Shown one piece after another: positions 1-50,910 of a DNA stretch of 50,910 nucleotides. The notes below the pieces were generated by a model. It saw only the letters and a list, made by a program, of their open reading frames with translations, was not told where the DNA came from and made no database searches. The DNA is from Candidatus Methanoperedens sp. Its GTDB lineage: Archaea > Halobacteriota > Methanosarcinia > Methanosarcinales > Methanoperedenaceae. The position numbers and the translations under genes are program-made. The number at the start of each line of letters is the position of its first letter. Position 1 is the first letter of the stretch. The DNA is taken from the NCBI GenBank assembly GCA_027460465.1, contig JAPZAV010000019.1:1-50910 (forward strand), read 5' to 3'.

Positions 1-539
1 CAAGCGCAAAGGATGATACTGGAAGGGTGGGCGTAGTTATTGATAACGGATGTCTTTTCAGAGGTGGCAAGGAGCAGGCTATCAGGAGCAGGATGCTGGA
101 AGATGATATAATTGAGAGTTTGATACTCTTGCCTGAGAAGTTATTTTATAATACCGGAGCACCGGGCGCCCTGGTATTTTTGAATAAGAATAAACCGAAT
201 GCGAGGAAGGGTAAGGTTTTATTCATCAACGCCAGCAGCGAGTTCGAGCAGCACCCTGAGGTAAGGAAGCTCAACAGGCTCGGTGAGGCTAATATACAGA
301 GGATTGCGGAGGCTTACAGGAAATTTGATGGCGGGGATGGATTTGTTCGCGCGGTTCCTCTGGATGAGATAAAGGAGAATGATTTTAACCTGAATGTTAC
401 TCTTTACGTGTTCCCGCAGGAAGAGGTAGAAGAGATTAATGTGGAGAGGGAATGGCAGGAGCTTCGCATTATAGAGGGGGAGATTGCAGGTGTGGAGGCT
501 AAAATTGAGGGATACTTGAAGGAGATTATGGCAAAATGA
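1..539 (+). CDS. hsdM: Type I restriction-modification DNA methyltransferase subunit HsdM, C-terminal part (5' truncated by window edge)
   Basis: Open from base 3 (SAKDDTGRVGVVIDNGCLFRGGKEQAIR...LILLPEKLFYNTGAPGALVFLNK), typical HsdM C-terminal half. Confidence 0.93.
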   Translation, partial: SAKDDTGRVGVVIDNGCLFRGGKEQAIRSRMLEDDIIESLILLPEKLFYNTGAPGALVFLNKNKPNARKGKVLFINASSEFEQHPEVRKLNRLGEANIQRIAEAYRKFDGGDGFVRAVPLDEIKENDFNLNVTLYVFPQEEVEEINVEREWQELRIIEGEIAGVEAKIEGYLKEIMAK

Positions 540-2098
540 GCGCCTTCAAGGATACAGAAATCGGAGAGTTACTCAAAAAAGTGAAAGAAGGAATCAGCAG
601 GGAAGGCTCCACTATTGAGTACAAGCTCTGCAAATCAGAACTCTCCAAGGACTTGTGGGAGACGATTTCGGCTTTCTCAAACGAAGGCGGTGGATTGATC
701 CTTCTTGGATATGAGAAAATCGGGGATAAGTACGTTCCAGTGAGTGTTAAGAATCCATCCAAGACGCTGGATGATTTTACTTCTCTTGTTGGACAGAAGT
801 TCAATTATTGTCCGATCATCAGGGCTGAAATATTAGAAGATGAGAGTAAACCAATAATCATAATCGATGTTAAAGAAGCGCCAAAACATCAAAAGCCAAT
901 TTATATTAAAGATGCAGGACCGATAAAAGGCGGATTCAAGCGGCTGGGTGCAACTGACATCAGATTGACAGATTCTGATATTGCGCGATATTATCAAGAG
1001 CGTTCAGGGTCAATTGATGCCCAGCTTATCCCGGGCACTAAATTAGAAGATGTTGATAAAAAAACTATTGAATCCTTCAGGAATCTTAGAAAATTAATAA
1101 AACCGGATGCTCCAGAGCTGTTGTTCAACGATTATGAGTTATTGAAAGCATATGACTTGCTTGCATCTGATGGTAATACGATAAATGCCGCAGGCTTGCT
1201 GCTTTTTGGACAGGAAAGTATTGTAAAAAGGCATTTTCCTGCAATGCGTCTTGATATTATACGAATAAAAGGAACAGAATGGGGAAAGGACAGGGATCCA
1301 TTTCTTTCCAGAGATTTGAGAGGAAATCTTTTGAACTTATGGTCTTCTGCACTTGATCTTCTTGATCGGTTCTTTCTTATTCCATTCAAATTGGATGAGA
1401 GGATGATGCGAAATGAAGAAACGGCGCATCGAAAGGCATTGAGAGAGGCGGTGACCAACCTTTTGATGCATCAGAATTATTTTCATTATAGCCCTTCGCA
1501 GGTGAGGGTCTATAACGACAGAGTGGAATTTTATAATCCGGGTTATTCTTTGAAAGACCCTGCCCAGTTTGATTCTCCAGGTTCAAAGCTTCGGAATCCA
1601 CTTATCGCTGCTGTGTTCTATGATATAGGCTGGGCAGAAGCTAAGGGAACAGGGATTAATACAACTAGAGAGGGGCTTCAAGCTGAGGGTTATCCCCCGC
1701 CGGAATATGCAAATGATATGAAGGGAGATACCTTTACCCTCATTTTAAGGTATCCTATAGAACAAGTCACCCGACAAGATACCGAACAAGTCACCGAACA
1801 TGTCGCCGAACATGTTGCAGATTTGATGGACAGGAGTGCCAGAGTTGTTGAATTTTGTAATCAGCCGCGGTCTCTTCGTGAGATCATGGGATTCCTTGGT
1901 TTGAAGCACCGTCCATCCTTTTTGGAGAGTGTCTTGAATCCACTTCTTGAGGCAGGGCTACTGAAAAGAGCAATACCTGATAAACCTAAGAGCAGATTTC
2001 AGAAATATGTTGCGGCAAAGGCGCCAGATCGGTCAACTCCGGTCAACTCTGGTCAAAAAAGGGGAAGAAATGAGCAGGGAGGGAGAAAAAATGACTGA
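536..2098 (+). CDS. AlbA_2/Schlafen-like ATP-binding, RecG-C-like putative transcriptional regulator
   Basis: EGSTIEYKLCKSELSKDLWETISAFSNEGGGLILLGYE, REAVTNLLMHQNYF and GTGINTTREGLQAEGYPPPEY motifs; VTEQVTEHV-type microrepeat common in this family; ATG overlaps the hsdM stop. Confidence 0.88.
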   Translation: MSAFKDTEIGELLKKVKEGISREGSTIEYKLCKSELSKDLWETISAFSNEGGGLILLGYEKIGDKYVPVSVKNPSKTLDDFTSLVGQKFNYCPIIRAEILEDESKPIIIIDVKEAPKHQKPIYIKDAGPIKGGFKRLGATDIRLTDSDIARYYQERSGSIDAQLIPGTKLEDVDKKTIESFRNLRKLIKPDAPELLFNDYELLKAYDLLASDGNTINAAGLLLFGQESIVKRHFPAMRLDIIRIKGTEWGKDRDPFLSRDLRGNLLNLWSSALDLLDRFFLIPFKLDERMMRNEETAHRKALREAVTNLLMHQNYFHYSPSQVRVYNDRVEFYNPGYSLKDPAQFDSPGSKLRNPLIAAVFYDIGWAEAKGTGINTTREGLQAEGYPPPEYANDMKGDTFTLILRYPIEQVTRQDTEQVTEHVAEHVADLMDRSARVVEFCNQPRSLREIMGFLGLKHRPSFLESVLNPLLEAGLLKRAIPDKPKSRFQKYVAAKAPDRSTPVNSGQKRGRNEQGGRKND

Positions 2099-2150
2099 AA
2101 TCGAAGCTATGCCGGAGGGCTGGGAGATTGTGAGGCTGGGGGCACAAAGC
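2067..2150 (+). pseudogene. hsdS 5'-end remnant (MSREGEKMTEIEAMPEGWEIVRLG)
   Basis: Matches the start of the intact HsdS at 6261 (MSMEGGGILEIGEMPEGWKALKL), then runs into the composite repeat. Confidence 0.7.
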
Positions 2151-2192
2151 GTAGCAATCCAGACTGAAAAAATACTGGCGCATATTTATCAA

Positions 2193-2640
2193 ACACGGAT
2201 GACATGGATCGGACGGATCTTCACGGATATTTTTAATCCGTGGGTATCCGCGTCATCCGCGCAATCCGTGTTCTATCGTATTCCACCAATAATTGATGAA
2301 GGTAAAAAACCGCAGATGAACGCGGATGAACGCAGATTAATTTCATCGGTTCACAGCAAAGGACGCAAAGAGCGTAAAGCAATGCAGCAGGAAACACTGC
2401 GCTCTGGAGTGATAAAAATCAGATACGGTATAAACAACGAACTCGAACGAACTGATACGAACTCAGATCATTCAGAGTTCGTACGAGTTCGCATCAGTTC
2501 TCTGCTAATGTCTATTTTGCTGTTCTCTTTGCGTCCTTGGAGCTCTTTGCGGTTGAATGCCTTTTCCACCCCGGCGCATGAGCGCGCGCCGCCTGCGCCT
2601 GCCGTTCGCCCGTGGACAAACCGCGCGGAGGGATGAATTT
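2193..2640. repeat. Composite hairpin-chain repeat, copy R1
   Basis: acacggat...atttttaatccgtg...atccgtgt hairpin (2193-2271); cgcagatgaacgcggatgaacgcag; gcaaaggacgcaaagagcg; gaactcgaacgaact...agttcgtacgagttcg hairpin; GC-rich tail ccccggcgcatgagcgcgcgccgcctgcgcctgccg...ccgcgcggaggg. Confidence 0.85.
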
Positions 2641-3734
2641 TGGCGAAGGGCAAATTACAAAAAGAGAGCAGCATGGGAGTTGAAAGAAAGGGTCAACATA
2701 AACTTAGTGAAACTGCTAAGAGAATGACGAAAGAAGCAAACTCTTCTCTCTATAACCAGATAAGGCAAATTCTACTGGATGCACAGAACACTGTAGCTCA
2801 TACGATCAATCTGGTTATGGTGCAGGCTTATTTTGAAATTGGTCGCTTGATTGTCGAGGAAGAACAACATGGTGAAACCCGTGCCGGATACGGAGAAGAA
2901 ACATTGGTGACTCTTTCCAGAAGGCTAAGAGCCGAGTTTGGCAGGGGATATTCAGTGCGCAATCTCAGAAACATGAGGACTTTTTACGTCACCTTTAAAA
3001 ATCGGCAGACACTGTCTGCCAAATTAAGCTGGTCTCATTATATTCTTCTTATGCGTCTGGATGATGAACATGCGCGGAACTTTTACTTGAAGGAATCGGA
3101 AGCAGAAAACTGGTCTGTGAGAGAACTGGACCGACAGATTAATTCCCTGCTTTTCGAGCGTCTGGCGCTTAGCCGTGATAAGGCAGAGGTAAAAGCTCTA
3201 GCTGAAAAGGGACATATCCTGGAATCTCCTCGCGATCTGGTAAAGGACCCGTATGTTCTGGAATTTCTGGGATTACAAGAGCAAGTAGTGTACACTGAGA
3301 AGGAGCTTGAGACTGCTCTCATTGATAATCTGCAAAGTTTTTTGCTTGAACTGGGAAAAGGTTTCAGTTTTGTTTCACGCCAGAAACGTATCACACTGGA
3401 TGCCGAGCACTTCTACATCGATCTTGTCTTCTACAACCGCTTGCTGCACTGCTTTGTATTGATAGATCTGAAAATCGGCAAGCTTACACATCAGGATCTG
3501 GGTCAGATGCAGATGTATGTCAATTATTATGATCGGGAAGTCAGGGGAAAGGATGAAGAACGAACGATTGGCATAATTCTCTGCCACGATAAGAAAGAGA
3601 CCATTGCTCGTTACACGCTGCCTGAGAACAATACCCAGATATTCGCTTCGAAATATAAACTGTACCTGCCCACGGAAGATGAACTCATCCGGGAGGTTGA
3701 TCAGGTAGCAAAGAGGTTGGAGGGGATGGAGTGA
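2640..3734 (+). CDS. DUF1016 family PDDEXK nuclease (YhcG-like)
   Basis: N-terminal LLDAQNTVAHTINLVMVQAYFEIGRLIVEEEQHG; C-terminal AEHFYIDLVFYNRLLHCFVLIDLKIGKLTHQDLGQMQMYVNYYDRE...GIILCHDK, typical DUF1016 plus PDDEXK core. Confidence 0.93.
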   Translation: MAKGKLQKESSMGVERKGQHKLSETAKRMTKEANSSLYNQIRQILLDAQNTVAHTINLVMVQAYFEIGRLIVEEEQHGETRAGYGEETLVTLSRRLRAEFGRGYSVRNLRNMRTFYVTFKNRQTLSAKLSWSHYILLMRLDDEHARNFYLKESEAENWSVRELDRQINSLLFERLALSRDKAEVKALAEKGHILESPRDLVKDPYVLEFLGLQEQVVYTEKELETALIDNLQSFLLELGKGFSFVSRQKRITLDAEHFYIDLVFYNRLLHCFVLIDLKIGKLTHQDLGQMQMYVNYYDREVRGKDEERTIGIILCHDKKETIARYTLPENNTQIFASKYKLYLPTEDELIREVDQVAKRLEGME

Positions 3735-3761
3735 TGATTGAGATTGGGTTTAGATGGAAAG

Positions 3762-4079
3762 AACCGCAGATAAACGCGGATGAACGCAGATACATTCCTA
3801 TAACAGGATTTGACGAAATAATCCACCACAAAGGACGCAAAGAGCGCAAAGGAGTGCAGCATGAACCTTTGCTCTCTTGTGTAACAAAAATCAGAAACGT
3901 TATAAACAACGAACTCGAACGAACTGAAAAGAACTCAGGTCATTCAGAGTTCGTGCGAGTTCGTATTAGTTCGCTGTTAATTTCCGTTTTAAGGCTTTTA
4001 TTCACCCCGGCGCATGAGCGTGCGCAGCCTGCGCCTTCCGTTCATCTGCGGACAAGCCGCGCGGGGGGATGAGCATGGA
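3762..4079. repeat. Composite hairpin-chain repeat, copy R2
   Basis: Shares ccgcagataaacgcggatgaacgcag, acaaaggacgcaaagagcgcaaag, gaactcgaacgaactg...agttcgtgcgagttcg and the GC-rich tail ccccggcgcatgagcgtgcgcagcctgcgcc...ccgcgcggggggatgagcatggagggcgg. Confidence 0.85.
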
Positions 4080-4141
4080 GGGCGGGAGGATGACGGACAT
4101 TTTTAGATTATCGGAGAAATTAAAGGTGGTGAGTTTTAAGA

Positions 4142-5188
4142 ATGTATAGACCAAAATTCATAATCACTAATAAAATCAACAATGAGCTTCTTGAAATAGA
4201 AAGAACAAGGGGTTTCCTTGACGCTGCGCAATTGAAGGGCGACTGGATAAAAGAAATGCAAAGCGCGGCGCTCATTCTTGAGGCGCATCATTCCACCCAT
4301 ATTGAGGGAACACAGCTTACACTTTCCGAAGCGCAGAAGATACTTGCGGGTAAACCTGTGAAAGGAGTAAGACCTGATGATCGGCAGGAGCTGTTGAATT
4401 ATAAAGACGCCATGAATTTTGTTTCTGAATACCTGGACAGAAAATCTGAAATCACCGAGGAGATGATCAGGGACATTCACAGGATACTTGTTAAAGATGT
4501 CAGGGGCGGGTCTCTTGAACCTGGACGCTACAGGAGGATTCAGAATTATGTGGTGAATTCCCTGACAGGGGAGATAATCTACACACCGCCTCCCTCAGAG
4601 GATGTCCCGGCGCTGATGAACGAATTCGTGGATTGGCTAAATGAGGAAAAAGATATTTCACCCATCCTGATGGCAGGAGTGGCTCAACACAGGTTCGTTG
4701 ATATCCATCCCTTTCTGGATGGTAACGGCAGGACAGCACGGGTTCTCTGCACTCTTATTCTTTATCAGAACGGCTACGACTTCAAGAGACTCTTTTCCCT
4801 GTCGGAATTCTATGATAAGAATAGACGACAGTATTACGATTCAATACAGTCGGTGAGGGAGATGGGTATGGATACGACTGTTTGGCTTGAATATTTCGTC
4901 AGGGGATTGAAGAACCAGATGCTTGAAGTCAAGAATAAAGGAGAGGTAGCAATCAGAAAGGAGGTTGTTATAGAGAGGGCTGAAATGCTTAACCTGAATG
5001 ACAGGCAGCGGAAGATTCTGATGTATTTGCTTGAGGAAAAAAGGGCATCTGTTGATGAAATCGGAAGGATGTTCGATTTCGTCAGAAGAACTATCCAGCG
5101 CGACCTCGCAAAAATGGTTGAGCTGGGTTTGATTAAGGAGGTAGCAAAAAGCAAGACTGACCCGACCAAGTACTATGAATTACTGTGA
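4142..5188 (+). CDS. Fic family protein with C-terminal winged helix
   Basis: Fic motif HRFVDIHPFLDGNGRTARVL (HxFxxxxxxxDGNGRxxR-like), N-terminal inhibitory-helix-like STHIEGTQLTL, C-terminal HTH. Confidence 0.95.
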   Translation: MYRPKFIITNKINNELLEIERTRGFLDAAQLKGDWIKEMQSAALILEAHHSTHIEGTQLTLSEAQKILAGKPVKGVRPDDRQELLNYKDAMNFVSEYLDRKSEITEEMIRDIHRILVKDVRGGSLEPGRYRRIQNYVVNSLTGEIIYTPPPSEDVPALMNEFVDWLNEEKDISPILMAGVAQHRFVDIHPFLDGNGRTARVLCTLILYQNGYDFKRLFSLSEFYDKNRRQYYDSIQSVREMGMDTTVWLEYFVRGLKNQMLEVKNKGEVAIRKEVVIERAEMLNLNDRQRKILMYLLEEKRASVDEIGRMFDFVRRTIQRDLAKMVELGLIKEVAKSKTDPTKYYELL

Positions 5189-5225
5189 CATCTACTGTGA
5201 CAATGCTGTGACATCTACTATGACA
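5184..5225. repeat. Four spaced TGTGACA-type direct repeats, about 11-12 bp period
   Basis: TGTGACA at 5184, 5196 and 5207, and TATGACA at 5219, separated by tctac/atgc/tctac. Confidence 0.8.
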
Positions 5226-5392
5226 TTGAGGATCGCATGAAAACCGAGGAGATAATGAAAGATAGCGCATATAACTACAAACTCACCAAGAGCGGCGCCC
5301 TGTCTGAGGGGTGGAAGGCGGTGAGGCTGAGGATGCAAAGAACGCAAGGCGCAGCAATCCTGCACGAAGAAGTGCTGCTACTACGACTTCGA

Positions 5393-5723
5393 ACACAGAT
5401 GACACGGATTGGATGGATTTTCACGGATATTTTTAATCCGTGGGCATCCGCGCAATCCGTGTTCCATCGTAATCCAGAAACAATTGACGACGATAAAAAA
5501 CCGCAGATAAACGCAGATGAACGCAGATACGTTTCTGTAACGTATTTCATCAAAACAACTCACCGCAAAGGACGCAAAGAGCGCAAAGCAATGCAGCAGG
5601 AATCTTTGCGTCCTTTGCGCTCTTTGCGGTTGAACGTCTTTTCTGCCCCGGCGCATGAGCGCGCGCCGCCGCAGCCAGCGCCTGCCGTTCATCTGCGATC
5701 GAGCCGCGCGGGGGGATGAGTAT
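5393..5723. repeat. Composite hairpin-chain repeat, copy R3
   Basis: Hairpin 5393-5462 (acacagatgacacggat...atttttaatccgtg...aatccgtgt), hairpin 5562-5631 (accgcaaaggacgcaaagagcgcaaag...ctttgcgtcctttgcgctctttgcggt), GC-rich tail to 5716. Confidence 0.85.
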
Positions 5724-5765
5724 GGAGGGCGGGAGGATGAGGGAAATCGGGGAGATGCTACAGCA
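5717..5765 (+). pseudogene. hsdS 5'-end remnant (MSMEGGRMREIGEM)
   Basis: Near-identical to the start of intact hsdS (MSMEGGGILEIGEM); interrupted by copy R4. Confidence 0.65.
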
Positions 5766-5785
5766 GCGACATGGCACACTGGTGC

Positions 5786-6264
5786 CACGGATCGGATGGA
5801 TTTTCACGGATATAATCAATCCGTGCGTATCCGCGTCATCCGCGCAATCCGCGTTCTATCCCATGGATAATAAACCACAGAGAGCACAGAGGACACAGAG
5901 ACAAGAATCAATTCTCTGTTCTCTCTGTGTGCTCTGTGGTGGATTGATTTTATCCATTGCAAAGGATTTTGATAAAACAACTCACCGCAAAGGACGCAAA
6001 GAGCGCGAAGCGGCGCAGCATGAACCTTTGCTCTCTTGTGTATCAAAAACCAGATACGGTATAAACAGCGAACTCCGACGAACTGAAACGAACTCCGGCT
6101 ATTCAGAGTTCGTGCGAGTTCGTATTAGCTCGCTGTTAACGTCTATTCTGTTACCTTTGCGTCCTTTGCGCTCTTTGCGGTTAAACGTCTTTTCCGCCCC
6201 GGCGCATGGGCGCGCGCTGCTTGCGCCTGCCGTTCATCCGCGATCGAGCCGCGCGGGGGGATGA
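5786..6264. repeat. Composite hairpin-chain repeat, copy R4
   Basis: Hairpins 5786-5854, 5875-5940 (ccacagagagcacagaggacacagag...ctctgttctctctgtgtgctctgtgg), 6062-6130, and the GC-rich tail immediately before the hsdS start. Confidence 0.85.
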
Positions 6265-7532
6265 GCATGGAGGGCGGAGGAATTCTGGAAATTGGAGAGA
6301 TGCCGGAGGGGTGGAAAGCCCTGAAGCTGGAGGATGTTGGAGTTTTGCAATATGGTTTTACAGCTTCTGCCAAGAACGATAATACAGGAATAAAGTTATT
6401 GAGAATAACAGACATTACTGATATTGGAATTGATTGGCCAAATGTCCCTTATTGTGATTTAAAAGATTCTGAATTTAAAAAATATGAGTTAAGCAAAGGC
6501 GATGTCTTATTTGCACGAATAGGTTCAACGACTGGTAAAACTTGTTATATTGACAGACATGTGAAAGGAGTCTTTGCATCTTATCTCATAAGATTCCGAC
6601 CTTTAGCGGATGACATAGAAACAAATTTCCTGTATTTTTATACCCAATCACGATTATATTGGTCACAAATTAATAAAAATAAGGAAGCCCATTTGAAGAA
6701 AGGAATAAATGCAAAAGTTTTGGGAAATCTCTTAATGCCTCTCCCCCCTCTCCCCGAACAGCGCCGCATCGCCGAAGTCCTGGGTACGGTGGACAGCGCC
6801 ATCCAGAAGGTGGGCGGCGCCATCGAGAGCACGGAGCGCCTGAAGAAGGGGCTGATGCAGAGGCTGCTGATGAGGGGGATAGGGCATGAGAGGTTCAAGG
6901 AGAGCGAGGTGGGGAGGGTGCCGGAGGAGTGGGAGGTGGTGAGGCTGGGGGATGTTGCAGATGATTTTGTTGGTGGAGGAACTCCTTCAACGACTAATCC
7001 AGATTATTGGAATGGAAAAATTGCTTGGATGACAAGCTCGCACATTAACGGAAGGATAGTGAATTCAGGGCAACGTCTCATCACAGAAAAAGGCTTGAAA
7101 GAAAGCTCAACTCATTTAATACCAAAGGACAATTTATTAGTTGCCACCCGTGTCGGAATAGGAAAGGCAGCAATTAATTCAATTGATGTCGCCATAAGTC
7201 AGGATTTGACAGGTGTTATAATCAAAAAAGATAAAGTAAATGCGGATTATATTTATTGGGTTTTGCTTGCCAATCTCAATAAACTAAAATCTCTGGCGCA
7301 AGGTAGCACAATAAAAGGGATATTAAAAGACGATTTAGCAAACTTGAAAATCCCCCTCCCTCCTCTCCCCGAACAGCGCCGCATCGCCGAAATCCTGAGC
7401 GCCGTTGACAGGAAGCTGGAGCTTGAGCGCAGGAGGAAGGAGAAGCTTTCGAGGGTAAAGAAGGGGCTGATGAACGAGCTGCTGACGGGGAGGAAGAGGT
7501 TAAAGGTGGAAAATGACGGAAACATTTATTAG
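6261..7532 (+). CDS. hsdS: Type I restriction enzyme specificity subunit HsdS (two target recognition domains)
   Basis: Two TRDs, each followed by PLPPLPEQRRIAE(V/I)L conserved regions; EIGEMPEGWKALKL and VGRVPEEWEVVRLGDV TRD starts. Confidence 0.96.
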   Translation: MSMEGGGILEIGEMPEGWKALKLEDVGVLQYGFTASAKNDNTGIKLLRITDITDIGIDWPNVPYCDLKDSEFKKYELSKGDVLFARIGSTTGKTCYIDRHVKGVFASYLIRFRPLADDIETNFLYFYTQSRLYWSQINKNKEAHLKKGINAKVLGNLLMPLPPLPEQRRIAEVLGTVDSAIQKVGGAIESTERLKKGLMQRLLMRGIGHERFKESEVGRVPEEWEVVRLGDVADDFVGGGTPSTTNPDYWNGKIAWMTSSHINGRIVNSGQRLITEKGLKESSTHLIPKDNLLVATRVGIGKAAINSIDVAISQDLTGVIIKKDKVNADYIYWVLLANLNKLKSLAQGSTIKGILKDDLANLKIPLPPLPEQRRIAEILSAVDRKLELERRRKEKLSRVKKGLMNELLTGRKRLKVENDGNIY

Positions 7533-7535
7533 TAA

Positions 7536-7561
7536 TGGAACAAATTTGTTACATATGGAAC
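7536..7561. promoter_or_regulatory. Operator-like palindromic element at the MNT gene start, copy 1
   Basis: tggaacaaatttgttacatatggaac; contains aacaaatttgtt and gttacatatggaac near-palindromes; repeated at 10201-10226. Confidence 0.5.
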
Positions 7562-8100
7562 TAAATATAACCAGTGAGATTCTAAATGTACTTTTTGGCG
7601 AGGAGATACATGCAAGAGCACTGGCTAAAAGGCTTGACATTAACCACATGACTGTGATGAGGAACCTTAAAGAACTCGTCCGTGAAAATGTCCTGGAATT
7701 CAGGAAGGAGGGAAGGAACAAGGTATATTTTCTGAAAAAGAACATGGAAGCAAGAAACTATGAGCTCATATCAGAATTGTATAAATTAAACAAAACATTA
7801 GAAAAATACCCTGAACTTAGAAAAACAATAAAAAATATCCAGCAAAACAAGGAAATCGGGCTTGCAATACTCTTCGGAAGCTATGCAAAAGGCACAGCGA
7901 ACAAAAATAGCGACATTGATGTATTTATTGAAACAAAAGACAGGAACCTCAAAAAGGAACTTGAGCTTCTTAATTCAAGATTGAGCGTGAAAATCGGGGA
8001 GTACGACAGGTCAAGCCCGCTTATAAAAGAGATCGAAAAAAATCATATAATAATCAAAGGAGCCGAGATATTTTATGAAAAAATCGGATTTCTTCAGTAG
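7555..8100 (+). CDS. wHTH plus MNT-type nucleotidyltransferase antitoxin
   Basis: N-terminal HTH (EEIHARALAKRLDINHMTVMRNLKELV); GLAILFGSYAKGTANKNSDIDVFIET nucleotidyltransferase motif. The track start 7513 is possible; MELNITSEIL at 7555 seems likelier. Confidence 0.9.
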   Translation: MELNITSEILNVLFGEEIHARALAKRLDINHMTVMRNLKELVRENVLEFRKEGRNKVYFLKKNMEARNYELISELYKLNKTLEKYPELRKTIKNIQQNKEIGLAILFGSYAKGTANKNSDIDVFIETKDRNLKKELELLNSRLSVKIGEYDRSSPLIKEIEKNHIIIKGAEIFYEKIGFLQ

Positions 8101-8554
8101 ATTGCAGGAAGAAGGAAAGCTCCAACTGGTCCCGCCCAGTGAAGAGATTATGACTTCCTACCTGAAAAAATCAGACAGCCACCACATATCTGCAAAACTT
8201 CTTCTAGAAAATGACCGATTGGAAGAATCGGTTTCCCTGGCTTATTACAGCATGTATTACATGCTTCTTTCTCTATTCTTCAGGGTTGGTATAAAATGCG
8301 AGAACCACTCTGCTGGAATAATTCTTCTCAAAGAATTGTTCAGCATTGATAACTCACTTATATCCTATGCCAAAAAAGAAAGAATCGATAAGCAGTACTA
8401 TGTTGATTTTAAGATAATGAAAGAAGAAGTTGAAGAATTAATCGAAGCAGCAGAGATATTCAACTCGAAAATCCTTGATTTCATTGAGAAATTGAACAGT
8501 GAAAAAATAGCAGATTTCAGAATGAAAATGGATGTTCTGCTAAAACCGGTGTAA
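8075..8554 (+). CDS. HEPN domain toxin paired with MNT
   Basis: SDSHHISAKLLLENDRLEESVSLAYYSMYYMLLSLFFRVG; overlaps the MNT gene. Confidence 0.88.
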   Translation: MKKSDFFSRLQEEGKLQLVPPSEEIMTSYLKKSDSHHISAKLLLENDRLEESVSLAYYSMYYMLLSLFFRVGIKCENHSAGIILLKELFSIDNSLISYAKKERIDKQYYVDFKIMKEEVEELIEAAEIFNSKILDFIEKLNSEKIADFRMKMDVLLKPV

Positions 8555-8557
8555 ATA

Positions 8558-8890
8558 ATGCCTCAGTTCACAGAAAAATCCTTTGTTAATATCATGTCTG
8601 GTAGAAGAGAATTGCAGCACCTAAAAGCACTGGAACGTGAACCTCAAGGTACACTGGCTTTTAGGTCTTACCTGCTAAAAAGATGTAGGGTTATACCTCA
8701 CAATAAAGCTTTTGGCGCTCTTAAGCTTAATATCCCCCTCCCCCCTCTCCCAGAACAGCGCCACATCGCCGAGATACTGAGCGCCGTTGATAGGAAGCTG
8801 GAACTTGAGCGCAGGAGGAAGGAGAAGCTTGAGAGGGTGAAGAAGGGGCTGATGAATGAACTGCTGACGGGGAGGAAGAGGGTGAATTAA
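8558..8890 (+). pseudogene. Chimeric fragment: hsdR start (MPQFTEKSFV) plus hairpin element plus hsdS 3' end
   Basis: MPQFTEKSFV matches HsdR start MPKFTEKSLV (14003); NIPLPPLPEQRHIAEILSAVDRKLELERRRKEKLERVKKGLMNELLTGRKRVN matches the HsdS C-terminus. Confidence 0.85.
8614..8677. repeat. 64-bp structured hairpin element H, copy 1
   Basis: gcagcACCTAAAAGcactggaacGTGaACCTcaAGGTaCACtggCTTTTAGGTcttacctgcta; near-identical copy at 10086-10149. Confidence 0.75.
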
Positions 8891-8892
8891 AA

Positions 8893-9852
8893 ATGGAAAA
8901 GAAATTAACCTTCAATGACATCGCACGCCATATATTTTCTGACGAAAAGGAATTCATAAAATTCACCAAAGCAGTTTCAGAGATAACAAAATTTTATGAG
9001 ATACCCGAAGAAGAGGAAAAGGGAAGACTATTAGATGCCAAAAGTTTCATCGAAGCTGCTGAAGGTGATTTAAAATCCGCTAAAATCTTATACGAATCTG
9101 GGATTTACCCAACTGCAATATATCATCTACAGCAAGCTGTTGAGAAATTCGTTAAGGCGTATATGATTCAGTATTTTGTGATGAATAAGAAAGACATAGA
9201 GCATTACGTCAAACATGATTCACCGAAAGCATTTTTTAGGCTTATTGAGCGATTTAAAAATATTTTGAGTATAAATTTTTCAATTCTTGAAAAAGCTGAC
9301 ATATTTGATTCCCAAATACCAAAAATCTCAATTCAGGAGGCTCATCATCTTGAAAATGCATTAAAAGTAAGCAAACAACAGATAGCTAAAATGAATTCTA
9401 AAGACATTGATAACAAAATAAATTTAGCATATAAATCACTTGATATTTATGAAAATCAGGGAAATCAAGAAATAATAAAAGCTAAAGTAGCAGATTTTCT
9501 TGCAACCTTTAGACAAGAATTGACTGAAATTGAAGTTTCAAACAGGGATCAGAGACGTATCAGTGAAGCTATAGCGATTATTGATAAAGTTAGAGAAAAG
9601 TTGGATGGCACTTTTTTCATAACTTTAAGACATCATTCAAACATTTCTGCATTGTATATACTTTCCCTAATAACGTATCCCCATGTAACATTTGCAAGGT
9701 ATCCAAATAGTTTTCTACCTCCTGATAAGTATGATATGAACCTTGGAATAGTCCAGTGTTTTGGTAAAATTACTGATTTATTGGATAAAATAGTTATTTC
9801 TTGGAAAATCGATTTGTCGCAAGATAAGACTCTAAATCAAGGAGAGGAGTGA
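8893..9852 (+). CDS. HEPN domain-containing protein with uncharacterised C-terminal domain
   Basis: LLDAKSFIEAAEGDLKSAKILYESGIYPTAIYHLQQAVEKFVKAYMIQ is a HEPN signature. Confidence 0.8.
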   Translation: MEKKLTFNDIARHIFSDEKEFIKFTKAVSEITKFYEIPEEEEKGRLLDAKSFIEAAEGDLKSAKILYESGIYPTAIYHLQQAVEKFVKAYMIQYFVMNKKDIEHYVKHDSPKAFFRLIERFKNILSINFSILEKADIFDSQIPKISIQEAHHLENALKVSKQQIAKMNSKDIDNKINLAYKSLDIYENQGNQEIIKAKVADFLATFRQELTEIEVSNRDQRRISEAIAIIDKVREKLDGTFFITLRHHSNISALYILSLITYPHVTFARYPNSFLPPDKYDMNLGIVQCFGKITDLLDKIVISWKIDLSQDKTLNQGEE

Positions 9853-9856
9853 AAAT

Positions 9857-10036
9857 ATGGGTTCAGGCTGGCACTTCATGCCTGCTGACGAGCATGAGAT
9901 AAAAATCCCCCTCCCCCCTCTCCCCGAACAGCGCCGCATCGCCGAGATACTGAGCGCCGCTGACAGGAAGCTGGAGATAGTGAAGAAGGGGCTTATGAAC
10001 GAGCTGCTGACGGGAGGGAAGAGAGTGAGGGTATGA
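9857..10036 (+). pseudogene. Second hsdR-like / hsdS 3'-end chimeric fragment
   Basis: MGSGWHFMPADEHE resembles HsdR KGWRFVPANELE; then IKIPLPPLPEQRRIAEILSAADRKLE-IVKKGLMNELLTGGKRVRV with an internal deletion of about 33 bp relative to the other copies. Confidence 0.75.
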
Positions 10037-10085
10037 TACGATTTATGAACCATGGAATACAAAAAATATATCAAAGAAAAAATTT

Positions 10086-10149
10086 GCAGCACCTAAAAGC
10101 ACTGGAACGTGCACCTCATGGTACACTGGCTTTTAGGTCTTACCTGCTA
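10086..10149. repeat. 64-bp structured hairpin element H, copy 2
   Basis: gcagcacctaaaagcactggaacgtgcacctcatggtacactggcttttaggtcttacctgcta; two substitutions versus copy 1. Confidence 0.75.
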
Positions 10150-10200
10150 ATGATAGACTTTAAAGTGCAATAAAGCTTTGGCAGTCTTAAAGCACTATGA

Positions 10201-10226
10201 TGGAACAAATATGTTACATATGGAAC
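10201..10226. promoter_or_regulatory. Orphan copy of the MNT-start operator-like element
   Basis: tggaacaaatatgttacatatggaac, 1 mismatch to 7536-7561, but no MNT ORF follows. Confidence 0.5.
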
Positions 10227-10324
10227 AATGTTGATACTTCGGGACTTTATGGGATTGAAATGTATGCTGGAAAAATAAAACAAAATAGAAATGATTATCA
10301 ATAAACCGGTTTAGAAATAAAATC

Positions 10325-10813
10325 ATGAATCCATATTTAAGAAATGAAAGTGAAGCAGAAGAGTTTGACAATACTGTCGATGTTGCCTTGAAGTTATTTG
10401 CAAGAAGTAAAAAAAGACGCCAGATGGCTGAAAATTATCTCCTGACATTAGGAATAAAATCAGTCAGACCCATTGCATACACAATTGAACTTGCACTCTG
10501 GGATAAAAGCATGTCAGACGATGATATAAATGAACGCGCCGAAGATGTTTCTGACATAATTCTTCAAATAGGAACTGATGCGCTCCCCGATCTTAATTAT
10601 CTTGCAATAAATGGAAGCTGCAACATGTATGTGAACGATTGGGCGCAGGAGTTGATATTCAAGGTCATGGGTTTAGATGGTGATGAGAAGCAAAAGATTT
10701 GTCATCATTTCGGATGGTTATTAATTCCAGAAGAAGATAGCAATTTAAGGATTTGTCCTCTATGCCATTCCAGGTTTACAGCAGGTCAAGAACCTGAACA
10801 CGGTGATGAATAA
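10325..10813 (+). CDS. Hypothetical protein (helical, C-terminal CPLC zinc-binding-like motif)
   Basis: Stop overlaps the next ATG; RICPLCHSRF near C-terminus. Confidence 0.75.
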   Translation: MNPYLRNESEAEEFDNTVDVALKLFARSKKRRQMAENYLLTLGIKSVRPIAYTIELALWDKSMSDDDINERAEDVSDIILQIGTDALPDLNYLAINGSCNMYVNDWAQELIFKVMGLDGDEKQKICHHFGWLLIPEEDSNLRICPLCHSRFTAGQEPEHGDE

Positions 10814-11571
10814 TGTCAGGAAAAATCCTGGTGCCTGCTGACTTGCAGGAAATATGCATCCTTTTTGAAGACTCTTCATGCGAACACAGAGGTTACCTTG
10901 ATCTAAAAACTGGTGAGATCATCCAGATTTTTGATGATATCATGGACACTGAGGAGAAGCAAGAACTTGATGACAAAGTGGATGAAGGATCAGGAGAGCG
11001 TTATATTGCCATCCCGAATGCTGAATCATATGAGGGCTACCAGGATATGGAGGATTTTATTGAGACAGTAAAGGATGTAAAACATAAAGAAAAACTTTAT
11101 AATTCAATATCCAGGAAAGGCGCTTTCAGGCGGTTTAAAGATGTGCTGAACTCTTATCCGAAAGAGAGAGAAAGATGGTTCAAGTTCAAGGATGAGAAGG
11201 TTATGGAGCGTGTAAATGAATGGCTTGAGGAGGAAGGGATCGAGATAATACCTCAAAAATTTATTGAGATCAGGGAAGTATCATTCCGCGAGATCAGTGA
11301 GTCAACTGAAATAGAAGAATCATGGAAAGGTTTTGGCGCAAGAGGATGCCTGAAATGTGATAGCGAAGATGGATTCAAAGAGAGATATTTTGTCATATCA
11401 AGATGTCCCGATGGTGAAGAAGAAGAGCATTGGCTTGACGAGACAATGAAAAAGAGATATGGTGTTAAGCATTATGGGATCATAGCGGGAATTTTTAATG
11501 ATAGCAGGGGACCTATCAACTCGGCAGTATGCGGGAAATGTGGCTCTCATGATATTTTCTTTGATTTATAA
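10813..11571 (+). CDS. UPF0158-like protein with additional C-terminal Zn-ribbon-like region
   Basis: DLQEICILFEDSSCEHRGYLDLKTGEII...RYIAIPNAESYEGYQDMEDFIETV...FRRFKDVLNSYPKERERWFKFKDEKVMERVNEWLEEEGIEII is UPF0158-like; C-terminal CGKCGSHDI. Confidence 0.8.
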   Translation: MSGKILVPADLQEICILFEDSSCEHRGYLDLKTGEIIQIFDDIMDTEEKQELDDKVDEGSGERYIAIPNAESYEGYQDMEDFIETVKDVKHKEKLYNSISRKGAFRRFKDVLNSYPKERERWFKFKDEKVMERVNEWLEEEGIEIIPQKFIEIREVSFREISESTEIEESWKGFGARGCLKCDSEDGFKERYFVISRCPDGEEEEHWLDETMKKRYGVKHYGIIAGIFNDSRGPINSAVCGKCGSHDIFFDL

Positions 11572-11583
11572 TCAGGTGACAAA

Positions 11584-12465
11584 ATGAGATTATCAAAAGA
11601 TGATACCGATCTTTTTTACAAACTGAACTGGTCGCTTCTATTCTATGTAAATAAGAAACATCCTGTTATTCAGGGAATAAATACACCCGACTTTAAAAAC
11701 CAGGATATCGGTAAAATTGCAGAAATTCATGAAATAATTCATTCTAATCCAGGATTGATTGATGCATTTTGTGCCGAGAATCCGTTTAATTTCAATCAAG
11801 AAGAGCTTGACATAATTCAAAGCTGGAAAAATTTTGTAAAGGGCAGGTTTTTCATAGTTACGCATTTAAAAAACTATACCGTCTTTTTAAAAGAAGATGA
11901 GCTGAGAGCTTATGGAGTCCTCGGATTGATCGATGAAATTGAAGATATTACACCCTCTTATTTGCCTTCGCTTGTTGGTACTGTTCTTCTGCCTTTCAAA
12001 GGTAAGATAATTCATTTCGGGCTTTTCCAGTTTTGTAATATTCACTTCGGAAGAGGTATTAAGAGGGATATTCAGGCAGAATACCAGAAAGCAAAAAGCA
12101 AGTTCGGAATCATGCTCTCCCTGGATACTCCGATTAGCGAGAAGAAAGAATCTGACGAAGAATTGCTCAGGTTTTATGTCAAGAACGAAGATAACAGGGC
12201 AGAATATTGGGATGAAATCAAACAACTCCTTGGAAAAAATCCTTTACTTTTTAAAATTTATTATCAGGAGATCGGCAAGTCAAACTCCAGAAAAGTGAAA
12301 AAGAGATTATCAAAGATAGGGATTACATCAAGGTGGTTTGCAATTTTTGAAGATATTATTATTGCGTCAGGAAATACTGAGCAAGAAGTGAGAGCGCAGG
12401 TAGAGAGTATTTTTCAAGAAAATGAAAGAAATTATGTCTATATATTCAGGTATGTCAATAAATGA
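11584..12465 (+). CDS. Hypothetical protein
   Basis: Intact 293-aa ORF in operon context (MRLSKDDTDLFYKLNWSLLFYVNKK...). Confidence 0.75.
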   Translation: MRLSKDDTDLFYKLNWSLLFYVNKKHPVIQGINTPDFKNQDIGKIAEIHEIIHSNPGLIDAFCAENPFNFNQEELDIIQSWKNFVKGRFFIVTHLKNYTVFLKEDELRAYGVLGLIDEIEDITPSYLPSLVGTVLLPFKGKIIHFGLFQFCNIHFGRGIKRDIQAEYQKAKSKFGIMLSLDTPISEKKESDEELLRFYVKNEDNRAEYWDEIKQLLGKNPLLFKIYYQEIGKSNSRKVKKRLSKIGITSRWFAIFEDIIIASGNTEQEVRAQVESIFQENERNYVYIFRYVNK

Positions 12466-12986
12466 AATCTGCTGAACTGAAAAAGACCCTTGAACGGTTT
12501 GATAAGAAAGAGCTTATCCAACTAATCACTGAGCTTGCCAAGCTAAAAAAATACAACATGGAATGGCTTGAAATAGAATTCCAGAGACCTGATGAGCTTC
12601 CGGAGTTACTTGAATATTATAAGAAGAAGATTTCAAGAGCTCTGGATTCAAATGATTTTACGGCAGCCAATAAAGCCATCAGCGATTTTAAAAAAGCCTC
12701 GCCTGACAGGGAAAAACTGATCGACCTCATGATATATTATGTGGAACAGGGGACAGAAATCACTCTTGACTGCGGAGATATGTATGAGGACTTTTATACA
12801 AAGCTGGAAAATGTTTACATAGATGCAATAAAACTGCTGAATGAATGGGGTGATACAAAACTTATTGAAAAATTCAGACCGAGGATGGAGACACTTATTA
12901 ATAAAACGGAGGATGTTGGATGGGGATATCATGACGTTCTTTGGGATTGGTATGATGAACTGGGAATATCAGAAAAAGAGGAATAA
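12462..12986 (+). CDS. Hypothetical protein, DUF6155-like
   Basis: Pattern KKELIQLITELAKLKKYNMEWLE...YYKKKISRAL...DVGWGYHDVLWDWYDELG; ATGA overlap with upstream stop. Confidence 0.7.
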   Translation: MKSAELKKTLERFDKKELIQLITELAKLKKYNMEWLEIEFQRPDELPELLEYYKKKISRALDSNDFTAANKAISDFKKASPDREKLIDLMIYYVEQGTEITLDCGDMYEDFYTKLENVYIDAIKLLNEWGDTKLIEKFRPRMETLINKTEDVGWGYHDVLWDWYDELGISEKEE

Positions 12987-12989
12987 AAT

Positions 12990-13997
12990 ATGAACACCCA
13001 TAAATACGACGACTTAGCAGATTTTATAAATGAAGAAACTGATTTTTTTTGGGATTATATAAAAGATGATCTCCCCGAATATCCAACAGAAGCGCTGATA
13101 GATATAATGGTCGGACTTGGGCTTTATGTAAATAAAAAGCTTGCATGCGAGATAGCAAAAAGGGATGATGCTGTTTTCTATCTCAGGAAATTGTTACAAT
13201 ACGGCAAACACTGGCGCGATAATGGCCCCGGAAGCGGTTGGTCTCCATTACATGCCATACATATACTTGCGCTCATAAAGAGCACAGAAGCATTTGAGCT
13301 TTTGCTGGATATTATTCGATATCATGAAGATGATTTGAGTGACTGGGTGACAGAAGATGCAGCAAGCCTGCTGGTGGCGTTCGGGGAAGATTTCATAGAA
13401 CCTATAAAGGATTTTACAAATGATGAAACCCTTGAAACTTTTGCAAGATCAGCAGCAACTTCTGCTCTTGCAGCATTGGGGAAAAAATTTCCACATCATC
13501 AAAATGACATCAAGAAGCATTTGACAGAGCTGTTAAAAACCACTCATGATGGCACCTTTGCAGGTCTTGTTGCACATGATCTTGCCTCATTCCATGATCC
13601 TTCTGTAATTCCTGATATCCGCAGGGCATTTGAGGATGGAATAATTGATGATCCTTATATTCCGGAGGATGAAGTTGTAGCTGCTATAAATGGCGTTTTC
13701 TCTGATATGGATGCAAGAGATTTCAAGAGAAATACCGCAGATCCGCTTAACCATTTCTCACGGGAGAATATTGAACACCTGCATATGATAAACTATGAAG
13801 AAGATGATGGAGACGAGGAAGATGAAGATGATGGTGAATTTGAAGACGAAATTGACTCTGTACTAAAAGATGATTATTCTGAACCTGCGATGGAGGAAAT
13901 CAAACCTAAAGAAAAAAAGATCGGAAGAAACGAACTATGCCCCTGCGGTTCAGGAAAAAAATACAAGAAATGCTGCATGGGCAAGGAGAAATCATAA
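12990..13997 (+). CDS. HEAT-like repeat / DUF1186-like protein with C-terminal SEC-C motif
   Basis: Helical repeats, acidic linker [17 protein letters not shown]-terminal [21 protein letters not shown]. Confidence 0.85.
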
Positions 13998-14002
13998 GAC
14001 CC

Positions 14003-17000
14003 ATGCCAAAGTTCACTGAAAAATCCCTTGTCGAAGATTACATCCTTGAAAAACTCATGGAAAAAGGCTGGCGTTTCGTGCCCGCTAACGAGCTTGAGAG
14101 GGAGAGCTTCAGCGAACCCCTGCTGCTCAATAATCTTGTAAGGGCGATAAAGAGGTTGAATGCAGACAAAGGGATCGGGGACGAGGAATTAAAACATGTC
14201 CTGAATGAACTGAAGCTTAAAGGCTCCGGGAATGAGGGGCTTAAGCAAATCCTCGATTATCTCAAGTTCGGCGTGCCCATAAAGTTTGAAAAGGAGCGAG
14301 TGGTGAAATATGTCAGGCTTTTTGATTTTGAAGAAGTGGATAATAACGAATTCATCGTGAGCAGGCAGGTGGTCTATCACGGAAGGGATGATATCCGAAC
14401 CGACATAATGCTCCATATAAATGGCATTCCTCTTGTGGAAATCGAATGCAAGAACCCCGCAAGCTTCTCTGAAAACTGGTTTGATGCATACAAACAGATA
14501 AAAGACTATGAAAAAACGGTTCCGGAACTTTACAAATATGTCCAGATAGGCATAGCAGCAGAGCAGACCGCCATGTACTTCCCTATTGTCCCATGGCAGG
14601 AAGAGATCAAAGTCAATCAGTGGAAGGAAGAAGAAAAAGACCCCATCGATTCTGCTATTGAAATGCTATCAAAGGACACATTACTTGATATCATCCGCAA
14701 TTTCATGTTCTTCAGGGTGGAGATGGGAAATGCCACGAAAGTTATCGCCAGATACATGCAGTACAGGGCAGCCAGAAAAATCGTGAACAGGGTATCGGCA
14801 AACCTGAAAGGAGAGGACGAAAAGAATAAAGGGTTGATCTGGCACTGGCAGGGGTCGGGCAAGACGCTCACCATGATATTTGCAGCCCACAAACTGTATC
14901 ACTTAAAGAGCCTTGAAAACCCTTCTATCTTTTTCATTGTGGACAGGATTGAACTTGAAGAGCAACTCTATACTGAATTTAACTCGCTTGATATAGTGAA
15001 ACCTGAGATAATAGGTTCCATCCACGAATTGAGAAAGGTTCTGAAACACGATGAAGGAAAAGGCAAGCGGGGCATAATGATAACCCTGATACACAAGTTC
15101 AGGGTTGAAGAACTGAGCGAATTACAGAAAGAACTGGAAGAACTTTCAATTCAAAAAGAAACAATTCTGACCAGAAAGAACGTCGTAGCATTCATCGATG
15201 AAGGGCACAGGAGCCAGTATGGAACCATGGCCGGACAGATGAAAAAAATCCTGAAAGTAGCCTTCTTCTTTTCACTGACAGGAACCCCAATCTCTAAAAG
15301 AGGAAAGGACACCTATCTGGAATTCAGCTATCCGCCAGAAGAAAAATATCTTGATAGGTACTTCATTACGGACTCTATTCATGATGGATTCACAGTAAAA
15401 CTTGTTTATCAGCCAAGACTGGAAAAGGAAGTTCACCTGAAAAAAGATATGCTTGAGACATTCCTTGAAGTGGAATTTGAAGAACTTTCTGATGATATAA
15501 GGGACAGGGTCGAAGAGGGAGTCAAGAAGCGGCTCAATGCCATTAACATGTTCCTTGAAAATCCTAAAAGGATCGAGTTGATTGCCAAGGATATAGCAGA
15601 GCACTTCAAAGAAAATGTTGATGGAACGTTCAAGGCTATAGTGGTTGCAGCCAGCCGGAAATCTTGCGCCTATTACAAAGAAGCACTGGATAAGTGGCTG
15701 CCGAAAGAATACTCCGAAGTCGTCATGACCTATAATGAAAGGAGTGATACTCAGGTCATACAGCACAGGATCACCGAAGCAAAGGCTCGATACGGCGAGA
15801 AGGATATGGATGAGATTCGGAAGGAAGTTGTTGAGAAATTCAAAGAAGAAGAGTATCCAAAGATTCTGATTGTCACTGACATGTTATTGACTGGCTTTGA
15901 TGCGCCAATTCTCCAGACCATGTACCTTGATAAGCCATTAAAAGAACACCGTCTTCTCCAGGCGATAGCAAGGACAAACAGACCCTATAAAGGAATAAAA
16001 GAAGCTGGAGTAATATTAGACTATATAGGTATATTAAAAGAATTTAAGCGAGCTTTTGAATTATACAGCGAAGAAGAAATTAAAGGTGCGCTCTCAGGGA
16101 TGAATAGTCTGAGAGAAGACTTTAATATTCTCCTTGATGGTTTACTTGCGCTATTTTCCGATATTCCAAAAGATAACTATGACAGGCAGACAATGCTTAG
16201 AGCCATTGAAGTTCTCACAACAGATGAAGAGAATAGCAAAAGATTCCTGGAAGATTACGGGGAACTCAGGAAAATCTTTGAGCTTTTAGGACCTGCTGAA
16301 ATCAAAGTTGAACGATTCTCTGACTTTAAATGGATCTCTGGCATCTTTACATTTTATATGAATACTGTTTTGCAGAGCCAGCTTGGACATGAGATGTATG
16401 TCCAGAAATATTTCGAAAAGACTTTAAAATATGTTCACAGGACAACTGAACTTGAAAATCTGCGAAAGGATCTGCCTGTGATCAGTTTTGACGAGAATTA
16501 TCTCATGGAGCTGGAAGAAAAGAGCAAGAGCAAAGAAGAAAAAGCTGCAAGCATTGTATTTACATTGAACAGGCTGGTTTTGGTAGAAAAGCACAAAAAT
16601 CCAGTTTATGAATCCCTGACAGATAAAGTGGAGAGGATTTTAAAACTCTGGAAAGATAAAACCAGGGATTTTGAAAGAATTTACGCCGAAGGGATAGAAG
16701 TATTTAAGAAAATTGAGAAACTCTCTCAAAGGCAAAAGGAATTAGGTTTTTCTGACATGGAATATTCCTTGCTTCTGAATTTAGAAAAGAACTTCGGAGA
16801 AGATAGCGAATTTATACAAGATGTCAGAGAACTATCTGATGGATTACGAGATCATATTTTTAACAATTGGGCGGTACAGCAAACAGCAAGAAAAAATGTT
16901 GAAAGGGGAGTCCGCCGCTTTGTACGCAGGTATGTTAAAAGACATGGGCTGAAGCTTAACGAGCTTGATAGTCTTTATCAGAATTTAATGGAAAATGTGG

Positions 17001-17023
17001 AAAACTATGGGAAAGCTAGTTAG
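14003..17023 (+). CDS. hsdR: Type I restriction endonuclease subunit HsdR
   Basis: MPKFTEKSLVEDYILEKLMEKGWRF; ECKNP; WHWQGSGKTLTMIFAAHKL; DEGHRSQYG; SLTGTPI. Track start 13937 lies inside the preceding gene; MPKFTEK at 14003 is likelier. Confidence 0.96.
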   Translation: MPKFTEKSLVEDYILEKLMEKGWRFVPANELERESFSEPLLLNNLVRAIKRLNADKGIGDEELKHVLNELKLKGSGNEGLKQILDYLKFGVPIKFEKERVVKYVRLFDFEEVDNNEFIVSRQVVYHGRDDIRTDIMLHINGIPLVEIECKNPASFSENWFDAYKQIKDYEKTVPELYKYVQIGIAAEQTAMYFPIVPWQEEIKVNQWKEEEKDPIDSAIEMLSKDTLLDIIRNFMFFRVEMGNATKVIARYMQYRAARKIVNRVSANLKGEDEKNKGLIWHWQGSGKTLTMIFAAHKLYHLKSLENPSIFFIVDRIELEEQLYTEFNSLDIVKPEIIGSIHELRKVLKHDEGKGKRGIMITLIHKFRVEELSELQKELEELSIQKETILTRKNVVAFIDEGHRSQYGTMAGQMKKILKVAFFFSLTGTPISKRGKDTYLEFSYPPEEKYLDRYFITDSIHDGFTVKLVYQPRLEKEVHLKKDMLETFLEVEFEELSDDIRDRVEEGVKKRLNAINMFLENPKRIELIAKDIAEHFKENVDGTFKAIVVAASRKSCAYYKEALDKWLPKEYSEVVMTYNERSDTQVIQHRITEAKARYGEKDMDEIRKEVVEKFKEEEYPKILIVTDMLLTGFDAPILQTMYLDKPLKEHRLLQAIARTNRPYKGIKEAGVILDYIGILKEFKRAFELYSEEEIKGALSGMNSLREDFNILLDGLLALFSDIPKDNYDRQTMLRAIEVLTTDEENSKRFLEDYGELRKIFELLGPAEIKVERFSDFKWISGIFTFYMNTVLQSQLGHEMYVQKYFEKTLKYVHRTTELENLRKDLPVISFDENYLMELEEKSKSKEEKAASIVFTLNRLVLVEKHKNPVYESLTDKVERILKLWKDKTRDFERIYAEGIEVFKKIEKLSQRQKELGFSDMEYSLLLNLEKNFGEDSEFIQDVRELSDGLRDHIFNNWAVQQTARKNVERGVRRFVRRYVKRHGLKLNELDSLYQNLMENVENYGKAS

Positions 17024-17567
17024 AATCAGTGATTCAACCATAAACTGCGAAATAGTTCATCGAAACATAAAATATCCAAGGCTAGAATTCAAAACTGGTA
17101 AACTGTTACTCGTTCTGCCAATAGATCATAGAGATTATAATAACCTTATAGAGAAACATCAAGATTGGATATTCAAGCGAAGTTCTGAGATTGTCGCAGC
17201 ATTAGAGAAGGCGCAAAAGAAAGAACTTAATTTGAAAAGAACAGATGAAGAGCTCAAGAAGTCAATATACTCTATTGTTGATGAAGTCTCTTCTGATTTA
17301 AAAATTAATATAAACAACATATATTTTAGGAAAATGAAATCAAAATGGGGGAGCTGCAGTCCTAATAAGAATCTTACAATTAATACCCTTTTGAAATACT
17401 TACCTGAGAATTTAATTGAATATGTGATTTTTCATGAAATGGTTCATTTGATTGAAAGGAAACACAATAAGCTTTTCTGGAAGTTTATAGCTACTAAATT
17501 CGATAATTATGAAGAAAAAGAAAAAGAACTCTTCGAATATTGGTTTTTGATACAGAAAAAAATATAA
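17007..17567 (+). CDS. YgjP-like/DUF45 M48-type metallopeptidase
   Basis: KMKSKWGSCSPNKNLTINTLLKYLPENLIEYVIFHEMVHLIERKHNKLFW (HExxH). Confidence 0.9.
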   Translation: MGKLVRISDSTINCEIVHRNIKYPRLEFKTGKLLLVLPIDHRDYNNLIEKHQDWIFKRSSEIVAALEKAQKKELNLKRTDEELKKSIYSIVDEVSSDLKININNIYFRKMKSKWGSCSPNKNLTINTLLKYLPENLIEYVIFHEMVHLIERKHNKLFWKFIATKFDNYEEKEKELFEYWFLIQKKI

Positions 17568-17819
17568 ATAAAAAATCAGAAACATCCAGATCAAGAACAT
17601 TTCTCAACTTAATTCTTATCCATTGTGAGTATTAATCTGCAATCAGCAATCAGTGATGTTAAGTTTGTGCGTGTGGAAGCATCCTTGGTGATGCATAAGA
17701 ATTCATACTATGTATATGTGACATGAGCATCCTCATCTATCCTGAGAGACTCATTTAAATTTAATCCATTGATCTGACTTCGATTTCTTTCACTTTTTTG
17801 AAGTGCCCAGTTCTTCTCC

Positions 17820-17963
17820 TCATTTTTCTTCCCATTCACTTCGCATTTTACGCTGGTGCTCCAGACCCTCACCAAAAATCCCTTTTCCAAGACCCATCAG
17901 ATTGGCCACAGGGTTCCTGGGAGCTTTTCTGAGCACTACTTTCTCATCTTCACATATATCCAT
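17820..17963 (-). CDS. Small ORF, possible AbrB/VapB-type antitoxin C-terminal remnant
   Basis: MDICEDEKVVLRKAPRNPVANLMGLGKGIFGEGLEHQRKMRSEWEEK; below the track length cutoff; 18 nt downstream of the ACAD stop on the same strand. Confidence 0.4.
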   Translation of the reverse strand: MDICEDEKVVLRKAPRNPVANLMGLGKGIFGEGLEHQRKMRSEWEEK

Positions 17964-17980
17964 TCATTCTCTGCATCTTC

Positions 17981-19204
17981 TTATTCCACATACTCCTTAC
18001 CTATGACATCCCTTGCTATTATGTAGCGCATGATGTTCTGCGCTCCCTCAGCGCCTATGACGTATGAGAAGCATCCAAGCCATGCCCTGTACAGCGGGCA
18101 TTCCTTGCTGTACCCGTACGCTCCATACCATTTCATAGTCTCTTCCAGTGCTCTCACGCAGGTTTCAGGCGCTGTGAGCTTTGCCATTGCCACAGGAACA
18201 TTCAGATCAGAAGGCTTGAATGAAGTGTCCTTTTCAAGATAGATCTTATCTGCCATCCATGCTGCTTTGTAAACAAAGTATTTTGCGGCCTCAAGCTGCG
18301 CATAGAGCTCTGCGAACCTGAAGCTCACACCCTGGAATGAAGAAATGTGCTTTCCAAAGAGCTTTCTCTGTTTGAACCACTCCACAGCCTGATCCAGCGC
18401 CCACCTTCCTGCTCCGATGCAGGCGGCAGCAACAAGTATGCGCGCGATGTTGAAACCTTCCATGCTGAGATAGAAGCCTCTGTCAACATCACCTATCCTG
18501 TACCTGTCCTCTATTTCAACATCAGTCAATTTGAAGCCGCCTGTGGTAAGACCTCTTCTTCCGATCTCGTCCATCACGGTGGGCTCAAATCCTCCAACAT
18601 TCTTCCCCTCTTTTTTGGCGAGAAATGCGTAGGCTGTCAAAGCCCTGTGGCCTCTATCCATCCCGCCTGTCCTTGTCAGAATCCAGAATCCTCCTCCCCA
18701 TGGAAGCTCCCTGAGCTCTCCCACACCGCTGATATACATCTTCTCCCCGTTGAGAAACCATGTGCTGCCTTTCTTTTCAGCAGTCACCCTTGTTCCAGCA
18801 AGATCAGAGCCTCCCTGGTTCTCTGTGGTTGCAATCCCGAAGAACGCTTCATTCTTCACGACCCTGGGCAGAATCTCGTTTTTTGCTTCTTCTGATCCAA
18901 AGATCTGAAGTGCAAGAGGCCAGCCGTTCTGGAGCAGTGTGTACACAGGTATTGCGACCTGGGGATCTGCATAGGCTATCTCTTCCACAGCTATCGCTGA
19001 CATGACCATGGTTCCGCCTGCGCCTCCGTACTCAGGCTTTATTGCTATCCCAAAAAAGCCCTGATCAGCCATCTTCCTGTACAGCTCGGCAGGAAAGTAG
19101 CCTTTCTCATCAAGATCAACCCATACTGGTGCGATATGCTTCTCACAGAATTCTTTGACGACACGTTTAAATACTTCCTCTTCCTCGGTAAATTTGAAAT
19201 CCAT
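17981..19204 (-). CDS. Acyl-CoA dehydrogenase
   Basis: MDFKFTEEEEVFKRVVKEFCEKHIAP...FFGIATTENQGGSDLAGTRVTAEKKGSTWFLNGEKMYISG...IARILVAAACIGAGRWALDQAVEWFKQRKLFGKHISSFQGVSFRFAE...AYGYSKECPLYR, full-length ACAD. Confidence 0.95.
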   Translation of the reverse strand: MDFKFTEEEEVFKRVVKEFCEKHIAPVWVDLDEKGYFPAELYRKMADQGFFGIAIKPEYGGAGGTMVMSAIAVEEIAYADPQVAIPVYTLLQNGWPLALQIFGSEEAKNEILPRVVKNEAFFGIATTENQGGSDLAGTRVTAEKKGSTWFLNGEKMYISGVGELRELPWGGGFWILTRTGGMDRGHRALTAYAFLAKKEGKNVGGFEPTVMDEIGRRGLTTGGFKLTDVEIEDRYRIGDVDRGFYLSMEGFNIARILVAAACIGAGRWALDQAVEWFKQRKLFGKHISSFQGVSFRFAELYAQLEAAKYFVYKAAWMADKIYLEKDTSFKPSDLNVPVAMAKLTAPETCVRALEETMKWYGAYGYSKECPLYRAWLGCFSYVIGAEGAQNIMRYIIARDVIGKEYVE

Positions 19205-19347
19205 GCTATCCTACCCCTGGTTTAATTTACGTGCTCTGCTGTTATATATCTTTGCCGCTGCCTGAAATATTTCAAAAGGAAAAAAGGAAAAATATAATAA
19301 TACTGGACGATCAACATTATATATTCTTAAAGAAGGGAGGAGTTTAA

Positions 19348-20184
19348 ATGACAGAACAGGAAGAACTCGTGGAAGAACTCAGCGGGCTGCTCGAGGACAA
19401 TGCTGGCGACCTGAAGATGCAGTGGGTAAAGGAGATGACAGAGATGGGTCTGCTTGAGAAGCTGACTCCTATAGAGATAGAGCAGCAATCCTCGACCATC
19501 TATGATACCTGCGTTTTGACCCTGAAGACAGGGATGTACGAGGCAGCGAAAAAATATGCACGCGAGATGGCGAAAAAAGGTGTGCTTGAAGCCATGACCG
19601 TGGACCAGATAATAATGGGCATGCTGAAGCTTCGTGATGTTTACGGCAGGTTTGTTTTCTCCAAGTACCAGAGCGATGCTGAAAAACTGTACGAAGTGCT
19701 CGGGGTATATGAGCCGGTCGCGAACAGGATATTGAGCATCGTTGCCCTTGCTTTCGTGGAAGAGAGGGAAAGGGTGATCAAGGAGCAGCAGCAGGCCATG
19801 CTCGCCCTCTCCACGCCTGTACTGCAGATCAGGGACCTGATACTTGTTCTTCCCCTGATAGGCACCATAGATTCGGCGCGAGCAGCACAGATCGTTGAGC
19901 AGCTGTTGAACAGCATCGTGGATACGCAGGCATCTGTGGTCATAATAGACATCACAGGGGTACCTGTTATCGATACTGCGGTTGCCAACCACCTGATCAA
20001 GACGATACAGGCTGCAAAGATGCTTGGAGCAAACACCATCATAACCGGGATCAGTCCTGCAAATGCTCAGACCCTTGTCACACTTGGGGTCGATCTCTCA
20101 ATGCTGACCACCAGAGGTACGCTGCGTTCGGGTGTAAAGCTGGCAGATGAGATGCTCAAGATCGAGGTAGTGGAAAAGAGGTAA
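19348..20184 (+). CDS. rsbR: RsbR-like stressosome scaffold (RsbRD-type N-terminus plus STAS domain)
   Basis: C-terminal VVIIDITGVPVIDTAVANHLIKTIQAAKMLGANTIITGISPANAQTLVTLGVDLS; both Thr positions typical of RsbR STAS (DTAVANH, AQTLVTLG) retained. Confidence 0.92.
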   Translation: MTEQEELVEELSGLLEDNAGDLKMQWVKEMTEMGLLEKLTPIEIEQQSSTIYDTCVLTLKTGMYEAAKKYAREMAKKGVLEAMTVDQIIMGMLKLRDVYGRFVFSKYQSDAEKLYEVLGVYEPVANRILSIVALAFVEERERVIKEQQQAMLALSTPVLQIRDLILVLPLIGTIDSARAAQIVEQLLNSIVDTQASVVIIDITGVPVIDTAVANHLIKTIQAAKMLGANTIITGISPANAQTLVTLGVDLSMLTTRGTLRSGVKLADEMLKIEVVEKR

Positions 20185-20187
20185 GAG

Positions 20188-20562
20188 ATGGAAATTCCCC
20201 TTCTTAAGATTGAGGATTTTCTGGTTGTTTCGCTTCAGACCGAACTCAGCGACAGGGAAATCGTGGAGCTCAGGGAGGAAATACTTGACAAGATCAAGAA
20301 AACCGGAGCAAGAGGTCTTATCGTGGACATCACAGCCCTCAAGCTGATCGATAGCTTCATGGCAAAGTCCCTGTCTTCAATAGCAGATACTGCGACCCTG
20401 CTGGGTGCGAAAACCGTGGTCGTTGGCATGCAGCCAGCGGTTGCACTGACGCTTGTTGAACTTGGTCTGAGGATCAAATGGAAAATACATACAGCGCTCA
20501 ACCTGGAACGCGGCATCAACCTTTTGAGAAAGGCTTTGAGATCAGAAACGGAAGCTCTATGA
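20188..20562 (+). CDS. rsbS: RsbS-like STAS protein
   Basis: LIVDITALKLIDSFMAKSLSSIADTATLLGAKTVVVGMQPAVALTLVELGL; IDSF Ser conserved. Confidence 0.93.
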   Translation: MEIPLLKIEDFLVVSLQTELSDREIVELREEILDKIKKTGARGLIVDITALKLIDSFMAKSLSSIADTATLLGAKTVVVGMQPAVALTLVELGLRIKWKIHTALNLERGINLLRKALRSETEAL

Positions 20563-20954
20563 GTGAAGATACACTTGCTGTCAGGAGCGAATATGATATA
20601 ATCACTGTCCGGAGCTTTGGAAGGAATGTAGCTGCTTCGCTGGGTTTCGGGGTAGTGGACCAGTGCAGGATCACCACAGCGATCTCAGAGCTTGCCAGGA
20701 ACGCGGTTGTTTACGGCGGCGGGGGCTCTGTCACGATCAGGACGATCTCGAATGAAAAGAAGGGATTGGAGATAATATGCAGGGATAAAGGGCCAGGCAT
20801 AGCGGATCTGGAGCTTGCTCTGCGCGGAGGCTACAGCACTGTCGGGGGTCTTGGCATCGGTCTCTCCGGATCAAAAAGACTTATGGATGAGTTCCAGATA
20901 AGCTCCAGTGCCGGTAAAGGGACAGTAGTAACTGTAAGAAAATGGCTAAGATGA
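20559..20954 (+). CDS. rsbT: RsbT-like serine/threonine switch kinase
   Basis: ISELARNAVVYGGGG...CRDKGPGIADLELALRGGYSTVGGLGIGLSGSKRLMDEF; ATGA overlap with rsbS. Confidence 0.93.
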   Translation: MSEDTLAVRSEYDIITVRSFGRNVAASLGFGVVDQCRITTAISELARNAVVYGGGGSVTIRTISNEKKGLEIICRDKGPGIADLELALRGGYSTVGGLGIGLSGSKRLMDEFQISSSAGKGTVVTVRKWLR

Positions 20955-21517
20955 AGTTCGGGATAGCCTCTCGTCCGAGGCATGGCTGCAAATACAACGG
21001 GGACACTGTCCTTATCAAAGAGTTCGATAGCAAAGTATTGATATCCATGATAGATGGACTCGGACACGGTGAATTTGCTGCTGTAGCCTCAAGCAGGTGC
21101 AAGAAATGCATAGAGGAGCATTATGAATCAGGATTTTCAGAGATCTTCAGGAACTGCGACCTTGAACTTCGAAAAACCAACGGGGTCGTGATGGGGATGA
21201 TGTTCATAGATTTTGAGCAATCCTCTATCACCTATGCAGGCGTTGGAAACATCAGCGCCCGCCTTCTGGGCACAAAGCCGGTTCACTTCATTTCCAGGGA
21301 TGGCATCGTAGGATATAGACTGCCTAAAATAAGAGAATATAAACATCCTTATATCAACGGGGATACGATTCTCTTATATTCTGATGGAATTTCTTCCAGA
21401 GTGGTCAAATATTCTGCATCCATGATCCTGAAACAGGATGTTCAGGCGACGGCTGATGAAATATTGAAGCTCTACGGAAAAGATGAGGATGATGCAACCG
21501 TGATCGTGGCACGCTGA
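20942..21517 (+). CDS. RsbX-like PP2C/SpoIIE phosphatase
   Basis: MIDGLGHGEFAAVAS...ILLYSDGISSR...DEDDATVIVAR. Confidence 0.88.
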   Translation: MAKMKFGIASRPRHGCKYNGDTVLIKEFDSKVLISMIDGLGHGEFAAVASSRCKKCIEEHYESGFSEIFRNCDLELRKTNGVVMGMMFIDFEQSSITYAGVGNISARLLGTKPVHFISRDGIVGYRLPKIREYKHPYINGDTILLYSDGISSRVVKYSASMILKQDVQATADEILKLYGKDEDDATVIVAR

Positions 21518-21521
21518 TACA

Positions 21522-23912
21522 ATGTATCTCGAAGAAGTAAAATCCACATATCAGGAGTTATTGAAGAAATACCTCTTCGAAGGCAGGGAAGAAGAGGCAT
21601 TGTACGGAGCCTACAAGCTTGGCAGGGAGTGCTTCGAGGCGAAGATAGGGATTGAAGATATGATGAATCTCCATACCCAGTGCCTTGATGACATACTGAA
21701 AGACCTTCCGCCCTCCAAAGTTCACGATATAGTGCTCAGGTCTTCCAATCTCCTCATAGAATTCAGTATCAGATTCGGGCTTGTTTGCCAGAACTACTTC
21801 GAATTGCTCCAGCAGACCGATGAAAGGATCAGGAACGCCTTCTACCAGGCAGGAGAGGCCCTTACAGCAGGGCTGGACATACAGAAGCTGCTTTCTGTCA
21901 TCCTGGAGATCGTAAAAAACCTGAGTGAAGCTGCAGGCTGTGCAATCATGCTGCAGGAAGAGGATAGAACGGTCATCAAAGCTTCTGAAGGCCTGGATGC
22001 AGAGAATGAATTCTTTAAAGATCTTTTGCTGAAGGTAATAAAAGAAGGCACTGTTAGCTCAATAGATGATCTTGGTGAGAAAAAATCCGGGATGATGCTA
22101 AAGGATGGCAGGGAGATCCGTTCAGCTCTTGCCCTTCCCCTGAATTTCAAGGGTAAGACCATAGGAGCTCTGGGGATCTATTTTATTAACCCGCATCATT
22201 ACGAGGAAAAGGAGATCAACCTGCTCACCTCTTTTGCCTATCAGGGGGCAGCTGCAATTGATAATGCACACCTCTTTTCAGAACTGCAGCGCCATGATAA
22301 GACCCTCGAGACCCTTTATGCCATAGACAGGGCGATAAGCGAGACCCTGGACCTGGACACCATTTTCCAGAAATCTCTTTCCAAAGCCATGGAAGTGACA
22401 GAGACCGAGGCAGGAGGGATATATCTCCTGGAGGAAGATGGAGAAACGCTGAGCCTGAAAGCAAAAATCGGGGTTTCGACTGAGCTGGCGGCTGCGCTCG
22501 AAAAGATCAGGGTCGGGCAGGGCGTTTCAGGGACAGCTGTCAGTTCAGGTAAACCTGTGACCCTTGATATCACCAGGTATCCCAGCCCTGAGCTTCTGTC
22601 CCCCCTTGTTAATGAGGGGATCGTTTCTCTTGTCGGCGTTCCCCTCGCAGCAAAAGGAAAGGTTCTGGGTGCCATGACGCTTGCCAATCGGAGGTCAAGA
22701 TACTTCTCAAGTGATGACCTTGACCTTCTTGCTTCCATAGGAAGTCAGATCGGTGTTGCAATCCAGAATGCCACATTATTTGGCGAACTGGAAAAGCATC
22801 ATAGAGTACTTGGGGCACTTTATGCTATTGAAAATGTCGTCAGCAGGTCGCTTGACCTTGAAGAGATATTCAAGGTGGCTTTATCGAAGGTACTCGAAGT
22901 GACAGATACTGAGACAGGCACGCTTTATTCCTTTGATGGAGAGGTGCTGCGCCTGGAAGCTCATCAGGGGCTTTCTTCTGAATTCATAGAGAGAGCAGGA
23001 GTAAGAAAAATGGGTGAAGGAATTCCCGGAATTGCGGCGCAGAAAAAAAAAGCGATAACAATGGAAGTCTCGCAGTTCCCAAGCCCGCTTTTGCTCCCTT
23101 ATGTGACAAAAGAAGGACTTGTGTCATTCATCGGGACGCCTCTTCTCTCGAAAGGGAAAGTGGTGGGAGCGCTTGCCCTGGGAAAAAAGAAAAAGCTGGC
23201 GTTCACACAGGACGACCTTGAGCTGTTATTCTCGATAGGAAATGTGATAGGCATAGCTGTGGAGAATGCGAAGCTTTACAAAGAGGTGAAGGACAAGGCA
23301 GAGCATATCAGCACCATGTACGGGATCGCCAGGGCGATCAAGTCGAGCCTTGAGATCGGCGAGATCTTTGATGCCATGGTACTGGGGATGAGGAACATCC
23401 TTCACTTTGACAGGACCTGTGTCTGCCTGATAGTAAACGATATGGTAGAGGTCTTTGCTCTGGCAGAGGACGTGGAAATACCGGAGTTAGGGAGAGGTAC
23501 CAGGATACCCAGGGAAAAGTCAAGCACAGGTTTCGTCCTTGACCGAAGGGCAGGTCTCATTAGAAGCGTGGAAGGTACGCCTTTCTACGAGGATGCCATA
23601 CTTTTCAAAAAAGGTATCAGAACAACGATCCAGGTACCGCTTGTCTCCAAAGGGGAAATGATAGGAGTTTTCAGCCTTGAGAGCCGAAGGCATGATGCGT
23701 ACATAAAGAGTGAACTTGACCTTGCCCAGGCAATCGCAGACCAGATCGCCACATCTATCGAGAATTCACGCCTCTACCAGGACCTGAAGAAAGCCAACTT
23801 TGAACTTGAGAAAAAACTTACGGAACTTGAGGAGTTCCACACCCTTGCTGTGGGAAGGGAGCTCAGGATGATCGAACTCAAAGAGAGGATACAGAACCTT
23901 GAAGGAAAATAA
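21522..23912 (+). CDS. RsbU_N-like RsbT-binding domain fused to four GAF domains
   Basis: N-terminal YQELLKKYLFEGREEEALYGAYKLGRECFEAKIGIEDMMNLHTQCLDDILKDLPPSKVHDIVLRSSNLLIEFSIRFGLVCQNY resembles the RsbU N-terminus; four GAF-like repeats; no phosphatase domain. Confidence 0.85.
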   Translation: MYLEEVKSTYQELLKKYLFEGREEEALYGAYKLGRECFEAKIGIEDMMNLHTQCLDDILKDLPPSKVHDIVLRSSNLLIEFSIRFGLVCQNYFELLQQTDERIRNAFYQAGEALTAGLDIQKLLSVILEIVKNLSEAAGCAIMLQEEDRTVIKASEGLDAENEFFKDLLLKVIKEGTVSSIDDLGEKKSGMMLKDGREIRSALALPLNFKGKTIGALGIYFINPHHYEEKEINLLTSFAYQGAAAIDNAHLFSELQRHDKTLETLYAIDRAISETLDLDTIFQKSLSKAMEVTETEAGGIYLLEEDGETLSLKAKIGVSTELAAALEKIRVGQGVSGTAVSSGKPVTLDITRYPSPELLSPLVNEGIVSLVGVPLAAKGKVLGAMTLANRRSRYFSSDDLDLLASIGSQIGVAIQNATLFGELEKHHRVLGALYAIENVVSRSLDLEEIFKVALSKVLEVTDTETGTLYSFDGEVLRLEAHQGLSSEFIERAGVRKMGEGIPGIAAQKKKAITMEVSQFPSPLLLPYVTKEGLVSFIGTPLLSKGKVVGALALGKKKKLAFTQDDLELLFSIGNVIGIAVENAKLYKEVKDKAEHISTMYGIARAIKSSLEIGEIFDAMVLGMRNILHFDRTCVCLIVNDMVEVFALAEDVEIPELGRGTRIPREKSSTGFVLDRRAGLIRSVEGTPFYEDAILFKKGIRTTIQVPLVSKGEMIGVFSLESRRHDAYIKSELDLAQAIADQIATSIENSRLYQDLKKANFELEKKLTELEEFHTLAVGRELRMIELKERIQNLEGK

Positions 23913-25503
23913 ACGAATGTTCAAATATCTTCTATTTCTTCTGATGCTTCTGCCCATATCAGTTTCAGCCTACTTTGCCATATTCCACTATTCTCAGGCG
24001 ATCGAGGAACAGATCGAAGCAGGGAATCTGGCTACAGCAAGAGAGGTCTCATATCTTGTGGGAGAGCACTTCAACTGGAGTATCAAGATCGGGAATTACT
24101 TTGTTTCAACCCCTATGCTTGTGTACTCGGTTGAGAATAAGGATAGAAGCGGTGCAACAGAAAGGCTGGCCCGCCTCATGAACTCGGTGCCTGATATAGA
24201 CAGAGCATACATCACCACACAGGAAGGAATACTCTGGGTGGATTATCCAGCCAACCCTGATATATGGGGACTTAACCTTTCGCAAAGGGACTGGTATAAA
24301 GGAGTATCAAGGAACTGGCAGCCTTATATATCCGAGGTATATTTTCGCGATGTAGAGCCCAAGAGATATGTCGTCTCTGTTGCCATACCTGTTAAAAACG
24401 AGAGCAAAGTGATCGGGATCCTTGTAATGCAGCACAGACTTGAGACCATACAGAAATGGGTGGCTCCTGTCAGGCTCGGCAGGAGCGGGATCATCTTTAT
24501 CGTGGATAAGAACGGAAGGATGGTGGCTCATCCCACTGCAGATGTGAACCAGCCGCCGGATTACTCCACAATGCCAGTGGTGGAAAAAGTTATCAAAGGA
24601 ATGGAAGGGGTAGAGAGGGGATATGATCCTGTTGAGAATGAAACGATGCTCTCTGCTTATGTTCCTGTGATGGGTATGGGGGTAATAGCCCAGCAGCCAG
24701 CAGAGGAGGCATTTTCACCGGTAAAGCTCCATATTAACCTGAGTCTGGTACTGCTTGCCCTGACAGGATTATTCGCAGCTCTTGTGGCAAGGGCGTATGA
24801 CAGGAACAGGGAACTGTACCAGAAGCTCACGCTACAGCATGAGGAACTCAGGAAAAGGAAAGAAGAACTTTCAACCCTGTGCGAGGTGGACAGAGTTGCG
24901 AGCCGTACCCTGAACCTGGATGAAGTGATGAACTCGGCTCTGGAGAAGCTGCTGGAGGTGACTGGCGTGGATTCAGGTGATGTATATCTTGTGGATGAAG
25001 ATTCCGGGGAGCTGATCCTGAAAGGACAGAAAGGAATACCCCGGGATGTCGTGCCTCTGATCAGGAGATTGAAAACAGGAGAAGGAGTGGCAGGCGCTGC
25101 TTTCCAGAGAGGAGATCTTATAATCCTTGACGATATAGAGACAGCCCCGCAATCAATGACGATCTACGCCAGAAAAACAGGTGCAAGATCGCTTGTCAGT
25201 GTGCCCATCTGGGTTAAAGAAAAGATACTTGGCGTACTGGATCTTGTGAGCCATACGCAGAGGAGCTTTTCCAGGGACGAGATCGAGCTTCTCAAATCCA
25301 TAGCAAACCAGATAGGCGTGGCTGTTGAAAATGCCAGGCTCTATGAAGACCTGAAGCATGTGAACCTCGAGCTTGAGAAAAGGCTGAAAGAACACGAAGA
25401 ATTCTATGAAATAGCAGTAGGCAGGGAATTAAGGATGATAGAGCTGAAGAAGGAAATCGAAGAGCTCAGAGAGAAAATAAAAACGCTGGAAGGACATGTC
25501 TGA
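23899..25503 (+). CDS. Membrane sensor: extracellular Cache domain, TM, GAF domain, C-terminal coiled coil
   Basis: N-terminal TM LLFLLMLLPISVSAYFAIF; Cache features (WVDYPANPDIWGLNLSQRDWYKGVSR; GRSGIIFIVDKNGRMVAHP); TM VLLALTGLFAALVARAYD; GAF. Confidence 0.88.
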   Translation: MKENKRMFKYLLFLLMLLPISVSAYFAIFHYSQAIEEQIEAGNLATAREVSYLVGEHFNWSIKIGNYFVSTPMLVYSVENKDRSGATERLARLMNSVPDIDRAYITTQEGILWVDYPANPDIWGLNLSQRDWYKGVSRNWQPYISEVYFRDVEPKRYVVSVAIPVKNESKVIGILVMQHRLETIQKWVAPVRLGRSGIIFIVDKNGRMVAHPTADVNQPPDYSTMPVVEKVIKGMEGVERGYDPVENETMLSAYVPVMGMGVIAQQPAEEAFSPVKLHINLSLVLLALTGLFAALVARAYDRNRELYQKLTLQHEELRKRKEELSTLCEVDRVASRTLNLDEVMNSALEKLLEVTGVDSGDVYLVDEDSGELILKGQKGIPRDVVPLIRRLKTGEGVAGAAFQRGDLIILDDIETAPQSMTIYARKTGARSLVSVPIWVKEKILGVLDLVSHTQRSFSRDEIELLKSIANQIGVAVENARLYEDLKHVNLELEKRLKEHEEFYEIAVGRELRMIELKKEIEELREKIKTLEGHV

Positions 25504-26923
25504 TCTGAATGAAATAATGATCTACGATCACGTTTGCAGCATCCATGAAGATCGTGAACAGAGCCTTTCTCTTGCTGCCGCATTCCTGAAATCAGGTCTT
25601 GATAACTGGGAGAAATGCCTGTACATCGGCAGCGAGAAAGAGATCTCAGAAAGACTGGAGAGAACCGGAGTTGAGGAAAAATATTTCAGGACCGGTCAGC
25701 TTAAAATCGCCCGGGGAGAAACAGAACCTGAGGAAAGGCTTTCTCTGATCAGAGAGAACCTTGAACTTGCAATGAAGGAAGGCTACAGGTGCCTGAGGGT
25801 TGCACAGGAAATGAGACCTCATGAGAAATTATTGGAATATGAGGCTGAGCTGAACGATCTCTTTATGAAAAACCCGGCTCTCGGGCTCTGTCTATACGAA
25901 AAGAAGCTGTTCGATGTACAGATCCTGCTCAGGGCTGTGAAGGCGCACCCCGGGGTCTATGCTGCAAACATGTTATGCGAGAACCCGCATTATCTCAATC
26001 CTCTTGAAGACGGTGCAGAACGAGAACTTCAGGCTTACCTGGGTACGCTGATTGATAAGACCACCCTTAAAAAGCAGCATGCTGAGTGCGAAACCCGCTC
26101 CAGGGAGATCCTTAAGGAAAAGACAAAAAAATTGCAGGACAGCAGGGATGCGATATTCAATATGCTGAAGGACATGGACGAATCTTATAAGAAACTCCAG
26201 AAGGCTTATGAGGATCTGCAGACCCTTGATAAAATGAAAGATGAGTTCATCTCAAATGTCTCGCATGAACTCAAGACCCCGCTTATCTCGATAAAAGGGT
26301 ACGGGGAATTGCTGTATGATGAAAAACAGGGTTCTATTTCGGATGAACAGAAAAAGAGCCTTGAAGCCATAATCAGGAACGCGGATAGATTAACCCGACT
26401 GATCAATTCCATCCTTTTCATAAGCAGACTTCAGGCAGGGAAGATCGAGTTTCGCTTTGAACCCGTGGATATGGATGAGATCATAAACATATGTACCGGT
26501 GATCTGAAAGGGATGATGGATGGGAAACAGATTATTTTTGAAAAAGCTGTACAAAAAATATCCAGAGTCATGGGAGAAAAGGACAGATACATAGAAGTGC
26601 TCAACAACCTGCTCGACAATGCGATAAAGTTCACACCCATGGGAGGGAAGATCTCAATAAAAGCATGGGATGAAGCAGAGAACGTGCATCTCATCGTCTC
26701 TGATAACGGCATTGGTATTCCGAAGGAGATCATACCAAAGCTGTTCATGAGATTCTACCAGGTTGATGCATCTGCGTCAAGGAAGTACGGAGGTGCTGGT
26801 CTTGGTCTTTACATAACAAAGAACATAATTGATGCCTTTCACGGCAGGGTCTGGGTAGAAAGCGAGGTCGGGAAGGGAACCAGGGTACACATGCTCCTGC
26901 CTGTTTATAAGGAAACCATATGA
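25496..26923 (+). CDS. MEDS-domain sensor histidine kinase
   Basis: MEDS/DcmR-like N-terminus (DHVCSIHEDREQSLSLAAAFLKSGLDNWEKCLYIGSE); FISNVSHELKTPLISIKGYGELL; NLLDNAIKF; SDNGIGIP; GAGLGLYITK. Confidence 0.93.
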   Translation: MSDLNEIMIYDHVCSIHEDREQSLSLAAAFLKSGLDNWEKCLYIGSEKEISERLERTGVEEKYFRTGQLKIARGETEPEERLSLIRENLELAMKEGYRCLRVAQEMRPHEKLLEYEAELNDLFMKNPALGLCLYEKKLFDVQILLRAVKAHPGVYAANMLCENPHYLNPLEDGAERELQAYLGTLIDKTTLKKQHAECETRSREILKEKTKKLQDSRDAIFNMLKDMDESYKKLQKAYEDLQTLDKMKDEFISNVSHELKTPLISIKGYGELLYDEKQGSISDEQKKSLEAIIRNADRLTRLINSILFISRLQAGKIEFRFEPVDMDEIINICTGDLKGMMDGKQIIFEKAVQKISRVMGEKDRYIEVLNNLLDNAIKFTPMGGKISIKAWDEAENVHLIVSDNGIGIPKEIIPKLFMRFYQVDASASRKYGGAGLGLYITKNIIDAFHGRVWVESEVGKGTRVHMLLPVYKETI

Positions 26924-26981
26924 GAGGCGGCAACGGGGATGCTGCACAAAAGCTAAATCAACCATTATCATTAGGAAGCGT

Positions 26982-27917
26982 GTGTCAAAGATCGGAATTA
27001 CGGCACTCGTGCCCCCAGAATTGATATTCGCATGCGATTGTTCACCGCTGGATGTCAATAACTTCATACCGGAATCCAGAAAATACCCCAGGAACAAGCT
27101 GTGCGCCTGGACCGCGATATGGAAAGAGATGCTGATCCAGAAAGAGATCAGGATCGAATCACTGATCGTGGTGGCAGGGGGCGACTGCCATAATGCACTC
27201 GTGGACGGGCAGAAGGTAGCGATGAGCGGAACAAGGACCCACTTCTTTTTCTATCCATTTGATGGCGATGCTGAATATCTGGAGTCGCAGCTCTGGAGGC
27301 TGTCTGACTTTCTCGGGGATATCAAGAACCCTGATAAATTTAAAGAGATCACGAACCTGAAAAAGCTCGGGCAGGATATGGATAAAAAAAGATATAACGG
27401 AAAAATAAATCCAGGCGAAGCCTTCCGAATACTGATCTCATCAAGTGATCTTCAAAGCGATCCTGATAAGTTCCGAAAAGCGATCTCTTCGATCAGGGAG
27501 AACAATATTGAGCTTAATAGCAGGGTAGCATTGATCGGAGTTCCTCCTATATATCATGATTTTCATGATGTTGCTCAGTCGCTTGATCTGGCGATAGTGT
27601 TCGATGAACTCCCGTACGAGTTCATCAGGCATGGAGGGAACAATATCAGGGAAATCGCGCGCGATTACTGCAATTATACGTTCGCAAGACCTCTTGAGTT
27701 CAGGATAAACTTCCTGCAGAAAGAACTTGAGAAAAGAAATATAGATGGAGTGATACACTATACCCAGTTCGCATGTCATCACATGCTTGAGGATGAAGTG
27801 ATAAGAAAAGAACTGGATTATCCTGTACTGACCATACAGGGAGATCTGCCTGGCAAAACCCCGGAGCAGATAAAACTCAGGCTTGAAGCCTTCAGGGAGG
27901 CGCTTTTGAGATCATGA
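26982..27917 (+). CDS. HgdB/BcrB-type 2-hydroxyacyl-CoA dehydratase component, possible double-cubane cluster protein
   Basis: VPPELIFACDCSPLDVNNF, NKLCAWTAIWKEML, GGDCHNALVDG, RDYCNYTFARP, HYTQFACHHMLEDEVIRKELDYPVLTIQGD. Confidence 0.82.
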   Translation: MSKIGITALVPPELIFACDCSPLDVNNFIPESRKYPRNKLCAWTAIWKEMLIQKEIRIESLIVVAGGDCHNALVDGQKVAMSGTRTHFFFYPFDGDAEYLESQLWRLSDFLGDIKNPDKFKEITNLKKLGQDMDKKRYNGKINPGEAFRILISSSDLQSDPDKFRKAISSIRENNIELNSRVALIGVPPIYHDFHDVAQSLDLAIVFDELPYEFIRHGGNNIREIARDYCNYTFARPLEFRINFLQKELEKRNIDGVIHYTQFACHHMLEDEVIRKELDYPVLTIQGDLPGKTPEQIKLRLEAFREALLRS

Positions 27918-28600
27918 TAGGGCTTGATGTGGGAAGCACGTCCGCAAAAAGGGTCACAATAGAGAAAGGAGAGCTCAAATACAATATAACTTCATCCCAG
28001 AACTGGAGAGATCTTGTGGACGGGATTGATTGTGACGAGATCATTTCCACAGGGTACTTTCGGAACTCTGTCCCGCACAGGGCGTCAGTTACAGAGATCA
28101 CAGCAGCTATCCACGGGGTGAGACATTATTTCCCTGATATTGATGTGATAGTGGATATCGGGGGACAGGATACAAAGGTGATAGATATCAGGAAGAACAA
28201 TTTCATGATAAATGACAAGTGCAGCGCCGGCACAGGGGCATTCCTTGAGTTCGTGGCAAACTACTTCAGGCTCGAGCTTGTGGAACTGGGCAGGCTGCAC
28301 ATGAATGCAAAACGTATCCCTGACATCAATAATACCTGCGGTGTATTCGCGATCTCAGAGATGATATCGCAGCTTGTTGCGGGTTATTCAAAAGAAGAGG
28401 TCATAGCAGGGATGCACCACGCATTTGCCAGGCGTATTTCTTTCATGATACCTGATGCTGAAAAGATCGCTCTGATCGGGGGTACGGTAAAAAATGAAGG
28501 AATGGTCATGGCTCTGAAAGATCTTCTCAGGAAAGAGATCTTCATACCTCCAGAACCTCAGATAATTAACGCGCTTGGAGCACTGAAATATTATTCTTAA
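27914..28600 (+). CDS. BadF/BadG/HgdC-type ATPase activator
   Basis: GLDVGSTSAKRV; VDIGGQDTKVIDI; NDKCSAGTGAFLEF; NTCGVFAISEMISQL; IGGTVKNEGM. Confidence 0.92.
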   Translation: MIGLDVGSTSAKRVTIEKGELKYNITSSQNWRDLVDGIDCDEIISTGYFRNSVPHRASVTEITAAIHGVRHYFPDIDVIVDIGGQDTKVIDIRKNNFMINDKCSAGTGAFLEFVANYFRLELVELGRLHMNAKRIPDINNTCGVFAISEMISQLVAGYSKEEVIAGMHHAFARRISFMIPDAEKIALIGGTVKNEGMVMALKDLLRKEIFIPPEPQIINALGALKYYS

Positions 28601-29136
28601 CTGACGGTTATTATCCCTTTTGCATATGTTCTTGGCAGGATGCTGGGGTCAGGGGATCGGATTATGGCTTCAAAGCTGTATTGCCCTTTGTTGTTAAATA
28701 TTATCATACGTGCGCCGCTTGTCCCGAGATTCTCTTCATGGGACGAATTCAGGATTAGCGTCAAAGAAGATTGCAGTGTATAATCTGAAATCTTGATCAG
28801 GACAGATTCTCCAGGACGAACTCGCAATTCATCAGGCGTTGCACGCCAGTTCACGAGTTCTATGGTATGGGAGGGTCTATCCTTGGATGGGTCATAATAA
28901 CTCTTTACAGTGAAATCGGGTAAAGGAGTCGAGGTTATGGTGGGAGATGATATGAGTGCCTGAGCCGGGGTTGCCACGACGATTTTTTCAATCGTGTTGT
29001 TGATATATTCGACCTTCTCTATGGTCTCAGGTTTATGAATTACATATCCTATTATGAGTCCAAGTGCGAAGAACAGCACTATTAAAGGATAGAATGTTGT
29101 ATCTTTCGATTCCATAATCTTTATTCCACATACCAT
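28597..29136 (-). CDS. Membrane-anchored hypothetical with cupredoxin-like beta domain
   Basis: N-terminal TM (YPLIVLFFALGLIIGYVI) then beta-rich region ending TYAKGIITVS; internal Met at 29115 may be the true start. Confidence 0.55.
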   Translation of the reverse strand: MVCGIKIMESKDTTFYPLIVLFFALGLIIGYVIHKPETIEKVEYINNTIEKIVVATPAQALISSPTITSTPLPDFTVKSYYDPSKDRPSHTIELVNWRATPDELRVRPGESVLIKISDYTLQSSLTLILNSSHEENLGTSGARMIIFNNKGQYSFEAIIRSPDPSILPRTYAKGIITVS

Positions 29137-29223
29137 AATAAATTCTTTTATGAGCTATATACATTTCTGCACGAGAAACAATAGATTAATAATGGAATTA
29201 CTCATTACAGAGCCAGGATATTT

Positions 29224-30522
29224 ATGAAAAGGACGCATTACTCATCGCAAATAACACCTGAGATGAACGGAGGCAGCGTGACAGTGTGCGGCTGGGCGCA
29301 TGAGATACGCGACCTCGGAGGAATCACGTTCCTGATAGTGAGGGACAGAGAAGGGCTGGTTCAGGTAACGCTCTTCAAGAAAACAATAGATAAGAACCTG
29401 CTCGAGATCGTGAGAAATATCAGCCGCGAATCTGTTGTCACTGTCACAGGGAATGTCAAGAAAGAAGCAAAAGCTCCCAATGGGTATGAACTTGTCCCGA
29501 CAGACATCAAAGTGCTCGGGAAAGCTGAATCTCCGCTGCCCATGGATACCACAGGCAAAGTGGATGCAGATCTTGATACCAGGCTGGATGTCAGGTTCAT
29601 GGACATCAGGCGCCCCCACACGCAGGCGATCTTCAGGATAAGGCACCTGATCCTGAACAGCATCCGCGATTTCATGGATAGAGAAGGTTTTATCGAGATA
29701 ACCACGCCAAAGATCGTCGCCACTGCTACTGAAGGCGGCACTGCCCTTTTTCCGATAACGTATTTTGAGCGCGAGGCTTTCCTTAACCAGAGCCCGCAGC
29801 TTTTCAAACAGATCATGATGTCAGCAGGGCTCGATCGCGTGTTCGAGATCGGTCCTATCTTCAGGGCAGAGGAGCACGACACCAGAAAGCATCTGAATGA
29901 AGCCACCTCGATAGATATCGAGGCGAGTTTCCTGGACAATCAGGACGTTATGGTAATACTTGAGAACCTTGTGCAGCGAGTTTATTCAGACGTCGCAGAA
30001 ACCGGGAGTAAATATCTCAGGACGCTGGGTGTGGAACTTGAAATCCCGGGAATACCTTTCAAGCGCATCACATACGATGAGGCGATCAGCATCGCATCAG
30101 ACAGCGGTGATAACATCGAGTGGGGCGATGATCTTTCCACGGAATCAGAGCATTACATCGGAAAAACGATAGGAGAACATTATTTTATCATTGACTGGCC
30201 TACAAAGATCAAACCATTCTATGCATTGCCCTATGAAAACAGATCCCAGGTCTGCAGGGCTTTTGACATGATGCATCCCCGCATGGAGCTGTCTTCAGGA
30301 GCACAGAGGGTGCATTCGTATGATCTGCTGCGCCGGCGAATAACAGAGCAGGGACTGAACCCGGATGGGTTCGATTTCTATCTCAAAGCTTTCAGGTACG
30401 GCATGCCGCCTCACGCAGGCTGGGGTCTGGGCGTGGAACGCCTTCTCATGACGATGCTGGGGATTGAGAACATACGCGAGGTCGTATTATTCCCGCGCGA
30501 CAGAAGACGCCTTTCCCCATAA
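29224..30522 (+). CDS. aspS: Aspartyl-tRNA synthetase (archaeal type)
   Basis: [82 protein letters not shown]. Confidence 0.97.
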
Positions 30523-30619
30523 ATTATTTAACTTAATACGATATGTCTAATGTGCAAAAAGTCATGATAGACCAAAACTTACTTGACATGTTTTGCTGTT
30601 TATAGGAAGAGGGATGCAG

Positions 30620-31285
30620 ATGAGTACTGAAAGGGATATTATAATCGAGAGACTTGAGCAAAAACTTGCCGCACGGGATAAGGAGTTTGAGAAGATGCAG
30701 GATTCTTTGCGGGAATCCATGGTTGCAGAAATGGAGAAGAACTTAGCAGATAAGATCAAGCTCCGGGAGTCCACTCTTGATGAGATCAGGATGAAGTTTG
30801 GCGAGAAAGTCAATGAGATACTGGAAATGAACAGATCAATAAGGGATTCTCTTGACCAGCAAAAATCAAGATCAGACACGCTCAATGAATTTGAAAACAG
30901 GATGGGTAAGATGGAGCGCAGGCTTGCAGAGCTTAACAGCGCCTATGATGGCGTCATGAAGGAGCTCCTTGATCAGAAATCAATTGTTCAGGAACTTATT
31001 CCCAAAAAGGTAAGAAAAGAGGAGCCAAAGGTCAAACATGAGGCAGCAGCAAAGGAAGAGACAAAGCAGCCTGAGAAGCCAAAGCCGAAAGGTGAGTACA
31101 TTGTTGCCGGAGGCTACGCGCAGAAAAGCAAGAAAAAAGAGCAGGTGCTGATAGAAGCTGAAGATAAGCCGATAACTTCCGAGGATATGCCTGAGGAGAA
31201 GCCGCAGTTCAAAAAACCAGACGTAAAAAGGAGTGAGAGGGCAAGAGAAGGGGTGGAAATATTCGAGACCCTGAAGAAGAGGTAG
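30620..31285 (+). CDS. Coiled-coil hypothetical protein immediately upstream of smc
   Basis: Long heptad-rich segment then Lys/Glu/Pro-rich linker; ends just before the smc start. Confidence 0.65.
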   Translation: MSTERDIIIERLEQKLAARDKEFEKMQDSLRESMVAEMEKNLADKIKLRESTLDEIRMKFGEKVNEILEMNRSIRDSLDQQKSRSDTLNEFENRMGKMERRLAELNSAYDGVMKELLDQKSIVQELIPKKVRKEEPKVKHEAAAKEETKQPEKPKPKGEYIVAGGYAQKSKKKEQVLIEAEDKPITSEDMPEEKPQFKKPDVKRSERAREGVEIFETLKKR

Positions 31286-31288
31286 ATA

Positions 31289-34200
31289 GTGCATATCAAA
31301 GAGATTGAGCTTCAGAACTTCAAATCCTTCGGTAAAAAATCAAAAATCCCTTTCTTTGACGATTTCACAACCATTTCAGGTCCAAACGGAAGCGGGAAAT
31401 CCAATATAATAGACGGCATCCTGTTCGGTCTCGGGCTCTCGAGTTCAAGGGTATTGAGGGCAGAGAAACTCACAGACCTAATTTTCAATGCTGATAACGG
31501 GAGAAAGAATTTCGCTCATGTAACGATCCGTTTTGATAATAAAGACCGCGAGATGCCTGTGGATTCTGACGAGATCGTGATTACGAGGAAATTGAGGCAG
31601 ACGGAAACAGGATATTACAGTTACTATTATTTTAATGATACACCTGTCACTCTTGCAGATATCCACAATTACCTCTCCAAAGCCAAGATAACGCCTGAAG
31701 GCTATAACGTGGTAATGCAGGGAGACGTCACGCATATAATCGAGATGACCCCGACAGAGAGAAGAAAGATCATAGACGAGATCGCAGGTGTGGCAGAATT
31801 CGATGAAAAGAAAGACCAGGCCTTCAACGAACTTGAGATCGTTCGAGAACGCGTCGAGAGGGTGGATATCATACTTACAGAGGTGGATGAGCAGCTTTCC
31901 AAGCTTCAGCATGAACGCGATCAGGCGCTTAAGTACCAGTCGCTCAGGAATGAAAAACGAAGATACGAAGGGTACGTGCTGCTCGCGAAGCTCAAGGACG
32001 CAAAGAACGAAATGGATAAGTTGATGTCAGAGCTGAAGGACAAAGAGATAAAAAGAGAAGATCTCCAGAAACAGGTGGGGGAGCGCAAACATGAGCTCTC
32101 TGCGATCCAGGACAAGCTTTCAGACCTGAATGCCCTGATAATCCAGAAAGGTGAAGGGGAGCAGATAGCACTCAGAAAAGAGATCGAATCTATCAAAGGC
32201 GAGATATCAAGATGCAGCAGCACGATAGAACTTGCAGAGAACGAGATCAATGATATCGAGTCCCAGAGGAGAAAGGCCTTCCTGGAAATAGATGCAACCC
32301 AGGCTAAAGTGGCGGGATTTTCTGAAAAATTGAACGAAGAGAACCAGAGAAAAGAGACCCTCTCCTCAGAGCTTGGCGACAGAAACACACAGCTTCTTGT
32401 TGTAAGGAGCAAGATCGCGGAAGTGGGGACAGGCTGCTTGATGCGGTACGGCGGAAATCTTCTGAGGCAAGGGATAAGGAGCTTGAGATCGAGGAGTCTC
32501 TATCCAAAATCCAGTCTTCGGATTTCGATACCACAAGTGCGAGGAACCAGATACAGGAGCTCACAGCGAAAAAACAGGAACTCCAGAGAGACCTGGCTGA
32601 TCTTGAGAAAAACAGGGTACAGATGAAGAACGTGATCCTGGATCTCGAGAATACGCTTCGGAGTTTCCAGCAGGAGTATGCAAGATCAGAGGCTCGAATA
32701 AAGGCTGCAGCCGAGATCAATTACAGCGAGCCTGTCGAGGTAATACTACGTGCAAAAAAGAACAGGGAGCTGCCGGGGATCTATGGCACGATCGCAGAAC
32801 TCGGAAAAGTTGATAAGAAATACTCTGTTGCCCTCGAGATCGCAGCAGGTGCACGGATGCAGTCAGTTGTGGTGGATTCTGATGAGGATGCTGCAAGGGC
32901 GATAAGCTATCTTAAAGAGCGGCGTCTTGGCAGGGTGACGTTCTTGCCGCTTAACAAGATGGAGAAAATGCAATCTATTTCCAGGAAAGAAAAAGAAGGG
33001 ATCATTGACTATGCGATCAACCTCGTGGATTATGATAAAAGGTTCACCTCAGCGTTCTGGTACGTTTTCCGCGATACCATTGTCACTGATGATCTTATGA
33101 CGGCAAGAAAGCTCATGGGAGGGAAACGTCTTGTTACCCTGGAAGGCGAGTTGATAGAGAAGGCAGGTGCAATGACGGGCGGGACGATAAAATCAAAACT
33201 CTCTTTTGCAAGCGGGGAAGAAGAAAATCTCAAAAGAATCGCAGAGCAGATAACTGAATATGGAGGCCGGCACAGATCAGCGGCAGGCAAACTTGAGAAA
33301 CTTGATGAACATATCGCGCAGCTTAAAAGCGAGTCTTCGAACTTCGATAATGAGATCACAAAGCAGCAGATGCTTCTTGAGGAGATCAAGAGCCGCGGCA
33401 CAAGGTTAAATGAACTGATAGAGGTAAGGCGGAACGAACTCAGGGCGATCGATGTCGAGCGCGCCGAGATAAAGAAAAAGATGGACTGGATCGAAGGCTC
33501 CAAGCGCACACAGGATGAACAGATAAATGCACTGGTCCAGGAAACACGGGAAATCGAGGAACTTTTGAAGGGTTCTGAGGTGCCTGAGCTCAGCAGCAAG
33601 GCATCAAAGATAGAGGAAGAGATCCACCGTATCGAGGGAAGGCTGCGCGATATCGAGGCAGGGATCAATGCCATAAATCTTGATAAAAAATATGCTCAGG
33701 CAAAGATAGATGAGACAAAAGAACGTCTTGCCGGGCTTGATAACAAGAAAAGCGTGCTCCGTGAGAAAATAAATTCTCAGGGTGAGCAGATCAAGGCGCT
33801 TGAATCAGAGCTCGGGGTCAGGAACATCAAAGAGAAAGAACTGGGTGGAGAACTGGTTGAACTTCAGAACAGACGCTCTCATGTCCAGAAAGAAGAAAGG
33901 TCTCTCAAAGACCGGCTTGATGAGGTACAGAGGCTTGCAAATGAGATGGAGAGAAGCCTTGTTGCTCTGAATTCGACAAGGGATGCACTCTCGGATCAGA
34001 TAATAGCCCTTGATAACGAGATCGCAGAACTTGGACTGAACAGGAATGAAGAGGTGCCTTCTTCTGAATCCATAGCTTCAAGAATCGGCGCCTTAATGCG
34101 CGCAATGGAGAAACTTGAACCTGTCAACATGAGAGCCATTGAAGAGTACGATGAGGTTGAAAAAAGGCAGAAGGATCTGAAATCCCGGCGTGATACCCTT

Positions 34201-34704
34201 TTCCATGAACGCGAGGAGATCATTCTCAGGATCAAGAAATGCGAAGAGATGAAAAAAGAGGCTTTCTTGACCACCTTCAAAGAAGTGAACGAGCAGTTCA
34301 AACAGGTCTTTGCCGAGCTATCAGATGGGAGCGGTGAGCTGTTCCTTGAGAATCCTGATGATCCTTTCTCAGGAGGCATGACCATAAAAGCCAAACCTTC
34401 CGAGAAAACACTTCAGCGCCTTGAGGCGATGTCAGGCGGGGAGAAAAGCCTGACCGCACTTTCGCTCCTTTTCGCGATCCAGCAGTTTCGCCCGGCTCCT
34501 TTCTATGCATTTGATGAGATAGATATGTTCCTGGATGGTGTGAATGCTGAGAAGGTGGCAAGGCGCATCCAGAAAGCCTCTTCCAATGCCCAGTTCATCG
34601 TGGTCTCACTGCGAAAGCCCATGATCGAGGCTGCGAAGAGGACGATTGGCGTTACCATGCAGGAGAACAATATCTCAAGTATCACCGGGATCATGTTGAA
34701 TTAA
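31289..34704 (+). CDS. smc: Chromosome segregation protein SMC, interrupted by a 1-nt frameshift at about 32425-32428
   Basis: Walker A GPNGSGKSNIIDGILFGLG in ORF 31289-32626; hinge (PGIYGTIAELGKVDKKYSVALEIAAGARMQSVVVD), signature MSGGEKSLTALSLLFAIQ and Walker B FYAFDEIDMFLD in ORF 32623-34704; open translation continues in the second frame from 32428. Confidence 0.95.
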
Positions 34705-34745
34705 GAACAAAACTTATAACCTATCCCGATCACAAGAATGATACC

Positions 34746-35384
34746 ATGGTAGAGAAAAGAAAAGCCCACGATGTCAGGTCAGAGGTGATGCGAATAATCC
34801 TCAATATCTCCAAGACCCTGGCCAAAGATAAGCAGGGCGCTCTCTTCGTGATAGCAGATCTGGAAAAGATCGAAGGGAACTATCGTCCTCATTATCCTCA
34901 GCTCCAGTTTTCAGGCGATCTCATGAGCAAAGGAATGGATGCGGTCGTTGAAAAACTCTCCACACTTGATGGTGCCGTGATCCTGTCACCTGAAGGCAGG
35001 CTGGTGGCATACGGTTCAAGGATCCTGAAGTCTGAAACGCTTATCGGTTTTGGAACAAAACATGCAGCAGCAAAAGGAATTACTTTATTTGATGAGACAG
35101 CCACTGCAGTCCTGGTCTCTGAAGAAAGCGGGTGGATAAAAGTTTTCCAGAAAGGAGAGATCGTGCTTGAGACAGATGCAGTGGATATCGAACCTTCCAC
35201 GCTTGAGAAGGTTTCAAGCTTTTTAGCGAGCAGGGACATGGCTCTGCTCGCAGGTGCAGGAATATCAGTGGCAGCAGGCATAGTTGCGGCTCCCACGCTT
35301 CTCATAGTTGGTGGAGCATATCTCATGGTGAACACAGCAGGAAAGGTCATATCTTCAGCCCTGAAGAAGGACAAGAACAGGTAA
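34746..35384 (+). CDS. dacZ: DisA_N-type putative diadenylate cyclase (archaeal DacZ-like)
   Basis: LDGAVILSPEGRLVAYGSRI...GFGTKHAAAKGITLFDETATAVLVSEESGWIKVFQKGEIV aligns by eye with DisA_N (DGA...GTRHRAA...VSEETG); C-terminal hydrophobic segment. Confidence 0.78.
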   Translation: MVEKRKAHDVRSEVMRIILNISKTLAKDKQGALFVIADLEKIEGNYRPHYPQLQFSGDLMSKGMDAVVEKLSTLDGAVILSPEGRLVAYGSRILKSETLIGFGTKHAAAKGITLFDETATAVLVSEESGWIKVFQKGEIVLETDAVDIEPSTLEKVSSFLASRDMALLAGAGISVAAGIVAAPTLLIVGGAYLMVNTAGKVISSALKKDKNR

Positions 35385-35385
35385 T

Positions 35386-36192
35386 ATGCTTCATTTCACA
35401 AAGCTTCACGGAAATGGTAATGACTTTATCCTGATAGACGAATATAAACGAGAGGTGGTTGGCAGGAAGGCAGAATTTGCATCGCGATACTGCGACCGCA
35501 GGTTTGGTATCGGGGGTGACGGCGTGCTTTTCCTTGGACGTTCGGAAAAGGCAGATATCAGGATGCAGATATTCAATTCAGATGGAACAGAGGCTGAGAT
35601 GTGCGGAAACGGGGTCAGATGCCTTGTTAAATACTCGCTTGATAGAGGTTATGTGAAAACGGAGGCCACAGTTGAGACCATGGCAGGTGTCCTTTCCATA
35701 AGCTCTCGTATCGAGGATAAAACATGGGTCAGGGTCAATATGGGCATGCCGGCTTTCCAGAGGGAGAAGATCCCTGCGATAGGAAAAGGTGAGTTCCTTG
35801 ATGTTAACATGCATGACTACAGCGTGTCTGCAGTGAACACAGGTGTCCCTCATGCCGTTATTTTCACGGATTCACTCGATGGCTCTGAATTGATGCTGAA
35901 AGCTCCCCGGATCCGCTACGACCCTGTCTTCCTGAAAGGAGCGAATGTGAATTTTGTGCATGTGGATTCAAACGATGAGATCACCATACGCACATACGAA
36001 CGAGGAGTGGAAGGTGAGACCCTGAGCTGCGGCACAGGTGCCGTGGCATGCACTGCAGTAGCCCACAGGCTTGGAAAGACAGGGAACAGGATAAAGGTGA
36101 ACACCAGAGGCGGAGAACTGATGATCCACCTTACGGATGAAACAGCATTTATGGAAGGTCCGGCTGAGCGCGTATTCGATGGAAATATATAA
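35386..36192 (+). CDS. dapF: Diaminopimelate epimerase
   Basis: FTKLHGNGNDFILID; RRFGIGGDGVLFL; FNSDGTEAEMCGNGVRC; ERGVEGETLSCGTGA. Confidence 0.96.
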   Translation: MLHFTKLHGNGNDFILIDEYKREVVGRKAEFASRYCDRRFGIGGDGVLFLGRSEKADIRMQIFNSDGTEAEMCGNGVRCLVKYSLDRGYVKTEATVETMAGVLSISSRIEDKTWVRVNMGMPAFQREKIPAIGKGEFLDVNMHDYSVSAVNTGVPHAVIFTDSLDGSELMLKAPRIRYDPVFLKGANVNFVHVDSNDEITIRTYERGVEGETLSCGTGAVACTAVAHRLGKTGNRIKVNTRGGELMIHLTDETAFMEGPAERVFDGNI

Positions 36193-36216
36193 GTCTAAAA
36201 AAATCAAGTGGAACAG

Positions 36217-36828
36217 ATGAAACTCATCATCATCGACTATGGTCTTGGAAACCTGCGGAGTATTGAGAAAGCCCTTCAGTACGTGGGCGCAGAGGTAAAG
36301 ATCTCAAATGAGCCTTCAGCAATAGATCGGGCTGAAGCACTCATACTTCCGGGGGTGGGTGCTTTCAGGGATGCGATGATGCATTTTTCGACCCTGGAAC
36401 GCGTGGTCAGAGATGCTGTGGATGAGGGAAAGCCGCTTCTGGGCATATGCCTTGGCATGCAGATGCTCACATCTGAAAGCGAGGAAGGAGGAATACATAA
36501 AGGCATAGATATAATCCCTGGAAGAGTGATCAGGTTCCCTTCATTTGATCTGAAGGTGCCTCATATGGGATGGAACTCGATCATCATCAAAAAGGATATC
36601 CCTCTGCTGAAAGGCATAGAGAACGGCTCGTTCGTATATTTCGTGCATTCGTACCATGTCAGCACAGACCAAAGATATCAGGTGGCTGCGTGCGATTATG
36701 GAAAAGAGTTCCCGGCGATCATAGCAAGCGAGGAAGGAAACGTACTGGGCACGCAGTTCCACCCTGAAAAAAGCGGTGAAACAGGACTTCGGATGCTCCG
36801 TAACTTTGTGGAGATGTATGGATCTTGA
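36217..36828 (+). CDS. hisH: Imidazole glycerol phosphate synthase subunit HisH
   Basis: IIDYGLGNLRSIEKAL; LILPGVGAFRDAM; LLGICLGMQML; GTQFHPEKSGETGLRMLRNF. Confidence 0.95.
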   Translation: MKLIIIDYGLGNLRSIEKALQYVGAEVKISNEPSAIDRAEALILPGVGAFRDAMMHFSTLERVVRDAVDEGKPLLGICLGMQMLTSESEEGGIHKGIDIIPGRVIRFPSFDLKVPHMGWNSIIIKKDIPLLKGIENGSFVYFVHSYHVSTDQRYQVAACDYGKEFPAIIASEEGNVLGTQFHPEKSGETGLRMLRNFVEMYGS

Positions 36829-38149
36829 AGGCTATGCAAAGCGCGGTCTTCGGAAAAAAGACAGGCATCTTAAGGAAAAGCTGGCAGAGAGGATCCTTGA
36901 GATAAAGAGCATCTCACGAAAGCATGCCCAGGAGATAGCCGGTGCCGTTATCCTGGAAGCAGAGAACACCATGGACTTAAAAGGCGATATACTCAAGCCA
37001 GTGACTTCAGGCATCACGATGGGTGAGTTCGGCGTAGGTTCGCGCGGCACCGGGGATTTTTATACTCATGAAAAGATCGCTGAAGTGATAGGCAGAACCT
37101 CAGCCGTGGTGGATTCCTCGCATCTTGATGATTCAGGCGTGGTGAGGGGTGGAGGAAAATATCTCGTTGTCACGATCGACGGAATGCACTCGCGGCTCTC
37201 GGATTTCCCCTTCCTTGCAGGTTTCCATGTAGCCCGCGCTGCACTCCGGGATGTATATGTGATGGGCGCCCGCCCTGTTGCGCTTTTCTCAGACATCCAT
37301 GTGGCAGATGACGGGGATGTGGCAAAGATCTTCGACCATATCGCAGGGATCACGACAGTATCAGAGCTTACAGGTATACCTCTTATCACAGGCAGCACAC
37401 TTCGAATAGGAGGAGACATGGTCATCGGGGAAAGGATGACAGGCGGCGTGGGTGCTGTAGGCACTGCCCAGAGCCTGACAGCACGCATTCAGGCAAGACC
37501 CGGAGATATTATACTCATGACAGAAGGTGCAGGCGGAGGGACAGTCTCCACGACAGCGTTATATTACAGGATGCATCACATCGTGGATGAGACCATCAAT
37601 CTCAAGTTCATCGATGCCTGCGAGGCGCTCTTTGAGAATGGATTGATCGGGAAGGTGCATGCGATGACCGATGTGACCAACGGAGGAGTGAGAGGGGATG
37701 CAAAGGAGATCTCAAGGACAGCCAGTGTCAGGCTTGTCTTTGATGAGGGAAAGCTGCGCTCTCTTGTGAATAAGAAAGTGCTCGAAATGCTTGAATCGCT
37801 TGAGATCGATTATCTTGGCGTCTCTCTGGATTCACTTCTGATAATCGCACCGCCGGAGCATGGGGATGAGATCCTTGGATGCGTGAGTAGAAAAGGCGTG
37901 GACATAGATATCGTCGGAAAAGTAGAAGAAGGAAGGGGAGCAGAGCTTATCATTGATGGAAAGCTGCATGATTTTGTGCCCAGGTTCAGGGAATCTGCGT
38001 ATACCCCGATCAAAAAGCTTGTGGGAGAAAAGACCCCCGGGAACTTTGATGCCATGAAAGAGGCTGTGGATAAAGCAGCAGCGCAGGCTATCGAGAAGAA
38101 AAGACGGATAATAGAAAGATTGGAACATGAGAAACAAAGCCGCGGATGA
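36818..38149 (+). CDS. AIR synthase / selenophosphate synthetase-related protein
   Basis: DDSGVVRGGGKYLVVTIDGMHSRLSDFPFLAGFHVARAALRDVYVMGARPVALFSDIHVAD; GDIILMTEGAGGGTVST; start at 36818 (MDLEGYAKRG) rather than 36776. Confidence 0.85.
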   Translation: MDLEGYAKRGLRKKDRHLKEKLAERILEIKSISRKHAQEIAGAVILEAENTMDLKGDILKPVTSGITMGEFGVGSRGTGDFYTHEKIAEVIGRTSAVVDSSHLDDSGVVRGGGKYLVVTIDGMHSRLSDFPFLAGFHVARAALRDVYVMGARPVALFSDIHVADDGDVAKIFDHIAGITTVSELTGIPLITGSTLRIGGDMVIGERMTGGVGAVGTAQSLTARIQARPGDIILMTEGAGGGTVSTTALYYRMHHIVDETINLKFIDACEALFENGLIGKVHAMTDVTNGGVRGDAKEISRTASVRLVFDEGKLRSLVNKKVLEMLESLEIDYLGVSLDSLLIIAPPEHGDEILGCVSRKGVDIDIVGKVEEGRGAELIIDGKLHDFVPRFRESAYTPIKKLVGEKTPGNFDAMKEAVDKAAAQAIEKKRRIIERLEHEKQSRG

Positions 38150-38208
38150 ACAGGATAGATGCGCAATATTGATATGAGATGGGATCGTTAACAGCGCAGG
38201 TGAATTTC

Positions 38209-38451
38209 ATGAGTGAATGTTTTTTATGCCATACTGCCATTGAACCTGCCAATGATGCTGAAATCGAGGGTGTTGAACTGTGCGTTGACTGCTGTGAGAG
38301 ACTGGATGCTGTGATAAGCGATTATCTCACGTCCAGCCCTGGAGGGCTTGACCTTCTCCTCGATGTAATAGCAGATGACCTGGAAAACCCGGAAAGTAGA
38401 TTGAAAGATACGCTGAAAGAGATCATAAAAGAAGTGCAGTCAGAAAAGTAA
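38209..38451 (+). CDS. Small zinc-finger-like hypothetical
   Basis: MSECFLCHTAIEPAND...GVELCVDCCERLD (paired Cys). Confidence 0.6.
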   Translation: MSECFLCHTAIEPANDAEIEGVELCVDCCERLDAVISDYLTSSPGGLDLLLDVIADDLENPESRLKDTLKEIIKEVQSEK

Positions 38452-38623
38452 TAAACTTTTTCAATGGGTGAGAAGCAGTCTTCCGAAACCGTATACGATA
38501 AGAATCACGATAATTATTGCCACAACCACTTTAAGATCTTCTATATCAAAACTTAGTCGTTCTTTCATGGTACACCCATTTTTACTTTTTATGGTATATA
38601 AATCCATCCAAAAGAAACAGGAA

Positions 38624-40564
38624 ATGTCAAGCGTGGACGTTGCTTCGATAGTCAAAGAACTCAAGTCCCGTTTAATCGACGCAAAGATAGCGAAGGTCTA
38701 TCAGCACTCGCAGGATGAGATCAGGATTGGTCTTCATATCTTTAATGAAGGAAGGACAAATCTTGTGGTCGAGGCAGGAAGGCGCATGCACCTGACGGTA
38801 CATCCTGAGACAGCGCCCAAGTTCCCGCAGTCCTTTCCAATGCTGCTTCGAAAATACCTGAGCGGCGGCAGGATAATAGATATCTCGCAGTACGACTTTG
38901 ACCGGATAATCAAGCTCCACATCCAGAGAGGAGAGGATAAGACCATTCTCCTGATCGAGCTTTTTTCACGCGGCAACATCATCCTGCTCGATGCTGAAAA
39001 TCGAATCATCCTCCCGCTGAAGTCCATAAGTTTCAGGGAGAGGAAAGTGATGAGGGGAGAACTATACGAACTCCCTGCGATGCAGATCAGCCCGACAACA
39101 GCGACGCCCGACGAGTTAAAGGATATGTTCTCTCATTCTGATACAGATATTGTCAGGACGCTGGCAACCCGCATGAACATGGGAGGGCAGTACGCTGAAG
39201 AGATCTGTCTTCGCGCAGGAATTGATAAGAACACACCTGCAGCGCATTTGAGAGATGTTGCTCCTGTTTTCAACGCAATGCAGGAGGTTTTTGGGCCGCT
39301 TGGCGCGGAATTAAGACCCCACATCGTGCTTGAGGACAGCAAAAAGATAGATGTCCTCCCATTCGAACTCTCCCAGTTTGAAAAATACGAAAAGAGATAT
39401 TCTGGCAGTTTCAATGAAGCTCTGGATGAGTACTTCAGCAAAGAGGTAGCTGAAAAAAAAGACGGGGAAGAGAAAAAGCCGGAACCCAGGAAACAAGGAT
39501 TGTTGGAGCATCGTCTGCAAAAACAGACGCAGGCACTCTTGAAGTTCAGGGAGGAAGAAGGTAAGCTCGTTCATAAAGGTGAGCTGATCTATGCGCATTA
39601 CCAGAGAATAGATGGGATCCTGAGTGCGATAAAGACAGCAAGAGATAAGGGATATTCATGGGATGATATCAGGGATATACTGAGGAAGTCTGATATCCCT
39701 GAATCCAGGGCTATCAGGTCGATCAATCAAAGCAAGGGCACGATCACTGTAAATATTGATGATGAAGAAGTTGAACTTGACATCAGGCTTTCTGTGCACC
39801 AGAATTCTCAGGTTTATTATGATAGAGCAAAAAAGATAAGCTCAAAGATCAAAGGTGCGCTCAAGGCAATAGAAGAGACAAAAAAATTAACTGAAAAACA
39901 GGAGCTTCCTGAGATAAGGAAAAAGCCGCAAAGACCAAAGGCGAAGTGGTACGAGCAGTTCAGATGGTTTTTCTCCTCTGATGGATTCCTCGTTATCGGG
40001 GGCAGGGATGCACAGAGCAATGAAGACATTGTTAAGAAATACCTTGAGAAAAGGGATATCTTCTTCCACGCACATGTCTCAGGTTCGCCGGCTGTCATCA
40101 TAAAAACCGAAGGTAAAGAAGTTCCCCAGACCTCACTTCTTGAAGCAGCTCAGTTCACGGTCTCGTATTCTGGTATCTGGAAATCAGGACAGGCAAGCGG
40201 GGACTGCTACTGGGTGCATCCGGAGCAGGTCTCAAAGACCCCGGAATCCGGGGAGTATGTTGCGAAAGGGGCTTTTGTGATCCGGGGCACACGCAACTAT
40301 TACAGGGACGTCATGCTCGGTATCGCTCTGGGGCTTGAGGATGATAACAGGCTGATCGGAGGATCCGTGAGCGCTGTGAAGAAAAAGGCGAAGCTGGTTT
40401 TCGAGATAGAGCCTGGCGAGTTTAACCAGAACGACCTCTCAAAAAAAATATACAGGATGCTGAATGAGAAATTCGAAGATAAAAGGCTAATCAAAGCGAT
40501 CGCCTCACCAGACAGAATAGCGATGTTCCTGCCTCCTGGCGGATCGAAATTGAAAGAAGGCTAA
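38624..40564 (+). CDS. rqcH: RqcH/Rqc2/NEMF family ribosome quality control protein
   Basis: MSSVDVASIVKELKSRLIDAKIAKVYQ; EQFRWFFSSDGFLVIGGRDAQSNEDIVKKYLEKRDIFFHAHVSGSPAVIIK; YSGIWKSGQASGDCYWVHPEQVSKTPESGEYVAKGAFVIRGTRNY. Confidence 0.95.
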   Translation: MSSVDVASIVKELKSRLIDAKIAKVYQHSQDEIRIGLHIFNEGRTNLVVEAGRRMHLTVHPETAPKFPQSFPMLLRKYLSGGRIIDISQYDFDRIIKLHIQRGEDKTILLIELFSRGNIILLDAENRIILPLKSISFRERKVMRGELYELPAMQISPTTATPDELKDMFSHSDTDIVRTLATRMNMGGQYAEEICLRAGIDKNTPAAHLRDVAPVFNAMQEVFGPLGAELRPHIVLEDSKKIDVLPFELSQFEKYEKRYSGSFNEALDEYFSKEVAEKKDGEEKKPEPRKQGLLEHRLQKQTQALLKFREEEGKLVHKGELIYAHYQRIDGILSAIKTARDKGYSWDDIRDILRKSDIPESRAIRSINQSKGTITVNIDDEEVELDIRLSVHQNSQVYYDRAKKISSKIKGALKAIEETKKLTEKQELPEIRKKPQRPKAKWYEQFRWFFSSDGFLVIGGRDAQSNEDIVKKYLEKRDIFFHAHVSGSPAVIIKTEGKEVPQTSLLEAAQFTVSYSGIWKSGQASGDCYWVHPEQVSKTPESGEYVAKGAFVIRGTRNYYRDVMLGIALGLEDDNRLIGGSVSAVKKKAKLVFEIEPGEFNQNDLSKKIYRMLNEKFEDKRLIKAIASPDRIAMFLPPGGSKLKEG

Positions 40565-41583
40565 TTCGCATGTGCTTTTTCTTCAACATCATATTCATCA
40601 AAGATCTCACCTACCAGTTCTTCCAGGATATCCTCTAATGAGACAAGCCCGATCACCTTCATGTTACTGTCCACGACCACTGAGATATTCATCTTCTTTT
40701 GCTGCAGTTCCTTCAATACAGAGGAGATCTCCCGCCCCGCTCTCACGATCAGGAGGGGACGAAGGATCTGATGCACCTTTACCCTGGGAAGGTCGCTGTC
40801 CCTGAACTTCAGGAAGTCTTTCGCATAGATCATCCCTATGATATTGTCAAAATCCTTCTGATATACAGGTATCCTGGAGTGGCCTGATCCGTTTATCAGC
40901 GAAAGTGCGGCATCAAGAGGCTCTGAATCATCTATTGCAACTATTTTTTCCCTCGGGGTCATCACGCCATGGGCTTTCCCGTTGGTGAACTCAAAGACCT
41001 TGTGTATCATCTCAGTCTCATGTTTTTCAATTGTCCCCTCTTTTTCTCCCACCTTGAGGAGCATTTTGATGACTTCCTCTGTAACAAAAGGATGCTTTAT
41101 CCTTTCTTTGCCTCCAAGGATCAGGATCAGGGTATTCACGATCGTTGTGAGGAACCATACTAAAGGCTTCAGGATTTTGATTGTGATCGTTATCGGATTT
41201 GCAATAACCAGGGCTATGGGTTCTGAGTTCCTTGAAGCAAGTGTCTTTGGAAAGACCTCGCCAAAGATCAGGATGAAGAGCGTCATCACACCTGTTGCTA
41301 TCGCTATCCCGGAATCACCGAAATACCTGATCGCAGCATCGGTAGCAAGCACAGATGCGCTTATGTTCACGATATTGTTCCCTATCAGGATTGCTGCAAG
41401 GAACATCTCAGGGTTCTCAAGTAATTTTATGAGTATTCTTGCGTTTTTGTTTCCGGTTTCTGCAAGATGCCTTGCTTTGATCTTGCTCACAGAGAGAAGT
41501 GCGGTCTCTGAGAGTGAGAAAAAAGAAGAGAACAATACCAGCATTAATATGATAATTATTTCAAATGTTATCCAGTAATCCAT
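40561..41583 (-). CDS. CNNM/CorC-type membrane protein (DUF21 plus CBS pair)
   Basis: SLSETALLSVSKIKARHLAETGNKNARILIKLLENPEMFLAAILIGNNIVNI; MTPREKIVAID; SLEDILEELVGEIFDEYD. Confidence 0.95.
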   Translation of the reverse strand: MDYWITFEIIIILMLVLFSSFFSLSETALLSVSKIKARHLAETGNKNARILIKLLENPEMFLAAILIGNNIVNISASVLATDAAIRYFGDSGIAIATGVMTLFILIFGEVFPKTLASRNSEPIALVIANPITITIKILKPLVWFLTTIVNTLILILGGKERIKHPFVTEEVIKMLLKVGEKEGTIEKHETEMIHKVFEFTNGKAHGVMTPREKIVAIDDSEPLDAALSLINGSGHSRIPVYQKDFDNIIGMIYAKDFLKFRDSDLPRVKVHQILRPLLIVRAGREISSVLKELQQKKMNISVVVDSNMKVIGLVSLEDILEELVGEIFDEYDVEEKAHAN

Positions 41584-41638
41584 TAGATTTTTAACCGTTC
41601 ACTATAATAACATGCTGACTTAAAGATTTAACGATGGC

Positions 41639-41893
41639 ATGGCAATGATAGTTCTTGCAGAATTCGAGTTCAGGCTGGGGAAAACCGCAAGGGTAGTCTA
41701 TGAATCGTTACTTCCAGAACTCGGGGAGGATTACCAGCGTACAAAAGCAGGGATTATGCACAAGCACGATGTGCTGATTCTGAATGTGGAGGCAAACGAT
41801 CTCGTCTCGATGAGGGCTGCACTGAACGGATGGCTAAGGTTGATAAAAATCTCCTGTGAGATGAGTGATATCGCTTTGAAACATAAGTTATAA
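41639..41893 (+). CDS. pcc1: KEOPS complex subunit Pcc1
   Basis: Short Pcc1-like protein (LLPELGEDYQRTKAGIMHKHDVLILNVEANDLVSMRAALNGWLRLIKI), upstream of prefoldin beta. Confidence 0.85.
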   Translation: MAMIVLAEFEFRLGKTARVVYESLLPELGEDYQRTKAGIMHKHDVLILNVEANDLVSMRAALNGWLRLIKISCEMSDIALKHKL

Positions 41894-41935
41894 GTCAATG
41901 ATTGGCAATACTACACCAGATTTACAGGTGAATAC

Positions 41936-42292
41936 ATGAGTCAGGAATTACCTCCGCAGATTAAAAACCAGCTTGCACAGCTGCAGCAGATTCAGCAGCA
42001 GGCGCAGGCAATCCAGGTTCAGAAGAACCAGGTCGAGATAACTTTGAAAGAGACAGAACTTGCTCTTGAAGAACTTGAAAAACTCGAACCCGATGTAGCG
42101 GTCTACAGAGCAATCGGTGATCTATTGATCAAGACAGAACGCGATAAGACCAAAGATATCCTCAAGGAGAAAAAAGATACACTTGATCTGAGATTGCAGA
42201 CCCTTGCCCGTCAGGAAGAGCGCGCACAGAAGCGGTTCCAGCAGTTGCAGGAGCAGCTCAAACAGGCTATCGGAACTCCGACAGCGCAATAG
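41936..42292 (+). CDS. pfdB: Prefoldin subunit beta
   Basis: LPPQIKNQLAQLQQIQQQAQAIQVQKNQVEITLKETELALEELEKLEPDVAVYRAIGDLLIKTERDK. Confidence 0.95.
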   Translation: MSQELPPQIKNQLAQLQQIQQQAQAIQVQKNQVEITLKETELALEELEKLEPDVAVYRAIGDLLIKTERDKTKDILKEKKDTLDLRLQTLARQEERAQKRFQQLQEQLKQAIGTPTAQ

Positions 42293-42295
42293 ATC

Positions 42296-43258
42296 ATGGA
42301 GATCAACGAGTCAGAATTCTACAATCGGCTGCTGGATTACCACAATCTTCTCTACTTATGCCACAGGAATGCAGATCCCGATGCCCTGGGAAGTGCGTTT
42401 GCGTTAAAGGAAGCACTCGGAGGCACAATAGGCGTAATAGAGGGCTGCGACAGGGTAGCATCCCAGATCGCAAAACAGCTCAACATTGATTTTGTGGTAA
42501 ATCCCGCGGACGACCATGACTTTGTGGTTGTAGTGGATACCTCCACGCTTGCTCAATTGAACGGATTTCAGTTAAAAAGATATGCAGTCATTGATCACCA
42601 CGCGACCACATCATTAAATATAAATGCAGATTTTTTTCTTCACAGGAACAGCAGCTCCACAGCCGAGATAGTGCTCAGGGTGCTGAACCTGATGGGTGCG
42701 CCGATAATGAGGCGTGCGGCATTTGCTCTTATCGCAGGCATCATTACTGATACTGGTAATTTCAAGCATGCATCTGCAGACTCGTTCAAGGCTATGGCGG
42801 AATTGATAGAATTGAGCGGCATAGAGTACAGCGAAGTGATGGAATCGCTTTCCTCTCTCCCGCAGGACATCTCCATGCGGATTGCTTTTATAAAGGCTGC
42901 ACAGCGCGCCATAATCGAGAGGGTTGAGGACTGGATCATTGTCACATCGCAGGTCAGCTCTTTTGGCGGCGCTGCAGCCACCAATCTGATTTCGATCGGT
43001 GCAGATGTCGCTTTTGTAGCCTCAAAGGACGCAGAGGTGGTCAAGGTGAGCGCTCGAGCCAGAAAAAATGCCATCAATGCAGGTGTGAACCTTGCAAGAC
43101 TGATGGAGGATATTAGCGCGAGATTCAATGGCACAGGAGGCGGGCACGAGGGCGCGGCAGGGATGGATGTTCATGGGGACATTGAGAACATACTTGCAAA
43201 CTGCACTGAGTATGTCAGGAACTCGCTTTTGAAAATAACCTGCCAGATGCGACCTTAA
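42296..43258 (+). CDS. DHH family phosphoesterase (NrnA/RecJ-like)
   Basis: CHRNADPDALGSAFAL; VVVDTST; VIDHHAT; GIITDTGNF; GTGGGHEGAAG. Confidence 0.93.
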   Translation: MEINESEFYNRLLDYHNLLYLCHRNADPDALGSAFALKEALGGTIGVIEGCDRVASQIAKQLNIDFVVNPADDHDFVVVVDTSTLAQLNGFQLKRYAVIDHHATTSLNINADFFLHRNSSSTAEIVLRVLNLMGAPIMRRAAFALIAGIITDTGNFKHASADSFKAMAELIELSGIEYSEVMESLSSLPQDISMRIAFIKAAQRAIIERVEDWIIVTSQVSSFGGAAATNLISIGADVAFVASKDAEVVKVSARARKNAINAGVNLARLMEDISARFNGTGGGHEGAAGMDVHGDIENILANCTEYVRNSLLKITCQMRP

Positions 43259-43261
43259 GAT

Positions 43262-44767
43262 CTATCCTGTTGCCAGAAGTTGATTGATCGCAGCGACTAG
43301 CGCCTCAACCGATGCCATCACTATATCTTCATTCATGGCCCTGGCTGAGACAATCCTGCCCTTTTCATCCTCGACGCCGATAATTACTTCTGCAAGGGCA
43401 TCAGATCCGCCCGAGATCGCCTCGATCCTGAAATCGCGCAATTTGACCCTGTAGTCGCCCAGGATACCTGTCACTGTTTTGAGCGCTGCATCCACTGGTC
43501 CAACTCCAATGTTTGCACCCAGGCGCTCCTGACCGTTCACAATGGCTTTCACAGTTGCGGTCGGCGTAATGATATTCCCTGTCATCACAGATACTTCTTT
43601 GAGCACGATGGTCTGCTCTCCTCTTGAAGCAGTGCCTATTATTGATTCTGCGATGGCATAGAGATCTGCATCAGTGATACGTTTACCTTTGTCCCCGATA
43701 TCCTTTATCCTTTTCATTATTTCGTTCAGATGCGCATCTGCCGGATGCAGTCCTGAGCTTTCAAGCGATTGCTTCACAGCATGTTTGCCTGCATGCTTTC
43801 CAAGCACAATCCGCCTTCTGTGACCCACCATCTCTGGCGTCATGACCCCTGGCTCGAATGTATCGGATCTGACAAGTACTCCATGCGTGTGTATGCCGGA
43901 TTCGTGTGCGAAAGCATTCTCTCCCACGATAGGCATTGTGGGAGGCATCCTGACCTTGGTCAATCGCTCCACAAGATGCGATGTCTCTACTATGTACTGT
44001 GTTTTTATATTGGTTTTTGCACCGTACAGGGAGTGGAGTCCCATAACTGTCTCTGCAAGGTCTGCATTTCCTGCGCGTTCACCCAGACCGTTTATTGTGA
44101 CCTGGACCTGGCTTGCCCCGGCTTCCACCGCGGCAAGACTGTTCGCTGTTGCAAGCCCGAAATCGTTGTGGCAGTGAACATCTATCGGGATCTTGATATT
44201 CGCTGCGATCTCGCTGATAAGTTTGTACATGGCAGAGGGCACGCCCACACCCACAGTATCTGGCACATTGATAATATCGCAGTGCGCTGCTTCCACACCT
44301 CTGTAGATGCTGATGAGATAATCCACATCCGTCCTTGTTGCATCCATGGCTGAGAAGAGGCACTTCACTCCATGGTCTTTTATATACTCGACCGCATCCA
44401 CGGCCATCTTATAGACATCGTCCCTGCTTTTCTTGATAGTGGAGATCCTCTGGATATCCGAAGTGGAGACAAAGATATGCACCATATCCACACCGCAGTC
44501 AAGACATGAATCTATATCTGATCTGATCACGCGTGCAAGTCCGCAAACCTGCAGGTTCAATCCTGCATCAGCGACCGTTTTAACAGATTCTTTTTCCCCA
44601 TCAGAAGACATGGGAAAACCTGCTTCGAGAATGTCCACACCGAGTTTATCAAGCTGCTGCGCAATCTGAAGTTTTTCTTCCTTTGTCAGCGAGACCCCGG
44701 GGGTTTGTTCCCCGTCGCGGAGCGTGGTATCAAAAATGCTTATTTTTTTGTTTCTTAGCGATTCAAT
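43262..44767 (-). CDS. 2-isopropylmalate synthase / citramalate synthase family
   Basis: ORF track begins at 44638 (GTG), but open translation continues upstream as (I)ESLRNKKISIFDTTLRDGEQTPGVSLTKEEKLQIAQQLDKLGVDILEAGFP; no ATG/GTG/TTG between the in-frame stop (44795-44797) and DTTLRDGEQ; 44767 is an ATT. Confidence 0.9.
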   Translation of the reverse strand: MESLRNKKISIFDTTLRDGEQTPGVSLTKEEKLQIAQQLDKLGVDILEAGFPMSSDGEKESVKTVADAGLNLQVCGLARVIRSDIDSCLDCGVDMVHIFVSTSDIQRISTIKKSRDDVYKMAVDAVEYIKDHGVKCLFSAMDATRTDVDYLISIYRGVEAAHCDIINVPDTVGVGVPSAMYKLISEIAANIKIPIDVHCHNDFGLATANSLAAVEAGASQVQVTINGLGERAGNADLAETVMGLHSLYGAKTNIKTQYIVETSHLVERLTKVRMPPTMPIVGENAFAHESGIHTHGVLVRSDTFEPGVMTPEMVGHRRRIVLGKHAGKHAVKQSLESSGLHPADAHLNEIMKRIKDIGDKGKRITDADLYAIAESIIGTASRGEQTIVLKEVSVMTGNIITPTATVKAIVNGQERLGANIGVGPVDAALKTVTGILGDYRVKLRDFRIEAISGGSDALAEVIIGVEDEKGRIVSARAMNEDIVMASVEALVAAINQLLATG

Positions 44768-44901
44768 TACGTAAAAGACGATCCCTCGCGTTGATCATAG
44801 TTATCGCATCTAAATATAGTTTTATGGTATAAAGCTTTTCTTATACAGTTTATTCCGGGGGTAAGATACACTTAATATCATTACCACCGTGTTGAACAGC
44901 A

Positions 44902-45201
44902 ATGAAAGAGGCTGTAAAGCAGACCTGTGATGGCGTTGTTCTTGATCTTGAAGTCTCCCCCGGGGCAAAAAAGACTGGGGTGCATGGTTTTAATATATGG
45001 CGCAAGCGCATCGAAGTCCGGCTCAGTGAGAGGGCGGAGAGAGGAAGAGCAAATGAGCAGCTCATCTCTTTCTTCGCTGATCTATTCAATATTGATTCCA
45101 GGAATATCCAGATCATCACAGGTTTGACAGGCAGCAAGAAATCTGTGAAGATCACAGGGACTGATGCATCTGACATTCTGAAGGTTCTGAATGAAAAATG
45201 A
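44902..45201 (+). CDS. DUF167/UPF0235 (YggU-like) protein
   Basis: LEVSPGAKKTGVHGFNIWRKRIEVRLSERAERGRANEQLISFFADLFNI...QIITGLTGSKKSVKITG. Confidence 0.92.
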   Translation: MKEAVKQTCDGVVLDLEVSPGAKKTGVHGFNIWRKRIEVRLSERAERGRANEQLISFFADLFNIDSRNIQIITGLTGSKKSVKITGTDASDILKVLNEK

Positions 45202-45698
45202 ATATAAGAACTCTTGAAGATATAGAACGGCTTGAAAGCATCGAAGAGATCATCCTGGAACTTCAGGAACTTGCGCAGAGCGGTGCGATCATCGTGGTAG
45301 AAGGAAGGCGTGATGTGGAATCTCTACGATCCCTGGGGATCAGCGGTGAGATCTGGCTTGCATGCCAGCACCCGCTGCTAAAGTTCGCAGAACAGCTATC
45401 AGAAAGCGGAAAAGAGATCGTTTTATTGACAGACTGGGATAAGAAAGGTGGAATCGTTGCGCGCAAGATCCTGAACTACCTGACGTCATATGGCGTCGCG
45501 CCCAATACTGAGATCCGTTCACGAATAGGAATCCTTGTAAGAAAAAGGATCAAAGATATAGAGAGCCTCAACAATTATGTCATAAAGCTCAGGTGCGAGG
45601 TGGGGAATGATCCTATTGAAGGCGACAGGCGCGCTCCTGTGCATCCACTGGAATGTCTTAAGAGCGGCAATGATGGCGCTGAAAATGGGAATGAATAG
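45198..45698 (+). CDS. Small Toprim-domain protein (UPF0292-like)
   Basis: [47 protein letters not shown]. Confidence 0.88.
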   Translation: MNIRTLEDIERLESIEEIILELQELAQSGAIIVVEGRRDVESLRSLGISGEIWLACQHPLLKFAEQLSESGKEIVLLTDWDKKGGIVARKILNYLTSYGVAPNTEIRSRIGILVRKRIKDIESLNNYVIKLRCEVGNDPIEGDRRAPVHPLECLKSGNDGAENGNE

Positions 45699-45734
45699 GT
45701 CAAGAGCTTAAAGCCTCAGTAGTCGGGTGTTCAA

Positions 45735-45926
45735 ATGCAAAGACTTTATGCAGATAAAAAAATCAAGGCTCTTGAAGAGCAGATTGAGTTGCTCAAATCT
45801 TTTATTTCCAAAAAGGAGCCATTGATTACGATAGGAGATTACAGGAAATATCTTGCAAAAACTAAAAAAGCGGTTGTAGTGTCTATAGAGCCCACAGAAT
45901 ACATTAGAAAAACCAGAGTAAAATGA
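45735..45926 (+). CDS. Short coiled-coil hypothetical protein
   Basis: MQRLYADKKIKALEEQIELLKSFISKKEPLITIGDYRKYLAKTKK; small ORF only. Confidence 0.45.
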   Translation: MQRLYADKKIKALEEQIELLKSFISKKEPLITIGDYRKYLAKTKKAVVVSIEPTEYIRKTRVK

Positions 45927-46017
45927 TGAACACATTCCAAAGCAATATTGCTGAAACCACAATGCTTTTAAAGGTGACCAAACAATTATGGTATTGCATA
46001 GATGCAATTAATCATCC

Positions 46018-46173
46018 ATGCAACCAATCATCCAGAGAAAAGTAGTTAGATATTCATATTCACAGAGGGTTCACGGATTAAAAAGTGGCCCTGATAACAA
46101 TGTTAACTTTCATTTCCTCAAGGGACAGAAACAAAGAAGGCTGATTTCAAACAGGTATAATAGTTTAAACTAA
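46018..46173 (+). CDS. Small basic ORF upstream of dnaG
   Basis: [51 protein letters not shown]; below the track cutoff; coding status uncertain. Confidence 0.2.
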
Positions 46174-46247
46174 AAAAACGTCTGTTAAGCCTAACCTTGG
46201 GAATGAAACTATTTTCTAACTACGATTTCAAAGGGAGGGTACATTAT

Positions 46248-47546
46248 ATGCAAAATTCAGATACAACGAAATATATCATTCATGCCAGAATAAAAGCAGA
46301 TGGAGTTATCGAACGCCCTGATGTCATAGGCGCGATATTCGGACAGACAGAAGGTTTGATAGGTGCTGATCTCGACCTGAGAGAGCTGCAGAAAAGCGGA
46401 AGGATCGGGAGACTTGAGGTCAATATCAAATCAAATATGGGGAAGTCGGTGGGAACGATCGAGATCCCCTCAAGCCTTGATAAGGTTGAGACAGCGGTGC
46501 TCGCATCCAGTCTTGAGACCATTGACAGGATCGGTCCCTGCATTTCCAACATCAACATCGCAAAGATAGAGGATGTCAGGTCATCTAAAAGAAAAAAAGT
46601 CATAGAGAGGGCAAAGCAGATCCTCTCGGAGATGTTCGATGAGATGCTTCCAGAGAGTCAGGAAATCACGGATGAAGTCAGGCAGTCTTTACGGATCGAG
46701 GAGATCACGACCTATGGGAAAGAGAGTATCCCGATGGGACCGAATGTGGTTGATTCAGACGCCATAATAGTGGTTGAAGGAAGGGCTGATGTACTGAACC
46801 TTCTCAGGTACGGCATAAAGAACGCTATCGCAGTAGGAGGGACCAATGTTCCTCAGCCAGTGATGGACCTCTGCAAGAAAAAGACAGTGACCGCGTTCAC
46901 GGACGGTGACAGAGGAGGGGAACTCATAATCAAAGAGCTTCTCCAGGTCGCTGATATTGACTATATTGCCCGTGCCCCAGACGGGAAGGGCGTGGAAGAG
47001 CTTGTCCAGAAAGAGATCCTGAAATCATTGAGGCAGAAAATACCTGTTGAGCAGGCATTCGATTATTATCAGGTCAGCAAAAAGAGAAGAGTCGCGATAA
47101 TGGATGCGACCAGGAAAAAGGCAACAGGAAGGAGCGAGCCCTTGGTTTCTGAATATGTAGAAATGGTTCCTGCCAAAGAGGAACTTACAGAGTTCGAACA
47201 GACCGTAGAGCCTGAAAAGTCTGTCGAAGAACCTGGAGAAGCGGTGGAAAAAGAAGGTAAGAAAAATGTATTCCATGACCATATGGCTCAGTTAAGCGGG
47301 ACCTTGAGCGCGCGTCTTCTCGACAGGAGCAATAATGTAATAAGTGAAGTACCTGTCCGCGATCTTGCAAGTGCATTAAAGGAAGCCAATGGAGATATCG
47401 CAAGCGTTGTGTTCGACGGCGTGATAACCCAGAGGATAGTGGACATCGCTTCAGAGAAAGGAATAACGAACCTGATAGGTGCAAAGATGGGGAACGTTGT
47501 AAAAGCCCCTGCCTCGATACATATGGAAGCCTCAGGCAGCCTGTAA
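46248..47546 (+). CDS. dnaG: Archaeal DnaG primase
   Basis: [58 protein letters not shown]; Toprim [40 protein letters not shown]. Confidence 0.96.
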
Positions 47547-47548
47547 GG

Positions 47549-48583
47549 ATGAAAATGTGGGTAGAACCGTACCCAGAATTCAGTCCTGAAAAACCGCTCT
47601 TTATCTGCATCCTGGCAAATACAGGGACTGCCAGGATTCCTGGAATTTCAGCGGCAGGTAAAACCCCGGAACTCACTGATTATACGCCGGCGGCAGATGC
47701 TGAGCTCGTCGAGACAGGAAAAGCCATCAGCATCACTGAACCTGCGATGTGCCCATCGGGTGCGCCCACACCTGCGGTATTGACAAGGGCATCCATGCTG
47801 CTCACAGAGATCCCCTGCCTCTTTATCAGCGCAGGTCTGAATGTTAGACCAAAGGTACCATTTTTTGATCTTAATGCCCACCCCGGAGGAGACATACGAA
47901 ATGGTCATGCAGTGGAAGATGCTGGAGATATCTATAAGAAATCTGCAGCTCTTGGAAAGAAGCTTTCGAAGCTCTCTGATCTTGTCATAATCGGCGAAAG
48001 CGTACCTGGAGGAACAACGACAGCTCTTGGAGTGATGAGGGCTATGGGTTATAACGGCATGGTCTCATCCAGCTTTCCTGACAATCCGCAAGAAATCAAA
48101 GACAGGGTAGTGAGTGAAGGGATGAAGCGCGCACACCTGTCATTTGGCTGTTTGAAAGATGACCCACTCTGTGCAGTGGGGCATCTTGGCGATCCCATGA
48201 TGGCAGCCGCTGCAGGATTAGTGGACGGGCTCGGCACAAAGACCATACTTGCAGGCGGGACTCAGATGGTTTCGGTGCTGTGCATAATCAAGAACCTTGG
48301 ACTGAAGAGAGATGTCTCAATAGCCACAACCTGTTATGTTGCGGACGACAAGAGCGCAAATTTCAGGGAAATGATCGAAGTGCTGGGGTTTCAGGCATTT
48401 ATCGCAGACCCGGGCTTTGGGAATTCAAGATTCAAAGGACTCAGGATGTATGAGCGCGGAGAAGTGAAAGAAGGCGTGGGTGCTGGCGGAGCCATGCTGG
48501 CTGCTGCGATGATGGGGTTTTCTCAGAAAGAGTTCAGGGAAAGAACTGAAGAAGTGTACGGCAGCCTGTTTCCTATTTCGTGA
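47549..48583 (+). CDS. UPF0284/TIGR00303 family, CobT-like phosphoribosyltransferase
   Basis: TARIPGISAAGKTPELTDYTPAADAELVETG; GESVPGGTTTALGVMRAMGY; LGDPMMAAAAGLVDG. Confidence 0.92.
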   Translation: MKMWVEPYPEFSPEKPLFICILANTGTARIPGISAAGKTPELTDYTPAADAELVETGKAISITEPAMCPSGAPTPAVLTRASMLLTEIPCLFISAGLNVRPKVPFFDLNAHPGGDIRNGHAVEDAGDIYKKSAALGKKLSKLSDLVIIGESVPGGTTTALGVMRAMGYNGMVSSSFPDNPQEIKDRVVSEGMKRAHLSFGCLKDDPLCAVGHLGDPMMAAAAGLVDGLGTKTILAGGTQMVSVLCIIKNLGLKRDVSIATTCYVADDKSANFREMIEVLGFQAFIADPGFGNSRFKGLRMYERGEVKEGVGAGGAMLAAAMMGFSQKEFRERTEEVYGSLFPIS

Positions 48584-48702
48584 TATGATTGAAAGGCCAG
48601 GGCTTTTTCGACCTGTTCTATCAAAATCATTATATTTTACCTATTACAATTATACATTTGTACGCCCCGGGCATTACATGCTCTGAGCGTTAGGAGGAAA
48701 AT

Positions 48703-49182
48703 ATGGCACTAGAAAATGTAGTAATAGGGATAATTCAATTAGTTATCGCCATAATACTTGCAGTGGTAGCACTGTATATTGGGTTCTCAGTTCTGGGATG
48801 GATAACTAAGGGAATTGAAGAAGAAAAAGAGATTGCTAAAGGCAACACAGCAGTAGGTATTCTTGTAGCAACCGTGTTCATAGCTATAGCCATTGTCGTG
48901 CAATCAGGAGTCATTGGTGTTTCTACAGGCATCTCAAAGGCGCTGGGGGGAGACTTGATTCCTCTGATAGCAAGCATATTTCAACTAATACTTGGAATAA
49001 TACTTGCAATCGCTGCAATATATCTTGCTCTCAATGTACTCGATAAGCTCACCAAAGGGATCGATGAGTTTGAAGAGCTCAAGAAAGGAAACGTGGCAGT
49101 CGCACTTGAGATGGCAGGAGTAATAATCGCGGTAGCAATAATCATCCAGGCAGGTGTTCTGGGAATAACTTCTGGAATATAG
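48703..49182 (+). CDS. Tandem DUF350-like membrane protein
   Basis: Two homologous halves (LVIAIILAVVALYIGFSVLGWITKGIEEEKEIAKGNTAVGILVA / LILGIILAIAAIYLALNVLDKLTKGIDEFEELKKGNVAVALEMA). Confidence 0.85.
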   Translation: MALENVVIGIIQLVIAIILAVVALYIGFSVLGWITKGIEEEKEIAKGNTAVGILVATVFIAIAIVVQSGVIGVSTGISKALGGDLIPLIASIFQLILGIILAIAAIYLALNVLDKLTKGIDEFEELKKGNVAVALEMAGVIIAVAIIIQAGVLGITSGI

Positions 49183-50224
49183 ATTGAATTTTTTTACTTT
49201 TTTTCAATAATTTCATCAGTTTTTCATTCACTTCATGTCCCACGATATCATCGAATCCCTCTCTCACGCGGATGATCACCGAGCCTTCTGGCACTGCTGC
49301 TTCAGGAAGTATGCAATCAAGGTCGCCATCTGTTATGCCGATGATCGGGATCCCAAGACGGGTAAGTATATCTGCAGCGACCATGGTAGTGTCGTCTCCA
49401 ACTGTTATGACGATGCTTGCGCCTTTTATAAGTTCGAAGGTGGACTCAGCGCTGTGATCAATTATTGCTACCGTTCTGGATTCTTCAATCTTCGATTTTT
49501 TTATCCGCGGCTTATGCTTTGTCCGCCGGATACTCCCGGTCTTGACCTTTGCAGTGAAAAGATCGATCTTTCTGGATCTCAGCTTCTCAAGACCATGGGG
49601 TTTTGCCTTGATTCCCCTGAGCTCGAACACAGCACTGTCCCTGCATATGATCTCAGGTTCGGTTTGCGCCACTTCTCCTATGACAATCCCTTCGAGACGG
49701 ATGTTCTCACCCTCAAAAGCGCCTGCAATTCTCCTGATCACTTTATTTCCTTCTTTTCTGATGTGCAGCGGCACTCTGCTTCCTTCCTCGACCGGCAGGT
49801 CGTAATGTTCGTGATGCATCCTGAGGAATTTTCTCACATACTGCGCGCACTTTTTTACCTCATGTCCGTAGTAGAAGATCCTGCCACATGCGTCAGGGCT
49901 CTCGATGTGGAGGAACAGAAGAGAAGGGTCGAGCTTTGATGCCACGATCTGTCCGAACTTGAATCCTGTTTCCAGTGTTTTTCCATGATTGAGCAGGATC
50001 GCAAGATCTATGCTGTCCCTCATGGCATTTATGGTCTCGCTCGGCGTGAGCCCCTGCGAGATATCCACCACATCCTCCAGACCTGCGTCAAGAACAGCCG
50101 TCCTCCCCATCGTCCCACCGAGCTTTGCTGCGACCTCATGTTCTTTCCTGAATATGTCTATTATCCGTTTTGCTGATCCCATATCAACGATCTCAGGACC
50201 ATGGAGAACTATTCCTATTCGCAT
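49142..50224 (-). CDS. DUF2117 domain protein
   Basis: MRIGIVLHGPEIVDMGSAKRIIDIF...ILNHGKTLETGFKFGQIVASKLDPSLLFLHIESPDACGRIFYYG; archaeal family. Confidence 0.88.
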   Translation of the reverse strand: MRIGIVLHGPEIVDMGSAKRIIDIFRKEHEVAAKLGGTMGRTAVLDAGLEDVVDISQGLTPSETINAMRDSIDLAILLNHGKTLETGFKFGQIVASKLDPSLLFLHIESPDACGRIFYYGHEVKKCAQYVRKFLRMHHEHYDLPVEEGSRVPLHIRKEGNKVIRRIAGAFEGENIRLEGIVIGEVAQTEPEIICRDSAVFELRGIKAKPHGLEKLRSRKIDLFTAKVKTGSIRRTKHKPRIKKSKIEESRTVAIIDHSAESTFELIKGASIVITVGDDTTMVAADILTRLGIPIIGITDGDLDCILPEAAVPEGSVIIRVREGFDDIVGHEVNEKLMKLLKKSKKIQSIFQKLFPEHLPG

Positions 50225-50282
50225 GTATGCCCTTTGGTTTTTCAGGATAAAGATTTAAGTATCAAAAAGAAATATTGGAAAC

Positions 50283-50444
50283 ATGAAACTGAAACTCAAG
50301 GATGTAATTATCGCGATTATCGCTCTGATTTTTGCTTATTTGATAATCGAGTTTTTATGGAGATTGATGTTTTTTGCAATAAGAATAGTGGTGATTTTGA
50401 TAGCCGCATATATACTTTATTTGATTTTGAAAAAATTGCTGTGA
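50283..50444 (+). CDS. Small hydrophobic membrane protein (53 aa)
   Basis: MKLKLKDVIIAIIALIFAYLIIEFLWRLMFFAIRIVVILIAAYILYLILKKLL; below the track length cutoff. Confidence 0.5.
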   Translation: MKLKLKDVIIAIIALIFAYLIIEFLWRLMFFAIRIVVILIAAYILYLILKKLL

Positions 50445-50448
50445 TAGA

Positions 50449-50637
50449 TCAATCCGAATATCTTCTCTTGAGGAAGTGATGTACCAGAAAAATAACAGCC
50501 CAGAAGACTGCTGCACCTTTCAGCGCTCTTAAGATATTCACGGTTTCTGGCTGCAGCAGATATCTCAGCATCAGATAAATTATGAAATAAATGACAGATG
50601 CAGCAGATGCAGTAAATAAAGGGCTTTTTTTATCCAT
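50449..50637 (-). CDS. Small membrane protein (62 aa)
   Basis: MDKKSPLFTASAASVIYFIIYLMLRYLLQPETVNILRALKGAAVFWAVIFLVHHFLKRR, two TM-like segments. Confidence 0.5.
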   Translation of the reverse strand: MDKKSPLFTASAASVIYFIIYLMLRYLLQPETVNILRALKGAAVFWAVIFLVHHFLKRRYSD

Positions 50638-50775
50638 TTTTCTATCTTTCAGTCAATTTATTATTAGAAATATCTTTCCATGCCATAGTAATTGCGGTTC
50701 AAGGTGCTGAATCTAAAAATATATATGTAGCCAGTCCTATCTGGGACGATTAATAGTGCTGAACAGGATGGAAAA

Positions 50776-50910
50776 ATGACGAAAAAGATTAAACTCTCCG
50801 AGCTTGGAAGCCTGCTTGGGGGCCTGGAAATCGAGGCTCTTGAGGGAGTAAAGATAGAAGGTGATGTGGAGCTTGATCTCGGGCAGATGATTAATCCGCA
50901 GATGGCATAT
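50776..50910 (+). CDS. cdhD: Acetyl-CoA decarbonylase/synthase (CODH/ACS) delta subunit, N-terminus (truncated by window edge)
   Basis: MTKKIKLSELGSLLGGLEIEALEGVKIEGDVELDLGQMINPQMAY resembles CdhD N-termini from Methanosarcinales. Confidence 0.75.
   Translation, partial: MTKKIKLSELGSLLGGLEIEALEGVKIEGDVELDLGQMINPQMAY

Follow-up and report, generated by a model that had tools for sequence, protein, structure and literature searches.

The locus described here raises the question of how the gaps between the genes of a type I restriction-modification operon come to be filled with other genes, set off by fragments of hsdS. It belongs to Candidatus Methanoperedens sp., a methane-oxidising archaeon, and was analysed as a 50,910-nt stretch (the window) of contig JAPZAV010000019.1 in the draft metagenome assembly GCA_027460465.1 (Table 1). 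The presence of hsdM, an hsdS with two target-recognition domains (TRDs) and hsdR in one operon-like cluster identifies a type I system, and the MNT, HEPN, DUF1016 (PDC-S02), AlbA and Fic genes between them, candidate defence genes as judged by sequence, place it among embedded-defence loci. A sequence-only reading had proposed that the hsdS 3' end occurs three times, each time followed by different cargo (MNT/HEPN, a HEPN protein, a five-gene cassette), with hsdR last, and the domain search agrees with this order. We propose, with moderate confidence, that this arrangement arose as related hsd loci recombined repeatedly, the hsdS ends serving as anchors and the far side joining illegitimately, after which the hsd genes eroded and the cargo was retained.

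Table 1. Features of the hsd locus in window coordinates.
Feature	Position	Strand	Basis
hsdM 3' end, truncated by contig/window start	1-539	+	86% aa to L018 HsdM residues 416-590
Cargo 5'-1: SLFN_AlbA_2 / HATPase_c_4 / Fic-like_C protein, 520 aa	536-2098	+	Pfam
hsdS start scrap and hsdS leader copy A	2015-2640	+	alignment; leader copy 2562-2636, 84%
Cargo 5'-2: DUF1016/YhcG PDDEXK protein (PADLOC PDC-S02)	2640-3734	+	Pfam, PADLOC
hsdS leader/start copy B	3731-4140	+	4005-4090, 88%
Cargo 5'-3: Fic protein with C-terminal HTH	4142-5188	+	Pfam
hsdS start scrap and leader/start copy C	5190-5760	+	5639-5755, 82%
Leader copy D, running into intact hsdS	5756-6300	+	alignment
Intact hsdS, 423 aa, two TRDs	6261-7532	+	PF01420, 2.7e-53, two stretches
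hsdS tail T1 (distal conserved region)	7347-7504	+	repeat family D1
Cargo 1a: HTH-MNT nucleotidyltransferase (GSX10DXD), putative antitoxin	7513-8100	+	Polbeta / NTP_transf_2
Cargo 1b: HEPN protein, putative toxin	8075-8554	+	PF05168, 1.7e-8
hsdR-start scrap R', opens 110-aa chimeric scar ORF 8558-8890	8558-8586	+	86% to hsdR start
D6a: DUF3800 last codons (YHVW*) and hairpin-forming 3' flank, gene deleted	8590-8728	+	90% to G003 (L082/L093) segment
Orphan hsdS tail T2	8729-8886	+	91% to T1
Cargo 2: HEPN protein, 319 aa	8893-9852	+	PF05168, 9.4e-12; AbiV-like 1.6e-4
hsdR-start scrap R'', in frame with T3, 59-aa scar ORF 9857-10036	9857-9901	+	35 nt at 83%
Orphan hsdS tail T3, minus 10 codons	9902-10028	+	75 nt at 95% and 41 nt at 93%
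D6b: second DUF3800 3'-flank copy	10075-10180	+	93% to 8603-8678
D10: remnant/leader common to MNT genes, holds 27-nt repeat	10195-10270	+	repeat search, alignments
Cargo 3: orf162, UPF0158, orf293, orf174, DUF1186/SEC-C protein	10325-13997	+	ORFs, domain search
Intact hsdR, 1006 aa	14003-17023	+	HSDR_N, SWI2_SNF2 and others
YgjP-like metallopeptidase, conserved 3' of hsdR in relatives	16995-17567	+	PF01863, 1.7e-31

The three tails are similar at the nucleotide level and not through protein conservation only, their differences being mostly silent. In the codon alignment, from which the T3 values are also taken, T1 and T2 are 90.8% identical and T3 shares 89.4% with each of them. Against the whole genome, the tail recovers copy 2 at E = 1.5e-58 and copy 3 at E = 1.6e-27 and 1.4e-10, a similarity far above chance, and the same search also matches the central conserved region of hsdS (6734-6796, 86%). 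The orphan copies consist of the tail only and hold no TRDs; the silent copies with alternative TRDs of a phase-variable hsdS (tvr/cod type) were not found. It is extremely improbable that short reads were wrongly joined at the repeats: the assembly is a metagenomic draft and the tails share exact stretches of 23-29 nt with one another and of as much as 35 nt with the central region, but identical junctions recur in independently assembled genomes. Two further repeats, missing from the sequence-only reading, are a 27-nt repeat at positions 7535 and 10200, recovered by the window repeat search, and the D6 pair at 8603-8678 and 10075-10150 (93% identical). The other hsd loci of this genome have no tail repeats; in one of them (L111), hsdS and hsdR lie 3.7 kb apart and the gap is free of direct repeats of at least 60 nt, so that cargo can occupy it without the tail process.

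Both orphan tails are preceded by hsdR-start scraps in the hsdR reading frame, at 8558-8586 (29 nt, 86%) and 9865-9899 (35 nt, 83%), as the encoded residues had indicated. The first is short, yet the identical junction is present in two related loci (L018 and L083), and a third (L020) holds a scrap of 85 nt (86%) at the corresponding place. These joins had been described as a reversal of the native order; the hsdR start does precede the tail, but the succession reads as hsdR belonging to one unit, after which the next begins. The join before T2 does unite an hsdR start with an hsdS tail, but it also keeps part of a DUF3800 gene, omitted earlier and intact in L082, namely its last codons and 3' flank. 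The position of D6b, after hsdS, is matched in L022, and the two D6 copies of this genome both lie at this locus. A mobile MITE was rejected as the main reading of D6, given the two genomic copies only and the DUF3800 3' end and flank seen in L082; a conserved RNA within Methanoperedens was rejected on stem pairs that are often broken, and a coding segment on a dN that in most pairs is close to dS or exceeds it. No Rfam family matched positions 1-20000. The locus does not resemble an integron or cassette array, as no integrase was seen among the ORFs scanned and the sole recurring hairpin is D6, which is degenerate and derives from the DUF3800 3' flank.

These scars bear on another explanation that we regard as possible but doubtful, namely that whole hsd operons were duplicated in tandem or acquired side by side and then lost hsdR, hsdM and most of hsdS by internal deletions, with no need for one-sided insertion. 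The order from hsdR start to hsdS tail is the one expected across a boundary of two operons, hsdM scraps lie immediately 5' of tails in L082 and L086, and the R'-D6-T scar with its four-codon DUF3800 end implies several deletions at one boundary. However, an intact tandem pair of hsd operons was not seen in the loci examined, the window scars are devoid of hsdM sequence, and the array on the 5' side of hsdS repeats the leader/start only, not entire operons.

This second array extends the original proposal: accretion at the hsdS 3' end is borne out, but it also takes place in the hsdM-hsdS interval, where the sequence-only reading had missed mirror-image repeats. All four copies of the hsdS leader/start fall within this interval, interleaved with genes of the AlbA, DUF1016 and Fic types; among relatives, a single leader and a single cargo gene are present in L018, and two in L019. 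The cargo-and-scar pattern is two-sided, flanking hsdS both ways. Duplication of a gene end with serial accretion resembles the islands that target tRNA genes, and an integrase-bearing element could in principle target and regenerate the hsdS 3' end, which we judge very unlikely. None of the main window ORFs that were scanned is an integrase, transposase or recombinase, in agreement with what had first been noted, and no recombinase was recognised in the cargo of the related loci examined. Moreover, the tail breakpoints differ between copies (matches start at 1, 13, 15, 25, 30 or 53 of the tail), and the similar process at the hsdS 5' end uses other sequence.

The comparison of relatives demonstrates that cargo order is not fixed and that the same tails bound different cargo. 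Related Methanoperedens genomes retain the hsdS...hsdR frame, HsdR being 92-94% conserved in L018-L020, L022 and L023, while the cargo sets between hsdS and hsdR differ. The four tails of L019 are followed respectively by HEPN294, to which the cargo-2 HEPN protein (319 aa) is 25% identical, a 447-aa ORF, AbrB-VapC and MNT. Tail and MNT move as a block; the window and L020 have it as hsdS tail-MNT, L019 as D6-T4-MNT. The hsdS of L022 carries TRD2 of the window (92.5% over 7227-7507) and is directly followed by window unit 3 (86% over 9902-10352), 2.5 kb being absent; on account of this allele, the 2.5 kb between T1 and T3 constitute a tail-bounded insertion/deletion. As far as assemblies can tell, the event may have been an insertion at T1/T3 or a collapse to the L022 state. 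In L083, hsdR is cut down to its start and the cargo is retained. Several junctions, R'-D6 and D6-T among them, are common to several genomes, so that independent events are fewer than copies. Tail-free cargo boundaries also occur, VapC-MNT in L018 and AbrB-orf174 in L023; given these and the repeat-free hsd loci elsewhere in the genome, the modular integration site first envisaged holds as a tendency of this locus family and not as a strict rule. It is unlikely that the tails are independent old pseudogenes, i.e. unrelated hsd remnants in a defence island with no role in recombination. L083, L086 and L087 are plainly decayed and one tail is frameshifted, but tails across many genomes are mostly 82-95% identical, share one orientation and sit at cargo boundaries, their divergence is silent-biased, and the tail-bounded alternative allele of L022 weakens this reading further. 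A family-specific search of 238 genomes of the class found no tail arrays outside Methanoperedens; six candidates elsewhere in the class (L105-L110) proved to be an hsdS split by a transposon, loci with a single tail or contig ends, and were rejected. A search with HsdR against viral contigs gave no match and hence no support for a viral carrier.

Between T2 and the fourth tail of L019, dS is 0.217 and dN 0.026 (dN/dS ~0.12), whereas for D6, which adjoins the tail in that scar ORF, dS is 0.123 and dN 0.226. This silent/non-silent contrast between tail and D6 is significant (Fisher p = 0.005), one of three pairwise comparisons being non-significant (p = 0.19). T3 and the out-of-frame L086 were left out of the dN/dS set and unused in the tail tree, which is weakly supported and shows no clustering by position. 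Silent-biased orphan tails beside unbiased scar sequence point to recombination among tails. The silent bias could instead reflect selection on the scar ORFs, the R'-D6-T chimeras keeping translation of the polycistron coupled or producing HsdS-tail mini-proteins, which seems rather unlikely to us. Chimeric scar ORFs measure 110, 59, 101, 109 and 85 aa; they are open in the window (two), L019 (two), L082 and L083; those of the window lie 2-4 nt from the adjacent genes, and the low ratio of the tail part is consistent with selection. Against this stand the D6 part, with a dN roughly matching or exceeding dS in most pairs, the frameshift in the first tail of L083 and the broken D6 of L087.

Under the recombination between related hsd loci that we favour, candidate defence genes, among them toxin-antitoxin (TA) and HEPN genes, would accumulate as a stack in the hsdM-hsdS and hsdS-hsdR gaps. 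DNA of an hsd locus, whether incoming or duplicated, would recombine with the resident locus in the conserved hsdS ends, the tail on the 3' side and the leader/start on the 5' side, and its other end would join illegitimately, by homology-facilitated illegitimate recombination or by tandem duplication with internal deletion. Every event would add cargo and leave a duplicated hsdS terminus, often with a fragment of the hsd gene that follows. Surplus hsd DNA would then erode, and the cargo, including several putative TA pairs that would be costly to lose, would stay and thus outlive the restriction genes that brought it. Later recombination among the direct tail copies may delete, reorder and homogenise units. 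It can be hypothesised, as a tentative extension, that the hsdS ends form an integrase-free, two-sided platform on which cassettes are stacked, swapped and dropped between species, with the orphan tails staying fit for recombination through exchange with the functional tail and scar ORFs possibly kept open for translation coupling. The pattern suggests that defence genes can be stacked and swapped by ordinary recombination with no dedicated integrase. The scars would provide a sequence-visible route for such genes entering and leaving type I operons, each scar recording a past event, and would let the order of the array be read as history.

In holding candidate defence genes within another immune operon, the locus is like the embedded antiviral defences reportedly described in the Payne et al. 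2024 preprint (cited in PMC12255303). The hsdS-hsdR gap is already known to hold cargo; no description of a two-sided scar array was found in the accessible parts of the literature. For bacteria, the authors of one study (PMC12255303) describe the hsdS-hsdR junction as a potential recombination hotspot; in the accessible part of that study, cargo including TA systems lies between hsdS and hsdR and also between hsdS and hsdM, as here, and a metallopeptidase gene is likewise part of the EPEC island; unlike here, no repeated hsdS tails or leaders between cargo units are described in that part. The hotspot is presented there without a mechanism, which tail and leader scars would make testable by comparison of alleles. 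The pneumococcal tvr locus, a phase-variable type I locus with excision and reintegration (PMC6265443), shares direct repeats in the hsdS locus and TA-like genes, but it shuffles TRDs via the tyrosine recombinase TvrR, whereas the tails described here are TRD-less and no recombinase was found. The closest published model appears to be the displacement arrays of Vibrio T6SS effector-immunity genes and Rhs orphan 3' ends, for which homology-facilitated illegitimate recombination has been proposed (PMC5361080). Both would share serial addition beside a conserved anchor, displaced gene-end remnants and later exchange by homologous recombination, tails and leaders being the putative anchors here and scraps of hsdR, hsdM and DUF3800 the remnants around a heterogeneous cargo. 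In Vibrio, however, the anchor is the constant upstream or 5' region and the remnants are variable effectors (PMC5361080), whereas in the archaeal locus the conserved hsdS ends would anchor both sides and the cargo is of the TA, HEPN, AlbA and Fic types.

The hsd locus lies on contig C19 of a draft archaeal genome of 2.87 Mb, and the genomes with a matching HsdR (92-94% identity) are Candidatus Methanoperedens. From the contig start, the gene order is the end of hsdM, three cargo genes, hsdS, three cargo units, hsdR and a YgjP-like metallopeptidase gene (cargo here covers TA, HEPN and other candidate defence genes); an M48-family gene is also described in the EPEC RM-DarTG2 island (PMC12255303). 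The sequence-only reading had proposed three copies of the hsdS 3' end (tails), each followed by different cargo and two preceded by hsdR-start residues, and all of this was borne out, with pairwise tail identities of ~89-91% and hsdR scraps upstream of tails 2 and 3.

Coordinates of the features, in the window unless a compared locus is named
Feature	Position	Remark
Tail 1	7347-7504	within intact hsdS
27-nt repeat	7535-7561; 10200-10226	near-palindromic (ATGGAACAAATTTGTTACATATGGAAC); several relatives have it where MNT-type genes begin; may be an operator or what is left of a leader
hsdR-start scrap	8558-8586	opens HEPN159-HEPN319 junction
139-nt segment (D6)	8590-8728	follows scrap, precedes tail 2
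Tail 2	8729-8886	closes junction
hsdR-start scrap		internal (GWHFMPADEHE); HEPN319-five-gene cassette junction; fused in frame to tail 3
Tail 3	9902-10028	lacks 10 codons
DUF3800 3' flank hairpin	8603-8678; 10075-10150; L082 8972-9700	also in L100-L104
YgjP/M48-type gene	16995-17567	directly after hsdR; same place in relatives
SMC-like gene	31289-34704	read as a pair of overlapping ORFs, 445 aa for the N-terminal part and 693 aa for the hinge and C-terminal part; either split gene or frameshift
L083, truncated hsdR	7300-7640	first codons only, beside broken YgjP-like gene; upstream cargo array retained
L104, hsdM-hsdS gap	831-5786	PIN-like 500-aa protein, small ASCH-like ORF, HicB-like, MNT, DUF3800; named by eye save MNT and DUF3800

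The hsdM-hsdS interval shows the mirror image of this pattern. A 111-nt piece of the hsdS leader and start matches the genome strongly at four places, namely the copy of hsdS itself and three others, all within this interval and following an AlbA/HATPase protein, a DUF1016/YhcG nuclease and a Fic protein; the sole remaining match is weak (71%, E = 2.7e-4) and is found on contig C95, close to a further hsdS-tail scrap. In L018 the same interval holds a single leader copy with a single cargo gene, and in L019 two. L104, which belongs to a different family of the order, is a second hsd locus rich in cargo; there, an apparent hsdS-start peptide (LEPLPKGWEVV, recognised by eye) forms a fusion with an MNT gene that lies upstream of hsdS.

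Gene order between hsdS and hsdR in loci of other genomes
Locus	Order
L018	hsdS / AbrB-VapC / MNT-HEPN / hsdR scrap-D6 / orf174-SEC-C / hsdR
L019	hsdS / HEPN294 / tail / 447-aa ORF / tail / AbrB-VapC / D6-tail / MNT / SEC-C / hsdR
L020	hsdS / MNT-HEPN (truncated) / hsdR scrap / MNT-HepT / SEC-C / hsdR
L022	hsdS / D6 / UPF0158-orf174-SEC-C / hsdR
L023	hsdS / AbrB / orf174-SEC-C / hsdR

The key comparison is with L022, whose hsdS end carries the window's second TRD (92.5% over 7227-7507) and continues straight into the sequence that follows tail 3 (86% over 9902-10352). What separates the two alleles is a block of 2.5 kb with tails 1 and 3 at its ends, either gained or lost. Decayed loci also retain cargo beside scraps, as with the hsdM scrap-tail in L082 and L086. 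The D6 segment is partly repeated after tail 3, with no further copy elsewhere in the genome, and its counterparts occupy cargo boundaries in relatives. Since a DUF3800 gene leads into the segment both in L082 (complete, 204 aa, ending ...YHVW-stop; Pfam), where a tail follows, and in L104, where an hsdS start follows, what remains in the window is just the final codons of a lost cargo gene and its 3' flank. The hairpin in this 3' flank, whose stem differs among clades largely in paired fashion (ACCTAAAAGC/GCTTTTAGGT versus ACCAATAAGG/CCTTATTGG), is degenerate within Methanoperedens scars; in Methanosarcinia it may represent an RNA or DNA element linked to DUF3800.

At the D6-tail junction common to tail 2 and the fourth tail of L019, the tails show 7 silent changes and 3 replacements, against 4 and 20 in the D6 part of the same ORF (Fisher test, p = 0.005; 0.004 and 0.19 for the other two pairs), a contrast that supports recombination among tails. 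The silent bias could reflect either exchange with functional tails or selection on tails, the former being favoured by a frameshifted tail in L083. The compared assemblies are mostly drafts; the recurrence of the same junctions across genomes argues against an assembly artefact, and the tails share exact matches of no more than 23-29 nt. Such shared junctions also mean that independent events are fewer than copies.

On the 3' side the tail precedes the cargo and on the 5' side the cargo precedes the leader, so that cargo is attached to the adjoining hsdS end, as expected from crossovers in hsdS ends. We propose that cargo would enter by a crossover in the conserved hsdS end, with its distal side joined illegitimately, a model of the same kind as that published for Vibrio effector-immunity arrays (PMC5361080). 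Tandem duplication of the operon followed by deletion accounts about equally well for the 3' scars, but less simply for the 5' array. Once in place, the direct tail repeats would be substrates for homologous recombination, and cargo may have been retained because several units are TA-like. Some cargo boundaries carry no tail, and another hsd locus of this genome shows no direct repeats of 60 nt or more in its 3.7-kb hsdS-hsdR gap. When 238 genomes of the class were searched with a query that is specific to this family of tails, no tail array turned up beyond the genus.

No account of such scars was seen in the literature found, which did not include the preprint by Payne et al. on embedded defences. 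Cargo inside hsd operons is established in bacteria, with the rlo/mlo genes and DarTG2 as examples, and in PMC12255303 the hsdS-hsdR site is termed a potential recombination hotspot. Relative to this literature, cargo in hsd operons is already known, and what appears new here is the presence of hsdS-end scars between cargo units stacked to either side of hsdS.
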